DNA of 64,000 nucleotides from Antitrichia curtipendula (lineage: Eukaryota > Streptophyta > Bryopsida > Hypnales > Leucodontaceae). Positions within the stretch are counted from its first letter, which is position 1, and each line of letters opens with the position of its first letter. Both the position numbers and the translations under genes were made by a program. The stretch covers positions 558,001-622,000 of the forward strand of contig OX579633.1 of the NCBI GenBank assembly GCA_951230915.1, read 5' to 3'. The notes below the pieces were generated by a model that worked only from the letters and a program-made list of their open reading frames with translations, did not search any database and was not told the origin of the DNA. This document shows, piece after piece, positions 1 through 64,000 of this stretch.

Positions 1-84
1 AGCCATGGTAGAATGTAGTCAGTAGGCAGCAATAATTCAAAATTCTTTCAGCATTGGAAGTTTGAAATATGAGTCACTAATTAC

Positions 85-353
85 CTCTAAGCGAATGACT
101 GCTGGTCGATCATTGCAGACATAGTAATGTTCTAGTTTCTCTTCTTCCAATAGTGAAGGATGCTCTGATTCTGCGTTTTCAAGTGATGCAGCCTTAAATT
201 TAGTTAAGACCATTTTGTCCAACAACTGGGAGTTAGCGCTGTTATGGACATGGGTGTTCCAAGGACTGCCATGGCTATCACCCATTAAAGAACTCCAATT
301 CATAGGACTTGGAGGTCCTGCAGTGTTCCGGTCAGTCTTCAAGTGAGATGTAT
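85..353 (-). CDS. Putative internal exon, unknown protein
   Basis: An open stretch on the minus strand bounded by a good acceptor (TGCATGCAG, exon starting at 353) and a good donor (GAG|GTAATT, exon ending at 85). It encodes about 90 residues rich in Ser, Asn and Glu, including a charged stretch SLLEEEKLEHYY. I recognise no domain. The exon takes one base from its predecessor and ends in phase 0. That phase fits the RING exon at 2211-2767, which ends with one spare base (T|AT giving Tyr), so the two could belong to one gene with a 1.86-kb intron. The gene would continue past the left edge. The splice sites are read directly. The joining and the reality of the gene are inference. Confidence 0.4.
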
Positions 354-2210
354 CTGCATGCACAGTCACAAAAGAAAAATGTAAGGAATTCTTCCTTCTA
401 ATCCTACATGATTATTTTAGAATTTCACGTAATATTAGCATGTACATCAAAGTGCATGGTATACAAGATTAAAGATTTTGAAAGGTTTAGACATTCTACT
501 GTGTACCACTTCTTTCATGTAATCATTCAAAATACATGGTACTTAAAAATGTAATTAAATTTAAAAGCACACTCACACAAAGATAAAGAACTTCAAAATA
601 TAATATAAATAAAATATAAAACTCACAATAAGCCATGATAGTTCAAAAATTGAAATAAAATTGAAATCACAGTCACAAATAGACACGACACTTCATAATA
701 TAATGACATTCAAGAATCACTCAAGAAGGACGACACTTCAAGAATATAATGACATTTATAAACCTACTTCCGAAAAGACACAATACTTCAAGAGTATACT
801 AAAAATTCAAAAGCACACTCACCAAAATGTACGTAGGTATAGATTGGATCCACAGTGACTTCCAAAAATATAGAGCAGGAGTAGTTAGCACACATATTAT
901 TGAAGGAATATCGATCATGGAAAATCAGGACATCAAAATTTAAAGGAATGTAGAGCAGGAATAGTAAGGACTACAGAATTCAAAGGAATGTAGAGCAGGA
1001 ATAGTGAGGACTACAAAATTGAAAGGAAAACAAAGCAGGAGTTGTCAGGACTACAAAATTCAAAGGAATGTAGAGCAGGAATAGTGAGGACTACAAAATT
1101 GAAAGGAAAACAGAGCAGGAGTTGTCAGGACTACAAAATTCAAAGGAATGTAGAGCAGGAATAGTGAGGACTACAAAATTGAAAGGAAAACAGAGCAGGA
1201 GTTGTTAGGACTACAAAATTCAAAGGAATGTAGAGCAGGAATAGTGAGGACTACAAAATTGAAAGGAAAACATAGCAGGAGTTGTTAGGACTACAAAATT
1301 CAAAGGAATGTAGAGCAGGAATAGTGAGGACTACAAAATTGAAAGGAAAACATAGCAGGAGTTGTCAGGACAAGAAACATTCAAGGAATATGGAGCATGA
1401 AAAACCAAAACATCAAAATTTAAAGGAATGTAGAGCAGGAACAATGAAGACTACAAAGTTGAAAGGAAAACAGAGAAGGAGTTGTCAAGACAAGAAACAT
1501 TCTAGGAATATGAAGCAGGAGTAGTGAGGACGGAAATTATTCAAGGAATATAGAGTAGGAATTCTCGGAAATTCCTCAGGATCCACCAAAAATCTAAATT
1601 TATAACCCGAAATAATCAGTACCACCCAAAATTAAGGAATACATAGCAACTGAAGTCAGTACAAGTGATGATGAAGGACTGAAGAGCAGGAAAAGGAAAG
1701 AGTTTAGATATAAAGGATTCAAATAAACGTAGAAGAAGAGTTTCAAAAAAATTTGAACAAGATTCTATGAATATAAAGCATGAGTGCTTGTAGAAAAAAT
1801 TACTAAAGGAATTCAAAGCAAGTTTTGAAGAAGTTAGAGTAGAATTCATAGAAAGAAACATATGATATGTGAAAAATACCAGTACAGGCAAGGAACTCAT
1901 CCAGGAATTTATACTATACAAAAAGAAATTTTCTCAAACAACTATGGAAAAAAATTTACATAAATTTGAGGACGATGAATAAGATCCCGTAATCACTATA
2001 GTCTACTGCACGATAAAAAATACATACTGGAATTCGTAAAGAAGTCTAACCTCTTATACTAAAAGGTACAGTGTACATCACAATACGAATTCTAACATTC
2101 CTTAGTATGTATTCTTCATTCGTAGTTTTGAACTTCTAAAATAGCACAGAAACATCCTAAACAGTGAAACTGAAGTAGTGAAAATACTATTAAGTGGCAA
2201 AAAAACTTAC
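354..2210 (-). other. Possible intron holding a minisatellite
   Basis: This stretch separates two phase-compatible minus-strand exons, with donor GTAAGT at 2210 and acceptor CAG at 354-356. It contains no convincing coding sequence. The 861-1580 part is a tandem repeat, and the rest is AT-rich with no feature I can name. Confidence 0.35.
861..1580. repeat. Minisatellite, 40-bp half-units in an 80-bp higher-order unit
   Basis: Two alternating 40-bp half-units repeat head to tail. One carries AAAGGAATGTAGAGCAGGAA, the other AAAGGAAAACAGAGCAGGAG, and both are joined by AGGACTACAAAATT. The core (about 941-1370) is nearly perfect at 80-bp spacing. The edges (861-940 and 1370-1580) are degenerate but keep the 40-bp rhythm. 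Neither 40 nor 80 is divisible by three, so the short reading frames over it are not protein-coding. Confidence 0.92.
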
Positions 2211-2767
2211 ATGAAGAAGCTTGGTATGTGCATGGAAGTGCTTTTGCTGTCTTTGGAGCCAATGCAACGTTCATATTTCCGGATAACTCGGACTTTGGAG
2301 CTCGAATGCCCCACGCAGCACACCATTCTTTTGAGAATTCGATCTCACAGTCAGGAAGAAAACACTTATTGGATGAACTGGCGTGCCTAACAAGGCAGAA
2401 AGGATGATACATATGACCGCACAAGGCACTAACATGATTATTACAGGAGTACCAAGAATTGCACACTGGACATGCATTCACCAGACTGATTTTTTTGGGC
2501 ACTGCTGACAAATCAGCAAGTAGAGGTACAGGATACGTTGCAACACCTCCACCCTCACACATCCGCTGCACTTGAAACTCAAAATTAAAGACTTCAATCT
2601 CCAAAGTTTTGAGTTCCTTGGACCTATTTTCAAACTTGTCACTAGACTCTAAAACCTTTGCACGCTCCAAATCACATTTCCGTTCACAATCAAGGAACCT
2701 CTCATGCGCAAATTTCTCCTCTGTCAATGCTGTCGCACGCGTAGTTAGCGTGTAAGCATCTTTACTT
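2211..2767 (-). CDS. Internal exon: coiled coil plus RING-H2-like zinc finger
   Basis: Acceptor TTTTAG ends just before 2767 and donor CAT|GTAAGT lies at 2211/2210, giving a 557-bp exon. The first third is a charged, probably coiled-coil segment (ERKCDLERAKVLESSDKF). A zinc-binding pattern follows: CPVC, then LCGH, MYHPFCL, and a later pair C-x4-C (KCFLPDC), so roughly C3H2C3, the layout of RING-H2 ubiquitin ligases. The second pair has four rather than two spacer residues, which is unusual. After it comes EWCAAWGI. The same architecture and the shared signature YHPFCL appear in the RING gene inside the hAT element (46925-49222), so the two are probably distant relatives. An E3 ligase role is inference from the family. 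Whether this is a host gene or transposon cargo is open. Confidence 0.6.
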
Positions 2768-3844
2768 CTAAAATAGTATAAAATGACAAAAGTTATCGTC
2801 CCAGGGAATTCAACTATGTTCCTGCGAATTTTAACTATCCGGATCTTCTTGTTCTCTTAAACAAAACCCCAAGCAATCCGTACACTATATTGTTTGCTTT
2901 TCGGAACTAACTCTTTCCAGAATTCTATCCGGATCACTTCAATCCGGATTCCGTATTTCCTCCTTCTCAATTCAAATATCTGTTTTTTGGTACCCCTATT
3001 TTACCCTCAGGGGGTCCGCTGTTGGTCTTTAGAGGGGTAAGGACGCACCACTCTTAATTCACATTCCTAAATAAGAAAATACAATCAAAAACCCGTATTA
3101 CTTTGTACTAATAGTGACGGAAGAGATCTGATCCTCACAACTTCCCAAGGTAGCTAATCCGGAAAGAAGGTCACTCAGAACCACACTCTATCACTCCCAC
3201 TACAACGACAGATCAAGGCAAATTGGAACTGAATCTAAGGTTAGGTTACTGGATAACTAGGCTCACTTTTAGTTGGCAGACCTTCCGCTGGGTCGAGGAA
3301 CATTCCGCTGACGGAAGCTTATCTCCGTACGGAACCCTTCTTGAGTTCCGGACTTGCGCCCTCTCTTCCCAATCGGATTACTATATTAGTTCTTTTAAAG
3401 GCAGAGTGCTCTACCTATTCCATGAACCCAGAATCCGCTCTTCACAGAGTCCTATCAATCAGATTCCGATCACTTAAAATCTAGACTCCTCCTCACCCGG
3501 CCTTCTTCCACATTACCTCTGCATGAACAAAATTTATATACACGCACTCATAGATAAAAGCGAGAGAAATCCACGAAGTGGCTTGGAATTAAAGAAAGCT
3601 TCAAGAAACATAAACTAATGTACTCAAAAATGGGCTTGGAGAGAATGTCTTGCCACAGAGCTGTTCTTCCTTAAAAACTACAACAAAAAGGCAAAAAGGG
3701 CACCAGAAATCTAGGTAGCCAATCAATGACACTCCAAAATACCCGGAACGCCAAGGGCAATTACTCCTAAAAGTCCGGAACCGGGACCCACACACGGAAA
3801 ATCCGTTCCGAAACAAAAATTCAAAATAAACTTCAAATCACTAA
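2768..3844 (-). other. Sequence 3' of the retroelement reading frame; no gene seen
   Basis: No reading frame here resembles a known protein. The stretch shares the abundance of TCCGG/CCGGA words with the pseudogene next to it, which suggests it belongs to the same element, probably as its 3' part. Confidence 0.3.
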
Positions 3845-5803
3845 CTATTTACCACGGTGCGGCTTCTTGGAACTACTACCACCTTGGTTCGATGTACCCT
3901 TGGGATTAGCTTTGACTGGCGTCGAACGGAGAGCTGCACGAGTCTGGATTTTATGCAAAGGGGGCGGAGAATCCTCATCCGTCTCCATTGCCAATCCGGT
4001 TTCAAACTCCTCATCTTCCGAATCTTCAATGCATTTCACATTCGTCTCCTTCCCCAGATCCGTCTCCTCCAGGTCGACCATTGCGCTATCCCTGTTCGGC
4101 GTCGTCTGCTGCATATGTGAGAAGTCCGCCGGGTGGGTGCGAGCCGGATTTGTTAGGCCCTCGATCCGGTCAATCAGGTCCCGACGAGTCTTTCAACTTG
4201 CTAAGGAGATTGACCCCGTCACATTCGATGGAGTTGGCGATACGTTCCGGATAACGACAACTTCCGCATGTACCGGAACAGCCTTCGCAGCGGTTTCTCT
4301 TCCGACTTCAACGGGAGAGAGTACAGTCGTAGTCATTGCTTCCACTTGGGTTGCGGAAACTCCTCTTGTTGGCCTTAGAAGGGATCTCAGACTTTCGGAC
4401 TGAGATTGGGTCAATCCGGTGGTTACGTTCTTCACTGGGGTTGTCATGAACATTGATGTAGGAACTTACGGAAACTGTAAGAAATCCATCACCTTTTCCG
4501 GATCCAGATGTCCCAACAATTCGTTCATCTCCCTCAGCACTCCCTCCATTTTGGACTGAAAATCAACCAAGATGGTTACCACCTTGGATCTGGTGATGTG
4601 TCCTTCCTTCATCAGTCGATCACTGAAAAGGTGGGATTGTACTACGATTTCCGCCGGTTGTGTGACTAGTCCGGATAGATTCCGGACCAGCTAAAGCGCC
4701 TCGGCTTCCTTCTGCCTCGTAACTCCCAGTTCTCCTTCCATCCAATTGAACCGGGTCCGCAGATCATCTCGCTCTTTCTCCAAGTTCCGGATCTGCTCGT
4801 CTTTCGCACGTAGAACTTCCGGACTAGGTCGTTTCTTGATTTCCTCGGCGAGTTTATTCGGCTCGACCTTGACCTCGTCGATGATCTCGATTAGCAGATC
4901 GGACATGTTGTCGTGGAGATCTTGGGCCTGCCGCATCCAGCTCATTCCGGCTTCATAGAACTTGGATGTTCCTTCTCCTTCCGGTGCCAAGGGGGGCTCT
5001 CCTTCCTCCGAAAACGGAAGCTTTCCTCTTGATCCCGGATCAGTCGACTTCCGTCGCCTTTCTCTCCGTTCCGGTTGTTCCGTCCTGTCTTCCGGAACAT
5101 CTTCCTCCTCAGAATTCAGACAGATTTCTTCCACCTCTCTTGTCAGGCCATACTTTAAAAGGGTCGCTCATGTATCGTACGCGACCATCTCCTGACCGCT
5201 TAGGACTTCCCTCTGATGGTAAAGGTGAAAGAGATACGGGCTGATGAGACTACGTTTCCCCTTGGCCACATGTTCCGCCAATTTTGCCACTACTGCGGCA
5301 ATAACCCTTCCCCAGTGTACCACCCTATCTTCTAATGCACCAAAGATGGTGTTGGCAACTGTAATAGTAACCCGGGTTGGCTTTTCCGGATACAAAATCG
5401 GAATGAGAAACTCTAGTACTCGTCTATACCTGTCATCTCAGCACTCACTAATCGCATATCCCTCTTTGGCATTGGTCGGACTACAGAACTTTCCGCTCGC
5501 ATACTTGTCCGTCCTAGAAGCTAATCCGGATCCGATTTTCTTGAAACTGTATACTTCCGCCTATACATCCTCATTCCATGCGACGGGCCTATCCCTCACA
5601 GTCAACTCGTATTGATTCGTAACTCCCATAATGAGTTCTTGAATCATTTCGTCACTTTTCAGGTTCCAAGGCCTCCGAATTAGTCCTCTACACCCTATAC
5701 GCATTAGGTCTTCCTCTAACTATTTCCGGGCATTCGCGTCGGAAGGGATACCGGGATAGACCATTCGCGCTACGACCGTAATCTTACGACTACACACCGC
5801 CAT
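3845..5803 (-). pseudogene. Retroelement gag-like reading frame, 652 codons with seven stops
   Basis: From ATG at 5803 to a terminal TAG at 3845-3847 a single frame runs without any frameshift but is closed by seven internal stops (TAG x3, TGA x3, TAA x1; examples at 5168, 4691, 4193). The middle encodes a compact segment (HWGRVIAAVVAKLAEHVAKG, then SPYLFHLYHQREVL). Next comes a long charged coiled coil (EVLRAKDEQIRNLEKERDDL) and a Ser/Thr/Glu-rich, basic C-terminus (KKPHRGK). I see no aspartic protease, reverse transcriptase or integrase. The position downstream of an LTR-like block and a short leader exon suggests a gag-type structural protein, but I do not recognise the family. One stop overlaps a perfect donor (CCG|TAAGTT context near 4470), so part could be spliced. 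The decay pattern suggests an inactive copy. Confidence 0.6.
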
Positions 5804-7444
5804 CTTCACCGACACGTATTGTAGAATCCGGTGCAATCGGCACCGACCTCACTTTCCACTCTCTGTCGCGAACTTACTCACCACTCTTTCAATCTCTATT
5901 TGCGCTCACAGATAGCAGCGGAGAAAGAGAATGAGAGTGCGCGGCGGAGAGGTATATATACCCGACGTTCGGCTGAAAGTTCCCGGTGGAGAACGGGAGT
6001 TGGGCTGTTCTCGTAACGGTCTCCTAGTTCTCTAGACCGGATGCTAGGTAGTAGGTTCCGCTCATCCGGCATGTTTCCGGATTCCGGATTTAATCCTATT
6101 ACTAACTGTTTAGCCCTTAAACTAGTACTAGCAATCCGGAATTTAGTTATCCTCTCCTTACGTTCTATTCTTTCCAGATTGCCCATTCATATACAAAAAT
6201 TGAAACATTTTAGTCTATTCTAACCCTATTCTACCTCGAAAAGAAGTTGATCCTTCGAGCACTTCACTTTTTGGCGTCACTAACGAAGACTTGTTAGCAT
6301 TGTGTGGGTGTTTTAATCTCCCCCCTTCAGAGGTAAAACGTGCACACGGATTCTAGCGGCATGAAAAGTAATTTCTAGGGGATGAAATTAAACGTAGTGT
6401 TCTTTGGCCTTCCAAGCAATGGACACTTTGTTATGTTGATTTTACCTAATTTAAATGCTTCAAAACACACTAATAGTTAAGAAATAAAGGTTGTTAAAGG
6501 TTGATTAAATGCGATTAAACTTCTAGCTAACTAAAATTCTACCTAATGTAAATCAAAGAATACAATTTGCCCTTTCCGAAATGGTAAAGCAAGCTGGATT
6601 CTGATATTCCTAGCAAACGTTATGCGTGGATGAAATCCGGCCCTAATTCTATCCTAAAAACTTCATCCGTCAACTAAAAATAGCAAAATAATGTGAAATA
6701 AATCTAAATTTCAGAGTTAAAAGGTTGATTAAGTTAACTAATGGAATTTTGAGAAAAACCTAATTTTAACCTATTTTCGGAATTTTCATCCAAATTTAGG
6801 TCAAATCTTCATCCACACTTTTATCTTTTGAAATTAAAGTAATTTTAAAAGTAAAAGGTGGATTTGGAATCTTCAAAAGATTCTCTAAAAGATTATGGTT
6901 TCCAAAGATCCCCTAGTTGTTCCTTGAGAATATCCCTAATTGTTCTTTAATTAAGCCTAATTCTAAGTTATTATTCTAAATTTAGTGATTTTCTATAGTT
7001 TTATGGTTTTTTATGGGTAAAGTGATAAATTACTTCTTATAATGGTAAAAGTAAGAATTTTGGACTTCTAGGTAAAAACTTATGAATGAATGAAAATTCC
7101 CCTTAGTTGGATGGAATTCGGTTTCAAATAAGTTTTATGTAGAATTTAAGGGATAAATTAGGGTTTAATCTCCCCAATTATTCTAATATTTCCTAGATTC
7201 TTAAATTATGTTAGATTTCTTTTGAAATTCCTTTGGATGAAATTACTATTTCGGTTTCCAAATTCACTCAAAGTTAATCTAATTATTACTTTCACGATTA
7301 TAGTTAAGTTTTTTAAGGTTTTCCAATGATTTTAAATTTTAACTAGCTATCGGATTTCTAATTTTGTTAATTTTAGTTTTCTAATCTAATTTTTAAAGAA
7401 TGAAAGCAAAAGAGAAAACAAAAGAAAAGTTTGGAAATTCATAC
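5804..7444 (-). other. AT-rich spacer, possibly the leader intron of the retroelement
   Basis: Between the 24-codon leader exon and the long frame lies about 1.6 kb without coding potential. A palindromic TATATATA (5952-5959) sits about 150 bp upstream of the frame's ATG. It could be a TATA box or may simply be intronic. The rest is AT-rich and featureless. Confidence 0.3.
5952..5959 (-). promoter_or_regulatory. TATA-box-like palindrome upstream of the gag-like frame
   Basis: GGTATATATACC reads the same on both strands. On the minus strand it lies about 150 bp before the ATG at 5803, a normal distance for a plant core promoter with a leader. It stands in GC-richer DNA than its surroundings. 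No other promoter element is visible. Confidence 0.3.
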
Positions 7445-7516
7445 CTCAGTATCGAGAATGTCGATCGTCCCATCATCGCAAAACACCATCATAATCGTCT
7501 CCTCGAAATTCTCCAT
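7445..7516 (-). CDS. Short leader coding exon of an LTR-type element
   Basis: ATG at 7516 opens 24 codons (MENFEETIMMVF...DILDTE) ending exactly at a donor, GAG|GTATGA. The same design occurs on the plus strand at 42016-42078, also 21-24 acidic codons beginning Met-Glu and ending in Glu before a GT donor. Both follow an LTR-like block of the same family. This parallel is the main support. By itself such a short exon would not be called. It probably encodes the N-terminus of the element's first protein, spliced to a downstream exon I cannot place with certainty. Confidence 0.4.
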
Positions 7517-8899
7517 TGCTTTTCATGTATTTTGAAGAAATCTTAGTATTATTGTTTCTAAACCTATCTAAAAAGTCCAAGTTTGTTAGTTTTGGCAATT
7601 TAAAACTAATCCTTTGATTTTAGGAAATTAATAATAAATTTAATTCATTTTTCCCAAGTTTTCAATGAATAGTAGTTTATTCGATTGCCAATTGTTTAAT
7701 AGTTATTTTGTTAAATATTCCAAGATATTAGTTGGTGTTTGTTTGTATCTATTTGGCTTATCAGGCCTAATAAAACAAAACTCAAACAACAAAACAACAA
7801 CTAATTTGTCTTTGGAATCCTAATTAATAACTAAAATCAACCGAATGAATAGTAATCTAATAAAATAAGCTAAAATAATCAAAACAAATCTATCGATGAA
7901 TAGTAAAAGGAATTTTGCAATCCAAACAATCTAACGTCAATAGTAAGATGCTAACGAAAAGAATAGAATAATCAAAACAATCCAAACTTCAATAGTAAGA
8001 TTCTAACGAAAAGAATAGAATAATCAAAACAATCCAAATTTCAATAGTAAGATTCTAACGAAAAGAATAGAATAATCAAAACAATTCCAAAATTCAATAG
8101 TAAGATACTAACCTTAACTCCTTTATTCTTCGTCCTTCCTTGTTAACCTTCTTATGATCTCGCTTTCTTCCACTTCTTATGATGTTGTTGTTGTTTGAAT
8201 TCTTGGCGATGGCGGAGAGAGAATTTGAGAGGTTCAAGAACCAAGGCGGATGTTAGTTCAAAATCCTTAGTGTTCAAATTTTCCAAAATTTGCAAAAAAA
8301 TTGGTAGCGTGGCAACAACCGCCTATGCTTTTAGAATTAAGTTTTTTGTCTATGATGATCTTACCACGATTGTGAGTTTTGAAATTTCCAAGGTTTGGGC
8401 TTCCTTGAGTTCTCAAACTCCAACACAACCCTGGACCGTCCTGGACAGACCCGAGAGTTCCCTTGAATGGACAGAATTTTCTCCAGACCCCCCCCCAAGG
8501 TTTCGACTGCCAAGCCTTCCTTGCTATCGCTGTCCCGTTCAGCTCGTCTGGTCCCCGATCAGCTCGTCTTGGTCCCGTCGATTTGCTTCTGCCAGTCCAG
8601 CTCCTCTGGTTCCCGGTCTTGGTTACTGGTCGTTCCTTACGGTCGGGTTATCAGCTCTTGCCGACCTGTGTACTGTCCAACTGAACTGAATTTTTCCGAA
8701 ATTAAATCAAAAGAAAGATTGGTATTGATTAAATCTTAATTTGAATAATTTCTGAGATACTTTCTCTTAATCAAACACACCTTAAAAATCAATGGAAAGT
8801 TAGCATTCTAGTTTCGATGCAAAGAAAGAATTGACAATAAAGATGAAGGAATTTTATGAATCTCTATGACAATTGTGAAATCTAATAACTTATCAAAAT
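7517..8899. other. Leader/LTR-proximal spacer with a small tandem repeat
   Basis: AT-rich at 7517-8200 apart from the 52-bp repeat. 8380-8690 is markedly GC-richer, with runs such as GACCCCCCCCCAAGG and repeated CAGCTC...CTGGTCCC words. Open frames there look like compositional accidents. I see no gene. Confidence 0.4.
7937..8108. repeat. 52-bp tandem repeat, about 3.3 copies
   Basis: TCAATAGTAAGATTCTAACG starts at 7937 (with one change), 7989, 8041 and, truncated, 8094. Units are 52, 52 and 53 bp long and nearly identical. Confidence 0.9.
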
Positions 8900-11402
8900 C
8901 AAAGCAATAAATGGTAAGTGTGGAAGCCAAATACCTCCAATCACGTGCGCCAAACAAAAGAGAAATTAATCAACGAGTTTTGGACTTTAAATAAGGTTCA
9001 AAAGAATCTTATTTTGTGATTTCAAGTCAACCGTTCGCCGTATGAGGTAAATCTAAGTTTCAAATGGCGAATTTTAACTTTTAAGGGCCAAAGCTTCGCC
9101 GTACGGGGGCAACCCCAGGACAAACGGAGCGATTCAAGTAAATCTTAAGTTTCAAGTACCCGTTTCCAGGTTTCAAAAAGTCAAAGCTTCGCCATGCGGG
9201 AGCAACCCCAGAACAAACGGAGCTTCTTAAGCCAATTTAAGTATTTCGAAAGTTAGATTCTAAAGGAGGTACACATGAAAGTGTTTAACCGAACATTAGA
9301 AACGAATCTTCCGAAACTTCAAGTCAAAGTCAATCAATTAACTGCTAAAGGAGGTACACATGAAAGTGTTTAACCGAACATTAGCAATTAAACCTCAAAT
9401 TCCGTTATACAACAAACTTTGAGTAGGAAATTAGTCTAAAATACTTTTGGCAAGGTCAAGCCTCGCCGCTTTAAGTATTTAGTACCAAATGCGTTCACGT
9501 GCTACAATGGATTAGTATTCAAGTAATCTTAAGCAAAGAATCAAAGTTTTGGGGCTTTCAACCTCCAAATTCAAAAGGAAAGCAATATGTTTTGAAGGGA
9601 CCCTCTAGTCCTTCAAAACACAAGAGAATTAGTGAAGAGTACAAAGAATTTAGAAGGAATTAGCCAATTTTTGGCTTAAAAGTGCTCCAACAATGTGTTG
9701 GTAGCACAGCGGAGCAATAATAAGGAAATGAAAATAAGGTTTGGTCTGACAACGTGTCAGTACCAAGAAAATGAGAGTGAGGGTATAAGAATGAGGGTAC
9801 CGACAACCTCGGGGGGGAGGCCTTTTATACTCGAGCCAAGCCTTCCCCGGTAAGTTGTTGGTTAAAAAACGTTTAACTAACTACCTAACTAAATTCTAAA
9901 CTACTATGAAATATTTTGCATTTAATCTTTGTTTAATAGGAAGGAAGGTCCTCAAGCAAGTTCCTTGAAGGCTTTAATTAGCCTTGAAATCCTGCCTAAA
10001 TCAAATCCTTGATTGTCCCCAAAGATTTTATGAAAATAACCCTAACTAACCTAGATATTTTGCAATTTAATCCTAGGTCAAATCCAAATATTCTTAGTTT
10101 AATCTAAATTGGCTTTTAAAGGAAAGATTTGACATCTTAACTAAATCCAATCTTCGATTTTTACCAAGATATTTTGTTAATTAACCTCGAATTACTACAA
10201 ATTACTCTAAAAAAGTCAAACTAAGAGCTGACCCTATCTATCTTTTAGGGAAAAACTCCAATTTGAAAACCGATTGCGCCATCGCGTTCAGAAGACCCCA
10301 ATTAGTCTAGGGGATCCCCTACCTCCTTCTTCCAGGCTGTAAATATTTGTAAAAACCACTAACGGTAATTCTAGAGAAAAGTCAAAATCCCAACTAATGG
10401 AATTTGAGTTTTTCGAGAAAACTAACTAGCTAGGGTTGCTTGGAAGGTTTGTGGTAGTAAGAAAACATTCCTTGTTTGCGACATTCGGACACCGCTAGCT
10501 TCTGGCTCGCCGGTCAACTCGTCGTCGTGTTATAAATTCTTGTTAAATTTGATGTCGATGCCGATTCGGATACTTCTGACTATCAGAAAGTCTTCAAACT
10601 TGACAAGTCGCTCATTTAATACATAAAACTCTAATCTAATTTTTAGTGAGATTTTACCGCACTCTAGGTAATTTCTAAGAAATTACCATCAGTTTCAAAG
10701 GCGGTTGACTTCCCATGGAGTCATCGTGGAGTTTTGTAAAATCCCAAAACTTTTTGGGCAATCTTTTGGGAAGTGTCCAAAGGCCAAGGGCAAAACCAAA
10801 CCTCCAATAAGGATGCTAATTTTAGCAATTCCTTAGTAATTTCCGCCCGGGGGAAAATTATTCTGATACCGAGGTTGTTGTGGATGATTAGCTCCGATGT
10901 TGATCTCTTGGCATGCTTTTACCCTAAAAGCACCTTTCTGTAAGCTCCAATCACCTCGCCTTTCTTCTACTTTGCATTCTGATTCATATTTTCCAACATT
11001 TATAGGTCTTCATGTAACTAATCCATATTCTACATAAATTGGATCAAGATACTTCTAAACCTTGATATAGACTCTTGCACTTTAGCCAGGATGTCACATG
11101 TATTCACATGTCAAGTGTTACATGGACAAGACACTAGAACTGGCTAATTCTCACTTCATCATATCTTTCTAATACGTTAATATGGACTCTAAGACACTGA
11201 ACTTAAGACATAAACATAGAAAAGCATCGTATTTTGTGCTTTCCATGAATTTAGAAAGGTTCCTCACTAATCTGGTAGGAACTTCTACCAAACTCCTCTC
11301 AACTACTAATTCATGCTATTTTGCGTGAATTAACACTAAAAACTAACAGTAAATCACGAAAAATAAATCCAGAGCTTCAAGTGCTAACTTGAGGGCTCAC
11401 AC
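8900..11402 (-). mobile_element. LTR-like block, divergent copy 1
   Basis: Shares ordered motifs with the two other LTR-like blocks (12404-14531 and 39163-41340): AAGCTTCGCCGTACGG-type words, a GGGGATCCCCTACC segment, and TCTAATTTTTAGTGAGATTTT followed by a GGTAATTT segment. It closes with GGGCTCACA at 11402, as the others close with AGCTCACA. Read on the minus strand it therefore starts TGTGAGC, a proper TG terminus. The inner end is only estimated. It is the most divergent of the three. Confidence 0.45.
9261..9383. repeat. 39-bp exact duplication inside the LTR-like block
   Basis: TAAAGGAGGTACACATGAAA continuing to ACCGAACATTAG occurs at 9261-9299 and again, unchanged, at 9345-9383, 84 bp apart. 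Around 9070-9230 the AAGCTTCGCC word also recurs with a following GGG..AACCCCAG..ACAAACGGAG. These look like repeated regulatory modules inside the LTR. Confidence 0.8.
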
Positions 11403-11462
11403 ACTGCAGGGATGAGAAACTGAGGCAGGGGTTTGCAAGACAGAAAGGGACCTTGGTAGGTT

Positions 11463-12090
11463 GCAATGAGGTTGTCCGAGTCCTGTAACTTCCTTTCGAC
11501 TAGCAATGGATGCTTTTTTATTACTCACCCCGACTCTGTACTTGCGCAAGAAGGCACCATAGGCAGCCCAATTGAGCTTCAAACCCTTGCACTGACCTAT
11601 CACTCCTCTATAAAATGTAAGAGTAAGCTCTCAGTTCAAAATGTCATCCTCTCCTGTCACACGCTTGTACAATGCAAGAATCTCGTTGGCCTGTTCACGA
11701 TCAACATTAGCATTGTACAACCATCCGTTCTTACTGTGCTTCGGTCCAAAAAACAAGCATATCTCTGCTACTGAGACATCGTCTTCGTTGAAAGACCGTA
11801 TGTCTAAACCCTTGTTTACCAAACCCTCTTGTTCAGCAAGACATTCAGCAGTTGGAAACCCCAAAGAGAAAGCCATCTCTGCATCAAACCCCAACCTCCA
11901 TCATCTTAAAATCTTTCAAAAGAGAAACAAATTATTATCTACAACGTTGCGTACATATAGTGTACGGTTTGGAGCTTACCTCAAAAACTGCAGCGAATAC
12001 GTCTGCACTTGATTGAGAAGATGCTGCCAAAGCAATGATGCAGTCAAATTCAGGACGAACAGGAAAGGAATGGAATGTAGCTCATTCATT
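11463..12090 (-). pseudogene. Spliced gene fragment of unknown function
   Basis: On the minus strand an exon ending VFAAVFE stops at a consensus donor (GAG|GTAAGC, 11980/11979). The next exon starts in phase 0 at 11876 after GCAGAG and encodes MAFSLGFPTAECLAEQEGL and onward to a conserved-looking helical stretch, DREQANEILALYKRVTGEDD. An in-frame TGA follows (about 11631-11633). The frame then continues ELTLTFYRGVIGQCKGL and LNWAAYGAFLRKY to about 11463. The good splice sites and protein-like composition point to a real gene or recently broken copy. I do not recognise the family. It lies exactly between two LTR-like blocks, so it may be a captured piece of host gene, with its intron kept, which would mean capture at the DNA level. 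Confidence 0.5.
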
Positions 12091-12403
12091 GTGTACAAAA
12101 ATTAGCGCCAAATGTAGCGCCAAATGTAGTTCAAACCTTGAGCGGGAAGAAAAATGAGAGAGCTTGAACAAATTTTACAACGCGGGAAGATGCTTGGCAA
12201 TTCAGCGACCACAACACCGAGAGGGACGAGACAAAGGTCCACAAAAAGAAAGACAAAATCACGCAAAAAACCAACAGTTGCAAGTGGGAGTGGTAAGGAA
12301 GATCCCAGCAGCTGCAAGTGCGAGGGAAACTTTGAAGAACCCGCCACATGCCAGCTATCTATTGGCTCCGACTTTCTTGCATTTTCCGTACCTTTCCAGG
12401 AAT

Positions 12404-14531
12404 TGTGAGTGCAATGCTATTCCTTGGTTCCGGAGTAAGGTACCCCAAGCATGCTTGGACCCGGGAAGCTTATGATTAGCTTAGGAGGTATCACGGGTTT
12501 CTAGTATTCTCACCAACGGACGGTTATATTGTTTCCATTACTTTTGGAACTCTTGGATATCTGGACACTAACGATAATATCCCCACGTGGATATTTGGAC
12601 ACTAAGGTAGAAGGATGGTTGGAATTTTGTAAGAAATGCCAAACTTTTCTAGACCCTAGAATCAAAGCTTCGCCGTTCCGAGGGTAACTATAAAAAATGC
12701 CAAATTTTTCTAGATTCTATTGTCAAAGCGTTGCCGTTCCCGAGGGGGGTACACGTAGCCAAGCGAGGGTTAGACAAAGGAAGAAAAATCCACGCGGAAA
12801 TTGCACATGATAAAGCCAAAGCTTCGCCGTCAACGGAGGGGGTCCACACAACGAGAGGGATGTTAGACAAAGGTAAAGCACTTGACTTAAGAGAACCTAC
12901 GTGAGTTAGTATGACAAGGCAAAGCAAATGACTCACACTCTAAAGGCCCCCAATGGCGGCATACGCCAAGGCACTAAGGGGGTGGCTTTAGGATTAGTAG
13001 CAAACACAAAAAAGGTCTTCAAAATACAAGGGTTAGTACATAAAAGTATACACGAAACACAAGAGCAAACACATAAAGAGTACGCCAGGCAAGATATAAG
13101 GACCCCCAAGGACCTTCAAAGCTTGAAAAACAACAACAAAAGGAGCCAAGAGTGCTCCAAAAACACCGTAGAGGATTTTGGCTTCAAACACCAAAATATC
13201 CAAAATAACTTGGACCCACGGACCCAACAACAAAATGAAGGGGGTTCTTTCTAGAGAGAAAAATGGGGACCTTAAATAGGTTTCCAAGGGCCCACCCTTC
13301 CCTCTAGAGTTCTAAGGTAACCTTATCAACTTGGATTTTCATCCTCATCCTCCAAGATTTTCATCCTAATCCTAAAAAACTACTTCTACCATCTACGCTG
13401 GACCAACCTCCTAACTCCAATCGTCAAATGGATTGCGCCGTTGGCTCCAAATCGATGTGATTAGTCCAAGGATCCCCTACCCCCCATACCGAGGCCAAAA
13501 AATCCATCATAGGCTAATTTAGTTTAAAAACCAAATCGTGGTAAAATCCTAGATCTTGGGGGTCTCCTATTTTGAGAAATGTGAATAGCCTAGGGTCTCC
13601 GCGTAGGTGCGAGAGAGTTGGAAAGGACTCTTGGTTGACTTCGTTTCGCCATCATATGGTCCCGGAATGCTGGTCAACGCGGCGGGGACCCCACCACGTG
13701 ATTAATTCCCGAGGAATCTCGCCGGTTCGGGTACTTGCCGCTATCGGAATGTCGTGAAATTTCACGGAGCGCATTATTAACATAAAACAAGCTAGTCTAA
13801 TTTTTAGTGAGATTTTCTTGTAACCTGGGTAATTTCCATAAAATTCCCGTTGGAGGTTAAAATGGTTGACCACCCGGAAAAGGTTCTTCTGCAAGTCGGA
13901 AGATGACGGGATTTTTCACGTGACCTCTCAGGGAGTCACGCAAAAGACCTGTGGGTGTATTTTCAAACCTGGCACGATTGGTCAGTGGAGATGAAACTGG
14001 TCATCTCCTTGTATAAGCGATGGTGCGGGAATCTTTTGCAGATAGAGGAATCTTGGCGAATCGATTTCGTCATTTGACTCCTGGCATGGGATTTATCCTA
14101 GAACACCATCCTTGGGCTGTAGATTCCTCTACGGGCCCGGTCTTGCGTCAGTGGCTCCTGCATGCTAACAATCAAGGTTTGGAAATTTTAAACCTAACTC
14201 TAGGACCCGACCTAGTGGCCTCGTTGTGGATCCCTCGGACCGATTTAGCCATGAATTGCCACATTCATGGTGGGATTTAGCCCTTTCGGGGCTATGTGAC
14301 TCAAACCCTCCAGATCTAACCGTTTTGTTCTTTCTACCTATTTTTAGGCCAGATTTGGTGGGATTCTAAGTCTAAACACAAATCTAGACCAAATACTAAG
14401 ATGGGTATGTCACAACCTTATTTTGGTTCTACACTCTTTTTATGGCTTTTTGTATACTTTTCTTAACTTTAAATTGCAAATTTCCAAAAAAATAATTCTA
14501 TGAGTCCCAAGTGACAAATTGAGAGCTCACA
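12404..14531 (-). mobile_element. LTR-like block, copy 2
   Basis: From about 12660 to 14531 this block is closely similar, in reverse complement, to 39163-41200. Shared landmarks are AAGCTTCGCCG words, the ACCCCCAAGGACCTTCA segment, the AATAGCCTAGGGTCTC segment, TCTAATTTTTAGTGAGATTTT, and the terminal AAGTGACAAATTG...GCTCACA. On the minus strand it begins TGTGAGC at 14531. The far end is uncertain. A TGTGAG at 12404 is one candidate, but similarity is only clear from about 12660. I see no coding region of an LTR element attached, so it may be a solo LTR. Confidence 0.55.
14020..14280 (+). other. Open frame antisense to the LTR, conserved in two copies
   Basis: Encodes a segment beginning MGFILEHHPWAVDSSTG and ending MNCHIHGGI. 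The copy in the third LTR block (39414-39608, minus strand) keeps the 64-residue core with only four amino-acid differences. Upstream the third copy has a TGA where this one has CGA. It is antisense to the presumed LTR. It could be a small protein, a remnant of a host exon carried by the LTR, or chance conservation between young copies. Confidence 0.3.
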
Positions 14532-14816
14532 CTAGGCTAGATCACCGAATCTAATGAGTCCCGAACTTGGGCATTGAATTGTGTCCTACAGTGCTTCAAT
14601 AAGATAAGCCTCCTTCTTTGGATTGTAAGGTCTATCAACAGCCACCTTCTACTCAACAAATGCATTTGATTCATCCCACGTCCCTCATTTTCATTCTCCC
14701 CCCATAAAACAATGACTTTGAGAGTCGAGAAAAAACCCCACAACAAATGGCTATGATCAATGGCAATGGAGACAATGGCTTCGAGCCCTAAACCTAAAGC
14801 TTTATCATTTAGCTAA
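14532..14816. other. No feature recognised
   Basis: Short unique-looking stretch between the LTR-like block and the CACTA-like element, with no coding potential that I can support. Confidence 0.4.
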
Positions 14817-16002
14817 CACTAAAAAAAATGAGGGTTTCTACAACTACACTATGCAATTAGTTTTTCAGTTGCATAGGACACTTGCGACTGGTTTGTGACT
14901 GGTGATAATTCGTAGACTTGTAGTTACAGTAGTCACTCTAAAATCTAGAAAAAAGGTGCAACAATTGCAAAAGCCACTCCTTGTGTGTGACTCATTTGCG
15001 ACTTATTTGCAACTTATAGATTTGTAGATTTGTAGACTTTAAAATATTAATCTCGATGATTTGTAGATTTCAAAATTTCATATCTGTTTGTTCTAGATTT
15101 TTGAATTTCAGAATTACCTTTTTCTTAGATTTTCGAATTTCAAATCTACTTTTTTCTAGATTTCAGAAATTAAAATATTGATATTTAATAGATTTTATTG
15201 GTTTAGGATATCTTTCAATTTCATAGATTTTAAAATTTCTTGGATTTTAAGTATTTTTTTATTTCTATAGACTGTAAAAATCTACAAATTATAAAAAACT
15301 ATATTCTATAAAAATCTACAAATCATAGAAATCTAGAAATTGTAGAAGTCTTAGAATTCTATCAACAAAATTCATTACAAAAGACTACAACAACTTACAA
15401 GTCTTATATGTCCAACCTAATGGTACTCTTTACAATTGATATGGAATAATTGGTATGAAATAAATGGGAACGAACTTTGGAAGCAATTAAAAAACAACTA
15501 GAAACCGACTACAAAATAACTTGTGTACGACTTAAAAGCAATTAAGAAATGACTAGCTTCATTATTAGAAATTTTGATTTTTGTTGATTTGGTTGCATTC
15601 ATTTGGTTCACCTTTCTATTGATTTCTATCCAAATCAAGAAATTGTTCTCCAAATCAATAGAAAAGTGAATCAAATCTATGCAATTTAATCAACAAAGAA
15701 GTTGAATTTTCTGGTACCATAGGAAACGACTAAGAAACAACTAGTGTACGACTAGAAAGCAACTAGGAAACAACTATGGTCATTTTACAATTGCAATCTT
15801 TTCCTAGTTGTTTCCTAGTTGTTTATTGCAATTATAGATTGACTTCTTTATGACTAAAATAATATATCAATGTTGTAAAATAACGACATAAAACAATTAC
15901 GTTAGATTTGGTGCTAATAGAGAGGATTATAGTTGCAAGATAGTTGTATAGAACACTAGTCGTATAGTAGTCTGTTGTGCCGGATATGTTTTTATTCTAG
16001 TG
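14817..16002. mobile_element. CACTA-like non-autonomous element
   Basis: Begins CACTAAAAAAAATG and ends TTTTATTCTAGTG, the inverse CACTA end. Both ends carry many short GCAACTA / CGACTAG / AACAACTAG words, like the subterminal repeats of CACTA (En/Spm) transposons. An internal 130-bp palindrome lies at about 15575-15710. No transposase is present. The flanks TAA/TAG give no exact 3-bp duplication, so limits are approximate. Confidence 0.5.
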
Positions 16003-16794
16003 TAGGCAAATCATGGTAATTAAGAAATGCTACTTGAAGTGCTACATTTCCAAAACATATTGTTACTTGGAGCCACTTCCACCAAAATGTATAGTGGAGG
16101 GAAGAGAAATTGTCTCCTAAACCTAAACTGCAATGCAAGGTTGTCCTATGCCTCTTACCACATCACAATGTTTAGAACCTTCAGATTGTCAATGAGTATT
16201 GTGTGGTTACTGTTATTTCATGGGTGTGCATGTTAATTTACAATTTATCACATCCTTACAATGCACACAATGATTGCAAAGAATTGGCACTACTTTATAA
16301 TTAGTATTAACTATATGACTTCTATACATTAATCACTAGTGAGCAAAAGATAAATTATGCACAAAAATTTGTTATCTTTGTCATGTATTTTATGTGCTTT
16401 TAAGTACACGGAAAATTCATATTAATAATGTCATTGCTATTTGCATTGCAATAACACTTATTAAATGATATTAATGTTTCAAAACGTATTCAAAACGTAT
16501 GTCAATGTTCAAATTGTTGATTCCCATTCTAATTAGCAGTAATTTTTCACTTAATTAAATTTCTTGCATTTTGTTTGTCATCACTTGATTAATATACATT
16601 TTAATAATCATCACATTTTAGTTTGAATCAAATCCATCAATAGGTCACCAAAAAACTTGATGTTGTAGTGAAGCAATCATTTGAATGGCACCTAGTGAGA
16701 ATGGAGGGGAAGAGGTCTTTTTTATATTGAAATCCATTTAGTGAACACTCAAAGAATATGGGATAACTTGAAGATGAGAATTAAATTGCTCATT
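16003..16794. other. AT-rich, no gene seen
   Basis: AT-rich sequence with one short open frame (16027-16236) that lacks any recognisable composition or splice context. I see nothing else. Confidence 0.4.
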
Positions 16795-17360
16795 GTCAAC
16801 TGAAATGTAGGAATTGTGTTAAAACTAAAAATTCAAGTCTCATTTAGACATAAGGTAAACTATCCCATTAAGGAATATATGGGAGCAAGTCCATTGTGGG
16901 CTGAAAATTAATGGTGGTGTACATTCAAGTTTTGAAAGGTACACAACCATTAATTTTCAGCCCACAATGGGCTTACTCCCATTTATTCTGTAATGGGGTA
17001 GTTTACCTTACAATAGTAGAATAGATTTTTGCAAAAAACTTTGAACAAAGAAAAGTTGGGAAAACAAGTTAAGTTTCATTTCCAAAAATTTGTTTAAGAT
17101 TTCAAGCTTTGATCCAAAGTTATGGACGAATTTCAAAGAGGGGTTGGAAGGAATTTTCTTTTGACATTTTCAAACATCCTCTTTGGAATTTGTCCATAAT
17201 TTTTTAGTGAAAGATTGAAATCTCAAATGGAATCTTGAAAATGGAACTTAACTTAATTTTCAACTTTTTTAGTTCAAAGTTTTTTGAAAAAAATTATTCT
17301 ACTATACATAAATGAGGTCTGAATTTCTATTTGGAACACAATTCCTCCTTTTCAATTGAC
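16795..17360. mobile_element. Long palindromic MITE interrupted by a second MITE
   Basis: Left arm (from GTCAACTGAAATG at 16795) pairs with the right arm (ending CAATTGAC at 17360), with shared arm sequence including AGGAATTGTGTT and AAAAACTTTGAAC. The centre is near 17160. The left arm is split by a separate hairpin at 16851-17010. A relative of the inner arms (AAAACTTTGAAC...AAAAGTTG) lies at 33571-33904. Confidence 0.75.
16851..17010. mobile_element. 160-bp hairpin MITE nested in a larger palindrome
   Basis: TAAGGTAAACTATCCCATTA pairs with TAATGGGGTAGTTTACCTTA, and inner arms GGGCTGAAAATTAATGG / CCATTAATTTTCAGCCC pair perfectly, leaving a loop of about 15 bases. It sits inside the left arm of the surrounding palindrome, so it inserted later. 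I could not settle the target duplication. Confidence 0.8.
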
Positions 17361-18573
17361 TTAGTATTGAAATTGTGAAAGATAAAAAAAAATGTAGTGT
17401 TAATGCAATAACTACGCATGAACATGATGTTGTTTTATTGTTGCATTAACTTTATGTGTCTTAAATAAGTGCTAATGCTGCACAAAATCAGTCACCTATT
17501 GTTAAACCATTGAAGTCATACACATTTTGTCATGCATAATTATTGTGCAACTTCAACACTTCAAATTCAAATATGAATGACATGCTTAAATTGCACTGTA
17601 ATTATGAATGACAATATTGTGTTGTAACAATAATTTCAGTTGAATGAATATAAAATGAAAGCAGTGCCTGACGATAATTGTACAATTACTAGTAACAATT
17701 CATGATAGAGGAACTTTGTGATGTATTGTGCACATATTGAAAACAACCGTAGCCACTTTCTAAACTAGAGAGAGTAGAGGACCCGGACGAAGAACCTGAC
17801 CCGCATCCCATAATGCAATGATACAACTCTATTGTATTGCACATAGAAATCAAGGAAAAAATGAATTCCTACCAAAACACAGGCACATGATGGCCGTCTT
17901 TTTCTAACGACGTTTGTTGTGTTGTAGAACACATTTAATCCCCTTGAACCACCTTATATACACATGTCAAGGCATGTTTGAATTTGAAGAGCAACATCAC
18001 CGTTTAGTTATCATGCTAATCTTTTTTTAAATTGTAAAACATTTTGATGCACCAATTTTGAAGCGCCTTTTTTTGGGTGTTGCAAAACAACCATAAATAG
18101 ACTTCATATAATAGATAATTTTCAAAACTCTAAAGGTGTTGCCATGAATAGTTACATAGGGGTTTTCGAAGGTAACCATTGAAGTTTTGTTCTACTAAAG
18201 GAAGACTCACGTCCTATCCCACTTCCTCCAATGGGATGTTCATCCCTCACTCCGTCGCATGCCACTCTGTCATCTACTCCTCCATTGCTTTGCATTCCTT
18301 CAGGTCCCCGCCTACGCTCCGTAAAGTTAACGAGGGGAGCGGACGGTAGGGTGGGTTAAATTGGGCCCACCATTAGCTTGCGAGGGTGGGCCGGCTAACC
18401 CGTGGGATTGCAACCAAGCCCGTGGTTGGGCCCAGGCGCCACGTCGGCTAGGCCCACCTTTGTAGGCAACATTTGGCATTCTGCCTTGCATACACAGGAC
18501 AACAATTCAACCCCTTCGGAAAGCTCCGAAGTCCAGACTGGGAAGGATAAAAAACTCAGATCGCCATTAGTAG
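17361..18573. other. Intergenic; GC rises from 18.2 kb
   Basis: 17361-18190 is AT-rich with no feature. 18230-18470 is GC-rich (GGGCCCACC, GGTGGGCCGGCTAACCCG) and may be the edge of the gene island at 19-21 kb, but I find no supported exon in it. Confidence 0.4.
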
Positions 18574-18987
18574 TAAGGTAGTATGCTCTTAAAGCGACCA
18601 TTTAAGGGCTGGTTTGCCTTTTTCACAGGCTTTCGTGGACAAAAATATTTTTAGATCATTTTTCAAAGAAAGAAAAATAGATGTGGTACCTAACACAAGT
18701 GGTTTTGTATTTTTCCAAGCATTTTTGAATTACTTATGAATTTTCAAAGATTCAAGGCATAGGCACCTATTTGTGACCATAGGTCTTCCAAAATCTGTCC
18801 ACTTGCAACTTGTAAAGAGATGTGCAGAAATCAAAGACAATGATTGGCTCTTGCAATAGAAAAACAATTTTTCCTCAATGCATTCAATTGCTAAACTGGT
18901 CCATTTAAGGATCACTCCATCTCCATTCTTCACCTAAAAATAGGGGCGGTTTCAAGAAGATGGGCGCTTTTAGAGCACACTACCTTA
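18574..18987. mobile_element. MITE, family with TAAGGTAGTRTGCTCT ends, copy 1
   Basis: TAAGGTAGTATGCTCTTAAA at the left is matched by the inverse of TTTTAGAGCACACTACCTTA at the right. A second copy with the same TIR and the internal word AAGAGCTGATTGCC is at 35577-35882. A truncated third copy (AAGGGCTGGTTCGC, CAAAGACAATGATTGGCTCTTG) is at 46140-46410. No coding capacity. Confidence 0.75.
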
Positions 18988-19369
18988 ATCAAATAGGTTG
19001 GAACCAAAACAAGCAAAGAATCTATTATTGTCTTGTATCGATCACAGCCACAGTCAGCACCGACCAGTAGTCAAGTTAAATGGCGTTTTGGGCCACAAGA
19101 ATCCGAGGCCAGCATTTCAGCAACTGGCAACAGGTGTCACCCTCTTACTCCACAATCAAATGTAATCAAAAAAATTATCAAGTGCGTAATTTCACGCCGT
19201 GCCAACTCACGTCACGGAAGGTTTTGTCCACATCAGCACTAATGGGCAAAAAACAACTTAGCTTATGCGACAGAGAAGGAAATGCCGTCTTCGGTACATT
19301 ACATAACACATCGACATTACTCTGATCCGACAAGTTAAGTTATTACCCGTCCACCAGCTACCTCCCAGC

Positions 19370-19558
19370 ATGTTAAACCAACTGTCAGGGTTCGTCGTCG
19401 TACACATCATTTCCTTCGTGCCGTTAAATACTACTGCAAAAGCTTCCAACCACTTTGATTCAAAAAACGGGAAGGAAAACAAACAAGGAAACGTTCAAGC
19501 ATCGGAGGAAGCTACAAGTCTTCAACAACAGTTGGAATCTTACATTGCCCCTGGAGTT
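19370..19558 (+). CDS. Possible first coding exon with hydrophobic N-terminus
   Basis: ATG at 19370 opens 63 codons ending exactly at a consensus donor, GTT|GTAAGT. The first 20 residues are hydrophobic (LSGFVVVHIISFVPLNTTAKA), possibly a signal peptide. The rest is polar (KENKQGNVQASEEATSLQQQ). It could be an upstream exon of the gene at 20381 or a separate short gene. No downstream acceptor is clear, and I do not recognise it. Confidence 0.25.
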
Positions 19559-20043
19559 GTAAGTTTGAATCCCAATTCCCAAAAAGCTTGCAGATTCATT
19601 TGTGATATATATATGTATGTATTAATTGATAGTTCTCTCCGCCTCGCTCGTGGAAGCTTGTTTCTGGAACTGTAGACTGTGTAGAGCTTGTTTTCTGGGA
19701 GATCGATACTGCACACACGCAGCTGTTGCAAGTATTATTAGCATTATTGTCAAAGCCCAAACATGGAGTGTGTGGAGTCGTCGTCACACATTGATCTTTC
19801 CTGGAAACCCTGGTGGCTACACCAATCTGAGATCAGCTGATTAGCTGAATCCCATGTAGATCCCTGGATTCGGGTGTAGCAAGCAAGTGCCGACGACTAA
19901 CTGACTAACCGACAGAGGTGAAGCTAGCTGCGAAGGTGAAGGTAGCTGGAGAGAACACGGACGTGAGACCAGGTGGCCGCTTCCAAGCAGCCAAGCGCGA
20001 CTCGCTTGCCGATGCTATTCTACTGTGGCCCTTGCTTGCAGCT

Positions 20044-20050
20044 TATATAG
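20044..20050 (+). promoter_or_regulatory. TATA box of the 266-aa gene
   Basis: GCTTATATAGC lies 337 bp before the ATG at 20381, allowing a leader of about 300 bp. The flanks are GC-rich and non-repetitive, which suits a core promoter. Confidence 0.4.
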
Positions 20051-20380
20051 CAAGTCCTGGTCAAACACTTCTCCTAGAATCGCTGCAGTCTCGGGACAAC
20101 CGTGAGCTTAGAATTTTGTTTTCATGAGGCGTTTCATTTCTGTGCGGTAGTGATGAGGGTGAATAGTAATTTTATAACCATGCCGTGCAGTTTGTGTGCG
20201 CCATTACTCTCGCAGCGATCCCTTGCACCAGGTCTGTCTGGCAACATCCTCAAAGGTCACCCCAATAGGCAGTGACGGCGCCATACCTACGATTGTTCAC
20301 AGTTTCTAGTTTCTAGAGGTAGTCTGACTGTGAGCACCAGGTTGATAGATTTTGTAGTTGTGATCGATTTAGAGCGCAGG

Positions 20381-21181
20381 ATGTTGGAATTCAAGCAGGA
20401 AACAGGTACTACGACGTTTGGGAATCCGTCAGTGCCACGGCGAGCTCACTCTCGTTCAAGTTCCTTGAGCTCCTCTCCGAGAATTTCCTGCTCGAAAGGG
20501 TCCCCAGTGCCGTCGGATGGGTTCGAGCCGCAAGCAGACGTGGTGCTCCGTCCCTCGGCGCTTCACTTGGCGGAGAGGATTTTCACGCGCCTGATGAAGC
20601 TGCGCAAGAAGGCACTTCTGGCGTCATCGTGCTTCCCACTCGAGTCGTCGGGAGCTTTTAGGAGGGAGGACGCGCGCTCGTACTCTTTGGATTCTGTAGT
20701 GGACTTGGAGCGAGGGTATGATTCTGATGAGCATTTGGGGTTTGTGGACGTGGAAACACCGACATCACAGTCGTCGTCGTCGTCATCCAGTAGAGGCTCC
20801 TCGTCGTTTGAATCCCAAGCAAAGTCTCCACACAAGCCTGGCTCGCAGATGATGGCTAACATGCTGCTGTCCTTGTTGAAGGACGAGGCTAGTCGCTTCA
20901 CTGTTTACGAGGACGAGGACGAGCACCAGTTCAATGGGCCGCGAGAAAGCGCATGGCACCAACCGGAGGACGAGATTCTCACCGACCAGGAGTGGCGTAT
21001 GATGCGTTACGGGCACTTGCAAGCAAAGCCTGTTGTGGCGAAGAAGCTGCAAAGCTCGTGTTCTAAGTACTTGGCCATGGGGGAATTTTCGACCTCCAAG
21101 CTGCAACCGACCATGGCTGCTTCACTTAACAAAAGCTCGTCCTCCACTAGGTGTAAGCGGGAAATATCGAAGCACATGTAG
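20381..21181 (+). CDS. Uncharacterised Ser-rich acidic protein, 266 aa
   Basis: The longest intact, non-transposon reading frame in the window. I chose ATG 20381 (MLEFKQETGTTTFG) because the open frame extends 17 codons upstream only through a GTG. The protein starts with a Ser/Arg-rich low-complexity segment. A likely helix with basic face follows (LHLAERIFTRLMKLRKKALL, residues about 65-84), then a poly-Ser tract (about 128-140), an amphipathic helix (MMANMLLSLLKDEASRF), an acidic run (EDEDE) and a compact segment LTDQEWRMMRYGHLQ. No signal peptide, membrane span or catalytic motif is visible. Codon use is balanced and GC-richer than its neighbours, as in a host gene. I do not recognise the family and infer no function. 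The conserved-looking helices suggest a regulatory or scaffold protein. Confidence 0.7.
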   Translation: MLEFKQETGTTTFGNPSVPRRAHSRSSSLSSSPRISCSKGSPVPSDGFEPQADVVLRPSALHLAERIFTRLMKLRKKALLASSCFPLESSGAFRREDARSYSLDSVVDLERGYDSDEHLGFVDVETPTSQSSSSSSSRGSSSFESQAKSPHKPGSQMMANMLLSLLKDEASRFTVYEDEDEHQFNGPRESAWHQPEDEILTDQEWRMMRYGHLQAKPVVAKKLQSSCSKYLAMGEFSTSKLQPTMAASLNKSSSSTRCKREISKHM

Positions 21182-22738
21182 TTGTATATATTAGATTCCC
21201 AGTAGGATGGTGAATGATTCTTTCGCCCTGCAGGACTTCTTTTTGTAGAGTAAATTTTGATGGTAGTGTACCAGTAGTAGTCTAGCTAGAGGTAGCGACC
21301 CACATAGTGTACCTTAAACTGTGTGCTTATTCAATTCACACAACGGCGAAGTCTGAACATAGGATATGGATACGTGCTTTCGCATGAATGGCTTGTAATT
21401 TTGAATGTTTTATCTCATGAAACAGAGTGTGGGAACTCGATTGGGAGAGTTACTTTTTGAATTATTCTTCGAAGCTTGCAAACCAGTAACGCTACTTGAA
21501 TTGGTCTGTGTTCCAAGTGCGCGTTTATGGCGACCAACTGCTGGCGTAACTTAATTAAGAGTGGTGGGTTAACTAATTTCTTTTTGCTGAATGATTGTAC
21601 TCTTGAGTTTGAAAGTCGTCAGGATGTCAGCAAGGATCAGTTTCTGAGACACTGAGTGTTCTACTTCGATCTGTAGTCTGAAGTCAATCCAAAAGAGTAC
21701 TCAGTCTGTGCTCTGTACCGAGGTCGGTCACAAGTGGGACAAATTGTGAAATGCTCAATTTGCTTGTGGTCTGACATACGGGAAAGAGTAGATAGAAAAG
21801 TCTGACTGGAAGAGTGGGTAGTTGCGTACTTTGATTTACGGTCGTGGCCGTTAGAATCATGCACTTCACTTACTAGACCTAATTTTTTTTGCTTTCGAGT
21901 TTGTAACTGCGAGCAAAGTTAAATTCTTGCACTCTCTTACTCATCTCCAGTCTCAAGTACATTGTTCAATTGTGAGGGTGCCGTTCTGCAACCTCGTGAA
22001 GCCTGGTCGCACATTCCTGACCATTTTCGTCATTTCCTTTTGTGACTGTTGCTCTCACTTCATGTGATTCCTGAGAAGGTACCTGGTTAGGAAACAGAAC
22101 CGGATTCTGTTCACCCTCCAATTTCTTTCAAGTAGGGTTACGATGAAGTGTCCCCCTGCCGGTGTTTTGGGGGATTCGTACATGGCAAATGCACTCACTG
22201 CACTGGCGCAAATTTGGGAGGGACAAAGTCACACAAGCCAAAAACTGCGAGCGAGAGAGAGAGAGAGCGACACCCCAAAACAAAACGTTAGTGTTATGAA
22301 TATGACCATAAATTTGGAAAGCTGAACAAGACGTTTGCATCCGTTTGACAACTGTAATATGGGAGGCAACCCATTTCTGATCACCTCCATTCTCCCATTC
22401 TGGCAATGTAGACCGCTCAATGATAAACAGTGATCAATTACGGCACAGTTCCCAACACAGTTGGTGCGCACTACGATTGTCTACAAGACTCCCAATATTG
22501 CAACCAACCCTTGGTGGGTTTTGCAAATGACCCTTGGTCAGAAATAGCAAAGTCTATATGGTTTAGGGTTGAACAAAATCTTCAACTAAAAAATTCATAA
22601 TGATTTTGTTTTGAGAAACAAAAATTTGAAAAATTATAGAAACATTTCAAATTCTATTTCTGCACACAGGAAAATTCCTACACTAAAGAAACTCGCCTTG
22701 CAAATACGTATATTTGCTTAAGTGGTCAAAAATGGATT
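21182..22738. other. 3' flank of the 266-aa gene; no further gene
   Basis: A 3' untranslated region is likely from 21182 on, but no clear polyadenylation signal can be chosen. A short GA microsatellite lies at 22253-22266. Open frames here are short and overlap on both strands without coding character. Confidence 0.4.
22253..22266. repeat. GA microsatellite
   Basis: GCGAGAGAGAGAGAGAGC, about seven GA units. Confidence 0.9.
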
Positions 22739-23394
22739 ACCTCCTTTAAATAGGATTAAAAACACCCAAAATTGTCATGGAACCTACTTGTGACAAGTAG
22801 ATTTCCATTAAATTGTGTCCCTAAAAGTGTCATTAAACCATTCCATTACTTAACTGCAATTGGGACACAAAAATTGTCATGTGACTTTGTTCTAAATCTT
22901 TTTTAGACAAAGTTAAGTGACAGTTTTAGTAGACCAGGGAATTCTACTCTAAATTTATTTTAAATTACACGTCTTCTTCAAAAATTATATTTTTTTTTCC
23001 AAATTCATGATTTTCAATTGATAATATTCTATAAATAATTTTTCTAGAAAAAGGCGCCTCCAACTATGTTGAATTTCTTATTTTGACAATTTCTTATTTT
23101 TTGAGGTGGACATGGAATTGCACTCTTTCATCCAAATTTTTGTATACAATTTCATTGAGAGAATATGTATATCATTCATTGAGCTTTAGTGAGACTTATA
23201 GTAGTTTTTATTTCCATTTTTTAATGTCTTGTTTCCAAAAAAAAAATATCCATGTAGTGTATTTCAACACTTTCGATTTTTGTCTAGATTTTGAATGTCA
23301 AAATTATCTTATTCTTACTTTGGAAGTTGAACTAAAAAAATGAAGATTGAGCCTCCTTTATGTCAGAGAAGCTACAAAAGTGTCACCTGTTAAG
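22739..23394. other. AT-rich transposon debris, no gene
   Basis: GTGGTCAAAAATGGATTACC-type sequence at about 22716-22740 resembles the right ends at 26951-26981 and 28062-28105 and may be one terminus of a related element. No partner was found. The rest is AT-rich. Confidence 0.3.
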
Positions 23395-23820
23395 GAAAGT
23401 TAGCCCATTCCAACCTGGACCCTAATTTCATCATCCTACTTTTTGTCCCAATTCCATTCTCAAATTAATTTGTTCATTTTTCTAACTAAATCATTGCATT
23501 AATGCCAACAAGGGGTCACATGTCAATCCTTTAATAGCAAACACTTAAAAATCATTGGATACATGGGAGAGTAGTTATGGGGCGTTTATAGAATGTTCAT
23601 GATTCCACTATATGACTCGCTCTATAAGTGGTTTTGTAATTTCTAGGCACACCTCTTCGAAAGTTCACAAAAATTACAATTTCTATCAAAAAATTATAAT
23701 TCCACTTGGATTTGATTTGTGAAATAAGCACACGCCTCTAAGAAATGAGTCCTTCTTGGAGTTGGCTCCAATATATTCAAATTGCTAATTAGGGTGGTAA
23801 TAGGCTTGTCTACTTTATAT
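23395..23820. repeat. Dispersed ~420-bp repeat, copy 1
   Basis: Shares an ordered series of words with 29378-29785 in the same orientation: CCTAATTTCATC-like start, TGTCAATCCTT, GGTTTTGTAATTTC, AAAATTACAATT and the final GGTGGTAATAGGCTTGTCTAC. Probably part of a diverged transposon. Confidence 0.7.
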
Positions 23821-24016
23821 TAACTTGTATAGTGTTGACCATAATAAAATCCAGATGACATTCCAATGAAAGATGTGAAATTGCTAAATTATCAATCCAA
23901 TCTTTTATGTCTTTGCATCTTTTAATAGTATATATATATATTAAAAAAATTGTATTGTAGAAGTCAAACATGGTACATATATATGTAAATATATATATTT
24001 TTTGTAATTTCTTTAA

Positions 24017-24953
24017 TCCCTAAAGTTCCTTGACTATGTTTTCATCAAAAATTCTCTAAAACTGCCATTTTTTAATACAAGTACCAAATTTATTATAAAA
24101 ACATACATTGTTGGACACACATAATCAAGGGATCTTGTAGTAATCTAGTTTGAGAACATGTGAAAAAAAATTCAAAAATCTCCACTGTGTGGATTGCAAG
24201 ATATTAGCATTTAAAGTGACTAAAATCCTTATTTTGACCTTACAAAAAACCAAGCAGCTACACTTCACAATGTCACATTTGTATGAAAAAATGCCTCAAA
24301 TGGTAGTCCTTTTTTAATTTATTCTTCAAGGCAAGTTGGCTACATGCTTGAAAAATTTCAAGTCATTTGGAATTTCACAACATATACTTAGGAAAAAAAT
24401 AGTGAATAGAAAAAATAAAGAAATGATTCAAAATACAAAATTGTTAAGAATTTACTCAATTTAGATATGGAATTGAAAAATGCCAATTTCAATGGTTAAA
24501 ATGTTGTAATAAACAATCTACATCCTATGATTATTTTTTTTCCATTTTTTTTGAAATTGAATTAAATTGAGGGCTTCAAAGTTTATTTTTAGAATATAAA
24601 ATCTATAACTAAAATTCTCACAAACTAAAATTCCTCATAACTTTCATCTCATTAATCAAACCGGAATGATTCAAAGCTTTCCACATATATAGAAATATAG
24701 AGAACTAGTTTTAAATTTTTGTTCATGAAAAAAGTGATTTTTTTAATCTGCCCAGACTACTCGACCATGGAAAAAAACTATATACCATACAATAACTTTT
24801 TAATCATGTAATCAAAAGCTATGGAAATTGTTGGCCTTAAAGAAAAATCTTATCCCCATGTTGTGTGAGATTTCAAAGAAAAACAAAATTCCATTCCTAG
24901 TGAGTTCCCCAAGATCGCTATATTGCCAAAAATATAGCTTGATTCTTTAGGGG
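24017..24953 (-). mobile_element. TTAA-flanked element, copy 3 (inverted)
   Basis: Bounded by TTAA at 24013-24016 and 24954-24957. Ends are TCCCTAAAG and CTTTAGGGG, an inverted pair. The 937-bp interior is the reverse complement of the copies at 30321-31254 and 31659-32564 along its whole length; for example CAATGTCACATTTGTATGA here against TCATACAAATGTGACCTTG there. No reading frame of note. TTAA target duplications with CCC(C)TA ends are typical of piggyBac-type elements, but no transposase is present to confirm it. Confidence 0.75.
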
Positions 24954-25117
24954 TTAAAATTAATACCATTCTTTGAAAGAACAAGCGTGTGACAATGAAG
25001 ATAAACTTCAAAATCTTTCATACTAAACTCTAAACTATTTTTAATACTAAAGTTGAAATTTTTGGTTGCTTTTTGCTTAACAATAAGAGAAAGCAACTCT
25101 TGAAATGTAGTTTGTCT

Positions 25118-25274
25118 CAGTACTAGAAATCAAGGCCCGAATTAACAATGTTGCATTAATTTGAATTACTTGAATTTGGACATCTTAATATAGACATTTT
25201 CATTATAATTGTGTTAATTTGGACATTTTGAGTTGGTTCAAATGTCTTAATCCAGGCCATCTTTTCTAGTAGTG
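25118..25274. mobile_element. Small CACTA-type hairpin MITE
   Basis: CAGTACTAGAAATCAAGGCC at the left pairs with the inverse of GGCCATCTTTTCTAGTAGTG at the right, and inner arms (TTTGGACATCTTAATATAGAC) also pair. 157 bp in all, no coding potential. Confidence 0.65.
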
Positions 25275-26545
25275 TTTCTACTCACATAGTAGTGAAGCAT
25301 TATGAAACTCAACAATTCCAAATTTGAAAAAATTAGAAATTCATTTCCAATCTAATAGAGCATGGAAGTCCACCCACCAATAGAGTCTCATAGACTTTCA
25401 TATTTTGATTATGTACACCTTGTGTAATAAATATTTAAGAAGTCTTATTTTTGGTCAAGTGTAGGTATTAGTTAGAGCGTCACCACCCTTGTCCAGAATG
25501 AAGGCCTAGATTGTCAAGGCAATGGGGAGAACTTCAAAAACAAAACCATTGTAGCCACACCAATGGCAATTGGGTGATCAGGCTCACCAAAATACCAATT
25601 CTTGCACCAAAGTCTCGGATTCGGTCATCCTCCAAACAGATAATTCTTATTGGATTTTCTTGTTGGTCAAAACGAAGTGGAGAGAGGAAGAGCTAAGGGA
25701 GACAATCACTTCCATACAAATAAATTTGCCATCTCGAGCCCAACCAACATTGTATGGTTTACTAAGCTAGGCATTGGCACATTGCTCTCACATTTTGGAT
25801 AGTGTTGATTATGGGTGTATATAAGGTAGGATCATCCAATTATGAGCATGCCTCCAAAATCAAGCCCTAATCCCCCCCCTCAAATGTAGATGCTTATTGC
25901 ACTCTCTTCAAGATGTAAATTATCTTTGTCATATCCTCCTACCAGTCAACTTGTGGCTGGTTGTCTTTTTTTAAATTTTGCAATGAAATGAAAAGAAAAT
26001 GATGTAAATGTTGAAAATAGGTTAGATATTAAAAAATCTACTAATTCAATTGCAACCTCTTACAAATTTTGTATTTTATAGTCAAATATCATTCTTGAAT
26101 TTTCCATAGCTTCATTGCAAAATTGTCTTTACTAGATTAAAAAATGAGAGCTTTCAAGCACTCAATAGCACTTGTTAGAGAAATTTGCTTTGCTTAAGGT
26201 TATCCTGCTTTAATTTAAGATGGAATTGCCCATTACCGCCATCCACCCAATTTCGACACCTAGGTAACCCTCTCATTTGCGTTAGTGACCCACCCATTAC
26301 CACAATCTTACCAACCTTTTATCATAATGGCAATGCACTTGGAAAGCGGACATGTCAACCCACGCTCTAACAAGGGTTTGTCCATAATTCAACAAGGGTC
26401 TACTCATGGCTTTAACATTTCACCTTTGAAAAAACCACATAAAACTCACTTCTTGTCAGAATGTCTTCATTCTTTTTGCAAAATGACTTCTCTCAAACAT
26501 TTCAATCTCTGAGAAATATGAGAGGTAACAAATAAATAGCTTCTC
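25275..26545. other. Intergenic, no gene supported
   Basis: A mixed AT-rich stretch. Short open frames at 25511-25770 and 26185-26512 overlap each other and lack splice signals or recognisable motifs. Confidence 0.4.
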
Positions 26546-26983
26546 CAAGGTATGGTAGAACCACCCATTACCAACCGGCCGTCAATAACCAACCCGTAGG
26601 GTGCAGCTATTTTCAACCAAGGCTGGTACAAATTCCAACCATAGTTTGAAATGTGATTTTTTCTCTTTTGCAAGGTTGGCACTATAAAGTCATGACACAT
26701 GTCTTGATTTAGTGAGCAAGAAAGAAGGAAGCAGTGATTGTGGGAAAGTAGTTATGGAATGGTCGAAATTGGAAGACTCTATATCCTGGATATAGGTTGA
26801 GGCCAACTTTTGGCTTCGAATATTCATAATAAATTCAGTTTAAGGAAAAAAATCATGAAAACTTGGCAATGCCCATCATTTCTATCTTCGTACATGACTG
26901 TAAATTCATATTGCCTTCTACTGCTCCAGAACATATGCGGAATTGCTTAAGTGGTCGACAATGGATGGTTCTACCATACCTGG
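26546..26983. mobile_element. MITE with 24-bp terminal inverted repeats
   Basis: CCAAGGTATGGTAGAACCAC at the left matches the inverse of GATGGTTCTACCATACCTGG at the right. The next bases inward (CCATT/AATGG) also pair. The right end is preceded by TTGCTTAAGTGGTCGACAATGG, close to sequences at 22716 and 28062. Non-coding, 438 bp. Confidence 0.75.
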
Positions 26984-28493
26984 ATAGCAAATCAGTATGC
27001 TAATGCGCAGTTCTACCTGAAGTATCTTACTCCCGGGGTTGCAGTGCAGCCACGCTTTGCAAGCGTTGCAAATCCAGGTGTCTCTCCTCGTGGACGGAGC
27101 TGGCGGCAGGCCATTCCACCCCGAAGGCCACTCAAGGCCATCCAATTGTAGTAAGAAGTTCAGTTCGAATCCCAACACTTGGCTCACTCCCTAGTATCCT
27201 CATTCCTCATCCATTCCTCACAGGCGCGGCCCCCGACGCACGTGAGCTCCCACGATGTCTGGCACCCGTCCACATTCCTTCTCCATCCAATCAGTCCTCG
27301 CGCACGCAGCTGCTTCGTGGCTACGCTGTATCGACCACCGGCCACGGGCAGGCAGTCCTCGAATGATCCAACGGAATGGTCTCCCCAACGCACACTCGGT
27401 CTTTCACTACAGTGATAACGTAAAAGGAGATCACCCGGCCTTTCCGATCACTTAGCGCCCAGTGTGTTCACTAAAATCCAGACCCTTGTGAACTAATTTC
27501 AATCAAACTATCACCTAAGAAGATATCCACGTAAATTGATCGTGGTTACTGATTGGTAGTGGAGACAAGCCTCAAAGGCTCAAGGAAAAGGGACACAAAC
27601 TTTGACTGTATTTTTGAAAAGATTATAGAAGTCAAATAAGAAAATCTTTGAAATTTGGAGAGACAGGATCCCGTCACTGGGACGCTCATGGATCAAGCAA
27701 TTTGGCCCATGTTCAGCATGGAGAAGGTTGGGGAGGGTTTTTTCCCATCTACATAAATACATAGATGAAGAGGATTCCATATTTTCCTAGAATTTTATTC
27801 TCAAAAATGAAAGTACTATGAATTTTTTCATGAAGATTATCTTTGTCCCATTCTCTCTATATATAGACAAACCCATTTCCAACCATAGGATGGTTACAAA
27901 ACCAATGTAAGTGATCATTGTGACTTTCAATATACATGTTGTGATCATTGTAGGCTTTCAATGTACACTTTGCAAACATTTCTATTGCTCTTGCTAGTGT
28001 TGTTGTACGTGAGCTGTCACCTACACGAGAGCTGATCAGAAATTGAGCAACCTAAGCTGCAAGAATGGAATGCTGGTCGAAAATGGATGATCTCCTTTAG
28101 GCGTTTGTGAGTTCACAATCTCTTGAACACTGAATTGCATATAGGGCAATGTCCAAGAAGGAAGGGATTGCAGGAAAAAATGTGTCAATGAGCAGGGCAA
28201 AGCTTGATGAAGAGGCGCATTTTTTCCTGCAATTCCCAACAACAAGGACATTGGCTGAGATAAACTACTTACAAACATTCGAGATGAAAATTAGATTGTG
28301 AATGAAAAAGCCGTAATGCCCGATTATGCGGGCAAACCGCGTAATTGGGCATTATGGCCAGATTGCAAATCAAAACCTGCCCATAGCATGAATGAGCAAT
28401 TCTTTAGGAGTAGTTTACGTAGCTATGAGCTTTGAGGCGGCACCAGATGGATCCAATTTGCACGCAACATCGAAGGCAATTTGGGACTACCTT
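26984..28493. other. GC-richer patch and possible degenerate element
   Basis: 27000-27450 is GC-rich and free of recognisable repeats. It could be an old exon or promoter, but no frame or splice pair convinces me. AAAAGGAGATCACCC at about 27419 is the rough inverse of GGATGATCTCCTTT at about 28085, so 27416-28105 may be a non-autonomous element with short inverted ends. Confidence 0.25.
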
Positions 28494-28720
28494 CACTATA
28501 AACCCTCCATGTTTTACATGACGTTTTTATGAATTTTTTAGGAGATGGATTTTAGTAGATGTCCAATAAAACAACTTGTGTTTTTTAAGTCAATAATAAC
28601 ATCTAATGTAACATCCAAATGTTACATTGGAGATTATTATTGACATAAAAACACAAGTTGTTTTATTAGACATCCACTAAAATTATAAAACGTCACATAA
28701 AACACGAGATTCTTATAGTG
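28494..28720. mobile_element. CACTA-type palindromic MITE
   Basis: Starts CACTATAAACC and ends TTCTTATAGTG. Almost the whole 227 bp folds into one hairpin (AATAAAACAACTTGTG / CACAAGTTGTTTTATT). It is flanked on both sides by CTT, a 3-bp duplication as expected for CACTA-type elements. Confidence 0.8.
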
Positions 28721-29377
28721 CTTACAACCATTAAGCCAGAGGGTGATGGATTCATTTGCTTTCACTAGAGGTAATAAGTTTGAATTGTTACTAGAAGCTT
28801 AGTGTTGCCATTGTTGAGTTTCAAATGAGTCTCGCCCCATCGTCAGTATTCTAGAGTAATATAAAAGGTAGCCATACTCATTCTCATCCCTTTTAAGAAT
28901 TCTTCTCTCATGTATCAGTGGTGCACATTTGTTTTCTAGAATGTATCTATTGGTACTTGAGGATGGAATTAGGTGCAAGAGTGGGAATGGGTATGTTGGC
29001 CTTAGTGAAAAACTAGCCTACCTCAGGTCTATGCAACAAGAGTATAGGATATTGGGGGATTTTATTAATTGCATTTCATCAATTCCATCTAAGCGAGGAT
29101 TGGGGATTTGCCAAATCTTTTCTAATATAATCAAACTATGAAACATAAATGACAAAATATAGTTTGAAATTAGTAAAAATTGGAATTTATATCTCTAATG
29201 ATAATTGCCACATGAGAAGCATAGCTAGAGGCAAAAAAATTACGCTAGTCTTGACGTAACCATTGGGGGTCAAGTGCTTATTTAGATGATGTCAGGTGCA
29301 ACAACCTTCACTTCAACCGCTTTGTAAATTGCGCCAGGCTTCCAATTCCACTCCCCCCTTTCTATGGTAAATAAGGT
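28721..29377. other. No gene seen
   Basis: AT-rich. One 70-codon open frame at 28929-29141 has no recognisable features. Confidence 0.4.
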
Positions 29378-29785
29378 AGGCCAACCTAATTCCATCTGTT
29401 GCCTAATTCCATAAGCTAATTTTGGCCCCAATTTCATCCATTGCTTCATCCAAATCTGCCTAGAAATTATGCAAATTCCTTCAAGATTTTGTCAAAATCA
29501 ATAAAGTAATGCCCAAATGGATTTTGTGTCAATCCTTGATTGGTAGGAACTTAAATGCCAATAGAAATATGAATATGGGTTATTTATGATTCTACTCTAT
29601 GGGCGGTTTTGTAATTTCAGGATTGACCACTTCAAAAATTCACAAAATTACAATTATAATTCTATTTGGGTTTGATCCTTGAAACAAAAGGACACCTCTG
29701 AAAAATATGTGCCCCTCTTGGAATTGGCCCTGAAATATCCAAATTCCAAATGAGGGTGGTAATAGGCTTGTCTACCATTTTAACA
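29378..29785. repeat. Dispersed ~420-bp repeat, copy 2
   Basis: Same order of words and same orientation as 23395-23820, ending in GGTGGTAATAGGCTTGTCTAC. Confidence 0.7.
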
Positions 29786-29845
29786 CCATATTCATTAAAA
29801 TGAGAGTATTTCATTGAAATGAGAGGTAAATTAAAAAAATTGAGG

Positions 29846-30100
29846 AAAGGTTTTATTGCAATTTAGGTCGAGTCGAGCTAAATTGACATAAAACCTTTCA
29901 GATTTGACCTAATTTTGAAAGGTTTTATTGCAATTTAGATTGAGTTGAGCTAAATTGACATAAAACATTTCAGATTTGACCTAATTTTGAAAGGTTTTAT
30001 TGCAATTTAGGTCGAGTTGAGCTAAATTGCTATATAACCTTTCAAAATTAGGTCAAATCTAAAAGGTTTTATGTCAATTCATCTCAAAACTCTCATTTTA
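29846..30100. repeat. 72-bp tandem repeat ending in an inverted copy
   Basis: AAAGGTTTTATTGCAATTTA starts at 29846, 29918 and 29990 (72-bp steps). After the third unit, AACCTTTCAAAATTAGGTCAAAT and AAAGGTTTTATGTCAATT run as the reverse complement of the unit, so the array can fold into a long hairpin. Confidence 0.85.
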
Positions 30101-30320
30101 ATGGAAATTGCTGATTTAGGTCCAGATCAACATGATTTATTTTGAAAGGTCCCCAATCTCCCATATGGTGTTTTTTACGAACTAAGAATTTATAATTTTA
30201 AGCTGCATATATTGATTGATCATATTGTAAAAAATACAATGTAAATGGAAAAATCCACTATCATCATCTTGAGTGAAGAATATTGCATGCATTGATTTTA
30301 GTATATAATTATTAAATTAA

Positions 30321-31254
30321 CCCCTAAAAGACCAAACATCGTTTTTTGACAACATAGCGATTTTGGCAGCTCACTACAACCGGAATTTTTATTTATTTTC
30401 TTTGAAATGTTCACACAAGATGTGCCCAAGGAGTGGTTTTAAAGCTCAATAATTTTTGTAGCTTTTGACTACGTGGTTAAAAAGTTATTGCATGATATGT
30501 CATTTTCATTAGTCGGCAGGCAGTCCAAGCAGTTGAGAAACTTCTTTAAAATCATTTTTTTCTTAAATAAAAATTTAAAATTGGCTCTTTAGATTTTTAT
30601 ATATGTGGAAAGCTTTGAATAATTCCATTTTGATTAACGAGATGAAAATTATGAGGAGTTTTAGTTTGAGGGTAGTTATGGATAATGATCTCTACTTAAA
30701 GATAAATTTTGAAGTCCTTTATTTAAGTCATTTTTCAATATTTTTGAAAAAAAATAAAAACATTGGGTGTAAATTTTTCATTACAACATTACAACTGTTG
30801 GGATTGGCATTTTTCTATTTCATATTTAAATTCTTAACAATTTAGTGTTTTGAATATTCTCTACCTTTTTCTGCTTACTATTTTTTTCCTATATGTTTTA
30901 CAATTCCAAATGATGTAAAATTCTTCAAGCATGTAGTCAACTTGCCTTGGAGAATGAATCCAAAGAGTAACCACCATTTTGAACATTATCATACAAATGT
31001 GACCTTGTAAAGTGTAGCTGCTTGAATTTTTGTGGGGACAAAAAAATGACTTTTGTCAATTCAAACACTATTATCTTGCAATCCACATGGTGGAGATTTC
31101 TGAAATTTTTTCCCAACTTCTCAAACTAGTTTAACACAAGATCCTATGGTTATATATATATTTTTTTAAATTAAAAAAAAAATATTAGTACTTATATTAG
31201 AACTAGCAATTTTGGAGCAGTTTTGGTGAAAACATAGTCTCTGACCTTTAGGGG
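30321..31254 (+). mobile_element. TTAA-flanked element, copy 1
   Basis: Bounded by TTAA at 30317-30320 and 31255-31258. Ends are CCCCTAAAAGACC and GACCTTTAGGGG, a 12-bp imperfect inverted repeat. The 934-bp interior matches copies 2 and 3 throughout; for example TTGACTACGTGGTTAAAAAG and ACAAATGTGACCTTGTAAAG. Non-coding. The TTAA target and CCC(C)TA ends fit piggyBac-type MITEs. Assignment is inference. Confidence 0.75.
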
Positions 31255-31658
31255 TTAAAATTTAAAAAAACATAGGAACTCTTCAAAACTACTTAAAAAT
31301 ATAAAGCTCAACTATTTAAGTTTCTAATGAAGTCACTAATCATTCCATTACCATCATGTAAGACATTGATTGTGGCCCAAATTCCACATACTGAAAAAAA
31401 GTGTAATGGGGGCATTCTTTAGGTGACCATTCACTACTAAAAAACCATGACCAAAACAATAGAAAATCGATTGATTTATGTTGTTGGAGCACTTGAATGA
31501 TCATTTTCACCTATTTTTGAACTTTTTGTGAAAATCAACAAAATGGCGCCTACTTTCTATTGATTTGAGTGGTGCAATGACCAAATCAACAAATTTTTAG
31601 AGAATATGGAATCTTTTAGATTTTTTTTTAAATCTTTTTAAATCTAATTTCATTTTAA

Positions 31659-32564
31659 TCCCTAGTTGACCAAATACCATTTTTTGGCAATATAGCAATT
31701 TGGGTTAACTCACTACAAACAGAATTTTTTGAAATTTTTGTTTTGAAATTTTCACACAACATGTACCTATTCAAGGAGAAACTTTAAGGCCCAACATTTT
31801 TCATAACTTTTGACTACATGGTTAATAAAAAATTATTGTATAATATGAAATTATTATTGCTCAAAAGGTAGTTCAAAAAATTCTTTAAAAATCACTTTTT
31901 AAGAAATAGAATTTGAAATTGATTTTCTATATTTATATAAACATTGAAAGCTTTGAATCATTCAATTTTCATCAATGAAACAAAAGTTATGAAGAGTTAT
32001 AGTTTGCGGACAATTATGGATTCTCTACTCTAAAATAAACTTTGAAATCCTTTATTTTGCTCAATTTTTAAATTTTTTGAAAAAAAAAAAAATTCATAGA
32101 ATATAGATTGTTTATTACTACATTGAAACCATTGGTATTGGCATTTTCAATTCTATAACAAAAAATTTAACAATTTAGTATTTTGAATCATTCTCTACTT
32201 CTTTCCACTTACTATTTTTTTCCTATATGTTGTACAATTCCAAATGATTTTCAAATTTTCAAAATATGTAGCCAAGATTAACCAACATTTTGGACATTTT
32301 TTCATACAAATGTGACCTTGTGAAGTGCAACTACCCGATTTTTTCGCAGGGCCAAAAAAGGCCTTTTGTCACTTCAAAATTCAAATGCTAATATCTTGTA
32401 GTGTAAATTTCTAAAACAATTTTCACATCTTTTCAAACCAATGTACTACAAGATCCTAAGGTTACATGTGTACAAACATGTTCTTTTCAAAAACTTGGTT
32501 CTTGTATTAGAAATGGCAATTTTGGAGCCTTTTTGATGAAAACGTAGTCTTCAACCTTTAGGGA
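31659..32564 (+). mobile_element. TTAA-flanked element, copy 2
   Basis: Bounded by TTAA at 31655-31658 and 32565-32568. Ends are TCCCTAGTTGACC and CAACCTTTAGGGA. 906 bp, colinear with copy 1 (same orientation, only 400 bp downstream of it) and with copy 3 in reverse. It appears to lie inside the CACTA-type element. Confidence 0.75.
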
Positions 32565-32568
32565 TTAA

Positions 32569-33570
32569 GAATTTCATTTAAAAAATATTGTATCAAACAT
32601 TATGAATTTTCAAGTTATAAGTGATATTGTTGTGTTTTCTTTTTCCATGTGATCTCTAATATGTCTAGTTTGAATTTGTATGGTTACAATTCAAAAAAAT
32701 ATTGATGAAACTTATTAAAATGTTGTTTTTTTGTTCAATGTAGAGCAAATTTTAAGAATCTCATAGAAAGCTCTAGGCATTTTAGATGTTAAGGGTTTGA
32801 TGAGGAGCAATTTAGAATTTAGAATAATATCAATCATCAAGTGATATAATTACTAGTGTAATTTCAAAAATCTTATGAAAACTTTAAAATTTGAAGATTG
32901 CAATTGCCTAAAACTCACCCTTTAGTTATTCATTTTTTCTACTACCATTTGCCTTTTTTGACTCCTAATAAAAATTGCTAGCTGGTATGAAGAGTATTCT
33001 ATCATTTTAAGAATATACTACGAGATATACTATCAAAACTATCTTATTAAATTTATTGATTTATGCAATTTTGATTAACTCACCAAATTTCAATTTCAAA
33101 AAATAAAGTTTTAATTTTTGTAAATTATTTTGTGTGCTTTTCATTGGATCACATAGTAACTTTTTGAAAAATATTGGTAATGAATTTTTCAAATCTTATT
33201 GTTGAAACATTTAAGAAACATCAATGTGCTCATCTTACTTTGTGATAAAATTTACATTACCTAAGAAAAATTTTACACTAGAGAGAACTCAATGTCAAGG
33301 TATTGCCTTCCCAAATATTATTAAATAGATATTTCTAAATTATAATTATATTTTATTAATTGACTACTTCTATATGTTTATGCATGATGGTTCAATTGGT
33401 TTGTCAAACCTAATTATAATTTTGAAATTTCTTTTATAATTTTTTATTTATTAGACTTCATAGTTTAGGAGGGGGGGGGGGGGGGGGGGGAGACTTCTCA
33501 AAGGATAATGTACAATAGATTTAAAAAAAAAAACTAAATCATTCACAATATGGTATTTTTTAAACTCATC
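32569..33570. other. AT-rich interior of the CACTA-type element
   Basis: No gene. The 33000-33260 part (TTAAGAATATACTACGAGA, AAGAAACATCAATGTGCTCATCTT) is similar to 51830-52070 inside the hAT element, so it is a dispersed repeat. Confidence 0.4.
33471..33490 (+). repeat. Poly-G tract of 20
   Basis: Twenty consecutive G after TTTAGGA. The exact length should be treated with caution, since such runs are often miscounted in assemblies. Confidence 0.8.
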
Positions 33571-33904
33571 AGACTTTGGTGGCCATTTTGGCATAGTGGA
33601 ATCACTTTTTCAGAAAACTTTGAACTTAGAAAAGTTGTCAAATCAAGATAAATTTCACCTCCAAAAATCCGTTTGTGATTTTGAGTCTTCAATTAAAAGT
33701 TATGGATAAAAATCAAAGAGGGATAGCAAGGAATATTATTTTGACATTTCCAAACATTTTCTTTGATTTTGTACGTAACTTTGATTGGAGGCTCAAAGTT
33801 TCAAACAAATTTTGGAAATGAAAGTTGCTTGATTTTACAACATTTTTTAGTTCAAAGTTTTTGAAAAAAGTTGTCCTACTATGCCAAAATGGTCTCCAAA
33901 GTTT
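33571..33904. mobile_element. Palindromic MITE, relative of 16795-17360
   Basis: GGCCATTTTGGCATAGTGGA and its inverse CTACTATGCCAAAATGGTC bound a 334-bp hairpin whose arms include AAAACTTTGAACTTAG and AAAGTTATGGATAAAAATCAAAGAGGG. The inner arms match those of the larger palindrome at 16795-17360. Confidence 0.8.
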
Positions 33905-35040
33905 GTTGGTTTTACAAAGCAAATAAAAAATAATTAAAAAAACTAGTTCAATAAAATTGTAAACCTTGGATGTACAATTGGGTACTAAAAGCTTACAAAC
34001 TATGTTTTAGAGCCATTCAATTCTTTTGTACAATGTGGATTATAATTGGTATTTTTTTAGCAAACATAATTATCATTGCATCCTTACGCAATCTCAATGA
34101 AGTGTATCCAAATTTTAGTTTCAAAAAAACAAAACTTTATTTTTGGTGAATTGTTTCATTTAAAATTCTTGATTTTATATTATCATTGGTTGAAAGTCTT
34201 TGGTGAAGAATTTTTTTTAATTTGATTGCATAGATTTGTAGAAAACATCTAAATGCACATCTTTTTTTTCAACAATCATCTCCAAAAAGCTTCAAAAATC
34301 CATCTTTAGATATTTCAATGGTAAGGTGACCGTATCCAAATTTAGTAAAATAGATATCTCTATATTATAATTAGATTTTTCTATTTGCACCTCACATGAT
34401 AACCAAATTTGTATGTTTGAGCATGATGGTATAATTACTTTGCCAAAATCAAATTAAAATTTAGAAATATCCATTTCTTCAAAGTTTGGTCATATGACAT
34501 TTTTCATTGAATTTTTCATTGATCATATTTTGTTAATTAAGGATTTAAGGGGGTGTTTTAATATGAAAGATGTGAGTGTGGATGTTCCCTATGTCTCCAT
34601 GCAATTGAATTAAAAAATTCATCACCAATTGTGTTCAATAAAATACTATGTAGAACCACAAAAATTGACTTAAAAAATTCACCAAAAATAAAATTTTGCT
34701 TTTTTGAAACAATAGAAATTGGGTAACAATTGAGTGATAATTATGCAAGATAAAAGAAGCCAATTTTATTCTATATTATGGACAAATCTTTGAATGATTC
34801 CAAAAGGTAGTTTGTAAGTTTTTAGTACTTGATTGTACATGCAATGGTTTGAATGGTGCGATGGCAATACCCTTGGATCTCAACTATGAGAAATGTAGAG
34901 TCAGATATGACAAATGTGGCTCTATATTTGTTTTAGTTGAGATTATGTGGCGAGTTGCTCAGGTGGCCTTGCTTGTGTGGCAAATGCCAAGGAGTAATAA
35001 ATTTTTTTTCTTCCACATTGCTTGAAAACTTCGGGTAGCA
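33905..35040. other. AT-rich interior of the CACTA-type element
   Basis: No coding sequence. AT-rich throughout, partly similar to 32960-33260. Confidence 0.4.
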
Positions 35041-35050
35041 TATTTTTTTT

Positions 35051-35122
<72 letters not shown>
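35041..35122. repeat. A-tract, (AT)n, T-tract perfect palindrome
   Basis: A run of about 24 A is followed by about 14 AT units and about 19 T. The whole can extrude as a cruciform. The open frame across it is low-complexity only. Confidence 0.9.
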
Positions 35123-35251
35123 CTAGTTTGGTCCAAAACAATAGAAAAAATCAACATATTTTAGTTGATTTTGGTCCAAAACAACGTGTTTGAAACAACA
35201 AACACAATAAATAGATTTTTATTGTTTTGGTCCTTGAATTTTGTAGTAGTG

Positions 35252-35576
35252 ACTATGGGGTCATCTAACCGCAATGGATTGTTCTACCTTAAATAGTGAA
35301 GTAAAAATAAATATGTAATCGGTTACAATTGCAATTACAAGCTTTTCTAGTTGAATCCTAGAAAGATGCTGCAAACACTAAGTGTCCAATGGATGATATA
35401 AAATCCTTCCATATAGGATAAAAGTGAATTAAGGGTAAATTAATTCCAAACTCAAGAATTAATGCCATTACGTACCAACCAAGAAATTGAAGCTCATAAA
35501 TGCAAAATTTATATCTCCTCACTTGGCTAGTAGCCAAAATACATCTTTGCCTACTTGGTGGAAAGAATCCTTTTTT
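35252..35576. other. No feature seen
   Basis: AT-rich spacer between the CACTA-type element and the next MITE. Confidence 0.4.
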
Positions 35577-35882
35577 AAGATAATCTGCTCTTTAAGCGGC
35601 CATTTAAGAGCTGATTGCCTTTGGCGGAAAACTAAACTCCTTGAAACAAATTTCAATATAATTTTTTAAGAAGAAAAAAGGAATTGGCATCTAATCCAAG
35701 TCGTTTCATATTTTTTGAACCTTCGAGGAATTAATGACAAATTTTTTAAGTTGAAATGCAATTTTTAATAAAAAAACAACCACCTCTTGAATGTACAATG
35801 TTAGTATATTGAAGAATGCAAAATGTACCTCTATATCATGATCACTTTTAGAGTACGGGCGCTTTTAGAGCAAACTATCCTA
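35577..35882. mobile_element. MITE, TAAGGTAGT family, copy 2
   Basis: AAGATAATCTGCTCTTTAAGCGG at the left and CGCTTTTAGAGCAAACTATCCT at the right match the ends of 18574-18987. The interior (AATTAATGACAAATTTT) is also similar. Confidence 0.65.
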
Positions 35883-37032
35883 CCATGTAGACATTAGAGC
35901 CAAATTCGGGTCTCTAGATGCCTGGTACTTTTGCCGTAGAAATGAATTGTTTGATATTTGCAAAAGCCTTAATTCCAAACATATAGTCATTTTCAGAAGT
36001 TGCCATCAATTTTGTGGGCCAATGGGAACAAGGTGGCATAGGCCGAGTTGGCAATAAAGAGGCAGAGTATTGTTGAGTTGGCAACAGCCGTGTGTACCTG
36101 AGCACTAGCTGTAGTAAACATGTCTAATTGAATACTGTATTTTGGAAACTATTTTATTATAACCTACAAGTACCAAATGACTTGGGATGTAAGTGTAGAC
36201 AGGGATTTAGAAGTTGGGATTTAGAATCCACCACCTGAAATTATTATACTCGCACTGTACACACTAATTGACGATTGTGGGGGAATGTGAAAGGAATTAG
36301 AGTGGTCAACGTCGAGAAGCTCACAAGGAACACATTGTACAGTTCGCAAATATTTGCAAATGTGGATCCTTGTTTGAGTAGAGACAAACTATATGCAACC
36401 GGATAATTTGAACTCCAATTGTACCCATCACCCCTCAAGGTGTGGCGGCTCCACTACTTGCTATAAGCACGGTATAGATGGGACGTCCTAAGCATGGTAC
36501 AGATGTTGTCAACAACGATTTTTTTATAAACCTCCAAGGACCGTTTTCATGATGTCACCTTTAATTAATGGTTTCCATTCATTTGCAGCTATTGGTTGAA
36601 ACACCTTCACAATCTGATGTCACCACCTGAGGTTCCAGCATGGACAATGCCATGTTGGAATTAAAATGGATTTTCCATCGTACCTTTCTGGAAATTAGGC
36701 CATTTTCTATTTGGGCAGTCCCACATCCCAATTCTCCTCTAATGATTTGACTAGATCCACTTGTGTGGACGCAGTGTTGTAAATGCTTTAGAGCAAAAGG
36801 TCAATTTTGTGAAATTGGTGCAATTTATTGAGCTTGATAAAACGCTACCAAGGATTAAAAAGTGTTTAATGAATAATTTTCAAATTTTTTGTAGAAATGA
36901 AGAATGCACCTATTTCTCTAATGATCTAATAATTTTTGGTTGACTACCTATTTAGTAGTCCTTCAGTTGTCCATCCAGGGTTAAAATGGTGCAGTGGATC
37001 ATATAAAAGGGAAAGGACTGAAATAAAATGAT
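35883..37032. other. Intergenic, no gene supported
   Basis: Mixed sequence with short open frames only. Nothing repeats within the window. Confidence 0.4.
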
Positions 37033-37035
37033 TTA

Positions 37036-37519
37036 GAGCATCTTCAATCCTAACAGTAAATTGGCCTTAATGGTATATTGAATGATATATAATTAGAACT
37101 TGAAATTTATATCGTTGGAAGCGCATCCAAAGAACTTTGAAAAGGTGCAAGAATATTCAGATTTAGACACTAGACAACTACTTCAAAGGCAAGGTAAAAG
37201 TAAAAAATTATAGAGGTCTTAGCATATGATAGTTACTAAAGCAAAATTTGGCCATTGATACTCTAAATGTAGCCAAATGTAGAGTGTCTATGGCCAATTT
37301 TGCTTTGGTAACTGTTATATGCTAAGACCTCTAAATTTTTTACTTTTATCTTGCTTTTGAAGTGGTTGTCCAATGTCTAAATTTGAATATTCTTGCACCT
37401 TCTCAAAGTTCATTTGTATGCACTTCTAATGATACAAATTTCAAGTTCTAATTATATACCGTTCAAAAGTTAGAAAATCATATGGAAGGCCAATATACTA
37501 TTAGGATTGAGGATGCTCT
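37036..37519. mobile_element. Tourist/Harbinger-type MITE, 484 bp
   Basis: GAGCATCTTCAATCCTAACA at the left pairs with the inverse of TATTAGGATTGAGGATGCTC at the right. Almost the full length folds back (GAGGTCTTAGCATATGATAG / CTGTTATATGCTAAGACCTC). Flanked by TTA at 37033-37035 and 37520-37522. A 3-bp TWA duplication and GAGCATC ends are typical of PIF/Harbinger-derived MITEs. Confidence 0.85.
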
Positions 37520-37522
37520 TAG

Positions 37523-38567
37523 GAAGTTGGAAGGAGGAGGAAAATCTTATTGTAGCAATGGGCAATGTTTTGGATGAATTGCAATTTGCAAATTAATTTG
37601 TATATGTATGGGTACAACAAGCTCATATAAAATGTCAAAATGTCATATGAAATACTGCCAATTTAGTAGAATTGACATCACTGTTGTTGCGTGTACACTA
37701 GTCAAACTATGTCCATTGCTCGCTATATGTATGTTTTGTGGTCAAGCTTGCGGGAGGAGTTTGGCTTTTGGTTGGGAGTTCTAGTATCCTAGCTTGGTTT
37801 CCAATTCTCCATCATCCACTTAGGTATTTGAAATAGGTATAGGCAACGTTTGGCTGCAAGAGAGGATGCATTTATCTAGAATTGCAACCATGTACTAGGA
37901 GAAATGGAGGGTTATAGGCACTTATGAATAGTGTCAAAGCATGGTATCTAAGGCCCATATTGGCACTACCTTGGTACTAATGTGGCCACCATGCTCTAGC
38001 ACTATTCATTGGTGCCCAAAGTGCTCCCTTCTATTAAAAAAGGTTGCTTGAGTTTTATGTGTCTAAACAAAGCACAATGCTCACAAATACAATTTGATCC
38101 ATCAAGTATGCATTGGATTTTTGTAATTATAATAAATGTCAATTTTTTTAAATTGATGGTAACTATTCCACTATTTTGGCATTCACTTTCAAGCCACATG
38201 GCTTGAATTGCAAAGCTATGCCTATCATAGTTTTTAGAGCTTTGTATAGATGTATAACACAATTTGTGGAGTTGGAATATATTTCCAATTTAATGAAATT
38301 GATGATGATAATCTACATCAAGCACAACACATCTTGTAATTTTCAATTGAATTTGTTGATTGTCAACTTTTTAATCTTGGCATAAAAAATGCAAGCTTGT
38401 GATGTCATGCAATTGATCCCTATGAAGGTCTTTGTAAGGTTACAATATTTAATACTTTTAGCATCTCAATCCTTTTTAAAAAAATTTCATGTTTTTGCTT
38501 CTATCTTTATAAATAAATATTATTTATCTCAATTTTATCAAATTTGTCATGTAGAAAGTATAGCTTT
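37523..38567. other. Intergenic, no gene supported
   Basis: Short overlapping open frames around 38000-38570 have the AT-rich composition of the background and no motif. Confidence 0.4.
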
Positions 38568-38571
38568 TTAA

Positions 38572-38861
38572 CCCTTAAACAACATTCCCTTGTCTAATAG
38601 GAACCCTAAAGAAGAATAAAAAATTTCCTTGAAGCAAATCATAGGTCTTTGTTGCTTGTCCAAAATTGGATTGGTTAATGCATGCAAAAGTGAATAGTGA
38701 ATAGTGTTTTGATTTTGCAGCTTAAATGCAGTGCTTGGCAAACCATTTTCATGTAGAAGTGGATCTAGTAGGTTGAAACATTCCAGAAAAATGCAAAAAG
38801 TACTTTTTGTCAACAATTCTCTCAAAATCAAATCCGGCGTTTTTCACTTGTCAGTTAAGGG
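38572..38861. mobile_element. Possible small TTAA-flanked element
   Basis: TTAA|CCCTTAA at the left and TTAAGGG|TTAA at the right, 290 bp apart. The inverted match is only 7 bp and the interior is unrelated to the three larger TTAA elements, so this may be chance in AT-rich DNA. Confidence 0.3.
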
Positions 38862-39162
38862 TTAAAAATCAAGCGTTGATTTGGATGAATGAGAAGTTAT
38901 GTGGTCAAAAAGATTCTAAAACTTCTTTATTCATTGTTTAAAGTTGGGACATCGAAGCGTTAAGGTATGAAAAAGAAAAGAAAAGTGACTCACAAGTTTT
39001 TATGCTAAGTGAAGCTCAATGCAAATGACCTCTTCCTACACAAAAGTGGTAGATAGGTAGGTCCTCTATTCCGGCAAATACTGGTGGTGAGCTCCCTTAC
39101 CTCTTGATAGCACCTAGCTCTCCCCACAATATTTGGACATTAGAGTGGATTTGCTAGGGGAC

Positions 39163-41340
39163 TGTGAGCTTCCAATTTGTCACTTGGGACTCGTAGAATT
39201 ATTTTTTTGGAAATTTGCAATTTAAAGTTAAGAAAAGTATACAAAAAGCCATAAAAAGAGTGTAGAACCAAAATAGGGTTGTGACATACCCATTACAGTA
39301 TTTGGTCTAGATTTGTGTTTAGACTTAGAATCCCACCAAACCTGGCCTAAAAATAGGTAGAAAGAACAAAACGGTTAGATCTGGAGCATTTGAGTTACAT
39401 AGCCCCCAAAGGGCTAAATCCCACCATGAATGTGGCAGTTCATGGCTAAGTCGGTCCGAGGCATCCACAACGAGGCCACTAGGTCGGGTCCTAGAGTTAG
39501 GTTTAGAATTTCCAACCCCCGATTGTTAGCATGCAGGAGCCACTGACGCAAGACCAAGCCCGTAGAGGAATCTACAACCCAAGGATGGTGTTCTAGGATA
39601 AATCCCATGCCAGGAGTCCAACGACAAAATCAATTTGCCAAGATTCCTCTATCTGCAAAAGATTCTCGCACCATCGCTAATTCAAGGAGATGGCCAATTT
39701 CATCTCCACTGACCAATTGTGTCAGGTACGGAAACGCACCTACACATCCTTCACATGACTCCCTGAGAGGTCACGTGAAAAATCCCGTCATCTTCCGACT
39801 TGCAGAAGAACCTTTTGCGGGTAGTCAACCTTGATAACCTCCAACGAGAATTTCATGGAAATTACCCAGGTTGCCAGAAAATCTCACTAAAAATTAGACT
39901 AGCTTGTTTTATGTTAATAATGCGCTCCGTGAAGTTTCACAACATTCCGATAGCGGCAAGTACCCGAACCGGCAAGATTCCTCGGAAATTAATCACGTGG
40001 CAGGGTCCCCGCCGTGTTGACCGGCATCCCGGGACCATATGATGGCGAAACTAAGTCAACCAAGAGTACTTTCCGACTCCCTCACACCTACCAGAGACCC
40101 TAGGCTATTTACATTTCTCAAAATAGGAGACCCCCAAGATCTAGGATTTTATCACGATTTGTTTTTTAAACTAAATTAGCCTACAATAGGTTTTTGGCCT
40201 CAATATGGGGGTATGGGGGTTTTGGACTAAACACGGTGATCTGGAGCCAATGGCGCAATCTTTTTGATGATCAGAGTTAAACTCCAAAGGTAGTATGTTG
40301 GTTCAGCGTAGATAGATAAAAGTAGTTTTGTAGGATTAGGACGAAAATCTTTGAAGATGAGGATGAAAATCCAAGTTGATAAGGTTACCTTAGAACTCTT
40401 GAGGGAGGAGTGGGGCCTTGGAATCCTATTTAAGGTCCCCATTTTTCTCTCTTGAACACCCCCAAATCTTGTTTTAGGTATATGGGTCCAAGTTATTTTG
40501 GATATTTTGGCGTTTGAAGCCAAAAACCTCTACGGTGTTTTTGGAGCACTTTTTGCTCCTTTTTGTTGTTGTTTTTCAAGCACTGAAGGTCTTTGGGGGT
40601 CCTACTAATCTTGCCTTGTTGCTCTTGCGTACCTTTGTTGTAAGTCAAGCAGGTGTTCCACCCCTCATGTGTCCTTTCCGTGCCCTTGTGAACTAGTTTG
40701 GGTGATTTGGGAATATTGGTGGTTCTTGTACTAACCCTAGAGTAACCCCCCATCGTACCTTGGCGATGCCGCTTTGGAGGGCCTTTAGTGTATAACCTTT
40801 GTATTTGCCACGTGGCCTTACCTTGTGTGTCCTCTTATGTAACCATTCTGACAACCCTCTTCTCATATTCTCCTTGTTGAGTGGAACCCCCTTTGGGACG
40901 GTGAAGCTTTGAACTTATAGAGTCCTAAAGTGTGTGTTAAAACAGTTTTGGCGGCGGAGCTTTGAACCCCCGGGGCACCGCGAAGTCGTAAAGTTGGTGT
41001 TAGATCCAACTTAGTGGCAAAGCTTTGACCCTCCCCGGTGTTCCGTTCCAAAGTCTAGTTTCCAAGACCTTTGTGGAAACCTCCAGAGTTTAGCTTCCAA
41101 GATTTAGAGTCTTAGTTCAAGAGAGATAGCAGGTGACTTGGGAAGTCAAGCTTGTGTGCAAAAATTGTAGGCCTAACCCCCCGCACGGCAAAGCTTTGAC
41201 CCTGTCCCTAATTTTCTAAAATCCGGTTTAAGTTTTTTTTTTGTGTGGGTTCCCCTAAGGGAACTCGAGGGAGATTGGGGGGGGGGGGGGCAGTGAGCTT
41301 GGCCAGCGTTAAGCTAGGCTGGTCCTGATTTGTATTCTTA
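39163..41340 (+). mobile_element. LTR-like block, copy 3, with leader
   Basis: Starts TGTGAGCTTCC and is the reverse complement of 12660-14531 in the same order: AATTATTTTTTTGGAAATTTG, AAAATCTCACTAAAAATTAGA, CCCCCAAGATCTAGGATTTT, GACCTTCAGTGC in reverse, and AGCTTTGA words. CCTATTTAAGGTCCCC near 40425 may be the LTR's TATA box. The 3' end is uncertain (about 41200-41340). A 14-G run lies at 41277-41290. Downstream (41.4-42.0 kb) is an AG-rich leader and then a short coding exon, so here the LTR appears to be the 5' LTR of an element running rightward. Confidence 0.55.
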
Positions 41341-42015
41341 CAAATCACACACCTCCTGGCTAAAAAATCAAGCCACAAGGGATGATACCCCACGAGGTCC
41401 CACCTCACTTTTTCCCTCAATTTCACTCAGTTAGGAGCTAGTTAGGAGACACTAGAGTAGGGAAGAAAAGACATTTAGTTAGGAAACTTAGAGTAGAGAA
41501 CCTAGTTACAATGCTAGTGAGGAACCCAAAGAGAGAAGCCTAGCATAACTCAATTAGGAAGTTGGAGTCTCCATGTCCACCTGCACACAAAGAAGTCTCA
41601 CTTTCACCAACAAAACCATCCAATCCACACACAATGGAGGAAGATTAGAGAGAAAAAGAGTGAAATAGGAGAAGGGGGGAGAGAGATGATAAATAGTGAC
41701 CTAGATTAGGCTAGGTGGGTTAAGAGAAGGAAATCTTGGGAATTCATAGCGACCATTAGGAGAAGGATTAGGATGACACGAAGACAAGGTTGTGTAAGAG
41801 AGTAGGAGAGACATTAACACCTCCTTGGGGTTCGAATCTATAGTGTAAGATGTCCATAAAAGAGTAGGTAGAATAGTACTAGTGTAAAAGAGAGGAAGGG
41901 AAAGAAAAGAGAAAGGGAGAGTAAAGGAAAGAAGAAGTTAGATTACACGGGTGTACTAATTGTCTTAAGAATAAGCGGTGAGCTTGGGAGAGATTCCCAC
42001 GACCAAAGGACCACC

Positions 42016-42078
42016 ATGGAGTATGGAGATGTGTACCCGGATGCGGACGAGCGTATTTCCGACACCGGTAGTGATGAG
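42016..42078 (+). CDS. Short leader coding exon of the rightward LTR element
   Basis: ACCACCATGG start context, 21 codons (MEYGDVYPDADERISDTGSDE), then a consensus donor GAG|GTGAGT. It parallels the minus-strand exon at 7445-7516, which also follows an LTR-like block. The downstream intron would contain the satellite and the inserted hAT element. The next exon is not identified. Confidence 0.45.
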
Positions 42079-42159
42079 GTGAGTTCTTGAATCAATACTT
42101 GGTGTTTCCTCCTTATTAGCGTTGATTTCCTTAATTAGCCCTTTTCACATGAATAATAA

Positions 42160-42318
42160 ACCGGAATAAAAATTTAGAGTTAAATTTAGGAGTAAAGATT
42201 TAGAGTTAGTTTTAGGAGTAAAAAGCTAGAATTAGTTTAGGAATAAAGATTTAGAGTTAGTTTTAGGAGTAAAATCTAGAGTTACTTTTAGGAATAAAGA
42301 TTTAGAGTTAGTTTGAGG
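42160..42318. repeat. 22-25-bp satellite, left part
   Basis: Units of the type TTAGAGTTAGTTTTAGGAGTAAA alternate with ...AAAAAGCTAGAATTAG. The array stops at 42318, where the hAT element begins, and resumes at 60024. Its last 8 bases, GTTTGAGG, are one copy of the target duplication. Confidence 0.85.
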
Positions 42319-42340
42319 CATGGTTGTCATACTGTACGGA

Positions 42341-42410
42341 CGTCCGGTTCGCCCGTCCGTCCGTCCGGGACGTCTGTTAGAGGTCTCACCCGCCCGATAC
42401 AGTCAACACA
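42341..42410 (+). repeat. Subterminal GTCC-rich repeat, left end
   Basis: GTCCGGTTCGCCCGTCCGTC, then GGGACGTC and CACCCGCCCGATAC. The same series in the same orientation occurs at the right end (59958-60017), so the element ends share a direct repeat in addition to the short inverted termini. Confidence 0.75.
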
Positions 42411-42479
42411 AAGTTGACTTTATGAAACCAAAAAAGTAGGCCACGTGGACGCCACGGGGACGCCACGTGGATTTAGGAA

Positions 42480-42740
42480 CATGCAGGGCGGGGACTCCAT
42501 TGAGTGGGGGCAAGGACTCCATGGAGTGGGGGCAGGGACTCCATCCAGTAGGGGCGGGGACTCCAGACAGTGGGGGCGGGGACTCCAGTGAGTGGGGGGC
42601 GGGGACTCCAGTGAGAGGGGGCGAGGACTCCAGAGAGTGGGGCGGGGACTCCAAAGAGTGGGGCGGGGACTCCAGCGACTGGGGCGGGAACGTGAGGAGG
42701 ACGGGGCGTGGACGACACGTGTCGGGGCGGGTACTTGAGG
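42480..42740 (-). promoter_or_regulatory. GC array A upstream of the kinase gene
   Basis: Nine GGACTCC words spaced about 20-24 bp apart with GTGGGGGCGGG between them, the reverse complement of the GAGTCCCCGCCC units in the other arrays. It ends about 10 bp before a TATA box. Within a transposon end such arrays can be both transposase-binding subterminal repeats and promoter elements. Confidence 0.75.
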
Positions 42741-42751
42741 AGCGGGGGAAC

Positions 42752-42759
42752 TATATAAA
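42752..42759 (+). promoter_or_regulatory. TATA box of the kinase-like gene
   Basis: CTATATAAAGC directly downstream of array A and 192 bp before the ATG. A probable leader intron (GTGAGT at 42834 to TTGCAG at 42916) lies between. Confidence 0.7.
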
Positions 42760-42943
42760 GCGAGTCCCCGCCCTCATTTCTTTGCCAAGTCCGCGCCCTA
42801 CGCCTCACACACTAGTTCGTCCCCACGGCCTATGTGAGTGAGTTTGGTGGGTGGTGGGCTTGGCCCTCATATGTGACCCGGTTTTTTTCAAATTTTCGGG
42901 GCTTTTGTGCTTGCAGAGGCCCATTGAACAATTTCTTTTCGTT

Positions 42944-44524
42944 ATGGCGGGGGAAGGGAGTGCATCGGCGGAGAAACGTCCTATGTTTGTAGATTTAGAT
43001 GATGTCGGTGAGATGGTAATTCCATCCACGGACAACTTGATGGCCTCAGGTTCATCGAACCCTTCTTCATCAAGCCAAAAGAAACGCAAGAAAGCACTCA
43101 ATCCCCATATGCCTCCACATGAATTCATAGTTGAAGGGAGAGCAATAGTTGTGGTGTTCTACACTCGTCGCAGTACGACTATGTTGACCAGGGAGTATGT
43201 GGCGCTCAACGAAGAAGGGTACCACAAACTCACGAGGGACCTGCGAACGGAGCTGGAGTCAAAGTTTGAAGCATCTGAGAAATTCAACAATTTCTCCGAT
43301 TATTGGTTGCACCAAGACTGGCTGGATAAACAGGTGGTTGCCTTCACAACCAATATAGTGTCAAATTGGTGTTACCACATGGGGAAGAAAAAAGATGGTA
43401 GCGATTGGGACACACAAAATAAAGAGGTGGTTGCAAAGTTGAAAATCATTCAAAACTTTGCTCAACAATTTTCTTCATCACGTAAGAAAAAGCAAGCACC
43501 TTGGAAAGCGACAATTGAAGACACCATAACAGCTCATTGTGTTAGTGGAACATTCAAGTGGCTTGAAAGTTCAGTAAAAGTCATCCCCATGCCGGAACAG
43601 AGTGCCGTTGGTTCATATGGGACCGTGAGGAAGGTGATGCTTACAAAACTTCAGAGCATTCCTAGTTGGATATTTTTTGCTGGGAAGAGCTTGAAAACCA
43701 CGAATGAAAAGGAGAAGCGCCAAGGAATCATCAATGAGGCGGGCGGGTGTCCAGTGAGACATCCTGGCATCATTCGAATTGCGTACCTCCATCCTAAAAC
43801 GATGGAAGGCTACACGTTATGGTGGAATGGAGGCTCTCTAATTTCTTTCTTATCCAAATACAATTCGAAAGTAAGCGAAACATTGGATGTCGATGAGATT
43901 AAGCATGAACAAGGTACAGGGTTGACAAAAGAGGAGCTTACATGGGTTGCAACTTACCGACGGAACCGAGTGAACTTGGCACTCTCTTTGCTTGTCATTG
44001 TGGGGAAATGCCACGATGCGCAGTACGTGCACAACGACATCACTCCATCCAATATTTTGCTCCATTTTGATGATTATAAAGAGCACACGGTGTATATAGG
44101 GATATGTGATTGGGGACTTTCTAGCCGAGCTGTAGAGAAGGAGCCGTCAAGGTATGGCTTTCCCAACAAGGACATCCTAGTGAAGGAGAAGAGAATGCGA
44201 AGGTTTGTAGCCCCTGAATTGTTTTATATATACGGAGAGCAAGGTTCGGCAAATTCAATTGAGGCCATGCAAAAAATGCATTTGTATTCCATGGCAGCTG
44301 ATGCATATGCAGCCGGATGGATAGCAGCACAAATTTGGAAGGAAGAGTGGGACTCCAAATACTTTACAACGAAGAATCCAGAGCAGTATCAGAACCTCAG
44401 GATCAAATTGGAAAGCCTCGTAAAAGAGGATGTGAGTGAAAGGGCGTCAGTGCCAGATGTTCTTGACGCATTGAAGAAGGCCCCCCACTGTTGGACTATG
44501 CCAGAATGTTGTTATCGTATATAG
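42944..44524 (+). CDS. Protein-kinase-like cargo gene, 526 aa, intact
   Basis: ATG 42944 (MAGEGSASAEK) follows a leader intron; an upstream in-frame ATG at 42851 lies inside that intron. Residues 1-220 form an unrecognised domain with a basic stretch (KKRKKA) and a Trp-rich segment. Residues about 220-480 form a protein-kinase fold: glycine loop GSYGTVRKV (from G223), lysine in FAGKSL (K248), catalytic loop VHNDITPSN (D365, N370), metal-binding CDWG (D389, in place of DFG) and APE (423-425). The catalytic loop is HND rather than HRD, so the activation arginine is missing, but Lys, both Asp and Asn are kept, so activity is plausible. The frame has no stop although neighbours do, which hints at selection. 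Its presence inside a DNA transposon is unusual. The substrate is unknown. Confidence 0.85.
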   Translation: MAGEGSASAEKRPMFVDLDDVGEMVIPSTDNLMASGSSNPSSSSQKKRKKALNPHMPPHEFIVEGRAIVVVFYTRRSTTMLTREYVALNEEGYHKLTRDLRTELESKFEASEKFNNFSDYWLHQDWLDKQVVAFTTNIVSNWCYHMGKKKDGSDWDTQNKEVVAKLKIIQNFAQQFSSSRKKKQAPWKATIEDTITAHCVSGTFKWLESSVKVIPMPEQSAVGSYGTVRKVMLTKLQSIPSWIFFAGKSLKTTNEKEKRQGIINEAGGCPVRHPGIIRIAYLHPKTMEGYTLWWNGGSLISFLSKYNSKVSETLDVDEIKHEQGTGLTKEELTWVATYRRNRVNLALSLLVIVGKCHDAQYVHNDITPSNILLHFDDYKEHTVYIGICDWGLSSRAVEKEPSRYGFPNKDILVKEKRMRRFVAPELFYIYGEQGSANSIEAMQKMHLYSMAADAYAAGWIAAQIWKEEWDSKYFTTKNPEQYQNLRIKLESLVKEDVSERASVPDVLDALKKAPHCWTMPECCYRI

Positions 44525-44849
44525 TATTTAGTTTTTTTACTTTTTGTAGCTTAGCATATAATTCAGGCATAGAAGGTAAATCATCCTCATAGAGGACCAT
44601 GTGTATGTACTTCGCAATTGCCGAACACCTCATAAATATATGAAGTCGGATGCATTGTACATTCAAAATCTCATGTGAATATATTAACCTGCTATGTTAT
44701 TGTTCTTTCTCATTGCATGTTTATGAGTTCTATGAATTGATGATAAAACTTTTATAAAAATAGTGAATGCAATAGTTTGGTATAAAAATACATACACTTT
44801 ATCTTTTCACTATGTCTATGTTTTACAGTTTTAGAAGTTAATGAAGCCC

Positions 44850-46130
44850 CCCCAAAATAAAATAAATGATCCAACAAAAAAAAGAATAACATTGAAGTAC
44901 ATTGGGATAATTTTAATCATGAACACAAAAAAAGGTTCAAAAAAATTAAAAATTATAAAACAAAAAAAAGAAAAGGAAAGGGAATGATGGAACCCAAAAA
45001 TAAGATTAATGGCTTTGAGTTGAGGTGGAAGAACTTTAGTAAATTAGAAAAAAATAAAGTAGGGAAAGGAAAGATTGAACGAATAAAGCTAAACTATGAA
45101 TTCGAATAAAATAGTCTTCTCACTTAATGAACAAAAACAAAATAGAAAATAGAATGTTTGAACAAAAAAAAAAAAAATAACTATGAGTTGGGATGGGAGA
45201 GTTTTAGGAATGAAGCGAACAAAAAAAGATAATCATCCAAGCCAAAAGGAATGGCATAGAGTTGGCATGGGAACTCCTTTGTTTATTAATGAAAAAAAAA
45301 ATAGGAAAGGAAATCATGGAACAAATCCGAAATGGCTTGGGGTTGGTATGGAATTATTTTGTGAGAGACATAGACCCACAAAAAATAGTGTGTCAAAGTG
45401 ATTTCAACTAACACCCCAAAAAATTTACCATTTAGTTCGGATAGATTTGCGTTACCACAAAAAGTAAATGGAATTTTCTTTAGATGAAAGAGCTTGGCTA
45501 ATAAAAGCAAAAAATGAAATTAATAGGAATGATCATTCAAAAATAAATGGCCTCGAGTTGGGATGGAACAATTTTGCTAATAGCGGGAAAAAAAAATCAT
45601 TCCACCTTACACAAGTGGCATTGAATTCAAATAATTTTTTTTGGTAATGATGCCCACAAAATAGGGAAGAGAATGAAAACACCAGAAAAATTATGGCAAT
45701 CACTTGAAATGGAAGTGTGCTTTAAAAATCAATGTCTAAAAGGGGAGATGGAGTGACCAAAGCTTTAGAAAAGCATACCAATTTATTTTAGGATTTTTAG
45801 CGGGGGGAATTATTTTTATGGACTTAAATAATCTAACATTAAAAGAAATATGAATGGTGGAGTGCTTTCTTATATGGAAATGATTTGGGTGTCACTATAA
45901 AATAATGTAACATCCAAAAAATCTATGGAATAGTGGAGTGATTTGGACATGGAAGTGGTTTGGGGGTTACAAACTTATAATTAAGCAATTTAACACCCAA
46001 AAAAAATATGGAATGGTGGATTGATTAGGATATGGAAATTATTGGGGTGTTAGAGTGATATGATCTAACATTAAATCTCAATATGGACTGCTAGAGTCAC
46101 TTAGAACATGGAGTAATGTAGAAGGCTCAA
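44850..46130 (+). repeat. AG-rich tail block 1
   Basis: Degenerate repetition of words such as AAATAGGAAAGGAAATGA, GGCATTGAGTTGGGATGG and GAGTTTTAGGAATGAAGC at about 80-90-bp intervals. Related blocks lie at 49500-51190 and 53100-54080 in the same orientation. It follows the kinase gene directly and may be an old satellite or a spacer copied with each gene module. No coding potential. Confidence 0.6.
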
Positions 46131-46139
46131 AAATCACTC

Positions 46140-46410
46140 ATCTAAGGGCTGGTTCGCATTTCTACAGTATTTCTTTACATGGGAATATTTTTAAGCTCAT
46201 CCTTGAAACCAAGAAAAATTGATGAGGAATGTAGCCCAATCGGTTTCATATTTTTTTAAACATTATTGAATTAATTATAAATTTTCAAAGGAGATGTATC
46301 CTAGGTCCCTATTTATATTCTTACGTCCTTCATATTGCAATTCTAAAGAAAAATGGGGATAGCAAAGACAATGATTGGCTCTTGTGATAAAGAATGTTTT
46401 TTTCCTTCCT
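46140..46410. mobile_element. Truncated MITE, TAAGGTAGT family, copy 3
   Basis: AAGGGCTGGTTCGC, TTTTCAAAG and CAAAGACAATGATTGGCTCTTG match the interior of 18574-18987 in the same order, but terminal repeats are missing. It inserted in, or was carried by, the hAT element. Confidence 0.6.
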
Positions 46411-46571
46411 TCCTTTTTGTCTTTTGAGGTCAATTTGAAAACTGCATCATGTCCATTCTACAACCACTTATAGGGACAGTTCTTAATGCCAAAACTCTTT
46501 TCGAGCCTTCTACCTTAGGAAATGGAAATATGTCTAAGCACATTAACTTCGTATATTTAAATCATGTCCGC

Positions 46572-46770
46572 GCCCACTCTCTGGAGTCCCTGCCCCACTC
46601 TCTGGAGTCCCCGCCCCACTCTCTGGAGTCCCAGTCCCACTCTCTGGAGTCCCCGCCCCCACTGTCTGGAGTCCCCGCCCCCACTGTCTGGAGTCCCCGT
46701 CCTCTCTCGGTGGAGTCCCCGCCCCCACTCGGAGGAGTCCCCGCCCCAACTCGATGGAGTCCCCGCCCTG
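46572..46770 (+). promoter_or_regulatory. GC array B upstream of the RING gene
   Basis: Nine GGAGTCC words with CCGCCCC spacers, about 20-22 bp apart, ending about 20 bp before a TATA box. Opposite in orientation to array A, same as arrays C and D. Confidence 0.75.
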
Positions 46771-46788
46771 GCGTCCCCCAGCTGCAAC

Positions 46789-46796
46789 TATATAAG
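46789..46796 (+). promoter_or_regulatory. TATA box of the RING gene
   Basis: ACTATATAAGGC, 136 bp before the ATG at 46925. A GTGAGC soon after, as in the other two modules, may start a short leader intron. Confidence 0.65.
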
Positions 46797-46924
46797 GCCG
46801 TCCCCGCCTCATTTGTCCCCGCCCTGCATACTCTCAGCCTTCCATCTTTTCATTGAGCTGGTTGTGAGCGTTATGCGGGGTCTACTTGATTGCCACGTGG
46901 AGGATTTCGCTTTTTTCTACAAAA

Positions 46925-49222
46925 ATGGATACACCACCAAGAATGACCAAGGAAGAACGAGATAGGACCCGACCACGAGCCGGAAACAAACATCGCAAGC
47001 GACTACATGTTCTACGAAACCCTGACAAGCTTGCATTCAGGGGGTGGAAGGGCGTGCTTGAACCATGGACATATGATGACTGCGCCAATTACATTGAGTG
47101 GTGCTACATAGACAAGTTGTTCCCGGAAGAGCGACACAACTGTCACAGACGCTTCCACAAGGCAAATTTAAAATACTGCTTGGACGAAGAGTTTACAAAC
47201 CGATGCATTGAGGTGTACCAAGTGTTGTATGCTCTCTCAAACGTCATACGCAATGAAGTGCAACTTTTCCTTGCACGAGGGGTCTATGCGGAGCTGAAGT
47301 TGAACAAGACAGTGGATTGGTCAACTTTGAAGCAAATGGAAGAAAATGTCAATATTCCTACTCCAGCAAATGGATTCATTCCAAGGGGGGTAAAAAGATA
47401 CCCGGAAGGTGGTCTAGGGAAAACAAATACGCAGGTTCAAGCACCACGAAGATATGACACTGAAGACTCATCTACGGACGACGACTCAGATGGATCTCGT
47501 GTACCAGTTGTAGTCAGCCATAGAACTCAACTACTACGAGCTAAAAAGAGGAAGGCTTCGCGTTAAACTGCTGAGGTTTTACACGAAAATGTTGTGGATG
47601 AACAGGTGCCACCTATTGACGAACCAGTGGTAGGAATTGTGGATGTTACAGCTGCTACAAACCGAATCCAGGGTTTGTTGATTGAAGTGAATGAGAAGAA
47701 TGAGGAATTGCATTCTTTGTATAATGATGTTAACAAAATGAGAGAAGACATGCAAGAGAAGGACAACATTATCAATCAACAACAACGTGAGATGGAGGTA
47801 CTTCGGCACGCTCTTGAGGCAGCAACATTGGCCAATCATGGTCAAGATCCACGAGGGGAAGCGCAAGGGCCTTCAAATAATTCTCAAATTCCATTGGAAT
47901 CTACAGAAGTTGGTGCAACAATGGATACTCAGGATGATTCTTTGTCCTTTGGAGAATTACCCGCAAATGTAGGTGCAGTAGAGCCAGTGGACCAAAGCAT
48001 CCAACTAACGGACGCGCTTGCAATGAATTTGACATTGAAAAATCAATTGCGTGCATTGATGGAGCAGTATTACCAATGGAAGCTGGCATGTGTCTTCAGT
48101 GTTGACAGGACTAGGCAAATGGTGGAGGAATTCAAAAAAATTGACCACAATTACGGTGCACACAATCAAGAGAGGGTTTTTGGTTTGACATCGTGGGCCC
48201 TGGTGGATGATCATTTCAACATGGATGAAATGGCAACCATTGACATTGCTGGTGGACAAACAACCATCGACTGGTCCAAACATGATTGGGATTTCAAGAA
48301 TGAAGTTGGCTCTGCCGTGGACCATGAAGGCAATCCATTACTACTGTGGCCAAACCCTTCAACCTTCGTACACGATGGAACTACATGTCCCATTTGCCTT
48401 AATCCATTTGGCCCGGAAGGTGGAATGCACTTAGGCACGTGTGAACATTTGTACCACCCATTCTGCCTAATTAGCTTGATGATTGTCCGCTGACGTTGTT
48501 CACTATGCAAGGCTCCTTTCCATAAGCGCTTGTATGAATTGTTTGGATTAGTTCCCTACATGCCACCGCTTTGGGAATTCAATGCTGAAAATGCCCCTGA
48601 TCATTCTCAGAAGTGGGGAACAGACTTGGTGTGGAGTTGGAAATTGAACATCCATTCGTTGGGCAAACAACAACTTTGTACCGAATGGGGTTGGGAAAAA
48701 GATCCGGCTCAAATTGTGGAGGTGTGCCACCACTTGGTTCCATTGAAGGACAACTTTAGCCAAGGACGACGGAATTTCTTCTTCCAATGCTTCAATGGGC
48801 ATTGGAATGAGGCACAAGAATACTTCCAATTTGGACCTCATCCTCTTGGATGGTTGTGGGGCGTTGATGGAGTTCGCATTACTAACGACCAGGGGATGCG
48901 GAGGGGGGAAGACATTGACATGCCAGACCCTGCTGAACTTGCACAACTATCGGAGTCAGAGTGGCGAGAAACCTTTCGAAATGATGGGATGGACTTCTTG
49001 TTGGAACAACATAGCCCGGGAACTCTCCAATGTCTTCAAAGCCTCAAGCAATCACAAATATTGAAGGCTCTTTTAGAGGAAGACGGACCAGCGAGGAGAA
49101 CTCGATCCGCAGTTCGTAGACTTTGTTTAGGAACAGATGAAGACCTTCTAATTCACGCCGGGACACATGACAATGAGGCTGGACCAAGTGGCAGTGCAAG
49201 TAGTCCAATGAACATGGACTAA
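46925..49222 (+). pseudogene. Coiled-coil/RING-H2 cargo gene, 765 codons, two internal stops
   Basis: One frame runs from ATG 46925 (MDTPPRMTKEERD) to TAA 49222, broken by TAA at 47564-47566 and TGA at 48491-48493, with no frameshift. The N-terminus (1-210) has many Trp, Cys and His and a basic tail (RAKKRKASR). Residues about 240-300 are a strong coiled coil (EVNEKNEELHSLYNDVNKM). Residues 488-535 form a RING-H2-like finger: CPIC, TCEH, LYHPFCL, then RCSLC, i.e. C3H2C3, with the TGA between the sixth and seventh ligands. The C-terminus has several Trp-rich motifs and an acidic end. The signature YHPFCL and the coiled coil are shared with the exon at 2211-2767. RING-H2 proteins are usually ubiquitin ligases. 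Both stops fit C-to-T changes (CAA, CGA), so loss is probably recent, unless the transcript is spliced or recoded. Confidence 0.75.
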
Positions 49223-49499
49223 GTATAGTTTTGAGTATAGTTTTGAGTGTTTTAGCTAGTGAGCTTAGGTTTTCTTAGAAGACTTATTTTCCTAGCACTA
49301 TAATATTATATAGGCTTATATACTTTCCTACTTTGTATTACACTATGCATATGAAATATATTTGATTTTGTTTTGAATGATTTTGCCCAAAGTGACTTCA
49401 TTTATTTTTTGCATGTACTCATTTGAAATTTGAATGGATTTGTGGACTTCATACATATTAAAATTATTTATACCATGAAATGAAATGTCATTGAATTGG

Positions 49500-51190
49500 A
49501 GTACAATTCATTCCCAATTTCCACTCAATGAATAGAAGTAGGGAAGGTTGGACGGACCACGAAGGCACGAAGTGGCCCGAACTTGAAATTAGGGGAAAAA
49601 ACGCTTTTCAAATGTCATTAATGCATTGATGGAAATATATATATGCAAAGGAATGATGGAACTCCCCCCCAAAAGGGATTGAAATAGGTAAAAATTCACT
49701 TGCAAAATAGGCAAAGGAATGATAGAGAAAAGCAAAAAATAGGGAAGTAATTACCTACTTAAAAATGAATGGCATTTAGTTGGGATAGAATAACGTGACA
49801 AATGAAGCCCAAAAAAATTAGAATGGGTTTAGAGAATACAAAATTTAAATGGCCTTTGATTGAGAATTTTAGATGGAGCAATTTTGCTAATGAAGCACAA
49901 AAAAAGTAGGAAGGTAAACTCAATGCCAAAAATTGGCATTGAGTTGGAGAAAAATTAGGAAGAGAATAATAATGCCATTTAGTTTTTATATAACTTGGGA
50001 TGTAACAATTTTGCTAATCAATCTAAAAAAAATTGGAAAAGAAATGAATCCAAAAAATTAGGAAAGGGAAAGAATCCCCCCCAAAAAGGAAAGGGAATGA
50101 ATCCCAAGAAACATTTGATAAGGGAATGAATCCCAAAGAAATAGGAAAGGGAATGATATACAAAAAATAAAGGGCATTGGCCATTGGGATGGCATGGGAT
50201 AATGTTGCAAATGAAGTTCAAATAAAATTAGGAAGTAAATGATATACCCAAAAAAAAGGCATCTATTTGGGATACAATAATCTTGCAAATCACTAACAAA
50301 AAATAAGAAGGGCTTAGGTAATACAAAAATTAAATTATTTAAATGGCCTTCGGGCTCATGATGGAATGGAGCCATTTTGGCATTTTGCTAATGAATTTTA
50401 CAAAGATTAGGAAGGGAAAGAAATGTAAGTGCATTTTAAATGTTGCTAATAAAAACAAACAAATGTGAAAGAAATATGAAACAAATATTGTTTCACATTA
50501 CCTCTTATGTCATATGAAAAATGGGAAGTGAATGGATAGACTTCAATTTCGTACCATAAAGAAAAAAATTTAGGGAATCCCTTAGGATGGAATAATTGTG
50601 CTAATAAATAAAACAAATAGGAAAGGAAATAAGCAAAAAAAAAATACTTACCGTTGGATTAAACAATTTTAGGAATTAATGAAGAAAAAAAATAGGAAAG
50701 GAAGTGAGTTGGATGAATAAATATTGGCATGGAGTTCACATAAAAGAGTTCTATGAATTAATGAAGAAAAAAATGGTGTCTTTGAGTTGGGGACTTGGGG
50801 TGGGAGAACTTCAGGAAATAAGCAAAAACAAAATAGAGATGGAAATGATTCAACAAAAAAAGATGAATTGAAAATTGGGATGGAAGATTGTTAGGAACAA
50901 AATAGAAAAAGGAATGATTCAACTAAACCAAAAAAATTAAATATAATTTGGGATGGGAGAGTCTTACGAATGAAGCATCTACAGAAAAAGAAGACAAAAT
51001 GATCCAACCCCAAAAGAATGCCATACAATTGACAAGTTGGGATGGGAGACCTGTGCTAATTCCTGGAAAAAAATAGGAAAGGGAATGATGCCCCCCAAAA
51101 AAGGACAGTGACTTAGAATGGAAGACTTTTAGGAATGAAGCCCGAAAAATTAGGAAAGGAAATGATGGAATTAAAAATTGCAGTTGCATA
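49500..51190 (+). repeat. AG-rich tail block 2
   Basis: Same word set as block 1 (AGGAAAGGGAATGA, GGATGGGAGA, TTTTAGGAATGAAGC), directly downstream of the RING gene. Short frames on the complementary strand (Phe/Leu/Ser-rich) are by-products. Confidence 0.6.
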
Positions 51191-51427
51191 TTGAAGGCCT
51201 AGAATTTTAAATAACTCCCCTACTATTTCTTTCATTTCAAATACAATGCAGTTTTATCCTTTTATCTAGTACACTACATTTACTAAATATTTCCTCAAAG
51301 TGTTCTAAACATTTCCTAAATCAAAGAATTTACATTGTTTTTTACAACCTAAATGATATGTTTGTTCAAAGTAGTTTGAAGTGTTAGAAGTAGTTTGAAG
51401 TGTTAGAAGAAGTAAGGAAAAACATTT

Positions 51428-51780
51428 CTCACCACAACAAAGGAGACATCTTCTTCCATGGATTTTCTTCCAAATCTTAGGCCATGGACCTCTTTATTCG
51501 GCATCTTGCTTTCATTGTCTTGTCAGAATCCAAAATAAGTTGTTGAGGCTAAATTAATGCTTCCCACTCTCCAAGGAAAAGGGCGGTTCAAGGATGTCGC
51601 ATTTCAAAGTCTTGCTTCCTGTGCTGGACGAGTTAGTCCCCGCCCTGGAGTCCCCGCCCTGCCTTCGAGTCCCCGCCCTGACTTCGAGTCCCCGCCCTAG
51701 AATCCCCGCCCTGACTTCGAGTTCCCACCCTTATTTGAAGTCCCCACCATGGAGTCCCCGCCCTATTGTACAGTACCCTC
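51428..51780 (+). promoter_or_regulatory. Orphan promoter module
   Basis: 51428-51640 is a close copy of 54098-54305 (shared CTCTTTATTCGGCATCTTGC, TTTCATTGTCTTGTCAGAAT, AGGATGTC), followed by seven GAGTCCCCGCCC-type units. No TATA box or gene follows. Instead there is transposon debris. It looks like a duplicated promoter whose gene was lost. Confidence 0.65.
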
Positions 51781-53099
51781 CAAAAAGTCTTGCAACCCCA
51801 TTATGAAGTCCTTCAAATTTTCCTTTTTAACTCCATTTTAAGAACATACTATGAAAAGTATCCTATTAAATCTATTGCTTTATGGAACCTTCACCAACAT
51901 ATGAAATTTCAATGTCTAAAAATAGAAACTCCATTTTTGGTGAATTATTTTATTTATTTTTCACGATATTACATAATAATTAATTAGAAAATGTGTATGA
52001 TGATTTTTTAAGATCTGATTGCGTATATATTTAGGAAACATCATTGTTCACATCTTTCATATTACAAAGATGCACACTATGTAGGTAAATTTTTTGTCTA
52101 TTTGGCTTTAATGTATTTTGCAATTTCCTTTCATACATGTTCAAGGCAAAGGTCATGTATTCAAAAACATTTGAATAAATATTGTCAAATAGGATATCAT
52201 TAGGAAGCTATGGTATTGTAGAAGCCTACTATATCATGAATTTTACAGTATGTCTTGCTGACTAGCAACGACTTTGCAACAAAGTGTTACACCTACTACC
52301 ATCAAGTACTACCACCTTGAGCTGCTATCTTAGCTTTGATTTGGTTTGGCATCGTAGAAATTGACTTTTGAATACTTTCTTGAGGTATATCCTTGCATGC
52401 CATATTCACTAATGTCCACATTTAGTCATTGTTGTAGGATCTACATCTTTTTTGTACTCGATCTTTGACTTGCTTCTATAAATTCTCTATAGGATTAAGG
52501 TCAAAAGAATTTGGTGGCCACTCAATGAATTTTACATTATGTCATGGTGCAAAGTTGACCAACATTGTTTAGAACTTCACAAGTTTGCTTATAGAACTTC
52601 TAACAACATCATATATACAATATTTTAGACAAACATTAATTTTTTCTCACAAAACTTCTAGGCTGTCTACAAGCAACAATCACTAGAAGCATGCATGCAC
52701 TAATGTTGATCCTCTCAACCGCAAAACCGGTTGAAATCCACTACCTATGATCTTCTACAATGAAATTTTCAAATTAGCATTGTCCCTTTAAATTTAGCTT
52801 AGTGTTTTCAAAATCAACCACCTTTCACAAAGAAAGATTTTTCTAAGAAGTGGAATGAGTTACAACAAGGTGCATGACTCACCTAGTTTGGGGCAAAAAA
52901 TCTCAATCAAATATCTAAATTTACCTACCATGAGTTTGATTTGTAATCAAACTACTCGGATGAGAACTAGACATGGGGTTGCAAGAGTTCTTGGAGGGTA
53001 CTGTACATTCAATTAAAAAAGAGTCCCTTGTGCCAAGTATTCCAAAAAATGAATCCCTTTACATGAAGAACAAACTATAACTTGTAACTTCTCATTGTT
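51781..53099. other. Inserted debris between modules
   Basis: 51830-52070 resembles 33000-33260, and 52300-52570 is a Tc1/mariner remnant on the minus strand. The rest is AT-rich and unassigned. Confidence 0.4.
52300..52570 (-). pseudogene. Tc1/mariner transposase remnant
   Basis: Minus-strand translation gives APxHNVKFIEWPPNSFDLN then PIENL, followed by a stop where family members have Trp, and KQVKDRVQKRC; after another stop comes an Ala/Lys-rich end. The WPxxSxDLNPIEN motif around the last catalytic Asp/Glu is characteristic of Tc1/mariner transposases. At least three stops and no N-terminal part remain, so this is a dead C-terminal piece lodged in the hAT element. Confidence 0.8.
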
Positions 53100-54080
53100 C
53101 TAAGACAAGAATGAAATAAAAAATCAATAGGAATATGAATAATGGATTAAAAAACAAATGGCATTGAGTTCGGAACTTCGGATGGAAGAATTTGTTTATG
53201 GATGAAGCAAAAGTGATAAGAAAGGGAATGATTCAACAAATCAAGAATGGCAATGATTTAGGATGGAAGAGTTTTTGGAACGAAGCAAAGAACAAATATA
53301 GGAAAGGGAATGACTAAATAAAAAAAGATTGGCATAGACTTGGAATAAAAGAGTTTAGGAATTCAAGAAGGAAAAAAATAGGAATGTATATAAAAATAGA
53401 GAATCGAATGATTCTACATATAACTATTGGCATGCAATTGGAATTAAAGAGTTTTAGGAATTAATGAAGCCAAACAAAATAGGAAAGGGAATGGTGGAAC
53501 AAAAATAAAATGGCATTGAGTTGAAAACAAAGTGCTTAAGGAGTTCATGTAGCCAAAAAAACTAAGGGGCATTGAGGTGGAATGGAGGAATTTTAGAAAT
53601 GAAGCAGAAACAAAAACGAAAAAAAAGAGAATGATGGAACAAATAAATTATGGCTTTGAATTGAGGTGGTAGAACTTCAAGAAATAAGCAAAAATGAAGT
53701 AGGAAAGGGCATGATTCAACAAACAAAGATCGGCATGGTGTTGGAAGAATACTACAAAAGAGACTTGCTAAGTTTTGAAGCAAAACAAATTAGAAAAGGA
53801 GATCATTCAACAAAACAACCCAAAAAATATGAATTGGGATGGGAGAGTTTTAGGAATGATCCAAATAAATAGGGAAAGGAATGATGGAACCAAAAATGAA
53901 CATTTGGCTTTGATTTGAGATGGAAGAGTTTTAGGAACAAAATAGAAAAAAGAATGATTCAACCAAAAGAAAAAAAATTAGAATAAGTTGGAATGAGAGA
54001 GTTCTAGGAATGAAGCCCAAAAAAAAGGAGAGAGAAAGATCCGACCTCGAATGAATGGCACAAACTTGGGATAGGAGAGT
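53100..54080 (+). repeat. AG-rich block 3
   Basis: Same word set as blocks 1 and 2, ending where the 54098 copy of the promoter-flanking duplication starts. Confidence 0.6.
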
Positions 54081-54097
54081 TTTCCTAATACCTTTCA

Positions 54098-55040
54098 TCA
54101 CAACGAAGGGGACATGCTCTTCCATGGAGTTTCTTCCAAATCTTAGGCCGTGGAGCTCTTTATTCGGCATCTTGCTTTCATTGTCTTGTCAGAATTTGTT
54201 GAGGCTAAAATTATTGCTTCCCCCGCTCTAAGGAAAAGGCAGTTGAAGGATGTCAAGCACAAGTGCATTTCAAAGTCATGCTTCCTGGGCTGGACGAGTA
54301 CGTCCCCGCCCTGGAGTCCCCACCCTGCCTTCGAGTCCCCGCCCTGGAGTCCCTGCCCTGCCTTCGAGTCCCCACCCTAGAGTCCCCGCCCTGCCTTCGA
54401 GTCCCCGTCCTGGAGTCCGCGCCCTGCCTTCGAGTCCCCGCCCTAGAGTCCCCGCCCTGCCTTCAAGTCCTCGCCCTGACTTCGAGTTCGCGCCCTGACT
54501 TTGAGTCCATTCCAGGGAGTCTGAGATTGAGCTGCGCTCCCTCAAGTTCCTCCATTTGTGTGAATTGTCCGCCCCAGAGTCCGCGCCCTGCGTCCGCGCC
54601 CTAGCACTATCCATTCAGCGAAAACATTGGGGAGTGAAAGCCATTTTCTTTGCCCACGAATTTGGGGGCGTGACGACATTTAATGTTCCTCTTTTTCCAT
54701 GAAAAGGAGGGACACAATCTTCCCAGACCATTAAGGATGGCGAAGGTCAACGTACTTTTCGATGCATCCCCATGAGCACACCTGCATTTCTGTACTGGAG
54801 TCGCGCCCTGGAGTCCGCGCGTTCGAGTCCCCGCCCTAGAGTCTCCGCCCTGTCTTCGAGTCTCCGCCCTGGAGTCCCCGCCCTGTCTTCGAGTCCCCGC
54901 CTTGCCTTCGAGTCCCCGCCCTGGAGTCCGCGCCCTGCCTTCAAGTCCCCGCCCTGCCTTCGAGTCCCCGCCTTGCCTTCGAGTCCCCGCCCTGACTTCA
55001 AGTCCGCGCCCTATACTTTGATGACGAAGACGTCCGCGCC
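54098..55040 (+). promoter_or_regulatory. GC array C upstream of the transposase
   Basis: After a 200-bp segment shared with 51428-51640, GAGTCCCCGCCCTGCCTTC units run from 54300 to 54610 and again from 54795 to 55015, separated by about 180 bp of unique sequence. Units alternate GGAGTCC and CGAGTCC. It ends about 15-40 bp before a TATA box. Confidence 0.75.
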
Positions 55041-55055
55041 CCCTAAACTGCTAAG

Positions 55056-55063
55056 TATATAAA
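55056..55063 (+). promoter_or_regulatory. TATA box of the transposase gene
   Basis: AGTATATAAAGG follows array C and precedes the ATG by 268 bp. A GTGAGT at about 55141 may start a leader intron. Confidence 0.65.
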
Positions 55064-55323
55064 GGAAAGGAAGACCCAGCATTCCCCACATTTGTCACCT
55101 GGCCTCTATTTCTTGGACTTCAATTCATTTTGAGCTCCTTGTGAGTCTACTTGGGTGGCAGATGGCCCTAGTTTGCTGCTGAGGTGATGTCAAAATCAGT
55201 TCAAGCAGTGGAGTAGCGCTAACTGCTGTTACTGATACTGTGTTTGGTATATCTTGGATCCTTTTAACTTCAATATAAAGGAGGAGGAAGACGGAAGAAA
55301 ATATCCTTGGATTGTTGAACGCA

Positions 55324-57591
55324 ATGGCAAGTCAAAGGAAGCAGACCAAGGAATGGGAGCCGTGGCTTCAGTTTACGGAGAATGGGGTTAAAGTGACTTG
55401 TGTTTTCTGTGCTCAGACCTTCAGTTACAAACGTGAGCGTGCTTTTGCACACTTTGGATATGGCTCCAAATCGGAGAGGTCAATTTGTCGAAGTATGCCT
55501 CGTCTAATGCGACATAGATTTGCCAATTGTGCAGGATTTGTCCCGCTACGAATCGATGTCGGGGACATGTATGAAGGAGAACCAATTCAAAGTGCGCCAT
55601 CTAGAGCAACTCCTCTTGCAAGTTCAAGTGAAGCCACTGAAAATGAGGTGACGGGTGGGATCAATGGTGGAAGAGCGGAAGAAGGGGCAAACGTTTCAGA
55701 AGGAATTGATATTCTACAAACGTCAAATAGTCTTGCTAGATCCAATTCTACGAGATCTGGATCATTACGTCAACAACGCATGGCGGACGCATTCAACATT
55801 GCAAAGAGGAAGGAGTTGGATGAGAAGTGGGCAAGTTTTTTCTATGAAGCAAATGTGCCATTTAATGTGGCAAGGCATCCAGCCTTCATTGAAGCGGTGA
55901 GGGCAACCTCAGTGGCGAAGTTTGAATACAGTCCACCTTCTTACCATCAATTTAGGACTAATTTGATTGAACCGAGGAGGTTGCAAATTGAGAAGCAGAT
56001 TCAAGAGAAGGTTGGATTTGCTGTCAAGCACTACGGGGGGTCGATATGCACCGATGGTTGGGATGATGTCAATCGGAGACCCCTCATGAATGTGATGATG
56101 TCATGCCCCACAGGTGATGTATTTTTGGGGTCAATTGATACTACCTCGCAAAAGAAAACCATGCGCTACATATCGGACCAAATGAACGTGTACATTGAGA
56201 AGGTGGGTCCCAAATATGTAACACAAGTGTGCACAGATAATGCAGCAAACATGCTTGGCGCATTGAAGAACATCACTAACACATACCCGCATATTTTTGC
56301 GCAAGGCTGCATGGCACATGCACTAGATCTCATGTTGGAAGACTGGGCCAAAGTCCAAGAATTTTCCGATTTAATTGCCAGGGCAAAAAGATTGTACCAA
56401 TACATTCGAAACCATCATGCGACCATGTCGGTTTTCCGCGAGTTGAGTCTGAATCTGCAACTCGTAGTGCCTAGCGAAACCCGCTTCGCTTGTAATTTCC
56501 TCATGTTGCAGCGATTGGTGAAACTCAGAGGAGTCTTAAAGCGGTTGAATAATCACCCACGTGTTCTAAATTTCTTTGATACCCTAAGGAATGAACAAAA
56601 TGGACCGCAAGCAGCTACCGCTTCACGTAATGTCAAAAGAACCATTGAAGATGTGGCTTTCTGGCAACGGTGTGTGAATTACGTGTACATGACTAAAGAC
56701 ATATTGAAGGCTTTGCGTGTGTTTGATGGATGAGAACCAGCCATGGGTCGGGCGTGGCTCGTAATGCACAATTTGCGAGGGCATGTGTTTTCTTTAAGAG
56801 AACCACCTTTCAGCTTACGTGATGACCTAGCAGTCATTTTGGAAGAATCTTTCAGTGCAAGATGGCACATGGTTTTTGAAGATACACACTACGCAGCGGC
56901 CCTTTTGAATCCATACCTCTTGGATAACGTGGGGCTCAGGGAAGATCGAACTGCCCTACGTGCATTGTACAGAGTCATCCGCAACATGATGGGGAACCTG
57001 GGTGTCAATTTTGATGATGTGATGGCGGAATTAACAGAATTCGAGGAGGGTATTGGACCCTACAGTCCAGCTGAGACACCCAACATCCGTGCGACACAAA
57101 TGCTTCCCCACCAATGGTGGCACAGGGTTGGAGATCGGGCTCTTTCGAAAATTGCCGTGCGTGTTTTATCCCTCACGTGTTCCGCCAGCTCCTGTGAAAG
57201 GAATTGGAGTATGTATTCCTTTGTTCACAATAAGATCCGAAATCAATTGGCCCTTGAAAAGGCAGAGTCCCTGGTATATATTTATACCAATAGCCGTGTA
57301 CTTCGCCAACGACCAAGAGCCGATCCAGTTTGTTGGTATGATGCGAATATGTACTCAGAGGATTCTGATCCAGATGCCCTTGGACCGATCCCGGTGAATG
57401 AACGCAATCGGGAATTTGACGCATTGCAATCAGAGGAAGAAGAAGAGGTTGATGGGGAAGCCAACCGAGGAGCTCAAGAGTATCCGGCAAACCCAGATCT
57501 TTGGAGGCAAGGAGCCGATCACCTCGAAGAAGCGCGGAACTACTATGGAGATGCTGATGATGGAGAGGGAGGAACTCCTTCGTGGTCGTAG
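55324..57591 (+). pseudogene. hAT transposase (DUF659 type), one internal stop
   Basis: A 755-codon frame from ATG 55324 (MASQRKQTKEWEPW), broken only by TGA at 56731-56733. Residues 10-60 are a BED-like zinc finger (C26, C29, H43, C55). Residues about 220-340 match the DUF659 region: SICTDGWDD (D244) and CTDNAANM (D305), the first two catalytic acids, then CMAHALDL, the C-x2-H motif. The C-terminal dimerisation region has SASSCERNWS (E625, third catalytic acid), followed by RNQLALEKAESLV. An acidic tail follows. The full triad and domain order are kept, so the ancestor was functional. The stop fits CGA to TGA. The enzyme would cut and rejoin the element ends in the nucleus, producing the 8-bp duplication seen. 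Confidence 0.88.
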
Positions 57592-58873
57592 GGGACCACC
57601 ACCACCAAATCCTCGTCGTAGTCTTTCACCTCCACTTCCTCAAAATGAAGGGGTTGTAGAAGTCCCAGCTTTGTCGTCTTCTTTGGAGACCGACAATCCA
57701 AATGACGATAACGTTGATGATGGTATTTCCCGCAACAACAACGACGATGATGACAACCTCCCTCCAGGAAATGGCGGCGGAAATGGCGGTGGAAATGGAA
57801 ATGGTGGTGGAAATGGAAATGGTGGTGGAAATGGAAATGGTGGTGGACATGAAAATGGCGAGAGAAACAGGGGGAGGAATGCGAATCCAAATCATGGAGG
57901 ATCTTCTTACAATCGAGATGGCAATACACGCCCTACGGGAGTGGAACCAGCAACTCGTAACATTAGAGCTCTAGAAAGACAGCATGATAGAAACGTTAGA
58001 AATGCAAGAATGCCACGCCCTTTTGCAAGAAATCAACCGGCTGGTAACATGAGAAGGCCTTTTGATCCAGAGCATGTGGACCATGATGATGTTTTTGCTT
58101 TTGTAGAACCACCCGAAGACATTGCCCCTGTACCGGCTCCAGTTGCGGGCCATCCTGCTATTTCTGAACATGGTACACAAGTGCGACATTCCCTAGATCC
58201 ATCTTCAGAAACAATTTCCAATGCCATCCAAAGACCTTCTCAAGAAGGATTAGGCTCAGTGGGAAATGTTGATTTGACTCTGCAAAGAGTTTCACGTGGT
58301 AGACCACCTGTGGCCCCTCGGTCCTCCGTTCATCATGAAGTAGGTCAATATCAACAAGCCCGTGGACGGACGAGAGGCCATGGTAGAGCTGCAGGCCGTG
58401 GAGGGAATACAGGCCGAGGACGAACAGAAGATCTGCATATTGGAGAAGCATCATCGCCAAGGCATGCTAATCGTTCACCCCTCGGAATTGGAGCAAGAGA
58501 TCCAAATAGGGTGATAGAACCGTTCCTAAGTACATACGTACCAGGACCTAGCCGGTCAACTCCGGCATTTGTTGTTCGAACAATTCCAGGTGGGCCTACT
58601 ATAAATTCTGATGCAGAAGACCCCAACGCACAACGACACAAGAGGTTGAAGCGCAAACGTACTCATGGCCAAACAACTATAGAGCTTCGAAATGAAAACT
58701 CGGAAGTTGAGGAACATTGGACCACCGACAGTGGTGAAGCAGAAGATGAATATGACAGCAATGAAGATGCCAATGACGAGGCACCAGAGGATGATGATGT
58801 TGTTGTTCGAGATGCTAATGCAGCGAATCCAAGTGCCCAAGAAGTTCGTAGGTCGAGTCGTTTGAATAATTGA
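57545..58873 (+). CDS. RGG/Gly-rich acidic protein overlapping the transposase end
   Basis: An open frame shifted by +1 from the transposase. It is open from 57398; ATG 57545 (MEMLMMEREELLRGRRG) is my choice, overlapping the transposase by 47 bp. It encodes about 442 residues: a Pro-rich start, a GNGGGNGNGGG tract (about residues 80-105), RG-rich segments (GRTRGHGRAAGRGGNTGRGR), a basic patch like a nuclear signal (RHKRLKRKR), an acidic stretch (EDEYDSNEDANDE) and a terminal RRSSRLNN. RGG regions usually bind nucleic acid. It may be a separate protein, or the original C-terminus of the transposase now split by a frameshift or joined by splicing. The sequence alone does not decide. Confidence 0.6.
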   Translation: MEMLMMEREELLRGRRGPPPPNPRRSLSPPLPQNEGVVEVPALSSSLETDNPNDDNVDDGISRNNNDDDDNLPPGNGGGNGGGNGNGGGNGNGGGNGNGGGHENGERNRGRNANPNHGGSSYNRDGNTRPTGVEPATRNIRALERQHDRNVRNARMPRPFARNQPAGNMRRPFDPEHVDHDDVFAFVEPPEDIAPVPAPVAGHPAISEHGTQVRHSLDPSSETISNAIQRPSQEGLGSVGNVDLTLQRVSRGRPPVAPRSSVHHEVGQYQQARGRTRGHGRAAGRGGNTGRGRTEDLHIGEASSPRHANRSPLGIGARDPNRVIEPFLSTYVPGPSRSTPAFVVRTIPGGPTINSDAEDPNAQRHKRLKRKRTHGQTTIELRNENSEVEEHWTTDSGEAEDEYDSNEDANDEAPEDDDVVVRDANAANPSAQEVRRSSRLNN

Positions 58874-59276
58874 GGTTATTGAGTTGCATCGATGGTAGAT
58901 CTCGGATCTTTAAGAGTTGAAGACAATTGTAGCAATTGGAAGAAATATAGACGAGAAGCCAAAAAAATGTTTTGGATAACCTATGAGAAACAGAGAAAGT
59001 GAGCGTATTTTGAAAGTATAGATTCATTGTATTGATATTGTACTTTGCAATGCATGAATTTTATAAACTATTTTGGTTATCACAAACATTGCAGCCTACC
59101 TGTATTTTTTTTGTGTATTTTGTATTTGATGGGCCTCCTGGAAACCTTGGTGGGGAAATCATGTAAAATACATTCCAGTTACTGGGTTTTTTTAATGCAG
59201 TGGGGTCTCCTATTTGTTCCGAATTTTTTTTATATATATATATTGTAGAACACATAAATTTAATCCACCATTGCCC
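58874..59276. other. 3' region of the last cargo gene
   Basis: No further coding sequence. AT-rich, probably the 3' untranslated region and spacer before array D. Confidence 0.4.
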
Positions 59277-59870
59277 GTCCGCGCCCTCCCACTCACGTTC
59301 AGGTCCGCGCCGTACCTGAAGGAGTCCGCGCCCTAACGCGCTGAAGTCCGCGCCCTGCTTGAAGGAGTCCGCGCCCTGACTGAAGGAGTCCCCGCCCTCA
59401 CTGTCACACTGAAGTCCCCGCCCTTCTTGAAGGAGTCCGCGCCCTGACGCGTTGAAGTCCGCGCCCTGACTGAAGGAATCCGCGCCCTAACTGTCACAGT
59501 GAAGTCCCCGCCCTTCTTGAAGGAGTCCGCGCCCTGACGCGCTGAAGTCTGCGCCCTGACTGAAGGAGTCCGCGCCCTGACTGTCACACAGAAGTCCCCG
59601 CCTTGCTTCGAGGAGTCCGCGCCCTGCTAGCCGAAGTCCGCACCCTGCTTGAAGGAGTCCGCGCCCTGACGCTCACACTGAAGTCCCGGCCCTGATTCGA
59701 TGAGTCCGCGCCCTGAATGAAGGAGTCCGCGCCCTGACGCTCACACTGATGTCCCCGCCTTGCTTGAAGGAGTCCGCACCCTCACGCGCCGAAGTCCGCG
59801 CCCTGACTGAAGAAGTCCCCACCCTAACGTCCGCGCCCTGACTGAAGAAGTCCCCGCCCCTGGATCCAGC
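59277..59870 (+). repeat. GC array D near the right end
   Basis: About 25-30 units of 20-22 bp, mostly GAAGGAGTCCGCGCCCTGAC, with TGAAGTCCCCGCCC variants. Together with array A near the left end, which reads the opposite way, it forms inverted subterminal arrays, as hAT transposases often need. No gene follows it, so a promoter role is unlikely here. Confidence 0.8.
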
Positions 59871-59939
59871 TGTCCAAGCTGACGTGTCATTGAAAAAAAT
59901 TCCACAACTTTGAGAAATTGAGGCCGTCCAGTTGGTCCG

Positions 59940-60023
59940 GACCGTCCGTCCGTCCGTCCGGTCCGGTTTGCCCATCCGTCCGGGACGTCCGATGACCCTA
60001 ACTCGCCCGTTATGACAACCTTG
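59940..60023 (+). repeat. Right end of the hAT element with GTCC tract
   Basis: CCGTCCGTCCGTCCGTCCGG, then GTCCGGTTTGCCCATCCGTC, GGGACGTCC and CGCCCGTTATGACAACCTTG. The last 13 bases are the inverted terminus; the preceding part is a direct repeat of 42341-42410. Confidence 0.8.
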
Positions 60024-60340
60024 GTTTGAGGAGTAAAAATTTAGAGTTACTTTTAGGAGTAAGAAGCTAGAGTTAAATTTAGGAGTAAAGATTTAGAGTT
60101 AGTTTTAGGAGTAAAAAGCTAGAATTAAATTTAGGAGTAAAAATTTAGAGTTAGTTTTAGGAGTAAAAAGCTAAAGTTAAATTTAGGAGTAAAGATTTAG
60201 AGTTAGTTTTTAGGAGTAAAAAGCTAGAGTTAGTTTAGGAATAAAGATTTAGAGTTAGTTTTAGAAGTAAAAATCTAGAGTTAGTTTTAGAAGTAAAAAC
60301 CTAGAGTTAGTTTTAGAAGTAAAAAATTAGAGTTTCCTGT
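60024..60340. repeat. 22-25-bp satellite, right part
   Basis: Begins with the second GTTTGAGG (60024-60031) and continues the array interrupted at 42318, with units such as TTTAGGAGTAAAAAGCTAGA and AAAGATTTAGAGTTAG. Confidence 0.85.
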
Positions 60341-61237
60341 AGAGGTTAGAAATTAGAAGTAAAAGCTAAGCCTAGGATTAGCCTATAGAATTGAAACTTC
60401 CAATAGAAGTGTAAAAAACCCAAAAGATAGTAGTAGAGGTTCATGGAAGGAACGTGAGGGTTTTTCTTTTGCGTAGTTAGGGACGTTGGAAATGACGCCA
60501 ACTACCCAACCAACCCTAGACATAGGATAGATAGTTAGGAATTTAGGATTTTACTATCAACCTCGGCCATTGCAATTAGCTTGTTAGTCACCCATGCATT
60601 TCTAGTTAGTTCCACTGCCATCCACAACACTTAGAAGACGTTAGCAAAAAAGATCCATTGCTTGGAAGGCACAGTGGACCGCGTTCACAATACCCCCATA
60701 TATTTAAAAGGTGGATAAAGGCATAGAACCTGGTCGATGTTCGCCCGATTACCAAGGATGGATAATCTTGCGCCCACAGGGACATTGAGCTATTTGTTAT
60801 TATATGTGGCACCCGTTGAGACGTCAAAACCATGAATTAGACTTCCATTTCCTTTCTATGCACTTCCTAAATCTACCTTAATGTCTTCATAAATGAATAG
60901 TCTCAACCCTAAGCCTCAAAAAGATATTCTCAAAATTTTAGAGTTGTTTCAAATCCAATGCCTAGAGTAGAAAACCTAAGAGTTCTTGTCTCATGGCAAT
61001 GTAGATGATTACCCTCAAAAAGTATTAAGATTATCTGATTATCTTAATTTGTTCTTCATTCTAGTTCGATAGTCAACTAGTGACTAGATGGAAATCCTTT
61101 TGACAAATGGGAAAAGAATACTATTCATCTTCTCCCTCCTTGTTTATATTTGTATACCTTCTTCCTAATGTCACTTCTTTATTCTTGCGTATGTTGGTGT
61201 TTTACCCCCTTTTATAGTTTTGTTTAGTGTTTTATTT
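60341..61237. other. Spacer, presumably of the older LTR element
   Basis: No gene or repeat seen. By the nesting model this continues the intron or interior of the LTR element that starts at 39163. Confidence 0.3.
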
Positions 61238-61239
61238 CT

Positions 61240-61262
61240 GACACGTTATTGGCACGCTCTTC
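61240..61262 (+). other. Conserved copia leader motif, possible primer-binding area
   Basis: GACACGTTATTGGCACGCTC resembles the GACACGTTATCAGCACG motif I recall from leaders of many plant Ty1/copia elements. It lies about 330 bp before the gag remnant, the right place for a leader. No LTR end was identified next to it. Confidence 0.3.
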
Positions 61263-61569
61263 TGATGCTTTTGTTTAAGTATTGCATTTGAAATCCAATT
61301 TAGAATTTTTTTGGAGGCGGCTTTATAGCCTCCCCCCCCCCATCTCTTTCTTTCTACTTGCTCTCTTTGGATCTCCATTAGCTTACTATGTGCCTCCCTC
61401 CTTCCTCTCCTACGCCTCCCCTCCTGCGCCCTCCCTTTCTATGCCTCCTTCCGCTCCACTTCCAGGCACCTTTCGCCTCTCCAATTTCAAACCCTAATTT
61501 CAAATTTTCTCTAAAAGACTTTTTTTTCTATCATGAGTACATCAACCTCTTATATTGCCATCTCTACTA

Positions 61570-62430
61570 CAATTTCAATGATTGCTACTACTGTTGAGCC
61601 ACCAAGACTCTAGCCTTTTTTTTCCACAATTCGTAGTTGATGGCGAAAATTATTTATTATGGGCAAAAACTTCGAAAGCACATATATTTGTAGAGCACTT
61701 ATCATATTGTATTACTTTTGATCATTTTTTAATTGTAAGTACCTCCGTTTCTACTTCTACTTCTTGGAAAAATTTGCTTTTGCTCCATCAGCATCTTGTT
61801 CTTGCTTTACAATATCAATATTTGGAACTTGAAAGTCCATTAGAAAACCATCTTTCTTTCGAGAGCCCTTCATAATTGGAATTACTTACAAGTGTTGGAT
61901 TTTTCAACACTTGTTGCTTTCAATAATGAATTGTACCGCATTTTATCACAACTGAGGTTGTGTAGTAAGGCCACTATCGAAATAGAGATGATTGAAAAAA
62001 TTCTTTGAACATTTCCGTTAGCCTCTGTTGTTCTTACACAATAGTATAGAAACAAGAAATTTGAGAATCACTTAGATCTCATATCTTTGTTATTTCTTGC
62101 TAGAAAACAAAACAAAATCCTCTTGCGTAATGCAAAGGTTCATCCAGCTGGAACTATGGTTCATGAGTTCCATGTTGCCAAGGTTTTCAGTGTTAAACTT
62201 AAGGCAAATAAACATGGAAAAAATTGCTATAGACAATTGGATAGCCATAGCCATAACCGTAATAACCAACAATTACAAAGGAAGAATAACATTAATAGTC
62301 ATGGTATGCATCCGTCAAAGACCCATTTTTGCTACAAATGTGACAAAGTGGGCCATTTGGCAAATGTTTGTAGAACATTGGGTTATTTTGTCAAGATGTT
62401 ACAAAAGAACAAGAAACTTTAAACTCGAAA
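61570..62430 (+). pseudogene. Ty1/copia gag remnant with zinc knuckle
   Basis: Starts with FVVDGENYLLWAKTSKAHI, the usual copia gag opening. After frameshifts it continues through LISLLFLARKQNKILLRNA and ends in a CCHC knuckle, CYKCDKVGHLANVC (C-x2-C-x4-H-x4-C), at about 62329-62370. Multiple stops and frame changes mark it as dead. Gag would form the particle and the knuckle would bind RNA. Confidence 0.8.
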
Positions 62431-63993
62431 TTGAGAAGCCCACACTATAGATGTGTCTACAGATCCATTTAAGGACAAAGATCACAAAACATATGTTGCT
62501 AAGGATACTTCCATTAGTGAGTCTTGTAATGCATTCCTTGACTTTGCAACTAGACAAACAATTCTGTGGGATAAGAATTTTTTTGTTGAAAATAATCTTT
62601 CAACTTGGCAAACCAAAAATTTGATGAATATGGTTGGATCAAATGTGTTTTGTTTCTAGGAGGGACCAACAAATGTGATCTTACTTGGGGGCACCACCAT
62701 GACATGCATGTGTGCTATGTTTTCTCCTTTTGCGTCTTGGAGTTTGACTAGCTATTGGGATGAACTTACCAATGGTTTTCACCTCTCGACTAAAATTCTA
62801 AATAGACGAGAAACTATGGTTTTTGTACAAAATAATAAAGTGGTGGAAACAACTTTTGTTGTAGTATATGGCTTATATCGGATTTTGATTTGACCACATG
62901 TTGTATCTAGTTTTGCTTTATCTTGCAAAGATAATAAAACTTCTCTATGATATAAAAGATTGGGTCATCCTAGCTCTACTCTATTCTAAAAAAATATTCT
63001 ATGCGTTGTTGGTCATAATTTGCAACCAATAGATGTCAATTCAATGACATTATGTCAAGCATATATTCAAGGCAAGTTAATTGCCAGACCATCGTTATGG
63101 CAGCTTCTCCATAAATTACCACCAATGCTTTCAAGGCTACATGGTGATATTTGTGGTCTAATAAATGCTATATTTAGACCATTTTGATATTTTTTTAGTT
63201 TTGGTTGATGCATCAAGTAAACAATCTCATGTCTCGTTGTTATCAACAATAAATTTGGCTTTTGCCAATTTACTTTTAATTCTAATTCATTTTAAGGTTC
63301 ATTTTCTTAATTATCCAATCAAAACACTACGTATGGATAATATTCAAGAGTTTCGATCAAAATCTTTTGAAGATTATTGCACTACAACGGGGATTGACTT
63401 GATCTATTCAGTTCTATACGAGCATTCTCAAAATGAACTCGTAGAGTCTTTTATTAAACAGATCCAGCTTATTGTAAGACCATTACTACTTTATGCAAAT
63501 TTACCTAAATTTATGTGGGGACATGCAATTCTACATGCTGCAACTCTAATTCAACTCTGTCCTTCATCTTTGGAGATTGTTTCATTACAAGAGGTTCTTT
63601 CATGACGTGTTCCAAATGTATCTCACTTACGAGTATTCAGCTACTGTGTATAAATTCCAATTTTAGAACTTCAACGCCATACTATTGGAACTCAATCATC
63701 GACAATATAACATATATGTTGGATTTGATTCTCCAAGCATTATTCGTTACATCTACCCATCAACTGGTACGTTGTTTCATATCTATTTTGCCAATTGTCG
63801 ATTTGAAGAAGATGTATTTCCATCTTTGAAAAGAGGAGCATCTATTCAAGAACATTCTAAGGGGCTTTTGTTTAAGGCACTTGACACATTTACAATGAAT
63901 CCTGATCCTATAATTTCTTTGGCTGAAACTGAGGCTGCTAAAATTTTGCTAAAATTTAATGCACTTGCAAAAGATTGCGGATCAGACACCTAA
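62431..63993 (+). pseudogene. Ty1/copia protease-side and integrase remnant, runs off the window
   Basis: A poorly conserved protease-side region is followed by the GAG-pre-integrase motif (RLGHPSSTLF, then ICxAYIQGKLI-like sequence) around 62955-63085. Next come LHGDICG and the integrase core, LDHFDIFLVLVDASSKQSHV through TLRMDNIQEF and ILHAATLIQL (63165-63605). After stops and a frame change GFDSPSIIRYIYPSTGTLFH follows, the usual post-integrase segment. The reverse transcriptase would lie beyond the right edge. Several stops and frameshifts show it is inactive. In the active family this enzyme inserts the cDNA into the genome. Confidence 0.88.
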
Positions 63994-64000
63994 TGGCTTC

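Follow-up and report, generated by a model that had tools for sequence, protein, structure and literature searches.

The region from 42319 to 60023 of the window, the whole stretch of 64,000 nucleotides analyzed here, very likely represents a single inserted giant hAT DNA transposon with three genes of its own, encoding a protein kinase, a RING-H2/coiled-coil protein and the transposase (probability of about 0.8). The element looks like a plant-type hAT and a real multi-gene transposon, present as a partly broken copy. Elements of the hAT type make 8-bp target-site duplications and are normally small, one-gene transposons; Ac possesses a single transposase gene. The boundaries of the element are the following:

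42319-60023: whole hAT element of 17,705 bases (17.7 kb), with terminal inverted repeats and a target-site duplication
42311-42318: left target-site duplication GTTTGAGG, 8 bp, perfect
42319-42331, plus strand: left terminal inverted repeat CATGGTTGTCATA, 13 bp
60011-60023, minus strand: right terminal inverted repeat TATGACAACCTTG, 13 bp
60024-60031: right target-site duplication GTTTGAGG, 8 bp, perfect

The ends described in the first-pass annotation were recovered at these positions. CATGGTTGTCATA and TATGACAACCTTG match as inverted repeats at 12 of 13 positions, and the 8-bp duplication adjoining them is perfect, as had been claimed. The same satellite of 26/52 bp lies on the left and right flank, and when the flanks are joined with one copy of GTTTGAGG removed, it runs on uninterrupted, in agreement with the earlier statement that the interrupted satellite is restored. 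The 8-mer occurs three times in the window, at 30664, 42311 and 60024, and satellite units nearby mostly carry GTTTTAGG, CTTTTAGG or AATTTAGG at the duplication site, not GTTTGAGG. That both flanks have this odd variant in common argues for a true target-site duplication.

To assess chance, the whole window was searched for arms matching at 12 or more of 13 positions with an 8-bp duplication, spaced 0.5-25 kb apart. This yielded two pairs, the second located at 24681-30608 with AT-rich arms; 20 locally shuffled windows gave one pair in total. With looser arms (11/13) and an 8-bp duplication, the outer pair was found alone inside the element, and two control stretches of equal length contained 4 and 0 pairs. 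The end sequence with up to three mismatches had 61 matches in the window, compared with 59.6 by chance, and the best single match apart from the two ends lies at 16136, with one mismatch. Because of the other pair in the window and the control pairs, the outer pair is not unique by statistics alone. Beyond statistics, the pairing of the ends rests on the satellite evidence and on arrays of a private motif, detailed below, that adjoin both ends.

Between the ends we delineated the following genes and one nested element:

42834-42916, plus strand: possible 5′ UTR intron (GT...AG) of the kinase gene, assigned by eye from the sequence
42944-44524, plus strand: protein kinase gene, open, 526 amino acids, with a helical N-terminal domain and a kinase domain with catalytic residues kept
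46925-49222, plus strand: RING-H2/coiled-coil gene of 765 codons up to its terminal stop, interrupted in frame by stops at 47564 and 48491
51769-53005: nested Tc1/mariner-type element of 1.24 kb, with terminal repeats matching at 32/40 and a decayed transposase on the minus strand
55324-57591, plus strand: main part of the hAT transposase gene, with DUF659 and hAT dimer domain and an in-frame stop at 56731
57398-58873, plus strand: open reading frame (ORF) in another frame, the later part of which is the transposase C-terminus (the former "RGG protein")

A Pfam scan of the transposase identified DUF659 (PF04937; E 1.4e-36) and the hAT dimerisation region (PF05699; E 1.2e-7, above the cut-off). 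The proposed catalytic triad D244-D305-E625 (numbered from Met-1) was borne out by an alignment of the window's protein with 23 of at least 61 matches, from which the row of the RGG ORF was set aside. Among the rows with a residue at the respective position, D244 is conserved as D in 22/22, D305 as D in 24/24 and E625 as E in 24/24. A comparison of the transposase profile with the Hermes transposase gave a weak match (E 0.027) across the stretch of the last glutamate. The N-terminus has a BED-like look, with two paired cysteines around residue 26 and further Cys/His residues behind them, and the Pfam scan found no BED domain in the window's transposase at E 1 or better.

The relatives of the transposase are ~1,000-1,200 amino acids long and extend beyond the end of the main frame into the ORF that had been annotated as an RGG-type protein. 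The later part of this ORF matches the C-termini of 10 among the 61 transposase relatives listed, and in tblastn searches three relatives aligned with the transposase in a single frame before continuing, after a change of frame, in the RGG ORF. A separate RGG cargo gene was therefore rejected: the supposed protein is the tail of the transposase, split off by a frame change, so that three genes remain, for the kinase, the RING/coiled-coil protein and the transposase. In this copy, the transposase gene is broken twice, by one in-frame stop and one frame change.

The kinase-like gene noted in the first reading indeed encodes a kinase domain. In an alignment of 22 rows (the window and 21 of the 41 matches), all 22 have K at the ATP lysine and 21/22 keep the catalytic Asp365; the usual DFG reads DWG in all 21 rows with residues there. 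The structure model is good (pLDDT 82.3, pTM 0.77), and its kinase part aligns with solved kinase structures, with a best E-value of 5.3e-8. A search of solved structures with the kinase profile at a strict cut-off of 1e-8 returned none, and Pfam scans assigned no named family to the helical domain (about residues 59-200).

The RING/coiled-coil gene was likewise found between the ends, here in broken form. In its relatives, a conserved stretch at the N-terminus is accompanied by long helices, as predicted, and by a RING finger. All 24 aligned rows keep six cysteines and one histidine of this finger, and the one other ligand position is H in 19 rows, C in 3 and another residue in 2. The zf-RING_2 domain was detected at E 0.01 or better in 22 of 25 relatives. 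In the window's copy, a stop cuts the RING stretch, so that it falls short of the Pfam cut-off. The structure model is poor (pLDDT 61.9, pTM 0.29), and a search with it retrieved RING fingers only, none at E 0.001 or better. Profile comparisons of the kinase and of the transposase with the RING protein revealed no shared domains.

Looking at the sequence around these genes, we found a motif and a repeat family that are both confined, or nearly confined, to the element. The relevant features are:

42486-42688, minus strand: left subterminal array of ~22-bp units with 6 exact GTCCCCGCCC copies, also upstream of the kinase gene
42752-42760, plus strand: TATATAAAG box of the kinase gene; two exact copies of the motif come next, at 42764 and 42789
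44827-45387: AT-rich repeat family in the gap between kinase and RING gene
46566-46768, plus strand: GTCCSCGCCC array upstream of the RING gene
46789-46797, plus strand: TATATAAGG box of the RING gene
50573-51170: AT-rich repeat family, second copy region
51635-51765, plus strand: GTCCSCGCCC array at 51.6 kb
53118-54083: AT-rich repeat family, third copy region
54302-55041, plus strand: GTCCSCGCCC arrays with 16 exact copies, in front of the transposase gene
55056-55064, plus strand: TATATAAAG box of the transposase gene
59277-59859, plus strand: right subterminal array with 18 exact GTCCSCGCCC copies, in opposite orientation to the left array

GTCCSCGCCC occurs 55 times in exact form inside the element and is absent from the remaining 46,295 bases of the window, with 0.02 copies expected in shuffles of the whole window; allowing one mismatch, 83 copies lie inside and 4 outside. 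Its arrays are located just inside both ends and in front of each of the three genes, with a further one at 51.6 kb. The motif is on the minus strand at the left end and on the plus strand at the right end, i.e., the terminal arrays are inverted. The array of the RING gene and the left subterminal array are 86% identical as inverted copies, and 51429-51765, comprising the 51.6-kb array and its flank, is 79% identical to 54095-54445. Of the four plus-strand occurrences of TATATAA[AG]G in the window, three immediately follow the arrays upstream of the three genes. The core promoters also resemble each other: the alignment of kinase and RING promoters beats 1000/1000 simple shuffles, and those of kinase with transposase and of RING with transposase each beat 999/1000.

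The degenerate AT-rich repeat family is common to the gap between the kinase and RING genes and the gap between the RING and transposase genes. With three pieces of these gaps as queries, Blast found 26, 33 and 37 matches within the element and 2, 0 and 0 outside, and the two outside matches belong to a different, dispersed repeat at 46.1-46.5 kb. With one AT-rich repeat unit as query, nhmmer found three places in the window, all inside the element.

The superfamily of the nested element at 51769-53005 we take to be Tc1/mariner, from a DLNPIENLW-type motif. A first scan for inner boundaries with exact 12-bp arms produced no pairs, a test that would also miss real 12/13 ends, and it was therefore redone with 11/13 arms. 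Within the element, only the outer pair and the Tc1/mariner ends then came with 6-9-bp duplications. Separate boundaries around the kinase or RING gene, which the first-pass annotation had named as a finding that would speak against a multi-gene unit, were not found in the window's copy with these arms and duplication lengths. For 5-bp duplications, 14 pairs were obtained inside the element, which is chance level (5 and 45 in the controls), so an inner element making short duplications could still be among them. Rfam and tRNA scans of the window gave no matches.

In the protein database, we identified 41 relatives of the kinase, at least 61 of the transposase and at least 31 of the RING protein, mostly on short metagenome, SRA-type or ENA contigs without genomic context; among the longer contigs are two of 256 and 315 kb for the kinase and two of 129 and 38.5 kb for the transposase. 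The best identity is 89% for the kinase and, among the matches listed, 75% for the transposase and 88% for the RING protein. Plant names are absent from the 41 kinase matches, one of which is assigned to a Bacilli genome bin. For the RING protein, the matches listed include one weak named match, to Riccia sorocarpa (38% over 10%). Among the transposase matches listed, the nearest with a name belongs to the moss Ceratodon purpureus (38%), those of angiosperms and Chara being more distant. In a quick transposase tree of 62 rows, the window's protein groups with three relatives (support 100), and this group sits in a 35-member clade that holds Ceratodon (support 100); the placement of a long Chara row in this tree is unsure. 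Judged by these relationships, the host would probably be a bryophyte. A GTDB scan with the kinase returned four bacterial loci matching over 32-60 residues around the catalytic loop at 35-44%, which, judged by these short matches, we take to be ordinary bacterial kinases. Four scans of IMG/VR viral contigs, one with the kinase alone and three with alignments, yielded no relative.

How the kinase and RING genes came to lie in this element may be explained in a different way. An ordinary single-gene hAT could have gained them later by nested insertion or capture; the result would be a composite cargo transposon, with the two genes as passengers of one copy or subfamily. Nested insertion did take place in this element, as the Tc1/mariner-type element at 51769-53005 demonstrates, but the kinase and RING genes lack such boundaries of their own (6-9-bp duplications), their motif arrays are those of the ends and the transposase promoter, and the gaps beside both share a repeat family without outside matches. 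Both proteins are also members of diverse families that conserve their active-site residues, and no named-plant protein is found among the 41 kinase matches. We therefore regard a composite origin as unlikely, bearing in mind that a motif common to ends and promoters could instead have spread by recombination within the element after capture. Seen in one copy, the kinase and RING genes appear to be integral and not trapped because of the shared private motif, the shared private intergenic repeats and the lack of separate boundaries.

Far less probable is a chance pairing of the ends and the duplication, or their derivation from two separate elements in the same satellite with host genes in between. 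It is true that two pairs and not one pass the test for 12/13 arms and 8-bp duplications in the window, and that flanks consisting of satellite make short matches beside the ends easier than unique sequence would. Yet the shared 8-mer differs from most satellite units, inverted arrays of the same private motif lie just inside both ends, a transposase is encoded between them, and the joined flanks restore the satellite. The idea of a decaying endogenous virus or virus-like element with a borrowed hAT transposase, in which kinase and RING would be viral, draws on a Foldseek search in which the kinase model matched 28 giant-virus kinase models at E 0.001 or better. These matches reflect the general kinase fold, for which solved cellular kinases score better (best E 5.3e-8), and neither a relative in the four scans of the viral contig collection nor a capsid or polymerase domain in the three genes (Pfam scan) was found; we consider a viral origin extremely improbable. 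A 17.7-kb hAT with kinase and RING genes inside one end pair, as the first-pass annotation had proposed, is supported, without the RGG cargo; the giant lineage it postulated is plausible, with linkage of the three genes across it extrapolated from one copy.

For such a three-gene hAT, the following mode of action can be envisaged. The transposase, with its putative BED-type N-terminus, would most likely bind the inverted GTCCSCGCCC arrays near both ends and, by analogy with hAT biochemistry, pair the ends and cut and paste the whole unit, leaving 8-bp duplications. As the same motif lies upstream of all three genes, the transposase or a motif-reading host factor would probably control them together. 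The kinase and the RING protein would most likely be accessory factors, for example through phosphorylation and ubiquitin transfer, that may act on the host, on host surveillance, on the transposase or on its level, and are most likely not randomly captured host genes. Broken transposase and RING frames make it unlikely that the window's copy is autonomous, but with both ends intact it could be moved in trans. There is roughly an even chance of a wider scenario, namely a bryophyte-centred lineage of giant autonomous three-gene hATs in which the kinase and a RING-type ubiquitin ligase would be permanent partners of the transposase and one motif, identical to that of the ends, would switch all three, so that the transposon would carry its own signalling and protein-turnover module.

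With Ac/Ds and Hermes the element shares 8-bp duplications, short ends, subterminal repeats and a DD(E) transposase with a dimer domain. In the available text on Hermes of flies, BED domains bind the transposon end (PMC10368747). Compared with Ac, for which the accessible text gives 4.6 kb (PMC3260210), the window's element has 17.7 kb, three genes and an ~1,100-amino-acid-type transposase with a long C-terminal extension.

The closest precedents in the portions of the literature available are the fungal ToxhAT and giant algal KDZ and EnSpm elements (PMC6737239, PMC12477816). ToxhAT of fungal wheat pathogens, called composite in the available text of its description, is 14.3 kb long and likewise has terminal inverted repeats, a hAT-like transposase, several further genes and nested transposons (PMC6737239). 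As far as that text describes it, its 74-bp ends lack an identifiable target-site duplication, in contrast to the 8-bp one found here, and its genes, residing in a fungal host, are ToxA, Patatin-TPR, MFS and others, not kinase and RING (PMC6737239). The existence of this cargo-carrying hAT-like element qualifies the earlier suggestion that the lineage is possibly undescribed, while we met no hAT element with kinase and RING genes in the open-access full-text literature; the part of one review that is available (PMC6431247) has no match for "hAT". Giant KDZ, EnSpm and Sola-1 transposons are described in the available text for Ectocarpus and other algae (PMC12477816). Like the element reported here, they are of the cut-and-paste type and >10 kb, often with extra transcribed genes; they have family-fixed nested insertions and a transposase that is often broken, implying movement in trans (PMC12477816). 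They differ in belonging to other transposase superfamilies; hAT, with 128 copies, is not among the giant families named in that text (PMC12477816). The Starships of fungi, in the accessible accounts giant cargo transposons with a tyrosine recombinase, are similar by analogy only, since the transposase found here is of the DUF659/hAT type.

What would be new relative to ToxhAT is a clean hAT insertion of 17.7 kb that is flanked by an 8-bp duplication and has two accessory genes integral to it. The motif at ends and promoters offers a testable idea of cohesion, by which only genes with the putative binding arrays of the transposase would be co-expressed. The available text on Ectocarpus associates giant elements with organisms whose haploid phase is long, a pattern that a moss-like host would fit (PMC12477816). 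If our interpretation is true, the hAT superfamily, too, would build multi-gene mobile units in a land-plant genome.

A lone match to the transposon end, the 13-bp terminal inverted repeat of the hAT element, was found at 16136-16148 with one mismatch; the number of such matches in the window is at chance level. The window additionally contains the following repeats and coding remnants.

903-1562: tandem array with periods of 40, 80 and 160 bp
2116-2856, minus strand: small ORF whose RING-like finger matches zf-RING_2 under the cut-off, at E 0.01
13087-14531 and 39163-40616: 1.46-kb repeat pair in inverted orientation, 90% identity
18572-18987 (outside the hAT element) and 46112-46517 (within it): dispersed repeat
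23994-24965, 30310-31274 and 31655-32588: three related repeats of ~1 kb, one of them inverted, 71-74% identity
51769-53005: Tc1/mariner-type element nested in the hAT element, transposase decayed
61582-64000: retroelement remnant with a zinc knuckle and a weak integrase match

Parts of the nested Tc1/mariner-type element are matched at ~70% in the region from 33.0 to 34.7 kb. The small RING-like ORF is located outside the hAT element, and the retroelement remnant lies immediately to the right of the 26/52-bp satellite that flanks the hAT element on both sides.
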